The notes beneath the pieces were generated by a model. That model ran no database searches, was not told the DNA's origin, and worked only from the letters and a program-made list of their open reading frames with translations. Both the position numbers and the translations under genes were made by a program. Positions 1 to 23,090 of a stretch of 23,090 nt of DNA are shown in pieces; position 1 is the stretch's first letter; every line of letters starts with the position of its first letter. Source of the DNA: a virus; IMG/VR virus record IMGVR_UViG_3300006810_000412, positions 1 to 23,090 of that record; one strand, 5' to 3'.

Positions 1-2328
1 AGCATCAGAAAACTTTATTTGACCACCACCCATTACTAGGTTTGCGTTAGCTTGGTTGATTATGTCTTTGTAGAACTTAATGTTTCCGTCACCACCATCA
101 ATCCTAAAATATTCAGTTGTACCACCACTACCATCGTCTAACTTGAATATAATGTCACCATCGTCTGCTCCTTGTGTTATTTCTAAATTACCATTAAAGT
201 TTTGTAAAATAGTATTGACACCATTATGTTGCATAGTAAAATCAGCGCTAGCACCTAACTGAAGGTTTACACCGTCTAAAGCTCTAATGGCTTTACTGGC
301 AACCATATATCCAACGCCACCATCAATTCTTAAATATTCAGCAACCCCACCTGAGCCGTCGTCTGACTTAAATATAATATCTTTATCGTCTTCTCCTTGC
401 TGAATTATTAAGTCGTTGCTATCTGTAAATATTCTAGCTGTTCTGTTTGTGTTAAAGTTTAAAGCAACACCATCTCTAAATCTACCAGCCGCAGTAATAT
501 CAAACCCTCCTGTTAAAAACGCTTCGCCACTAGCCCTAAAAGTTCCGTTTACGTCTAAAAATTTACCAGGACTAGTAGTGCCAATACCTACGTTACCTGA
601 ACTGTCGATACGCATTCTTTCTGAGCCAGTTGTAGTAGTGGAGTTTGCCGCCGTACTAAACCTAATAGTAGTAGCAGAGTTTCTTGTGCCAAATCCACCT
701 CCTATGTATATGTTATTATTACTAGAAGTAGATTCAGTAGAAATAGCCAGCACATCTTCCTCCGAGTTGGTATAGTGTCTACCGAAAAATCCGCTGTACT
801 TTGTAGTAGAGTCTGCCCCTGTGTTAGCAGAGCGTATATATCCAGCTACGTCTAGTTTGTGAGCAGGAGACGTTTGTCCAATACCGACGTTGCCGCCATT
901 AAAATAAGAGTTACCACTTACAGATAAGTTGACGATTGCTGAGCCACCTACATTTCTAATTCTAAAGTTTTGATGATTAAATAATCTTACATAATCACCT
1001 CCATAAAATGCAGTATTACCACTTTCTGTTATTTGAGTTACACCTGCAACGTGCAGCTTTGTGTTTGTGCTAGTAGTACCAATCCCGACGTTGCCGCTAC
1101 CGTCTATCCTAAATCTTTCAGTACCAGCAGTGTGTATTTTAAAATTATCACCTTGAGTTCCAATAAGTATTTGACCAGTAGTGTTAGCATCTTCCAGCTC
1201 TACGTATGATGAGGTTTGGTCTGATTCAAATCTTGCTACTTCGTTATCTCCAGTTTTCTTTACGTGCAAAGTTCTACTAGGACTAGTAGTACCAATGCCT
1301 ACGTTCCCAGAAGAATTAATACGCATTCTTTCTGTGTAATTTGTTGATAAAACTAAATTGCTCGATATAGATCCAATTCTAACTTGATCAGCTGTTGATG
1401 CTGTATTTGCAAAACAAATAAAAGAGCTAGTGCCAGAGCCAGACCTAAATTGACTTATCATGCTAGAGGAGCTATTGTAAACTTCTAATCTTCTTGCTGG
1501 ACTAGTTGTTCCGACACCTACGTTGCCGCCAGCCACCATAGATAAAACGTTAGTAGAGCCTTCGCTATCGTTTCCTTTAATTCTTAATACATTGTCTGAG
1601 CCTAGGGATATTAGTGATCTAGCTGCACCTGCTACGTTTTTCGACTTTATAGCGTCGTTGTTTTGTATTTTTACACTACCATCGACTTCCAGCTTTTCAG
1701 AAGGTGATGTTGTGCCAATACCAACGTTGCCCGAGTTATCAATGTGCAACCTAGTATTTCCAGCTGTTTTTAAAGCAACTCCTCCAGAGCCAGAGTTATT
1801 TATGTATGCTGTCAAACTAGAATTTAACTCCCACCTGTAGTATTGAAGGTAGTTTGCGTCGTGACTATCCCATAAAAATAATTTACCACTATTAGGAAGT
1901 CCTATATCTCCATTGACTGTAAGCTTTCTAGTAGGTGTACTATCTCCAATACCTACTTTATTATTACTAATTGATATATTGCTAATGAAAGTAGCTAAAT
2001 CACTTGCGTTTCTAGCAATATTATTAGAATTTAAATTTATAGCATCTACTTGTGTTTGTGTAGCACCAACACCATCATCATCAGCATTAGTTGCAGATAG
2101 GACTAACATAGTTAGTATAGCTCTTAAATCTTCTAGATCTACCTCTCTACTAGCGCCTGTAGAAGTGTATACAGTTTGAAACAAGTCTTCTATGGCGTCT
2201 AAAAGCTCTGCCCTTGTTCTAGTATCATCATTAGAAGGCTCAACCTTAACTAATGTTTGAGGAGGTACCTTTTGCTTATGCTTTAGCCTAACCTGAGAAT
2301 CTTTATAATCCTTTTTTCCTACCGCCAT
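1..2328 (-). CDS. Tail fibre / receptor-binding protein, C-terminus beyond window
   Basis: The frame is open for 776 codons from ATG at 2328 (MAVGKKDYKDSQVRLKHKQ) to the left edge, so the C-terminal part is missing. After about 130 residues the protein carries seven copies of a GNVGIGTTSPxxxLxV-type motif, each followed by a variable Gly/Ser/Asn-rich block. Toward the left edge come two copies of a DDGDIIFKxDDGSGG...EYxRIDGG block. This composition is typical of phage tail fibres and adhesins that form trimeric beta-rich shafts; many end in an S74-type chaperone, which would lie outside the window. It overlaps the upstream 86-residue gene by 26 bases, so they are probably co-transcribed. Its role as an adhesin is inferred from the repeat class; the receptor is unknown. 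Confidence 0.85.
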   Translation of the reverse strand, partial: MAVGKKDYKDSQVRLKHKQKVPPQTLVKVEPSNDDTRTRAELLDAIEDLFQTVYTSTGASREVDLEDLRAILTMLVLSATNADDDGVGATQTQVDAINLNSNNIARNASDLATFISNISISNNKVGIGDSTPTRKLTVNGDIGLPNSGKLFLWDSHDANYLQYYRWELNSSLTAYINNSGSGGVALKTAGNTRLHIDNSGNVGIGTTSPSEKLEVDGSVKIQNNDAIKSKNVAGAARSLISLGSDNVLRIKGNDSEGSTNVLSMVAGGNVGVGTTSPARRLEVYNSSSSMISQFRSGSGTSSFICFANTASTADQVRIGSISSNLVLSTNYTERMRINSSGNVGIGTTSPSRTLHVKKTGDNEVARFESDQTSSYVELEDANTTGQILIGTQGDNFKIHTAGTERFRIDGSGNVGIGTTSTNTKLHVAGVTQITESGNTAFYGGDYVRLFNHQNFRIRNVGGSAIVNLSVSGNSYFNGGNVGIGQTSPAHKLDVAGYIRSANTGADSTTKYSGFFGRHYTNSEEDVLAISTESTSSNNNIYIGGGFGTRNSATTIRFSTAANSTTTTGSERMRIDSSGNVGIGTTSPGKFLDVNGTFRASGEAFLTGGFDITAAGRFRDGVALNFNTNRTARIFTDSNDLIIQQGEDDKDIIFKSDDGSGGVAEYLRIDGGVGYMVASKAIRALDGVNLQLGASADFTMQHNGVNTILQNFNGNLEITQGADDGDIIFKLDDGSGGTTEYFRIDGGDGNIKFYKDIINQANANLVMGGGQIKFSDA
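545..1965 (-). repeat. Seven GNVGIGTTSP-type repeats in the tail fibre
   Basis: Repeat cores lie near 568-600, 870-898, 1065-1100, 1270-1312, 1500-1530, 1692-1735 and 1921-1965. Spacing is about 205-230 bases for most, with one interval near 290. Core variants include GNVGIGTTSPGKFLDV, GNVGIGQTSPAHKLDV, GNVGVGTTSPARRLEV and VGIGDSTPTRKLTV. The cores are well conserved while the roughly 50-60 residues between them differ. Confidence 0.85.
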
Positions 2329-2563
2329 ACTTTATTTTATTTGTTTTGCCAATACCAAATGGATCATTTATATTTTCCTTCTCACTCAATTTCATATGAA
2401 ACTCGTTGTCGATATTCCTGCCAAACAGGGCGTCAGCCCTGTCGCTCACTTTTTTTGCTTCGGCATATTTGCCTCGCTTATAAAAATAGTTGTAGCGATA
2501 CCTAAGATAATCTATAGATATATCTGTTTTATTCTTTTTATATCCGCTTGGTCTTTTACGCAC
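2303..2563 (-). CDS. Small basic protein of unknown function in late operon
   Basis: An 86-residue, strongly basic protein (starts MRKRPSGYKKNK) with a Tyr-rich stretch (DYLRYRYNYFYKRGKYAEA) and a Lys/Gly-rich C-terminus. No known domain is recognised. It overlaps the upstream 181-residue gene by 8 bases and the downstream tail fibre gene by 26, which supports translational coupling and a role in virion assembly or fibre attachment. That role is inferred from position only. It has no signal peptide or membrane segment. Confidence 0.7.
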   Translation of the reverse strand: MRKRPSGYKKNKTDISIDYLRYRYNYFYKRGKYAEAKKVSDRADALFGRNIDNEFHMKLSEKENINDPFGIGKTNKIKYGGRKKGL

Positions 2564-3101
2564 TATCTCGACTTTGTTCTTGTATTTCTTTTCTTCTTTC
2601 TAGGAATGATAATTGTTTATCCCCAGCAATCTTTTGTCTTTCGCCTCTACGTTCAATTGAGTCAACTAAGGTTTGCCTAGTCTTATATATCTTTTCGATA
2701 CCTATCATAATCTTTTGCAAACCTTCAGCAGTATCTTCATCTATATGCATATTGTTCATATATGTAGTAAACTGCGTTATCTTTTTATTAAAAGCTATTA
2801 GCTGCTCATCTAAAGGATCAAACTGCAATTGTTTGTATTTATCTAAGGCGGCTAACACTTTAGGTGATTTCTCACCTTTCCACTTATAAGTATTATATAG
2901 ATCTTTACTTACAGCTTTTTTTCTTTCGCTTTCTGTAAAGTGTCTATAAGGGCTTTCGTAGTCGCACACGAGTGCTACCCACTTCATAGCAACCTGACCT
3001 AATTCCTCTCCGTTTAAAACTTCCTGAAACTCTGGGACAAGTATAACGCCGTCGTCGTCTTTATAAATATCCCCTGCTCTATTTATATTAACTAAATACA
3101 C
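2556..3101 (-). CDS. Putative virion-assembly protein, unknown function
   Basis: A 181-residue soluble, charged protein. The N-terminal part carries MKWVALVCDYESPYRHFTES followed by ERKKAV. Short proteins with a similar 'xxDYxSPYR...ER' pattern are, from memory, found among structural genes of other Bacteroidetes phages; this was not checked. The C-terminal two thirds looks helical with heptad-like spacing (about residues 85-175), ending in a Glu/Arg-rich coiled-coil-like tail. It sits between a 75-residue unknown and the fibre-proximal genes on the late strand, so a structural or assembly role is likely. The exact job is unknown. Confidence 0.75.
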   Translation of the reverse strand: MYLVNINRAGDIYKDDDGVILVPEFQEVLNGEELGQVAMKWVALVCDYESPYRHFTESERKKAVSKDLYNTYKWKGEKSPKVLAALDKYKQLQFDPLDEQLIAFNKKITQFTTYMNNMHIDEDTAEGLQKIMIGIEKIYKTRQTLVDSIERRGERQKIAGDKQLSFLERRKEIQEQSRDSA

Positions 3102-3114
3102 TTATGCAAAAGTA

Positions 3115-3342
3115 CTAAAAATTCTTAGTAACTACGTGGAATGTGTTTCTCCATATATTGTCGGAGTCTATAGTGGTCTTTATATTCTTAACTATAAAGT
3201 CGTTTATGCCAAGATCGTATAGTATTCTATTCTCGTGGTTTATTAATAAGTCTAAACCTCTATAGGCTACTATTACATCGTAACTATCGTCGTCGTAATG
3301 CTTAATAATAGTTCCTTCATCTGCGCTGTCAAAAAAATCCAT
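3115..3342 (-). CDS. Small acidic hypothetical protein
   Basis: A 75-residue acidic protein (starts MDFFDSADEGTIIKHYDDDS) with alternating hydrophobic residues that suggest a small beta-rich domain. No family is recognised. It begins three bases after the stop of the lysozyme-like gene and ends 13 bases before the next gene, so it belongs to the same late transcript. There is no signal peptide or membrane segment. Confidence 0.7.
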   Translation of the reverse strand: MDFFDSADEGTIIKHYDDDSYDVIVAYRGLDLLINHENRILYDLGINDFIVKNIKTTIDSDNIWRNTFHVVTKNF

Positions 3343-3345
3343 ATG

Positions 3346-4317
3346 TTATTGATTTGGTCCGTAAGGGTTATCTTCGTCTGTATTTTCTAAAAAGTAATCA
3401 GTATATTCTTGATTAGTCATTGCTGTGCTATCAGGCATAGCTTCTTGGCCAACAAAAGGCAGATCACTTTCATATAAAGAGTCACCTATTGTACTATCAT
3501 ACAAATCACTTAACTTACTCTTCATGCCCTGACCTGTATCAATAACGCTTTTCATATACTGTTCTAATCTGCTGCCAAACATATTTTTTTTCATAGCGAT
3601 ATTCTTTATAAGAAAAGATTTACGCATTTCGTTTCTACTACCCAACAACTTACCATCAGAAAAGTGTCTGTACTCCTTTCCTATAATAGACATATCATTA
3701 GAACTAACACCAGACATCATTATAGGAAACTCAGTTAAACCAACGTTGTAGTGAGTGTCAACCATAAGTAGCTTCTCATAATCGTTTAAACTATCAAAAT
3801 CTCTAGCATCATTTAATTGCACACCCTTATACTCACCATTCTTTATAAACTTATTATAAGTGTTCTTAGCTCCAAGGATCTTATCTTTAACCACTTTAGC
3901 AAATAAAGAGTTATACTCCTTCTCCCCCATACCCTTTTCCATAAGTCTTTGTATGTCCTCTTCGCTATTAGCAACTTCTGGTAGTAAAAAATTACCTTGT
4001 TTGTCTTTTAACTTAATACCATAGCCTATATCATAACCAGAATTACCCTTATCATTGGTGATGTAAGGAAAGAATACATCATCACCAACATACTTGTTGA
4101 TTGGCTCTGAGTTGATTTTTTCATTTTCGTAATAAACATTACCTTCAACCACATTCTGCAAAGAACTAAAGTCTCTCTTACTTACAGATCTTACTCTTTT
4201 CTTAACACTACCCTTTTCAAATCCTTCTTCTTTAATCAAGTTGTCAATATACTTTCTTAAAATATCAGCATCTATACCTGTTTCTAATGCAATCTGTGCT
4301 ATCTGTTTATCATTCAT
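3346..4317 (-). CDS. Lysozyme-like (T4 lysozyme / GH24-type) muralytic protein
   Basis: The product is 323 residues from ATG 4317; a 30-codon upstream extension would start at GTG 4407, inside a large dyad and through an A/T tract, and is unlikely. Residues about 93-102 read SGYDIGYGIKL, resembling the TIGYGH region of phage lysozymes. Further on are FDSLNDYEKLLMVDTHYNVG and GSRNEMRKSFL, matching the 'Q..AL.SF.FNVG' and 'GL..RR..E..L' parts of the fold. The usual Thr of TIGYGH is Asp here and the catalytic Glu is not obvious, so activity is not certain. There is no signal peptide, so it may be a virion-borne lysin used at entry or a holin-dependent endolysin. It is the first gene of the leftward operon. 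Confidence 0.6.
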   Translation of the reverse strand: MNDKQIAQIALETGIDADILRKYIDNLIKEEGFEKGSVKKRVRSVSKRDFSSLQNVVEGNVYYENEKINSEPINKYVGDDVFFPYITNDKGNSGYDIGYGIKLKDKQGNFLLPEVANSEEDIQRLMEKGMGEKEYNSLFAKVVKDKILGAKNTYNKFIKNGEYKGVQLNDARDFDSLNDYEKLLMVDTHYNVGLTEFPIMMSGVSSNDMSIIGKEYRHFSDGKLLGSRNEMRKSFLIKNIAMKKNMFGSRLEQYMKSVIDTGQGMKSKLSDLYDSTIGDSLYESDLPFVGQEAMPDSTAMTNQEYTDYFLENTDEDNPYGPNQ

Positions 4318-4322
4318 GTATG

Positions 4323-4330
4323 CAAAGGTA
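4323..4330 (-). promoter_or_regulatory. Bacteroidetes-type -7 box (TACCTTTG) at start of late operon
   Basis: On the minus strand TACCTTTG matches TAnnTTTG and is followed by CATAC and then the ATG of the lysozyme-like gene. Transcription starting a few bases after the box would begin at or next to the start codon, giving a leaderless message. No TTG -33 element is seen 17-23 bases upstream; an A/T tract occupies that position. The call rests on one 8-base match in AT-rich DNA. Confidence 0.4.
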
Positions 4331-4331
4331 G

Positions 4332-4348
4332 AAAAAAAATTTTTTTTT
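4332..4348. other. A8T9 tract in divergent control region
   Basis: Eight A followed by nine T on the plus strand, just upstream of the -7 box of the leftward operon. Such A-tracts are rigid or intrinsically bent and can stimulate promoters or exclude proteins. The tract could also be a slippage-prone run. Function is inferred. Confidence 0.6.
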
Positions 4349-4375
4349 GTTGTGAGGGAGGGATACATATTACAT

Positions 4376-4415
4376 ACCACGCCCCGTGTCATCGAAATTT
4401 TTGACACACCGTGGT
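4376..4415. promoter_or_regulatory. Two-part 12-bp dyad between divergent operons (candidate operator)
   Basis: ACCACG (4376-4381), four bases, GTGTCA (4386-4391), a 10-base centre, TGACAC (4402-4407), two bases, CGTGGT (4410-4415). The outer and inner 6-base arms are all perfect reverse complements. The site lies upstream of both divergent transcription units and overlaps a TTGACA hexamer. It could bind a dimeric or tetrameric regulator; as RNA it would form an interrupted 12-bp stem. Confidence 0.55.
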
Positions 4416-4429
4416 CTATTTTTAACTAT
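4401..4429 (+). promoter_or_regulatory. Candidate rightward early promoter
   Basis: A perfect TTGACA (4401-4406) is followed after 17 bases by AACTAT (4424-4429). A TATTTTTA stretch at 4417-4424 also resembles TAnnTTTG except at the last base. Neither version is a full Bacteroidetes consensus, so the exact -10/-7 element is uncertain. The position, upstream of the first plus-strand gene and over the dyad, supports a promoter here. Confidence 0.35.
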
Positions 4430-4474
4430 TAACTACAGCTGAACGTGTGTAGCTGGCATCAATGTATGTTTATT

Positions 4475-4490
4475 GGCACGAACTATTATG
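4475..4490 (+). promoter_or_regulatory. Start-site motif GGC-N4-ACTATT-ATG, copy 1
   Basis: GGC (4475-4477), four bases, ACTATT (4482-4487), then the ATG at 4488. The same spacing and hexamer occur before the genes at 4833 and 17357. It fixes the start of the 75-residue gene at 4488 rather than an upstream in-frame codon at 4473. Confidence 0.55.
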
Positions 4491-4715
4491 GCTACTAAAG
4501 CTAAAACATCAAGAGTAAAGAAAGTAACTAACGCTGCTAAATCAGCAAAGAAGAGTACAGTAACTCTACTTCAAGATCCTGTAGCAACAGCTCATCAGTA
4601 TGTATCTAAACGATACGCTGGTACTAAAGGTGTTCAACAACTACGTAAGGACACTCGAGTAGCATCTATTGCTCTATTAACTCTTGAGGCAACTGACTTC
4701 ACAGATCTAATCTAG
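4488..4715 (+). CDS. Small Lys/Ala-rich basic protein, first early gene
   Basis: The product is 75 residues starting MATKAKTSRVKKVTNAAKSA. The first 30 residues are Lys/Ala/Thr-rich, like a histone-type or nucleic-acid-binding tail; the rest (about 31-75) looks like a small helical domain ending ATDFTDLI. No family is recognised. The start at 4488 is chosen because the ACTATTATG context is shared with two other genes. As the first gene transcribed rightward from the divergent region, it may be an early host-takeover or DNA-binding protein; that is inference from position and charge. A leader of roughly 50 bases with competing CTACA/TGTAG and CAGCT/AGCTG stems precedes it. Confidence 0.7.
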   Translation: MATKAKTSRVKKVTNAAKSAKKSTVTLLQDPVATAHQYVSKRYAGTKGVQQLRKDTRVASIALLTLEATDFTDLI

Positions 4716-4721
4716 TCAGTC

Positions 4722-4765
4722 AACCCTGTTTGGAACATGGAGAGGTTCGATTCCTCTTCAGGGTT
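4722..4765 (+). ncRNA. tRNA-like minihelix (acceptor stem + T-arm only)
   Basis: AACCCTG (4722-4728) pairs perfectly with CAGGGTT (4759-4765). Between them is a canonical T-arm: GAGAGG (4740-4745), loop TTCGATT (4746-4752) fitting TTCRANY, and CCTCTT (4753-4758). The T-stem abuts the acceptor 3' strand with no gap, as in tRNA. Only 11 bases (4729-4739) separate the acceptor 5' strand from the T-stem, so D and anticodon arms are absent. It is not a functional tRNA. It could be a processing signal, a structured leader, or a degenerate tRNA remnant. Confidence 0.5.
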
Positions 4766-4819
4766 CATTAAGATTAACCAGGACCATACTCGTTAGATGT
4801 CCGCATTATTATGTTATGA

Positions 4820-4835
4820 GGCGAGAACTATTATG
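4820..4835 (+). promoter_or_regulatory. Start-site motif GGC-N4-ACTATT-ATG, copy 2
   Basis: GGC (4820-4822), four bases, ACTATT (4827-4832), ATG at 4833. It matches the contexts at 4475 and 17344 and selects 4833 as the start over an in-frame codon at 4797. Confidence 0.55.
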
Positions 4836-5396
4836 TCAAATATGACAGCAAATCAAATCAGAGAGAACTTTAACAACAGAGTTCGTAACTCAAGTAAGCA
4901 AGTTGTTGCTACACCTATCGCTCAGTTAGCTGAGGAAGGTAAGATCTCCGTGTATGCTCGTACTAAGTACAAGACACAATACATGGCAGGTAGTACTAAG
5001 ATAAGTGACATCAGCACAATCATACTTGGAATACCTACTCATGAGGAAGGTGGTGAGTGGTTTACTACAGACTACTACATCAAAGCTGATCTGTTTATGG
5101 AGATATACTCTGGTGCTGATTTAAAAGAGATGCTTGAGAATGCTGAGGCTAAGCAGTCTACTGTATTCAACAAGCTGAAGAAGCTTGGTCTTCACAAGAT
5201 CAAGAAGGAGTCTGACAATGGCGTGTACTACAAGATTGTGGATGGCGCTGCGTTTGCAGACTCTAACCTTGCCGTAAAGAAAGGCAAGTACGAGAACGGT
5301 AAGTATGTTACTACTACTGTTTGGGTATCATATGCTAATGCTCTCGATGCATTGAAATCAAGAGAAGATGATATTAATAATTTAAGTAATTTATAA
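4833..5396 (+). CDS. Unknown early protein, probably highly expressed
   Basis: The product is 187 residues starting MSNMTANQIRENFNNRVRNS. No family is recognised. It looks like a soluble mixed alpha/beta protein with a KLKKLGLHKIKKES stretch near residues 118-131 and a C-terminal SREDDINNLSNL tail. Codon use stands out: by my count 16 of 20 Lys codons are AAG, and GAG, AAC, TAC and CTT/CTG are common, whereas dnaB and neighbours use AAA and TTA almost throughout. This suggests selection for strong expression or a different origin. It is preceded by a 117-base structured leader containing the tRNA-like minihelix and followed by the large AT-rich intergenic region. Confidence 0.8.
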   Translation: MSNMTANQIRENFNNRVRNSSKQVVATPIAQLAEEGKISVYARTKYKTQYMAGSTKISDISTIILGIPTHEEGGEWFTTDYYIKADLFMEIYSGADLKEMLENAEAKQSTVFNKLKKLGLHKIKKESDNGVYYKIVDGAAFADSNLAVKKGKYENGKYVTTTVWVSYANALDALKSREDDINNLSNL

Positions 5397-5473
5397 TATA
5401 AACATTTGCCACAATAATCGTTGCGTTGATGTTATTTTAATAGTTAAACAGTTGTTCTGTGTATAAAACTATA

Positions 5474-5487
5474 GGTGGGTGGGTGGG
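5474..5487 (+). other. G-quadruplex motif GGTGGGTGGGTGGG
   Basis: One GG and three GGG runs separated by single T bases, followed directly by TTTT, in a very AT-rich intergenic region. Single-base loops are the classic strong parallel G4 form; with a short first run it may form two tetrads or a vacancy-containing three-tetrad fold. It lies 78 bases after the stop of the gene ending at 5396, on the coding strand. Confidence 0.7.
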
Positions 5488-5752
5488 TTTTGCTAATTAG
5501 CTAGTTGTTTTAACAACAATAAGTAGTAAGAAAGAAAAAAAAATAACTATTGCGTATTGATTTTATGTTTAACTACATAAGAGTTATATAATATCTACTA
5601 GTCTATAAACTATAGTTTTAGTACTATTTTAAGTACTATAAATGTTTAAGTTATTGATAATCAAGTAGTTATGTAGAATTATGTGGTTTAAGTATGTTTT
5701 ATTATAATTTCATTTATTTAAGTGATTAATTTATGACTTCAAAGTTATACAA

Positions 5753-5760
5753 TAATTTTG
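5753..5760 (+). promoter_or_regulatory. Candidate -7 box TAATTTTG
   Basis: Matches TAnnTTTG about 100 bases upstream of the gene at 5857. No TTG is present 17-23 bases upstream, and the local sequence is so AT-rich that a chance match is quite possible. If used, the transcript would include the whole tandem-hairpin leader. Confidence 0.3.
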
Positions 5761-5801
5761 ATAAAGTCAAGTCATGTTTAAAACTTTGTTCAATTAAGTG
5801 T

Positions 5802-5833
5802 GCCGACACATTTCGGTAGGGCATTCATTTGCC
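5802..5833 (+). promoter_or_regulatory. Tandem-hairpin 5' leader element, copy A
   Basis: Hairpin 1: GCCGA (5802-5806), loop CACATT, TCGGT (5813-5817). Hairpin 2: GGCA (5820-5823), loop TTCATT (5824-5829), TGCC (5830-5833). It ends 23 bases before the ATG at 5857. A second copy before the gene at 7082 has the same architecture, the same second loop, compensatory stem changes and the same 23-base spacing, which supports a conserved RNA structure. Confidence 0.65.
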
Positions 5834-5856
5834 TGCAAACTCTCAAAAAAAAAGAG

Positions 5857-6246
5857 ATGAGAGATTTAAAAATCGTTGCAAAATATGCAACAACAACAGA
5901 TTTAAGTACAAGTAACTATTACACAACTGCCTTAGACAAACCTAAGACAAGTTATGATGTGATGAGTTTCAAACCTACGTTGGAGTACAAGATTAAAGAT
6001 ATTGCTAGTCGTATCAATAATATGACTAATCTTAAAGTGTATGAAACTAATGTAGAAACAGGTGTTACTAAGCGTACTAAACTATTAATACAAAAAGCAG
6101 TAATCAAACCTTGTAAGAAGGCATTAGAAATAATAGCTGTCAAAAGCTATAAGCCTGGTGCTAGAACAATGACATTCCATTTAAATGATAAGAATGTTGT
6201 TGACTATGTTAATGTAATGTCTAACCAAGTAATATTAAAATACTAA
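5857..6246 (+). CDS. Unknown early protein behind structured leader
   Basis: A 129-residue basic protein, starting MRDLKIVAKYATTTDLSTSN. It looks beta-rich in its first half and has a Lys-rich core (GVTKRTKLLIQKAVIKPCKK). No family is recognised. The start at 5857 is chosen because an in-frame upstream GTG at 5800 would place coding sequence inside the tandem-hairpin element. A TCTC-A9-GAGA hairpin reaches the A of the start codon and may influence initiation. Its stop overlaps the next start (TAATG). Confidence 0.75.
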   Translation: MRDLKIVAKYATTTDLSTSNYYTTALDKPKTSYDVMSFKPTLEYKIKDIASRINNMTNLKVYETNVETGVTKRTKLLIQKAVIKPCKKALEIIAVKSYKPGARTMTFHLNDKNVVDYVNVMSNQVILKY

Positions 6247-6662
6247 TGAGTATATTAGATAAGAACCTTGAGCTACGCGATGCGTTAGCAAAGGTAGATT
6301 GGTTAACAGCAGATATAGTTAAGCTAAAAGAAGAAATTTCTGAACTTAAATTGCGTAACGAAAAATTACGTGAAATATGTATATCTCTGGAATTAATCAT
6401 AGATGAATTAGACGAGCAGATAAAGTCTTTTATAAATAAAGTTGAATCTAATAAATATAATACTAACGTGAAAAGAAACGAAAAAAAAGAATTAATAGAA
6501 GATAGAGATTGGTATGAAGCATTGTATTGGTCTAGAATTGATGCGTTCAATAAACTAGTAGATGCTTGGAAAGCACATGATCGTGATTGGGAGATGATTG
6601 ATAAAATTGCTATGAATATTTATATTAAAACAAAGCCAGAGTATGACAAATGTAAAAAATGA
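6246..6662 (+). CDS. Coiled-coil protein, unknown function
   Basis: A 138-residue protein with a long heptad-patterned segment at about residues 15-65 (VKLKEEISELKLRNEKLREI and onward), which predicts a coiled coil. The C-terminal part is Trp-rich (DWYEALYW, DAWKAHDRDWEM). No enzyme motif is seen. It is translationally coupled to the preceding gene by one shared base (TAATG) and overlaps the next gene by 20 bases. It may be a scaffold or oligomeric host-interaction protein; that is inference. Confidence 0.75.
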   Translation: MSILDKNLELRDALAKVDWLTADIVKLKEEISELKLRNEKLREICISLELIIDELDEQIKSFINKVESNKYNTNVKRNEKKELIEDRDWYEALYWSRIDAFNKLVDAWKAHDRDWEMIDKIAMNIYIKTKPEYDKCKK

Positions 6663-6978
6663 AATAGTAAAACTATTGACTAATGCTAATATACCGCTAA
6701 AGGATATACAAGCTGCTAGTATAACTTACTCCAAAGATATAATACCTGAAAGTGAATATCATTGGATAATGTTATATCCTGGTCATACTGATAAAGAGTT
6801 TGATCAATGGTTATCTAAAATGAATGAAATAAATTATTACGCAGGATATGGTGCCCAACAACTCTTTGGTACTATATGGCTAAAAAATGGTTTATGGATT
6901 ACAAGAGGTGAGTACGATGGTAGTGAATGGTGGGACTTACACAAAAGACCACCATTACCAAAAAGAAATAAGTCATGA
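6643..6978 (+). CDS. Hypothetical protein
   Basis: A 111-residue protein starting MTNVKNEIVKLLTNANIPLK. The middle carries aromatic-rich motifs (YHWIMLYPGHTDKEFDQWL and GTIWLKNGLWITRGEYDGSE) resembling a small domain seen in phage early regions, but no family is named with confidence. It overlaps the preceding gene by 20 bases. A 103-base gap with the second tandem-hairpin leader follows. Confidence 0.75.
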   Translation: MTNVKNEIVKLLTNANIPLKDIQAASITYSKDIIPESEYHWIMLYPGHTDKEFDQWLSKMNEINYYAGYGAQQLFGTIWLKNGLWITRGEYDGSEWWDLHKRPPLPKRNKS

Positions 6979-7027
6979 AACATATTCTTAAATATTAATA
7001 GTGAGCACACACTTTAAAGCAACAGCT

Positions 7028-7058
7028 AGCGACTGATTTCGTTAGGTATTCATTTACC
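7028..7058 (+). promoter_or_regulatory. Tandem-hairpin 5' leader element, copy B
   Basis: Hairpin 1: AGCGA (7028-7032), loop CTGATT, TCGTT (7039-7043). Hairpin 2: GGTA (7045-7048), loop TTCATT (7049-7054), TACC (7055-7058). It ends 23 bases before the ATG at 7082. Compared with copy A, hairpin 2 changes a C-G pair to T-A, and hairpin 1 changes G-T to A-T and C-G to G-T, so pairing is kept. An ACTTT occurs 18-20 bases before hairpin 1 in both copies. The rest of the 6979-7081 gap shows nothing clear. Confidence 0.65.
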
Positions 7059-7081
7059 GAAACGCCAATAAAAATAAAACA

Positions 7082-7477
7082 ATGGCATTAGTAATTTCAA
7101 ACAAGAATTTTGTAGCAGATGCAGTATTAGCACACAACATGAACAAGTGCATACCACACTACAGAAAAGAACAAAATTTAGTAATCATCATACCTAACGG
7201 CAAGGTTGTAGAACAAGCGCCCGAAGGTTATAAAATGAAAAAAGTAAGTTACAGATTTAAAAACCTGGAGCTTAACTGCATGATACTAGAAAAGTATTTT
7301 AAAACATACGAAGAGTATGCTATAGAAAAACAACTATGGGATACACATTTAGAATACAGTTTTGGTACAATAGAAAACTATTTCAATAAAAAATCTAACA
7401 AGAAAAATGAGATAGTTAAATACTTAACAAAACAAAAGTTTAACAACAATAATTTTAGAATCGGTAAATTAAAATAG
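7082..7477 (+). CDS. Unknown early protein behind structured leader
   Basis: A 131-residue basic protein starting MALVISNKNFVADAVLAHNM, with a C-terminal Lys/Asn-rich tail (KFNNNNFRIGKLK). No family is recognised and it shows no clear sequence likeness to the other hairpin-led gene at 5857, so the shared leader probably reflects shared control rather than gene duplication. The next gene starts two bases after its stop. Confidence 0.75.
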   Translation: MALVISNKNFVADAVLAHNMNKCIPHYRKEQNLVIIIPNGKVVEQAPEGYKMKKVSYRFKNLELNCMILEKYFKTYEEYAIEKQLWDTHLEYSFGTIENYFNKKSNKKNEIVKYLTKQKFNNNNFRIGKLK

Positions 7478-7478
7478 T

Positions 7479-7766
7479 ATGAAATTTAAATTAGAAAACA
7501 TCAAAGTAAACGCAGCAGAAGAAGTACAGTTCGAACTAGGTAAACTAGAAGTAGAGTACTCAATAGAAGAGATGGTGGAAATGCACCAAACATTCAAAGA
7601 AGTGCTGCAACAAATAAACGAGTACGTAAATGCATCTTATAATGTAGAAGAAAAAGATGATTGTAAAACTAGTAACTCTAATGAAACACAAATGCAAGAT
7701 TTATTTGACAGTTTTGCAAAAATTTATAGTGATGATAAAGATAAAGAGACTACAGAGCATAATTAA
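7479..7766 (+). CDS. Small acidic protein, unknown function
   Basis: A 95-residue acidic protein starting MKFKLENIKVNAAEEVQFEL. The first half looks like a small domain with an amphipathic helix (EEMVEMHQTFKEVLQQINEY); the C-terminal 35 residues are acidic and probably disordered. It follows the 131-residue gene after one base and overlaps the next small ORF. No family is recognised. Confidence 0.7.
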   Translation: MKFKLENIKVNAAEEVQFELGKLEVEYSIEEMVEMHQTFKEVLQQINEYVNASYNVEEKDDCKTSNSNETQMQDLFDSFAKIYSDDKDKETTEHN

Positions 7767-7878
7767 AAAGGTCAAAAGTCCAAAAAATCAAACAATAAAT
7801 AAACTAAAACAAAAAGAAGATAAATTGTTTGAAGAGTTGTATGCTAACATATCCTATAGAAATGGATTTGTTAATTAA
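7732..7878 (+). CDS. Small Lys-rich protein
   Basis: A 48-residue very basic protein starting MIKIKRLQSIIKKVKSPKN. The frame is open upstream to 7657, but that would overlap the acidic neighbour by 110 bases; the ATG at 7732 leaves a 35-base overlap and is preferred. It ends 12 bases before the next gene. No family is recognised; the evidence is position and open frame only. Confidence 0.5.
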   Translation: MIKIKRLQSIIKKVKSPKNQTINKLKQKEDKLFEELYANISYRNGFVN

Positions 7879-7890
7879 AACAAAAAAAGA

Positions 7891-8199
7891 ATGACTTTAA
7901 TACTAGCTTTTTGTATTGCTGGTGTTTACATCTATACATTGTGTGACATATATGGTAATGATTGGGATAAAATACGTAAGTATGGTGTCTATTGGGACAT
8001 AAGCTTAACAATAATTTTGCCAATTATAACTAGTGCATCACAATTTATGATGAGCAGCGGCTTTATAGCAGGATTTATATTCTCTACTTATAGACGCAAA
8101 GTATTAAGTAAAAGAGGACTAAAAAAAGAAAATAAAGAACCAAAGAAAAAAAGAAAGACACGCAGAGAGCGTGCGTTAGAACAATATTATAATAATTAA
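7891..8199 (+). CDS. Membrane protein with basic cytoplasmic tail
   Basis: A 102-residue protein. A hydrophobic N-terminal segment (about 2-20, TLILAFCIAGVYIYTLCDIY) and a second long hydrophobic region (about 36-66) predict two, perhaps three, membrane segments. The last 35 residues are extremely Lys/Arg-rich (KKENKEPKKKRKTRRERAL) and would stay in the cytoplasm. It could be an early inner-membrane protein such as an exclusion factor; a holin is less likely at this early position, but that is not excluded. No family is recognised. Confidence 0.7.
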   Translation: MTLILAFCIAGVYIYTLCDIYGNDWDKIRKYGVYWDISLTIILPIITSASQFMMSSGFIAGFIFSTYRRKVLSKRGLKKENKEPKKKRKTRRERALEQYYNN

Positions 8200-8201
8200 T
8201 T

Positions 8202-8807
8202 ATGGGATTTGATTTGCACGGTTTAAAACCTCAAGAAAACACAAAAAAACCAGAGATACTAATTAAACATCAATCTGGGTGGCTAATAAAAGATGAAGCC
8301 ATACAAAAAGAATGGTATAATGCATACGAAGAATGGGAGTTAGAAAACCCAGGCGTATACTTTAGAAATAATGTTTGGTGGTGGCGACCACTATGGATGT
8401 ATGTATGCAGTTCTTGTCAAGATATATTAACAGAAAAAGATATGACAAAAGGCACATACAATGATGGGCATAAAATATCTAAAACTAAATCTAAAAAGAT
8501 TGCTGCTAGATTAAGAAAGCTAATAAAGGATTTAGATGTAAAAATATATGCTGCACATTATGAAGAGAAAAGACAAAAAACTGTTGATCATAACAAAAAG
8601 ATAGAAGTTTTAATTGACGTATTAAAAGAAAGAGTCAAAGAACAACATGGCGATATAGTGCCAAGAGATTATCCCGAACCACATAAAACTGATTGGGATA
8701 ACTTACAAGCCAAAAAAAAATGGGAAGGCAACTATCCATTTGACGAAAAAAATGTAAAAGAATTTGCAGAATTTTGTGAACAATCAGGTGGATTTTTAAT
8801 TTATTAA
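8202..8807 (+). CDS. Conserved phage hypothetical with MGFDLxG...YFRNNVWWWRPLW motif
   Basis: A 201-residue protein. The opening MGFDLHGLKPQ and the block GVYFRNNVWWWRPLWMYV (about residues 48-65) form a signature I recall from hypothetical proteins of phages and bacteria; their function is unknown. A CSSC pair follows at about 66-69. The C-terminal part (EHGD-like to the end, about 145-201) has the pattern of an acidic, Trp-containing tail. No catalytic motif is seen. It starts three bases after the membrane protein's stop. Confidence 0.75.
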   Translation: MGFDLHGLKPQENTKKPEILIKHQSGWLIKDEAIQKEWYNAYEEWELENPGVYFRNNVWWWRPLWMYVCSSCQDILTEKDMTKGTYNDGHKISKTKSKKIAARLRKLIKDLDVKIYAAHYEEKRQKTVDHNKKIEVLIDVLKERVKEQHGDIVPRDYPEPHKTDWDNLQAKKKWEGNYPFDEKNVKEFAEFCEQSGGFLIY

Positions 8808-8809
8808 TT

Positions 8810-8971
8810 ATGTATATAACAACAAAAAACGTAGAATTATTAAAAGAAGCTTTAGAAAAAGCTAAATCAAAAAACAAAAAAGAATTTAAATTTCAAGGTG
8901 AAGTATTTAATGTCAAATATGCTGAATATTTAGTAGATTGGTTAACAAATATGGTAACAATTAAAAGTTAA
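8810..8971 (+). CDS. Small hypothetical protein
   Basis: A 53-residue protein starting MYITTKNVELLKEALEKAKS and ending VTIKS. The predicted helix at the start and a short beta pair (EFKFQGEVFNVKYAEY) resemble a small soluble domain. The ATTAATTATG start context matches neighbouring genes, and it fills the gap between the genes ending at 8807 and starting at 8978, which supports it as real. Confidence 0.65.
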   Translation: MYITTKNVELLKEALEKAKSKNKKEFKFQGEVFNVKYAEYLVDWLTNMVTIKS

Positions 8972-8977
8972 TGAGCT

Positions 8978-9268
8978 ATGACTTATGATAAGTGGAAACT
9001 ATCTAACCCGCAAGACGACGGACATACCTCTGATGAGGTTACAAGCTGTTGTGGCGTGGAGCAAGAAGGAAGCGGAGCAAGTAATTGCTGTGACTCTAGA
9101 TTCTGGGGACATACAGATATTTGTAACGAGTGCAAAGAACACGCAGACGAATATATGATATGCACAGAATGCGAAGAAGACGATTCACAATATGAAATGA
9201 TTAGTGAATACGAATACAATGAACGCAGAAAAGATGATGCACAAGAATATAACAAAGATGAAGATTAA
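8978..9268 (+). CDS. Small zinc-ribbon-like protein
   Basis: A 96-residue acidic, Cys-rich protein. Cys pairs occur as SCCG, NCCDSRFWGHTDICNEC and CTEC. The CC...DICxEC spacing is like small phage proteins with a predicted zinc ribbon. The C-terminal 30 residues are Glu/Asp/Tyr-rich and probably disordered. The likely role is protein or nucleic-acid binding through zinc, but no partner can be named. The minus-strand open frame here is a shadow. Confidence 0.75.
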   Translation: MTYDKWKLSNPQDDGHTSDEVTSCCGVEQEGSGASNCCDSRFWGHTDICNECKEHADEYMICTECEEDDSQYEMISEYEYNERRKDDAQEYNKDED

Positions 9269-9500
9269 AGTTAACAAAAATGCACAACGTAGAAAGCTAA
9301 TAGACACAGCTAACACAGTAGTTATGATGGCTGAAGATTGTGCACTTAGAGGATTAGAAAAATTCAATTATGAGTATCCAAAAGGATATGGTTTTGATGC
9401 ACAGCAATTAATAAACCAAGTTGAATATCAAACCCAAAACACCGTCTATGCAGGATATAAATCTGTAAACAACGGTATAATTAAATTCAAAATAGGATGA
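9258..9500 (+). CDS. Hypothetical protein
   Basis: An 80-residue protein from ATG 9258, starting MKIKVNKNAQRRKLIDTANT. The upstream in-frame start at 9204 would add an 18-residue Met/Asn-rich stretch inside the acidic tail of the zinc-ribbon gene and is less likely. The N-terminus is basic and helical; the second half (YEYPKGYGFDAQQLINQVEY) looks like a small alpha/beta domain. No family is recognised. It overlaps both neighbours by a few bases. Confidence 0.65.
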   Translation: MKIKVNKNAQRRKLIDTANTVVMMAEDCALRGLEKFNYEYPKGYGFDAQQLINQVEYQTQNTVYAGYKSVNNGIIKFKIG

Positions 9501-9799
9501 AAATAAAAGAAATCAGCGTAAGCTACTCAGAATCAGTCAATACTGGTAATTTTGAAAACGTAAAATGGAACATTACTAAAGTTGCAGAAATACAAGAAGG
9601 TGATGACGAATCAAAAGTTACAGAAGAATTAACAAACAATGTCTATAAGACTGTTAAAAATCTTGTAAACTTTACAAAATTAAAAAAGATAACTATGTCT
9701 TCTGCGCCTAACAAAAAAGGTGTAGTTAAAAAAGTTAATGTAAACGACGTAGAAGATTACGAATTAGAAAACAGAAAACATGAAAACAAAATTTCTTAG
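9497..9799 (+). CDS. Conserved small phage protein, unknown function
   Basis: A 100-residue protein. The opening KIKEISVSYSESVNTGNFEN followed by VKWNITKVAEIQEGDDE resembles a small conserved family in phages and archaea with a 'xxSxTxNLGNYExxxxE' pattern; function is unknown and the assignment is from memory. It ends with a charged tail. The ATGA overlap with the upstream gene supports coupling. The downstream exported protein starts 20 bases before its stop. Confidence 0.7.
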   Translation: MKIKEISVSYSESVNTGNFENVKWNITKVAEIQEGDDESKVTEELTNNVYKTVKNLVNFTKLKKITMSSAPNKKGVVKKVNVNDVEDYELENRKHENKIS

Positions 9800-10145
9800 T
9801 TTATTATTTTTAATAACAACACAGCTATATGCACAAGAACAATCCATTGTAGTGGGTGGAGATAGGAATCCTGCTTTTGTTAACGATGTTAGAGTGACAA
9901 AATGGTTCAACACAAAACATTTAAGTTATGAATTACCACCAGATATTAAAACTGTTTTAGTTATTGGTGACCATGGTTATTATGGTGATACAGTAAAAAC
10001 ATACAGAACATTAGAGTGGTATAGAAAAGATGGCGAACACTATAAAAACATGGTTCATACTAACAATAACATGCATATCTATCATTTTGTTCCTACTATA
10101 ATAGATTCAATTTATGTTTCAGAAGTTATAATTAAATATGAATAG
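9780..10145 (+). CDS. Exported (periplasmic) protein with signal peptide
   Basis: A 121-residue protein. The first 19 residues form a clear type I signal peptide: MKTK, a hydrophobic core FLSLLFLITT, and cleavage after YAQ. The mature part of about 102 residues looks beta-rich (SIVVGGDRNPAFVNDVRVTK; TVLVIGDHGYYGDTVK) and has no Cys. No family is recognised. An exported protein inside an early operon of cytoplasmic genes may act on the envelope, for example in superinfection exclusion; that is inference. There is no lipobox. Confidence 0.75.
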   Translation: MKTKFLSLLFLITTQLYAQEQSIVVGGDRNPAFVNDVRVTKWFNTKHLSYELPPDIKTVLVIGDHGYYGDTVKTYRTLEWYRKDGEHYKNMVHTNNNMHIYHFVPTIIDSIYVSEVIIKYE

Positions 10146-10452
10146 TAATAAAAAAACAACTAGCTTAAAAATAAAAGTAATGAACATTTTACTTGAAGAT
10201 CCTGTTTATAGAGACGACGATCAAAGATTGGTAGCTCGTATAATATGGGAATCTATGCACAAAAAAGATATAACAGCTAAAGAGCTGTTGCAAGACATGT
10301 TCATACACAAAAAACATCCTAAACCTAAATCAATAGAAAGATGTAGCAGATTATTGCAAGAAAAATATCCAGGACTACGAGGTAGTAACTGGGTTAAAAG
10401 ACAACAGAAAGCTGAACAAGCAAAAATTAATGAAATACCAAGATTAGTATAA
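10138..10452 (+). CDS. Conserved phage hypothetical (SIERCSRLLQEKYPGLRG type)
   Basis: A 104-residue basic protein. The block KPKSIERCSRLLQEKYPGLR followed by GSNWVKRQQ is a motif I recall from small phage proteins of unknown function, sometimes beside replication genes. The N-terminal part (MNILLEDPVYRDDDQRLVAR) looks helical and the whole could be a winged-helix-like DNA-binding domain, which is inference. It overlaps the exported-protein gene by 8 bases and shares one base with the peptidase start (TAATG). Confidence 0.7.
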   Translation: MNSNKKTTSLKIKVMNILLEDPVYRDDDQRLVARIIWESMHKKDITAKELLQDMFIHKKHPKPKSIERCSRLLQEKYPGLRGSNWVKRQQKAEQAKINEIPRLV

Positions 10453-11735
10453 TGGAAGTAAAAATTAAATTAGAAGATGTACTAGCAGTACAAAGTGTAA
10501 GTTACCAAGAAGATCAAATGATAGAATACATACAAAGCGTATTAAAATCTATGCCTAATGTAAGTTTTGTCACAGAAAGTGTTAAAGTTGGTAAAAATAC
10601 TATACAAAATATTTATGCAACAAAACAAATGCCAAGCGGCGTTGCATTACACTATCCTTGCTTTGTTTCACACACAGACACAGTACATAACATATTAGAT
10701 AATTTTAAAATATGTAAAACTAAAACTGAAGACGACACATTGTTTTATGGTATGACAAAATACAAACACTACAAACTAGGATGTGATATTACAGAAACAG
10801 CAGGTTGTGGTGGCGACGACAAAGTAGGCGTGTGGGCTTGTCTAAATCTATTAAACGAGCTAGACTATGCTAAAGTAGCATTCTTTGCTGCAGAGGAGGT
10901 AGGTACAGTAGGTAGTGGCGTAGCAGATATGACATTCTTTGAAGACGCTGCATTTGTATTGCAAACAGACAGAAAAGGTAACGATGACTTTGTAACTAAA
11001 ATTGGATTAGTAGAACTATCTGGCAATGAATTTCAAAACAATATTGCACACTTGCTCACTAAACGTGGATTTAAATTACAACCTAACGGCGGACTTACAG
11101 ACGTTAAAGAATTAAAATCAAGCGATAAAGGCCCGAACGTAGCTATGGCTAATATATCATCAGGCTATTACAGTCCACACACAGACGACGAGTATGTGAG
11201 CTATAAAGATGCATTAAACACATTAAACTTAATGTACGACATAGCAATACATGTTGGAGGAATAAAGCAAGAACATACTTATGAAAAAAGCTACAACACC
11301 TACAACGGATACAACACTTACACAGGTGTTCAAGGCTACAACAAGTGGGGTGGAAATTTTACAAGGGACGCAAATCCAAAAAATATGGCAGACAAACAAA
11401 ATTCAAGTTCTAAATGCTCAGAATGTGGTGAAGAATTAACAAAATACCAAAATCACAAACTATGTTTAAATATGCATTGTACTAAAAGCAATGTATATAC
11501 TAATTATATAGATGATGGATTTTATTATGAAGATGCACCAATACTATACCCTGTATATAAAAAAGAAGTTTATGAAATATATAATTTGTTAGAAGAAAAT
11601 CCTATAGCCTATTATAACGACGTAAACAAAAGCTTGTACACAAAACCATTTAAAATTGTAGACACAAAAAAACAGAAAGATTCAGAAGATTTAAAAAGTC
11701 TAGATGATTATTTAGACTCAAAAGTACCATTTTAA
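10452..11735 (+). CDS. M20-type (peptidase T-like) metallopeptidase with zinc ribbon
   Basis: The protein has 427 residues. Metal ligands typical of M20 exopeptidases are present: H74/D76 in SHTDT, D122 in CGGDDKVG (compare GADDKAG of peptidase T), E148/E149 in AAEEVG, D173 in QTDRKG and H243 in SPHTDD. The catalytic domain covers about residues 1-270. A Tyr/Asn/Gly-rich linker (about 277-302) leads to a four-Cys ribbon, C322-x2-C325 and C338-x4-C343. The last residues, SLDDYLDSKVPF, resemble the acidic tail of single-stranded DNA-binding proteins. The substrate is unknown: peptides, or another amide substrate. An intracellular M20 enzyme next to helicase and recombination genes is unusual. 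Confidence 0.8.
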   Translation: MEVKIKLEDVLAVQSVSYQEDQMIEYIQSVLKSMPNVSFVTESVKVGKNTIQNIYATKQMPSGVALHYPCFVSHTDTVHNILDNFKICKTKTEDDTLFYGMTKYKHYKLGCDITETAGCGGDDKVGVWACLNLLNELDYAKVAFFAAEEVGTVGSGVADMTFFEDAAFVLQTDRKGNDDFVTKIGLVELSGNEFQNNIAHLLTKRGFKLQPNGGLTDVKELKSSDKGPNVAMANISSGYYSPHTDDEYVSYKDALNTLNLMYDIAIHVGGIKQEHTYEKSYNTYNGYNTYTGVQGYNKWGGNFTRDANPKNMADKQNSSSKCSECGEELTKYQNHKLCLNMHCTKSNVYTNYIDDGFYYEDAPILYPVYKKEVYEIYNLLEENPIAYYNDVNKSLYTKPFKIVDTKKQKDSEDLKSLDDYLDSKVPF

Positions 11736-11747
11736 TAATTAAACAAC

Positions 11748-13154
11748 ATGATACAAATAGTTAAAATAAAAGACGAGTATATACAAGAAGATACATCTAA
11801 TAAGTATATTGATGTGCAAAAATTGCACGAAGCAACATATAATCCTAATATACATTTTTCCAAGTTGTCACATGTGAGAACAATGCAAGAATTGTATTAT
11901 TCATCTGAAAATTTATTCTACATTATAGAATATACTATAGATGGATTTATATTGCTACCTGTAAATTACACAACAAAACATCTTTATTTTATACATACAA
12001 ATAGATCGTCTTGTATAATACCAGAAGAAATGTTTGATAAAGTTGAAGAAATTGAAGTTCCATATGGTCTATACGAAATATATAATTTCAAAAATCTATT
12101 TAAATTATCTCAAAATCTAAAAGATAAAATAAAATCTATACCACACAATAACATACACGATATGTTAAATGATTTTGAAAAAGGTATAATGGACAATTTA
12201 GACAGAAACGAAAAAGATTGGCCTGTAATGATTGATATTGCAATAGATGATAAAAGTAAAATTTCGTATTGGACTATAAGAAAGATTAAAAACCTATTAA
12301 AAAGCGATGATAATGGTTACACTACATATTTTGATAGAAATTTAAGCCTTACAGAAAATTTAAGAAATCCTGAGCTTCGTAAGAAAAAAGCTATAATGTC
12401 TACTTTTGGTAGAGTATTTAACAAATTATTTCATTATGGAACTTATACAGCCAGGCAACTAGAAGAGTTTGAGTCTTTGTTTCTGATACATAATCTAGAC
12501 AAAATAGGTTATTTTGAAATTACAAGTGACATACATCATGCTTACGATAGTGATAACTATAATGAATCAAATGGTAATGGCACTTTAGGTCAATCGTGTA
12601 TGCGTCACGAAGAAAATCAAAGGTTATTAGATTTTTACAAATCATTAGGTAAAGATGTAGTACAATGTTTAGTGTTATATAACAATGACGATTTAATAAT
12701 AGGCAGGGCTTTGTTATGGAATAAATGTTATAACAGAAGGCGTAAAACACATTTTGTAGTTATGGATCGTGTGTATACAGAATACAATGCTTTAGAAATA
12801 TTTTTCCATGTATATGCTAAAGAAAATGGTTATATTCGCAAAAAACTAAACTCTTACAGAAACAATACATTAATACAACCTAACGGTAAAGGCGGTATAG
12901 GCGCATGTTATGTAAAATTTGATCCAAAAAATCTTGAAAACAGAGAAGATATGAGTGTACCATATGTTCCTTGGCTAGATACATTTAAATTTGCAGATTT
13001 TGACAAGGGTTATCTGACAACTCATAAAAATCTAGGCGGCAACAAAGTATGTCAAAATACACACGGCTCTGTAGGACATGTATATGGATTAAATGAAGAA
13101 ACCTACGAAGTAAAAATGAATGAATTAAATAGTATTCACAATCAAAAAATATAA
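11748..13154 (+). CDS. Large conserved phage protein, unknown function
   Basis: A 468-residue protein with no recognised enzyme family. Residues about 280-325 hold GTLGQSCMRHEENQRLLDFY, then VVQCLVLYNNDDLIIGRALLW. An 'SCMR...GRALLW' signature recurs, as I recall, in hypothetical proteins of marine and other phages. The invariant-looking Cys and Arg could be catalytic, but this is speculation. Other possible conserved spots are HFVVMDRVYTEYNALE and the C-terminal GNKVCQNTHGSVGHVYG. It lies between the peptidase and DnaB in one operon. It has no signal peptide or membrane segment. Confidence 0.8.
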   Translation: MIQIVKIKDEYIQEDTSNKYIDVQKLHEATYNPNIHFSKLSHVRTMQELYYSSENLFYIIEYTIDGFILLPVNYTTKHLYFIHTNRSSCIIPEEMFDKVEEIEVPYGLYEIYNFKNLFKLSQNLKDKIKSIPHNNIHDMLNDFEKGIMDNLDRNEKDWPVMIDIAIDDKSKISYWTIRKIKNLLKSDDNGYTTYFDRNLSLTENLRNPELRKKKAIMSTFGRVFNKLFHYGTYTARQLEEFESLFLIHNLDKIGYFEITSDIHHAYDSDNYNESNGNGTLGQSCMRHEENQRLLDFYKSLGKDVVQCLVLYNNDDLIIGRALLWNKCYNRRRKTHFVVMDRVYTEYNALEIFFHVYAKENGYIRKKLNSYRNNTLIQPNGKGGIGACYVKFDPKNLENREDMSVPYVPWLDTFKFADFDKGYLTTHKNLGGNKVCQNTHGSVGHVYGLNEETYEVKMNELNSIHNQKI

Positions 13155-13159
13155 AATTT

Positions 13160-14443
13160 ATGTATTATGAGCTAGAAAACATAATATTAGGTAATATAAT
13201 AGTAGACACTAAATTGTATCACCAAAACGCACAGTTGTTTAATATACATATGTTTGATGATCCAAGCAATATATTAATATACAAAGCGTTTACAAAAATT
13301 ATAAAAAAAGGCAAAGAACCAGACATTGTAAACATAGGCAAAGAATTAGGTACTAAAAGTAAATTATCAGTAAAAGTTGTACAATTAACTAGTACATCTA
13401 CACTTATGCCAAGAGAGTTTGACTCAGCATTACAAAGTTTGGTTGAATCGTCTAAAAGAAAAATAGTAAATGAATATTTACAAGAAATCAATAACCATGT
13501 ACAAAATCAATCTGACATAGCTGTTATTAGCGACAAGATTAATGATTTACAAAACAGGTTAGTTGATAACCACGAGGATAAAGATAAAACTCTTATAAAA
13601 CAATTGGTAGAATTTACTGAAGACCTTGCTGTTAAAATTAATACAGAAGGTATAACAGGAATTACCACAGGCTTTAAATCTCTTGATGATTTTACGAATG
13701 GATGGCAATCCACTGACTTAATTATAGTCGGTGGTGCGTCATCTATGGGTAAAACGAGTTTTGCTGTAACAACTGCATTTAATGCAGCTAGAGCTAAAAA
13801 TCCTATTGCAATATTCAGTTACGAAATGTCATCTATACAACTACTACAAAGAATGGTTAGCATTCAGTCTGGCGTAAGCAGTCATTGGCTTAGAAAAGGC
13901 GCATTAGATGAACAAGAAATTAAAAAAGTTAATAAAGCTGTCGGTTACATAGAAAATTTACCGTTAATAATAGATGACTGTAATAATACAGATTTAAGCT
14001 ATTTATTATCAAAAATTAAACAGTACGTGCACACTAACAAAATCAAACTTGTACTTGTAGATTACTTACAATTAGTTACCTGCAAAAGGTCAAGTCGTGA
14101 GCAAGAGGTTAGTGCAGTAGCACGTGCATTAAAAAATCTAGCTAAAGAATTAGATATAGCTATTATAGCATTGTCACAACTTAATCGTGGCGTAAGCTTT
14201 AGAGCAGATTCTAAACCTACAATGTCAGATCTACGTGAGTCAGGCGAGATAGAACAAGCTGCAGATATTGTAGCTCTAATATACAGGCCTGAATATTATG
14301 GTTTGCACGAAGATGAGACAGGTAACCCAACAAAAGGACTTGCAAAGGTAATCTTTGCTAAAGGACGTAACATTGGTGTAGGAGAGATAAATCTAAGATT
14401 TGTAGCTGAACAAACTAAATTTGAAGATTATGAAAATATTTAG
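13160..14443 (+). CDS. dnaB: Replicative DNA helicase, DnaB family
   Basis: The protein has 427 residues, close to phage DnaB lengths. A helical N-terminal domain (about 1-100) is followed by a linker and the RecA-like domain (about 160-420). The Walker A motif is GGASSMGKTS (191-200), Walker B LVLVDYLQL with D301, motif H4 ALSQLNRG (337-344), then DLRESGEIEQAAD, and KGRNIGVG near 401-408 carrying the probable arginine finger. It unwinds DNA as a hexamer at the replication fork. No loader or primase is seen nearby, so it may use host DnaC-like/primase functions or ones encoded elsewhere in the phage. A small membrane-protein ORF overlaps its end. Confidence 0.97.
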   Translation: MYYELENIILGNIIVDTKLYHQNAQLFNIHMFDDPSNILIYKAFTKIIKKGKEPDIVNIGKELGTKSKLSVKVVQLTSTSTLMPREFDSALQSLVESSKRKIVNEYLQEINNHVQNQSDIAVISDKINDLQNRLVDNHEDKDKTLIKQLVEFTEDLAVKINTEGITGITTGFKSLDDFTNGWQSTDLIIVGGASSMGKTSFAVTTAFNAARAKNPIAIFSYEMSSIQLLQRMVSIQSGVSSHWLRKGALDEQEIKKVNKAVGYIENLPLIIDDCNNTDLSYLLSKIKQYVHTNKIKLVLVDYLQLVTCKRSSREQEVSAVARALKNLAKELDIAIIALSQLNRGVSFRADSKPTMSDLRESGEIEQAADIVALIYRPEYYGLHEDETGNPTKGLAKVIFAKGRNIGVGEINLRFVAEQTKFEDYENI

Positions 14444-14570
14444 CATTTTATTGTATTGCGTTATAGGCGTAATAACAACAACAACCTTGGTATTTTTATT
14501 TCCTATTTTAGGTATGTGTCTAGTAGGATATGTAGTATATAAAACTGCAAAAATCTTGTTCAATTGGTAA
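14430..14570 (+). CDS. Small single-span membrane protein
   Basis: A 46-residue protein starting MKIFSILLYCVIGVITTTTL, with a hydrophobic stretch over about residues 4-37 and a Lys-containing C-terminus ending ILFNW. It overlaps the end of dnaB by 14 bases in another frame and fills the space before the next gene. It is too short for strong proof; the open frame, composition and operon fit support it. Function is unknown. Confidence 0.55.
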   Translation: MKIFSILLYCVIGVITTTTLVFLFPILGMCLVGYVVYKTAKILFNW

Positions 14571-14600
14571 AAATTTCGTATTTTTAAATACTATTTTACA

Positions 14601-14831
14601 ATGAAAAACAAGTCAAAATTAGATAAAATATATGAAGAAATTGCATATGACACAGGCATAAAAAAGTCTGTAGTACAAAATGTAATAAAAAGTTTGTTTG
14701 TAAAAATAGGTGCAAGTTTAATACAAAACACACCTGTGATGATACGTAAATATATAAAAATTGTAAAAGCATCACGACAGACAAAATCAACCCAAAAAAA
14801 TTATAATGATTATGAAACAAGAAGCAATTAA
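14601..14831 (+). CDS. HU/IHF-like small DNA-binding protein (tentative)
   Basis: A 76-residue basic protein. The pattern YEEIAYDTGIKKSVVQNVIK, then SLFVKIGASLI and PVMIRKYIKI, follows the helix-turn-helix, helix and beta-arm start of HU-family proteins ('IA..tGl.k..v..vl....e.i...l....V.I..f'). The usual GFG beta-arm core is replaced and the protein is short, so it may be a divergent or truncated HU-like protein. It sits between dnaB and the Rad52-type gene, where a DNA architectural protein would fit. Confidence 0.55.
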   Translation: MKNKSKLDKIYEEIAYDTGIKKSVVQNVIKSLFVKIGASLIQNTPVMIRKYIKIVKASRQTKSTQKNYNDYETRSN

Positions 14832-15288
14832 TTTAAAAGATTTGCAAAAAGAACTGCCATACAAATGGAGAGTACAATCTTCTAGATATGGTAAAGCGAA
14901 CTGCGTAGCATATATAGATGCACGTGACGCACAAGATTTGTTAGATGATGTAGTAGGGCCAGGCAATTGGTCTACAGAATACTACGACGCTAATGGACTT
15001 TTAATGTGTAGAGTAGGTATACTTGTCAATGGACATTGGGTATGGAAATCAGACACAGGCTCTGAATCTAATGTAGAAAAAGACAAAGGACATGCATCTG
15101 ATGCATTTAAACGTGCTTGTGTATCTTGGGGTATAGGTAGATTCTTATACAGACTAGACATACAAACATTACAAACCAAAGACTATAAGGGTAAAGAATA
15201 TCCTTATGCACCTGAAAAAGATAAAATTATTTTTGATGGTGACACACTAACTAAATATATAAATTGGAAAGTAAAAAATGGAAAGTAA
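14812..15288 (+). CDS. Rad52-family single-strand annealing protein
   Basis: A 158-residue protein from ATG 14812; an ATG two codons earlier at 14806 is also possible. Motifs of the Rad52/Rad22 annealase family are present in order: LPYKWRVQ, YIDARDAQDLLDDVVGPGNW, GHWVWKSDTGSES, KGHASDAFKRACVSWGIGRF and LYRLD. Such phage proteins form rings that anneal complementary single strands in recombination-dependent replication and repair. It overlaps the HU-like gene by 20 bases and the next gene by 11. With the SSB-like protein and RusA downstream it makes a recombination module. The motif order leaves little doubt. Confidence 0.9.
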   Translation: MKQEAINLKDLQKELPYKWRVQSSRYGKANCVAYIDARDAQDLLDDVVGPGNWSTEYYDANGLLMCRVGILVNGHWVWKSDTGSESNVEKDKGHASDAFKRACVSWGIGRFLYRLDIQTLQTKDYKGKEYPYAPEKDKIIFDGDTLTKYINWKVKNGK

Positions 15289-15499
15289 AACATTATTAGA
15301 CATAGCAGCTTTAGAAGCTACATATGCCTACACTAATCAGAATTATACTGACGAGTTAACAAACGAGATTATGGACTATCTAAGACATAAATTAGATATA
15401 AATCAAAACTCTGATAAAGATGACGTTATTTATAGTCAAATATGGATGATGATCACATTACATAACAATAAAATCAAAAACACTTTAAACAAAAATTAA
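15278..15499 (+). CDS. Small hypothetical protein in recombination module
   Basis: A 73-residue, largely helical acidic protein starting MESKTLLDIAALEATYAYTN. No family is recognised. It overlaps the annealase gene by 11 bases and is followed after one base by the SSB-like gene, so it is probably co-translated with them. It could be an accessory factor, but nothing in the sequence shows it. Confidence 0.7.
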   Translation: MESKTLLDIAALEATYAYTNQNYTDELTNEIMDYLRHKLDINQNSDKDDVIYSQIWMMITLHNNKIKNTLNKN

Positions 15500-15500
15500 T

Positions 15501-16082
15501 ATGTCAAATTGGAATTTAAACGAGGTAAGCACCTCACAAAAAACAGAAAAAAAAGAGTACAAAAAAGTAGATTACTTAAGAACTCCTGGATCGTACACAT
15601 GTACAGTAAATGGACAACTCTCTGAAAAAGAAATGGAAGGCTATACAGGGTCACCATTCTTAGACTTTATTTTGTACACATCAGATGGTAAAAAAACTAA
15701 AGCTAGATTTTGGACACCAAAAGAAACTGACGCACCAAAAACTGCAGATTTTAAACGTAAACTACTAAAAGAGTTTATGATTAACTGTGGTGTAAAAGAC
15801 TTCACAAATATGTCTGATGCGTTAGATCAAGTAATTGGTAAAAGGCTACAAGTTTGTTTTACTACACAAGAGTACATTGGTACAGATAGAGAAACTAACG
15901 AACCTGTTGTAAGAACATCACTACAATATAAATTCTCTAAAAAAGTAGGAGAAACTATTAAGTATGATGCTAAATACAACAGAACGTTAAGTCCTGAGCA
16001 AACTATGCAATACAATGAGTTGCATAAATTGTGGTCTGAAACAAAAACAACTGTAGAAGACGACGACAACTTACCGTTTTAA
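15501..16082 (+). CDS. Single-stranded DNA-binding-like protein with acidic tail
   Basis: A 193-residue protein. The body (about 20-150) has the beta-rich spacing of an OB-fold or of phage DUF669-type SSB proteins: GSYTCTVNGQLSEKE, FLDFILYTSDGKKTKARFWT and RLQVCFTTQEYIG. The C-terminus ends VEDDDNLPF, the classic SSB tail that recruits partner proteins. It would coat single strands during DnaB-driven replication and hand them to the Rad52-type annealase. Similar genes often lie beside annealases in phages. The domain call rests on pattern and tail, not on alignment. Confidence 0.8.
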   Translation: MSNWNLNEVSTSQKTEKKEYKKVDYLRTPGSYTCTVNGQLSEKEMEGYTGSPFLDFILYTSDGKKTKARFWTPKETDAPKTADFKRKLLKEFMINCGVKDFTNMSDALDQVIGKRLQVCFTTQEYIGTDRETNEPVVRTSLQYKFSKKVGETIKYDAKYNRTLSPEQTMQYNELHKLWSETKTTVEDDDNLPF

Positions 16083-16092
16083 TTAAAAACCG

Positions 16093-16123
16093 TATATTTG
16101 GGGACTCAACATCCCTAAATATA
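16093..16123 (+). promoter_or_regulatory. Promoter box inside a 12-bp dyad before rusA
   Basis: TATATTTGGGGA (16093-16104), loop CTCAACA, TCCCTAAATATA (16112-16123) form a 12-bp stem with a single G-T pair. The first eight bases, TATATTTG, match the -7 box TAnnTTTG, and the right arm ends on the A of the ATG at 16123. Transcription from this box would start just after the left arm, giving a very short leader. No TTG -33 element is seen. It could be an operator; in read-through RNA it would sequester the start codon. Confidence 0.5.
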
Positions 16124-16485
16124 TGGAAATATTCATACCAGGTAATGTACCTTCATCTAAAAACTCAAAAAGATGGACAGGTAAAATGCTAATCAATTCA
16201 AAAACTGTTATGAATTATATAAAAAAAACACAAGCAGACTATCTTATAAATAAACCCAAGTTTAAAAAAATGATAGAAAACAAGGAATTTCCTGTGACTG
16301 TATCGTTTACGTTTATAAGAGGTAGTCGACATAAGTTTGATTATATAAATCCAGCACAAACCGTACAAGATTTAATGGTTAAAAATCATTGGATAGAAGA
16401 CGATAACGCAGAATTTATTATACCGCATTTTGAGCAATACAGTTATGACAAAGAGAACCCTGGTGTTATAATAAAAATTATATGA
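16123..16485 (+). CDS. rusA: RusA-family Holliday junction resolvase
   Basis: A 120-residue protein, the usual RusA length. The opening MEIFIPGNVPSSKNSKRW and the block SRHKFDYINPAQTVQDLMVK followed by NHWIEDDNAEFI carry the conserved acidic residues (D73, D83, D93/D94) that bind magnesium in this dimeric nuclease; the end NPGVIIKII is also typical. It cuts four-way junctions made by annealing or recombination. It begins 40 bases after the SSB-like gene, behind its own promoter/dyad, and overlaps the next gene by four bases. Confidence 0.9.
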   Translation: MEIFIPGNVPSSKNSKRWTGKMLINSKTVMNYIKKTQADYLINKPKFKKMIENKEFPVTVSFTFIRGSRHKFDYINPAQTVQDLMVKNHWIEDDNAEFIIPHFEQYSYDKENPGVIIKII

Positions 16486-16934
16486 TAAAAGAATTTATTG
16501 ATACTTATCTAGACCATTATAATATGGATAAAGATTTGTTTATGTCTAGCAAAAGGACTAGAGACTTAGTTGATCACAGAATGATAATATGTACTGTACT
16601 TAGAAAGAACGGTCCATATACATATTCTGAGATTGGTAAAGCTATCAACAGAGATCACGCAAGTGTTATACATCATAATAAAAATTACGATACTTTATCT
16701 TATATACCTGAAATAGAAAAACTTTATTACGCAGGTATAAGTATTTATAATATGATAGATAACAATCCAAAAAGTAACGATTCTCTAGAGTTAGTAAATA
16801 CATTTATGTATTCTAATAAAACGCTTAGAAAAAAATTAATTGATAAAACTAAAAAATTAAAAAATATTGTTGAAGAACACAAAACTTTAAAAAGAAATTA
16901 CTTAATTTTAAAATCTCAAATTAAAACACATTAA
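16482..16934 (+). CDS. DnaA domain IV-like DNA-binding protein
   Basis: A 150-residue protein. Residues about 22-70 (KRTRDLVDHRMIICTVLRKN, then YTYSEIGKAINRDHASVIHH) follow the DnaA C-terminal duplex-binding domain, including the signature IGxxxxRDHxxVxHH. There is no AAA+ ATPase domain. Residues about 115-148 are Lys-rich with heptad spacing, so a coiled coil is likely. It could bind phage DNA, perhaps at an origin, or compete for host DnaA boxes; both are inference. It overlaps rusA by four bases (ATGATAAAA context). Confidence 0.8.
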   Translation: MIKEFIDTYLDHYNMDKDLFMSSKRTRDLVDHRMIICTVLRKNGPYTYSEIGKAINRDHASVIHHNKNYDTLSYIPEIEKLYYAGISIYNMIDNNPKSNDSLELVNTFMYSNKTLRKKLIDKTKKLKNIVEEHKTLKRNYLILKSQIKTH

Positions 16935-16935
16935 T

Positions 16936-17250
16936 ATGGCAAAAAACAAGAAAAAAACAGATGAAGGAACAGTAGAAGTAACTATTGACGGAGTAAAAAT
17001 TACAATACCACTATTGGTTAAAAGACTACTAGAAGATCAAAGAAAATCTATACATTATTATAATCACGTACTAGCATTATGGATGTACAAAAGTTATGAT
17101 GAGAATAGTGACAAATCTATTGATCACGAAATAGCTAGTTTTATTAACGAAAGTATACCAGAAATCAAAGAAATGATAGAGCATTTTAAAGAACAAGATG
17201 CTAAACAAGAAAATAATTTAGAGGTTGTAGAAGATACAGACATTAATTAG
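16936..17250 (+). CDS. Hypothetical protein
   Basis: A 104-residue protein with a Lys-rich start (MAKNKKKTDEG), a short beta segment (TVEVTIDGVKITIPLLVKRL), then helices and an acidic tail (NNLEVVEDTDIN). No family is recognised. It starts one base after the DnaA-like gene's stop and is the last gene before a leader with its own promoter at 17251. Confidence 0.7.
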   Translation: MAKNKKKTDEGTVEVTIDGVKITIPLLVKRLLEDQRKSIHYYNHVLALWMYKSYDENSDKSIDHEIASFINESIPEIKEMIEHFKEQDAKQENNLEVVEDTDIN

Positions 17251-17258
17251 TATCTTTG
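17225..17258 (+). promoter_or_regulatory. Bacteroidetes-type promoter TTG-N23-TATCTTTG
   Basis: TTG (17225-17227), 23 bases, TATCTTTG (17251-17258). This fits the flavobacterial consensus TTG-N17-23-TAnnTTTG and is the best promoter match in the window. The -7 box lies one base after the stop codon of the preceding gene. The transcript would begin near 17263-17265 and carry a leader of about 93 bases with two hairpins before the gene at 17357. Confidence 0.65.
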
Positions 17259-17271
17259 TACATCTTTCTGA

Positions 17272-17345
17272 CTGAACTTTCCATGTTCAGATTTCATTGT
17301 TTTTTTGATTGGTTGTTCCCAGGGCTTGTTAAAGCAGGCCTTGGG
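17272..17345 (+). promoter_or_regulatory. Two-hairpin leader, possible attenuator
   Basis: Hairpin 1 is CTGAAC (17272-17277), loop TTTCCAT, GTTCAG (17285-17290), followed nine bases later by seven T (17300-17306). Hairpin 2 is CCCAGGGCTTG (17318-17328), loop TTAAAG, CAGGCCTTGGG (17335-17345), an 11-bp stem with two G-T pairs, ending 11 bases before the ATG at 17357. The first with its T run could act as a weak terminator; the second could limit or shape ribosome access. Confidence 0.5.
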
Positions 17346-17359
17346 CGTATACTATTATG
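17344..17359 (+). promoter_or_regulatory. Start-site motif GGC-N4-ACTATT-ATG, copy 3
   Basis: GGC (17344-17346), four bases, ACTATT (17351-17356), ATG at 17357. The GG belongs to the 3' arm of the adjacent 11-bp hairpin. Same pattern and spacing as at 4475 and 4820. Confidence 0.55.
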
Positions 17360-17611
17360 GAACTAGACGACATTTTTTCGGACAACAAAGAACCTATAGA
17401 ACAACCTATAGAATGGTGGCAAGAAGACAAAATAGATCAAATTATAGAACTTTGTCCTTACCCACAATGGATGGTTGATGATATAATAAATAATAAACCA
17501 TCTACAAAAAACGAAGCAAATATTTTATTAAACAAACTGTGGTTTGATCACATACCCAGAGATCCTAAGGATCAGTTATTAAAAATGCTTCATCTAAATA
17601 CTTTAATATGA
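17357..17611 (+). CDS. Small acidic hypothetical protein
   Basis: An 84-residue acidic protein starting MELDDIFSDNKEPIEQPIEW, with a Trp-rich middle (WWQEDKIDQIIELCPYPQWM). No family is recognised. It is the first gene behind the promoter at 17251 and its structured leader, and shares the ACTATTATG start context. It overlaps the next gene by four bases. Confidence 0.7.
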   Translation: MELDDIFSDNKEPIEQPIEWWQEDKIDQIIELCPYPQWMVDDIINNKPSTKNEANILLNKLWFDHIPRDPKDQLLKMLHLNTLI

Positions 17612-17850
17612 AAAGAGATGAGCAAGTAGATATTATATTTATAATTATCTTATTTAGAGCTTTTCACGAAATGCTATACAGCATGAAAGGTAGGCATAGT
17701 AAAGTTACAAAACAAAAATTTAATAGATTAGTAAAAGTCGCAAGACAATACGAAAAGGACATAAATAAATGGGTAGAAAACTCAAAAGAAGTAGAAGAAA
17801 TCTACGATCAATTTATGGACTTATTAATAGAAGCTAAAAAAGAAATTTAA
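17608..17850 (+). CDS. Small basic helical protein
   Basis: An 80-residue protein starting MKRDEQVDIIFIIILFRAFH. The hydrophobic patch at residues 8-16 is short and interrupted by charges, so it is probably a buried helix and not a membrane span. The remainder is amphipathic helix with many Lys and Glu. The ATGA overlap with the upstream gene supports it. Function is unknown. Confidence 0.7.
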   Translation: MKRDEQVDIIFIIILFRAFHEMLYSMKGRHSKVTKQKFNRLVKVARQYEKDINKWVENSKEVEEIYDQFMDLLIEAKKEI

Positions 17851-17851
17851 A

Positions 17852-18244
17852 ATGAGTAAAACAACAATAGTATTTGAAGGAGGCGTAGACAATATACGCA
17901 CTTTAGCAGACAACAGCCTAAGAGTATCTTTAGGTACACCAGAACTATCACCACAAACTGTAGGTGATTTATATAGCGTATTAAAACAACCTGGATTTGT
18001 AGTATTATCAACACAACCTATAACGCAAAAGCAAATAGATGCAGTAGAATCTGCAAGTATTGATATGGAGTTTGATACAAAAACACCAGCACAAAGATTG
18101 CGTAATGTTTTATACAGAATATGGGAACAAACATCACCTAAAGACAAAAACTCAGAAGGTATAACAGAGTATGTAGATTTTGATTTATTCTACAAACGTA
18201 AAATGAACGAATTAATTAACCACTTTAAAACTAAATTAGGATGA
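17852..18244 (+). CDS. Conserved phage hypothetical (recombination-region type)
   Basis: A 130-residue protein. A first block, FEGGVDNIRTLADNSLRVSL then GTPELSPQTVGDLY, and a second, KTPAQRLRNVLYRIWEQ, resemble a widespread phage family ('TLRDGTLRLTLDTxEL.P' and 'KSPSQRLRAVLFxLWQQ') that often sits beside recombination genes. Its function is not known to me. It follows the 80-residue gene after one base and has an ATGA overlap with the HTH gene. Confidence 0.75.
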   Translation: MSKTTIVFEGGVDNIRTLADNSLRVSLGTPELSPQTVGDLYSVLKQPGFVVLSTQPITQKQIDAVESASIDMEFDTKTPAQRLRNVLYRIWEQTSPKDKNSEGITEYVDFDLFYKRKMNELINHFKTKLG

Positions 18245-18408
18245 ATTACAACAGTATCACAAAAAAATACACTAAAATTAAAAACATCAATATTGTATTA
18301 AGAGCTTTTTACGCCAAATTATTATACAAGCTAGGTGTTAGTGTAAAAGAAATTGCATTTAGATTTGAATTATCTGAAAGCAGAATATACCAATATTTAA
18401 AAAAATGA
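18241..18408 (+). CDS. Small helix-turn-helix protein
   Basis: A 55-residue basic protein starting MNYNSITKKYTKIKNINIVL. The C-terminal part, LGVSVKEIAFRFELSESRIY then QYLKK, is a textbook helix-turn-helix of the sigma region 4/resolvase type. It is joined to both neighbours by ATGA overlaps, which supports expression. It may be a transcription regulator or a recruiter for the repair enzyme gene that follows; this is inference. Confidence 0.7.
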   Translation: MNYNSITKKYTKIKNINIVLRAFYAKLLYKLGVSVKEIAFRFELSESRIYQYLKK

Positions 18409-19259
18409 TTACTAAAGACACTAGAAAGACTTTTAAAATTAGGTATTCTGGTAGGTCTACCGACTACATTAGTCCTAGTTTTGGTCACGGCTGCTTATAT
18501 GATTGTAGTTATTGTTATATGAAACGTCATAAGCCTACAGGATTAAGTATTGCTCAAAACCCTAACGATATATTGACTAGTATAAATAACCATGTTTATT
18601 TTGCTGATGTAGACAAGCCTAATCAAACACACCCTGAGTTTATAACTTATGACATAAGCTGTAACGAGGACTTTGCATTACACGCTAAATATCACGATTG
18701 GACATATATATTTGATTTTTTCAAAGAACATCCATTAGCTATGGGTAGTTTTGCAACTAAATATGTAAATCCTGATTTTGCTACGTATGATCCTGAAGGT
18801 AAAATACGTATAAGATTTAGCTTGATGCCACAACATATGGCTGACATACACGAACCTAATACATCTAAAATAATTGATCGCATTAAAGCTATTGACGCTT
18901 TTATTGAGGCTGGTTATGATGTGCATGTAAACTTTAGCCCTGTTATAGTTTATGATGGATGGCTAGAAGACTACAAGCACTTGTTTACTATGTTAAACAA
19001 TAATGTAGAATACAAAGAAATTGTCAAAGCTGAGGTTATATTTTTAACTCACAACAAAAATAAGCATATTGAAAATTTAAAAAGAATTGTAGATGTAGAG
19101 TCACATTTATGGAGGCCTGATATACAAGAAACTAAAAATTCACAATATGGTGGTGAAAACTTACGGTATAAAGTAAATTTAAAATCACATTTTATCAAAG
19201 AATTTACTAAATTACATGACCAAATAATACCGTGGAATAAAATTAGATATATATTTTAA
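18405..19259 (+). CDS. Radical SAM protein, spore photoproduct lyase-like
   Basis: A 284-residue protein. GHGCLYDCSYCYMKRH carries a CxxxCxxC cluster (C30, C34, C37) that binds a 4Fe-4S cluster and S-adenosylmethionine; the GCxYxCxYCYM form is typical of the spore photoproduct lyase (SplB) group. Further motifs: YDISCNEDF, FATKYVNP, RIRFSLMPQ and VHVNFSPVIVYDGW. In this group the enzyme reverses a UV-induced thymine adduct. It is shorter than bacterial SPL, and a Cys near residue 140, used as hydrogen donor in that enzyme, is not evident, so another substrate is possible. Confidence 0.8.
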   Translation: MITKDTRKTFKIRYSGRSTDYISPSFGHGCLYDCSYCYMKRHKPTGLSIAQNPNDILTSINNHVYFADVDKPNQTHPEFITYDISCNEDFALHAKYHDWTYIFDFFKEHPLAMGSFATKYVNPDFATYDPEGKIRIRFSLMPQHMADIHEPNTSKIIDRIKAIDAFIEAGYDVHVNFSPVIVYDGWLEDYKHLFTMLNNNVEYKEIVKAEVIFLTHNKNKHIENLKRIVDVESHLWRPDIQETKNSQYGGENLRYKVNLKSHFIKEFTKLHDQIIPWNKIRYIF

Positions 19260-19263
19260 AACA

Positions 19264-19515
19264 ATGAAAGAAGAAAAATCAAAATTACTAGAAGAACTGT
19301 TAGAGCTTTCTACTGCAATAGTTCAAGAAAGAAACAAATCAAAAAACTTATACGATCAAGTTATATTCGAAACAGCTGATGTTTACTATTGGCTGCACAG
19401 GTACATAGAAAGTTTACCTGCTATGGATAGAGAGGTGATAACTAACAGAGTCAGAACTAAAGAAAAAGTCAACAATAAAATAATACAAGTTGACTATGAA
19501 TCAATTAAATTTTAA
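19264..19515 (+). CDS. MazG-like nucleotide pyrophosphohydrolase
   Basis: An 83-residue protein. The helix KLLEELLELSTAIVQERNKS and then VIFETADVYYWLHRYI give the all-alpha NTP-pyrophosphatase motif EExxE (E10, E11, E14) plus ExxD (E36, D39). The end contains RTKEKVNNKI, similar to the Lys/Asn motif of the fold. Phage members are thought to trim dNTPs or host alarmone pools. It follows the radical SAM gene by four bases and precedes a DUF1599-like gene, suggesting a nucleotide-pool unit. Confidence 0.75.
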   Translation: MKEEKSKLLEELLELSTAIVQERNKSKNLYDQVIFETADVYYWLHRYIESLPAMDREVITNRVRTKEKVNNKIIQVDYESIKF

Positions 19516-19517
19516 TT

Positions 19518-19814
19518 ATGAAAGTAGACGAAACAACATACAAAATCAGAAAAACATGCGACTCTATAAAAGAGTTTTTAGTAGCAAAAAATAAAAGTTA
19601 CGGCGATTCAGCAACCAAACCACTAAACATTTTTAGTAAAGGAAACGCTGTACAAAGCCTGTGTGCTAGGATAGACGACAAGCTTGCTAGAATTAAAAAC
19701 AGGGGTATTGATAAAAATACTTTAGATACTGTTGACGATTTAATAGGATATTTCGTACTTTTGAAAATAGCAATTAAAGACAGTAAAAGTGTTGATGAAG
19801 AAGAAAACAAGTAA
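19518..19814 (+). CDS. DUF1599-like (nucleotide-metabolism-associated) protein
   Basis: A 98-residue helical protein. KNKSYGDSATKPLNIFSKGN, RIDDKLARIKNRG and DTVDDLIGYFVLL match the pattern of DUF1599 ('K..dYG.s', 'RI.DKl.RI', 'Dt..DligY'), a family associated with nucleotide modification or MazG-type folds. The acidic residues could bind metal. The assignment is by motif memory. It comes two bases after the MazG-like gene, and the next ORF overlaps its end by 20 bases. Confidence 0.7.
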   Translation: MKVDETTYKIRKTCDSIKEFLVAKNKSYGDSATKPLNIFSKGNAVQSLCARIDDKLARIKNRGIDKNTLDTVDDLIGYFVLLKIAIKDSKSVDEEENK

Positions 19815-19971
19815 ACTATTGTATAAAGCACATCTTTTAATAAATAACGCTACAGGAGTAGATGTACCTAAATATAAAATGGATGAAGCTAAAAGAGAGG
19901 CTAGAAAACTTTATAAAGAAATAAAAGATTTAGATCCTAAAATATATAACATTTTAAAAGAAGATTTGTAA
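19795..19971 (+). CDS. Small basic helical protein
   Basis: A 58-residue protein from ATG 19795 (MKKKTSKLLYKAHLLINNAT); an alternative GTG at 19789 would add two residues. It is Lys-rich and predicted helical (MDEAKREARKLYKEIKDLDP). It shares one base with the next start (TAATG). No family is recognised. Confidence 0.6.
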   Translation: MKKKTSKLLYKAHLLINNATGVDVPKYKMDEAKREARKLYKEIKDLDPKIYNILKEDL

Positions 19972-20180
19972 TGAAACTATTAATTGAGGTAGAACTAACC
20001 AAAAAAGAATCAGAGAAAGAAAACGCAGAACAAATATTAGTCGAAAGATTATATAACAAATGCGACGATTGGTTGACTGGTAAAGAAATACCTGAATTAA
20101 TATTTGTCTACGATGAACAAGATATAAATCCTTTAGATGCTTATAAGTACAATAGAGACGATGATGAATTTTTAAATTAA
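19971..20180 (+). CDS. Small acidic hypothetical protein
   Basis: A 69-residue acidic protein starting MKLLIEVELTKKESEKENAE and ending RDDDEFLN. The opening beta strand and following helix suggest a small alpha/beta domain. It is coupled to both neighbours through shared TAATG junctions. Function is unknown. Confidence 0.65.
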   Translation: MKLLIEVELTKKESEKENAEQILVERLYNKCDDWLTGKEIPELIFVYDEQDINPLDAYKYNRDDDEFLN

Positions 20181-20371
20181 TGGGAGTACATATACAGCAA
20201 GTAATATTTTACGAAAAAAAAGGTGATTTAACAACTAAAAAGATTGTTGTACCAAAAATAATAAACACAGATATATCATTTCAACTACAGTTTGGATTTA
20301 CTATGCCAAAAAAAACTAGAAGAAGTTCAGACAATACGTTGAAATCATATCCAGACGTAAGCAATTTATGA
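20180..20371 (+). CDS. Small basic hypothetical protein
   Basis: A 63-residue protein starting MGVHIQQVIFYEKKGDLTTK, beta-rich, with a basic C-terminal part (MPKKTRRSSDNTLKSYP). It is coupled upstream by TAATG and downstream by ATGA. No family is recognised. Confidence 0.65.
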   Translation: MGVHIQQVIFYEKKGDLTTKKIVVPKIINTDISFQLQFGFTMPKKTRRSSDNTLKSYPDVSNL

Positions 20372-20463
20372 CATATCCAGAAAAACTAAGAAGATACAGA
20401 AGGTGGTTAGTTAAACAAATAAAGAAAGTTGATGACGCACTCAACGCACAATACAGAAGATAA
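20368..20463 (+). CDS. Very small Arg/Lys-rich protein, last gene of early block
   Basis: A 31-residue protein, MTYPEKLRRYRRWLVKQIKK then VDDALNAQYRR, strongly basic and helical. It overlaps the preceding stop by ATGA and is the last rightward reading frame before the convergent minus-strand gene. Its shortness limits confidence; the coupling and composition favour a real gene. Confidence 0.5.
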   Translation: MTYPEKLRRYRRWLVKQIKKVDDALNAQYRR

Positions 20464-20497
20464 CGAATGGATCTTCATATATTGGTTGTAATATGGC
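20464..20497. other. Convergent junction without clear terminator
   Basis: Thirty-four bases separate the rightward early block from the leftward phosphoesterase gene. The only symmetry seen is a weak ATATT/AATAT 5-bp stem with no GC core and no T run, so a standard intrinsic terminator is not supported. Opposing transcripts may overlap here. Confidence 0.5.
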
Positions 20498-21787
20498 CTA
20501 GTTAATTTTAACGTTATAGTTTAACTTAGCTTGCACCCCGTTATAAGCGCTCCATACAAAGGCGCTAGCTTTTTTAATGTTACCTACATAACCTTTTTGA
20601 TCGTGCCACTCATCTGTAGCAGACATAGATGACAAATTACGAACAGTCAAACCGTTTAACTCTTCTACTGCTTGCATCTTGTAAGCTTTATTAGTATGTA
20701 AATGACCTCTATGTACCTCAACATAGCGAACGTCGCTCCATATGTCTCTATAACGCTGTGAAACTATTCCTGGCAAGTCATTTAGTTTAGGACCATCACC
20801 ATGATCGTTTATTATTAAACATTTACCATAAACAAAAGATTTCATCATAGAGTTGCCATTGTCTACCGTAACGTTTTTGTTGTTTTCATAAAACATTTCT
20901 AAAGCGTCACCTATGTGCATCATAGATTCTCTATCGTGATTACCTGGTATAACGCAAACGTGTACATCTGCATACTCTACAAGCATTTGTATACATTCTA
21001 CTATTAACTTTCTTCCCGCTCTATATATTTCTATACCTTTATCAGTATTGTACTGTGGTGTACCTTTAGTTGTACTAACTATAGGCCAATCGCCGTCAGA
21101 ATTTAAAAAATCATTACCTACTACAAAAAGTATTTGGTTTATATAAAACCCACTAGCTCTTTGCACTAAGTGTGTTAATGCATCAATCATTCTGCCTCTA
21201 GCTATATCTAAGCTGTATTCATCACCATCTATACCTATCTTACCAAGATGTAAATCAAAAGCGTTTATTTCTAATAAATGCGGATCATCATCTTTATAAC
21301 TAGAAGGTCTAATCACTTGTTTAGGCACAGAACTAAAAAGAGGAGTCAAGTCTTCGACTAGCTCCTCTCTAATTTTCTTTATGTTTTCTAAAGGGTTTAT
21401 CTTTTTTAACCAAGCTTTAGTTCTAAACATTGGTATTGTTATGGGTCTTTTAGCTTTATCAAAGCCTGTAACCTCATAAGTACCTATATCGTACTTGTCT
21501 ACCTCCCAAACATCTATATCTACATTACAAGCCTTTAAAAGGTCGTCTAACGACTTAACTCTTTTACTATCTTCACAAGTAGCCGTAGCAGAATCTTTGC
21601 TTTCATAAAAATTTGTTTTTTCTTTACTTGTTGGATTTACTATTTTTTTTCTAAGCCCTCTTGCTATACTTCTAACTTTTTCATAAGAACAATTAAAGAG
21701 CGTTGCTGTTTGCTGGTAATCCTTGTTTAATTTTTCTGGATTAGCTAACAAATACGATTTAATATCGTCTGTATTATTTTTTTTCAT
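20498..21787 (-). CDS. Calcineurin-like metallophosphoesterase with N-terminal HTH-like region
   Basis: The protein has 429 residues. A helix-turn-helix-like stretch lies at about 23-48 (YQQTATLFNCSYEKVRSIAR). The phosphoesterase core begins near 170: D178/H180 in DLHLG, GND at 224-226, GNHD at 282-285, H329 in INDHGD, and H362/H364 in RGHLHTN, which together form a two-metal site. Related phage proteins are usually annotated as DNA repair exonuclease or phosphatase; the substrate is unknown. It is the last gene of the leftward late operon at this end, overlapping its upstream neighbour by 14 bases, and ends 34 bases from the rightward block. Confidence 0.85.
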   Translation of the reverse strand: MKKNNTDDIKSYLLANPEKLNKDYQQTATLFNCSYEKVRSIARGLRKKIVNPTSKEKTNFYESKDSATATCEDSKRVKSLDDLLKACNVDIDVWEVDKYDIGTYEVTGFDKAKRPITIPMFRTKAWLKKINPLENIKKIREELVEDLTPLFSSVPKQVIRPSSYKDDDPHLLEINAFDLHLGKIGIDGDEYSLDIARGRMIDALTHLVQRASGFYINQILFVVGNDFLNSDGDWPIVSTTKGTPQYNTDKGIEIYRAGRKLIVECIQMLVEYADVHVCVIPGNHDRESMMHIGDALEMFYENNKNVTVDNGNSMMKSFVYGKCLIINDHGDGPKLNDLPGIVSQRYRDIWSDVRYVEVHRGHLHTNKAYKMQAVEELNGLTVRNLSSMSATDEWHDQKGYVGNIKKASAFVWSAYNGVQAKLNYNVKIN

Positions 21788-22016
21788 AAGGTGGTCCGAA
21801 ATCGTGTTGTGATTTTACATCGATTTGAACAGGTTTAAAAGTATGATTCTTTCTCCATTTCTTAACCTTGGACATAGCTATATTTACTAACATGTCATTG
21901 TTGATAACGTCCTCACCATCATGGAATTTAATAAAAACATCTTTGATTTTAATTTTGTTTTTTTTCTTGTCCTGGAATACCCAATCGGTAAGCCAAATAG
22001 GAACCTTTTCTTTCAT
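21774..22016 (-). CDS. Small Lys-rich hypothetical protein
   Basis: An 80-residue basic protein starting MKEKVPIWLTDWVFQDKKKN, ending FGPPYEKK. It may contain a small alpha/beta DNA- or protein-binding domain, but no family is recognised. It overlaps the upstream gene by four bases and the phosphoesterase by 14, so it may be a partner of that enzyme. This is inference from coupling. Confidence 0.7.
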   Translation of the reverse strand: MKEKVPIWLTDWVFQDKKKNKIKIKDVFIKFHDGEDVINNDMLVNIAMSKVKKWRKNHTFKPVQIDVKSQHDFGPPYEKK

Positions 22017-22573
22017 AATAATACAGTTACATCCAATTGACCTTGGTCATTTTGTTTGTAAATATATAAATAAAAAGGACTTGTACCACTTGTAAATTGT
22101 TTTTCTGTACCAATAACACCAGACAAAGAGTGTTGCTTAGCATTAGCAGCAAAAGCTGTAGCAGCAGCTATACCTTTTTGTCTCATTAAATATACTGTAG
22201 TAGGATGATTTTCTAATGTTTGATTAGGTAGCTTGCTACTATCTTGATCTAAGTTGTATTGTGATAGAAGCAAATTAAAAGTTAATGTTTCTGATGTACT
22301 AGCGTTTACAAAAAGTATATCTTGTAGCTGTCCATGTGTATTACTATCGTATATTTTAGTATACTTATTTGTTGAGTTGTTAGTCAAATAAGATATATTT
22401 TTATAAGGCAATACAAAGTTTTTAGAAGAAACCTGTGACACAACTTTAGACTCAGCTTGTATTACATTACCAGAAGACGTAGTTATTGTAGATGATTTTC
22501 TAGCAGATTTGATAGACTCTGACTCGTAATCAGTTCTTAATAATTTATCGTATTCTTCTCTACTTAATGCCAT
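22013..22573 (-). CDS. Putative virion protein, unknown function
   Basis: A 186-residue protein with a charged N-terminus (MALSREEYDKLLRTDYESES), then a Ser/Thr/Asn-rich, beta-type body typical of phage structural proteins (STITTSSGNVIQAESKVVSQ; NTHGQLQDILFVNASTSETL) ending QLDVTVLL. No family is recognised. It overlaps the DUF5675-like gene by 14 bases. A decoration or fibre-associated role is inferred from composition and late-strand position. Confidence 0.7.
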   Translation of the reverse strand: MALSREEYDKLLRTDYESESIKSARKSSTITTSSGNVIQAESKVVSQVSSKNFVLPYKNISYLTNNSTNKYTKIYDSNTHGQLQDILFVNASTSETLTFNLLLSQYNLDQDSSKLPNQTLENHPTTVYLMRQKGIAAATAFAANAKQHSLSGVIGTEKQFTSGTSPFYLYIYKQNDQGQLDVTVLL

Positions 22574-23036
22574 CGTAATCTATATATTCTATTGTAACAC
22601 TTTCTCCGTTTTTTAGAGCTTTTGCAATTTTTGGATAAACTCGTCTATACGCATTGACACTTTTTCCAACAAATCCGTCTTTAATAATGGTATTGTTTTC
22701 TTGGGAATCTCCAAGAATAAGACAGCCACTAGTATGTTCATCAGTATTTCCAGTATGTATAAGAATAAACTCAAAACCAGGCACGTCAATGATATGAAGC
22801 ATACCGATGTGTATATCAGGATATTTTTTAGTATATCTTTCATGAAATCCTCCTTCTTTTCTTAATTTAATATTATAAATACCCGCTGGTATTCTTGTTT
22901 CACCTTTAACTTTCAGAACCCTATGTTCGTCTTCTAAGGTATAACATAAAAACTGATTACCCAAATTATTAACCTCAAAAAGCAGACCGTTAGTAGAGTC
23001 TGCTTCTGAGTTATACCTTAATACTTTAAGTTTCAT
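22560..23036 (-). CDS. DUF5675-like protein (possible L,D-transpeptidase-type fold)
   Basis: A 158-residue protein. KVKGETRIPAGIYNIKLRKE, GGFHERYTKKYPDIHIGMLH and FILIHTGNTDEHTSGCLILG are hallmarks of the DUF5675 family found in phages and prophages. The H...SGCL arrangement recalls the catalytic His/Cys of YkuD L,D-transpeptidases, so a role on peptidoglycan is possible. There is no signal peptide. It lies in the late operon near the virion and phosphoesterase genes, compatible with a lysis or virion-associated function. The family call is good; the activity is inferred. Confidence 0.8.
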   Translation of the reverse strand: MKLKVLRYNSEADSTNGLLFEVNNLGNQFLCYTLEDEHRVLKVKGETRIPAGIYNIKLRKEGGFHERYTKKYPDIHIGMLHIIDVPGFEFILIHTGNTDEHTSGCLILGDSQENNTIIKDGFVGKSVNAYRRVYPKIAKALKNGESVTIEYIDYDGIK

Positions 23037-23037
23037 A

Positions 23038-23090
23038 TTATGCGTCTAGCGCATCGCAAAGTAAAAACTGCGCTTTTTGTGCAGCTGTTG
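23038..23090 (-). CDS. 3' end of an upstream late gene (partial)
   Basis: One minus-strand frame from the right edge reads TAAQKAQFLLCDALDA and stops at TAA (23038-23040), one base before the DUF5675-like start. The Ala-rich helical ending and tight spacing fit a late-operon gene whose body lies outside the window. With only 16 residues visible nothing more can be said. Confidence 0.5.
   Translation of the reverse strand, partial: TAAQKAQFLLCDALDA

Follow-up and report, generated by a model that had tools for sequence, protein, structure and literature searches.

A predicted pseudoknot and hairpin element lies at a near-constant distance from the start codons of two unrelated genes in a group of phages: a candidate translational control RNA

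Why do two genes of one phage, starting at 5857 and 7082, carry the same arrangement of hairpins upstream of their start codons? The DNA analysed here (the window) is the complete 23,090-nt IMG/VR record IMGVR_UViG_3300006810_000412, apparently a fragment from an uncultured phage. A preliminary description of its sequence reported tandem hairpins before both genes, and we found these exactly at the positions given. The two leaders and their genes comprise the following features:

5796-5863: leader 1
5798..5800, + strand: leader 1, 5' strand (GUG) of pseudoknot helix S1, with its partner CAC at 5807-5809 in the loop of hairpin 1
5801..5818, + strand: leader 1, hairpin 1, which is also pseudoknot helix S2 (UGCCGA and UCGGUA around the loop CACAUU); supported by covariation and the minimum free energy (MFE) fold
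5820..5833, + strand: leader 1, hairpin 2 (GGCA and UGCC around the loop UUCAUU); supported by covariation
5840..5863, + strand: leader 1, start-codon hairpin H3 (CUCUCA and UGAGAG around an A-rich 12-nt loop); 6 bp, -4.7 kcal/mol
5857..6246, + strand: open reading frame, 129-aa gene, the first of a long rightward (early-type) run
7000-7086: leader 2
7000..7060, + strand: leader 2, ultraconserved block, identical at 58-60 of 60 positions in ten contigs
7000-7013, + strand: leader 2, possible upstream hairpin H0 (AGUG and CACU around the loop AGCACA); predicted fold
7023..7025, + strand: leader 2, 5' strand (CAG) of pseudoknot helix S1, with its partner CUG at 7033-7035; supported by covariation relative to leader 1
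7027..7044, + strand: leader 2, hairpin 1, which is also pseudoknot helix S2 (UAGCGA and UCGUUA around the loop CUGAUU); supported by covariation
7045..7058, + strand: leader 2, hairpin 2 (GGUA and UACC around the loop UUCAUU); supported by covariation
7064..7086, + strand: leader 2, start-codon hairpin H3 (GCCA and UGGC around a 15-nt A-rich loop); weaker support than H3 of leader 1
7082..7477, + strand: open reading frame, 131-aa gene under leader 2, with homologues behind leader 2 in related phages

When 2.9 million viral contigs in IMG/VR were scanned for the pattern, leader 2 was recovered from nine further contigs; leader 1 is present in five other contigs (L004, L011, L012, L007, and L008). 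Further copies in related phages, which the preliminary description had proposed as a test of its idea, therefore exist for both leaders. The contigs that bear them share synteny with the window, and helicase identity goes down to 58%. Neither relaxing the pattern nor anchoring it on the 5' part of leader 2 brought in any additional members. The pattern matches in L005 and L010 are GC-rich and were judged to be chance, as was a match in L238 (E 0.06-0.1; E-values from the covariance model are rough), and every match added by looser patterns (L239-L247, for example) is unrelated and due to chance. Copies were sought in IMG/VR and in 396 sampled Bacteroidota genomes. Among 117 loose-pattern matches in bacterial genomes, none had both hairpins, and no convincing copy of a leader was found in the 396 Bacteroidota genomes, where the best match (L256) sits within a coding sequence. 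Rfam returned zero matches at or above the gathering score for the whole window; in the region 5397-7100 it gave only sub-threshold matches, all outside the leaders and implausible. No close relatives of the tested window proteins were found among isolated phages.

We scanned the aligned leaders exhaustively for pairs of columns that form helices of at least 3 bp paired in all sequences. Exactly three helices show two-sided changes: hairpin 1 (5 bp, one such pair), hairpin 2 (4 bp, two pairs), and S1 (3 bp, two pairs). S1 joins the triplet just 5' of hairpin 1 to the first three bases of the hairpin 1 loop, which makes hairpin 1 part of an H-type pseudoknot. Thus, the stem that had been described as a plain hairpin is present, but the helix that turns it into a pseudoknot had been missed. 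S1 is GUG/CAC in leader 1 and CAG/CUG in leader 2 and is paired in 100% of the 10 sequences. In hairpin 1, 98.3% of cells are paired, with one two-sided and one one-sided change, whereas hairpin 2 is 100% paired, its stems being GGCA/UGCC, GACA/UGUC, or GGUA/UACC. The loop of hairpin 2, reported as identical, is indeed UUCAUU in both window copies, but the family as a whole has UUCANU (TTCAAT in L012, TTCAGT in L007). Hairpins 1 and 2 are separated by only 0-1 nt. The loops that connect the pseudoknot helices are 1-2 nt and 3 nt (AUU) long, lengths that we judge to be sterically ordinary.

Over the ten aligned leaders, 12 of the 13 base pairs are intact throughout and 99.2% of all cells are paired; five pairs have two-sided changes. 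Seventeen two-sided cells were observed versus 6.6 expected, none of 500 shuffles matched the pairing or covariation score of the real alignment, and in slid controls the paired cells dropped to 26-49%. A helix with at least two two-sided pairs arose in 2.3% of 300 column shuffles; the real alignment has two such helices. These changes come from few independent lineages or events, mainly the split between leader 1 and leader 2, plus L007 and L012. G-U pairs occur at several positions on the sense strand; a DNA palindrome would not tolerate these, and they thus speak for RNA. The MFE fold includes hairpin 1 of leader 1, and leader 2 on its own does not fold with unusual energy (z about -1.3 to -1.5). 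Loop 2 was also considered as a partner of AGUGAG or of the AUG region, but such pairing is inconsistent across variants and was rejected.

The distance between the element and the gene is equally regular. In all 16 instances, 23 or 24 nt separate the end of hairpin 2 from AUG, with 24 nt in leader 1 of L007 and L008 and leader 2 of L006, and 23 nt otherwise; the value of 3 that our script returned for leader 2 of L006, L007, and L008 is due to a spurious ATG within GACATGCC. The 23 bases reported for the window are exact in both leaders. The reported architecture of two hairpins stands as far as it goes, but a third hairpin exists at the start codon. In this hairpin, H3, bases 3' of hairpin 2 pair over 4-6 bp with the UG of AUG and with codons 2-3, enclosing the A-rich initiation region in the loop. 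H3 of leader 1 is CUCUCA/UGAGAG in the window and L012 versus CAGUCA/UGACUG in L007, which adds two further compensatory pairs. At 6 bp it is the strongest start-codon pairing among the 40 window genes (p 0.006 versus shuffled upstream sequence). H3 of leader 2 is a 5-bp UGCCA/UGGCA stem in L002, L003, and L006 and GCCA/UGGC in the window, and one pair is lost in several phages; its 4 bp are GC-rich, though unremarkable in length (p 0.09 versus shuffled upstream sequence). Despite these differing sequences, the predicted stability of H3 is near-constant, at -3.7 to -4.8 kcal/mol. In L002, L033, and L034 other sequence replaces the pseudoknot of leader 1, which is thus dispensable there; even so, a small hairpin with its end 24 nt 5' of AUG is present, and CUCUCA/UGAGAG is kept. 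Codons 1-3 of the first gene (ATG AGA GAT, 5857-5865) are identical in proteins that are only 37-41% identical, consistent with a constraint imposed by H3 on the coding sequence.

Leader 2 is conserved well beyond its two hairpins, to which the preliminary description had confined it. A block of 60 nt that starts at 7000, running from AGTGAGCAC to the end of hairpin 2, can be folded as H0, then the pseudoknot region, then hairpin 2. Conservation ends abruptly at the start of the block, and the upstream flanks are mostly unalignable. Between the window and L007 the block is identical at 60 of 60 positions, compared with 42% for third codon positions of the helicase gene and 29-40%, by alignment, for the downstream protein. 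In L009 a G-C pair of H0 is changed to G-U. This conservation exceeds what pairing alone would need, which makes sequence-specific recognition of the block likely, and other constraints, at the level of DNA or antitermination, may add to it. An 11-codon leader peptide in leader 2 (GTG AGC ... TGA) is kept in all copies, yet it shows nearly no synonymous changes, which points to a constraint on nucleotides and argues against a peptide; leader 1 also has no counterpart.

What do the two genes have in common? Their products, which had been described as lacking similarity, are unrelated at the profile level as well (hhalign probability 0.3%), and simple gene duplication, already doubted, is excluded on these grounds; duplication of the RNA element itself is likely. 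Neither protein has a family match in PHROG or Pfam. Homologues of the 5857 protein in L012, L033, and L034 are 35-41% identical, and those of the 7082 protein, beyond near-identical copies, 29-52%. The AlphaFold model of the 7082 protein (pLDDT 81) has no fold relative in a structure search, and the model of the 5857 protein is poor. The rightward run, from 5857 to 20371, contains small genes and replication genes (a DnaB-type helicase and a Rad52-like protein), and it is this gene content only that suggests the label "early". A Shine-Dalgarno-like motif precedes none of the 31 rightward genes, which are instead enriched for A at -12/-11 and -3. Initiation without Shine-Dalgarno sequences and with A-rich upstream positions has been reported for Flavobacterium (PMC6847099), and because the two patterns match, the host is probably a member of the Bacteroidota. 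The window also encodes, at 18405-19259, a radical SAM protein that resembles spore photoproduct lyase (Pfam SPL, E 1.7e-25), with copies of 69-82% identity in several relatives.

The DNA upstream of leader 1 has features of its own. A non-coding region of about 400-450 nt (5397-5800) is strongly conserved in L002, L012, L033, and L034 and includes an invariant ATAGGTGGGTGGGTGGGTTTT, which is G-quadruplex-like (GGTGGGTGGGTGGG at 5474-5487); the region is possibly an origin or promoter. The motif TCAAAGTTA-N20-CAAGT lies 5' of leader 1 (5739-5772) with invariant spacing and, in its stricter form, matches this phage group only among all IMG/VR viral contigs, a distribution and placement that may mark an early promoter. 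The same motif also precedes type III hammerheads (RF00008) in the first-gene leader of the same gene run in three distant relatives (L175, 3287-3341; L203, 2128-2182; L265, 917-971), which score 39.9-45.2 bits, just below the Rfam cut-off of 48.5 (E 5.8e-9 in a local search). The helicase of L175 is 47% identical to that of the window. Therefore, the equivalent leader position hosts different structured RNAs across lineages. Hammerheads adjoining phage genes are known in general (PMC3088659). Unlike these, leaders 1 and 2 lack the conserved hammerhead core (CUGAUGA...CGAAA) and have no Rfam match; a hammerhead reading of leader 2 (CUGAU ... GAAAC) was rejected, as GAAA is not conserved. In the next intergenic region of L265 (1372-1420), a stem-loop resembles the T-arm and acceptor end of a tRNA (GCAGGGTTCGATTCCCTGC...ACCA), although ARAGORN identified no tRNA there.

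The preliminary proposal of a conserved RNA element that controls translation or stability is thus supported by the further copies and by covariation in all helices. We suggest that leaders 1 and 2 are paralogous copies of one cis-acting RNA element, in which a platform would be formed by a compact H-type pseudoknot, with 3 bp stacked on 5-6 bp, and the UUCANU-loop hairpin directly after it. This platform would end 23-24 nt 5' of AUG, barely beyond the stretch that an initiating 30S subunit is expected to cover, and the weak H3 of near-constant stability would enclose the A-rich initiation region within its loop. Either the ribosome or a protein of phage or host origin would recognise the platform and thereby alter access to H3, and initiation on the mRNAs of two early phage proteins would be tuned or switched without Shine-Dalgarno pairing. 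Translational control appears the most likely role because of the placement outside the 30S footprint, the constant spacing, and the near-constant stability of H3; we give a cis-acting translational control RNA composed of pseudoknot, hairpin 2, and H3, in a host without Shine-Dalgarno pairing, a probability of about 0.55. From the observed sequence, conservation, covariation, and spacing we infer that the leaders are transcribed, fold as drawn, act on translation, and have a ligand.

Two rival explanations are live, albeit each improbable. One is an RNA antiterminator like put of phage HK022, in which tandem stem-loops load on RNA polymerase, which then ignores terminators. Such an element would fit the adjacent hairpins, which stand at the start of the early run and recur at 7.0 kb, the very strong conservation of the leader 2 sequence, and the tandem stem-loops of put itself; a fixed 23-24 nt to AUG and an H3 are not expected of an antiterminator, and put is not known as a pseudoknot. 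No more probable is a role for the folded 5' end in protecting or defining the mRNA, through stability or processing, without regulation of initiation. The hammerheads at the equivalent leader in L175, L203, and L265, 3' of TCAAAGTTA-N20-CAAGT, suggest that formation of the 5' end may matter, but for stability alone a pseudoknot, conserved loops, and a constant distance to AUG would all be superfluous, and leaders 1 and 2 have no hammerhead core.

Function at the level of DNA, as an operator, an origin, or a recombination linker made of inverted repeats, is unlikely and ranks below both. The sharp borders of the leader 2 block, with upstream flanks that mostly cannot be aligned, and the roughly 450 nt of conserved DNA with a G-rich repeat 5' of leader 1 are what such an element might leave. 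Against it stand the restriction of G-U pairs to one strand, the two-sided changes within the pseudoknot, the fixed distance to ATG, and an orientation that is always sense and before a gene; the AUG distance, the start-codon pairing, and the strand-specific G-U pairs favour translation instead. That the hairpins are coincidental, in AT-rich intergenic DNA, is very improbable. Taken by itself, the window does show the hairpin-2 pattern at a near-chance frequency, with 3 matches at up to 2 mismatches versus 1.9 expected, but coincidence is contradicted by the nine further contigs and by covariation that no shuffle equalled. The deciding evidence for the element is therefore comparative; the window by itself would be weak.

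How does the proposed translational control RNA compare with known phage leaders? The leader pseudoknot of gene 32 in T4, T2, and RB69 is the operator through which gp32 controls its own synthesis. It is an H-type pseudoknot 5' of an A/U-rich initiation region (PMC3014915). The covarying S1 and S2 likewise predict an H-type pseudoknot in a phage mRNA leader. Unlike in T4, two genes are involved here, neither product matches the single-strand binding protein or any other family, an extra conserved hairpin and a start-codon hairpin are present, the inferred host lacks Shine-Dalgarno pairing, and the element ends 23-24 nt 5' of AUG, whereas the T4 pseudoknot lies in a region about 67 nt upstream. 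In HK022, two early leaders of the phage each carry put, a pair of neighbouring stem-loops; the hairpins here are neighbours too, 0-1 nt apart. Put is not known to be a pseudoknot, and it differs further from the present element in the fixed AUG spacing and start-codon pairing found here. For the hairpin operator of T4 gene 43 no pseudoknot is reported, and its loop is UAAC rather than UUCANU. Mimicry of a type III antitoxin (ToxI-like) pseudoknot seems unlikely, given no tandem repeats and no Rfam match.

More tentatively, and with somewhat less than even odds, pseudoknot, UUCANU hairpin, and H3 at a fixed distance may constitute an undescribed RNA class that switches early-gene translation in phages of Bacteroidota without Shine-Dalgarno pairing, with hammerheads or other folds swapped into the same position in relatives. 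If so, this would be a second, unrelated leader pseudoknot in phages, in a phylum without Shine-Dalgarno pairing, and it would show how structure can set initiation in such hosts. The element is defined, at about 70 nt, and could be tested in Flavobacterium.

Elsewhere in the window, a 193-aa protein encoded at 15501-16082 ends in VEDDDNLPF, an acidic tip that resembles those of single-strand binding proteins.
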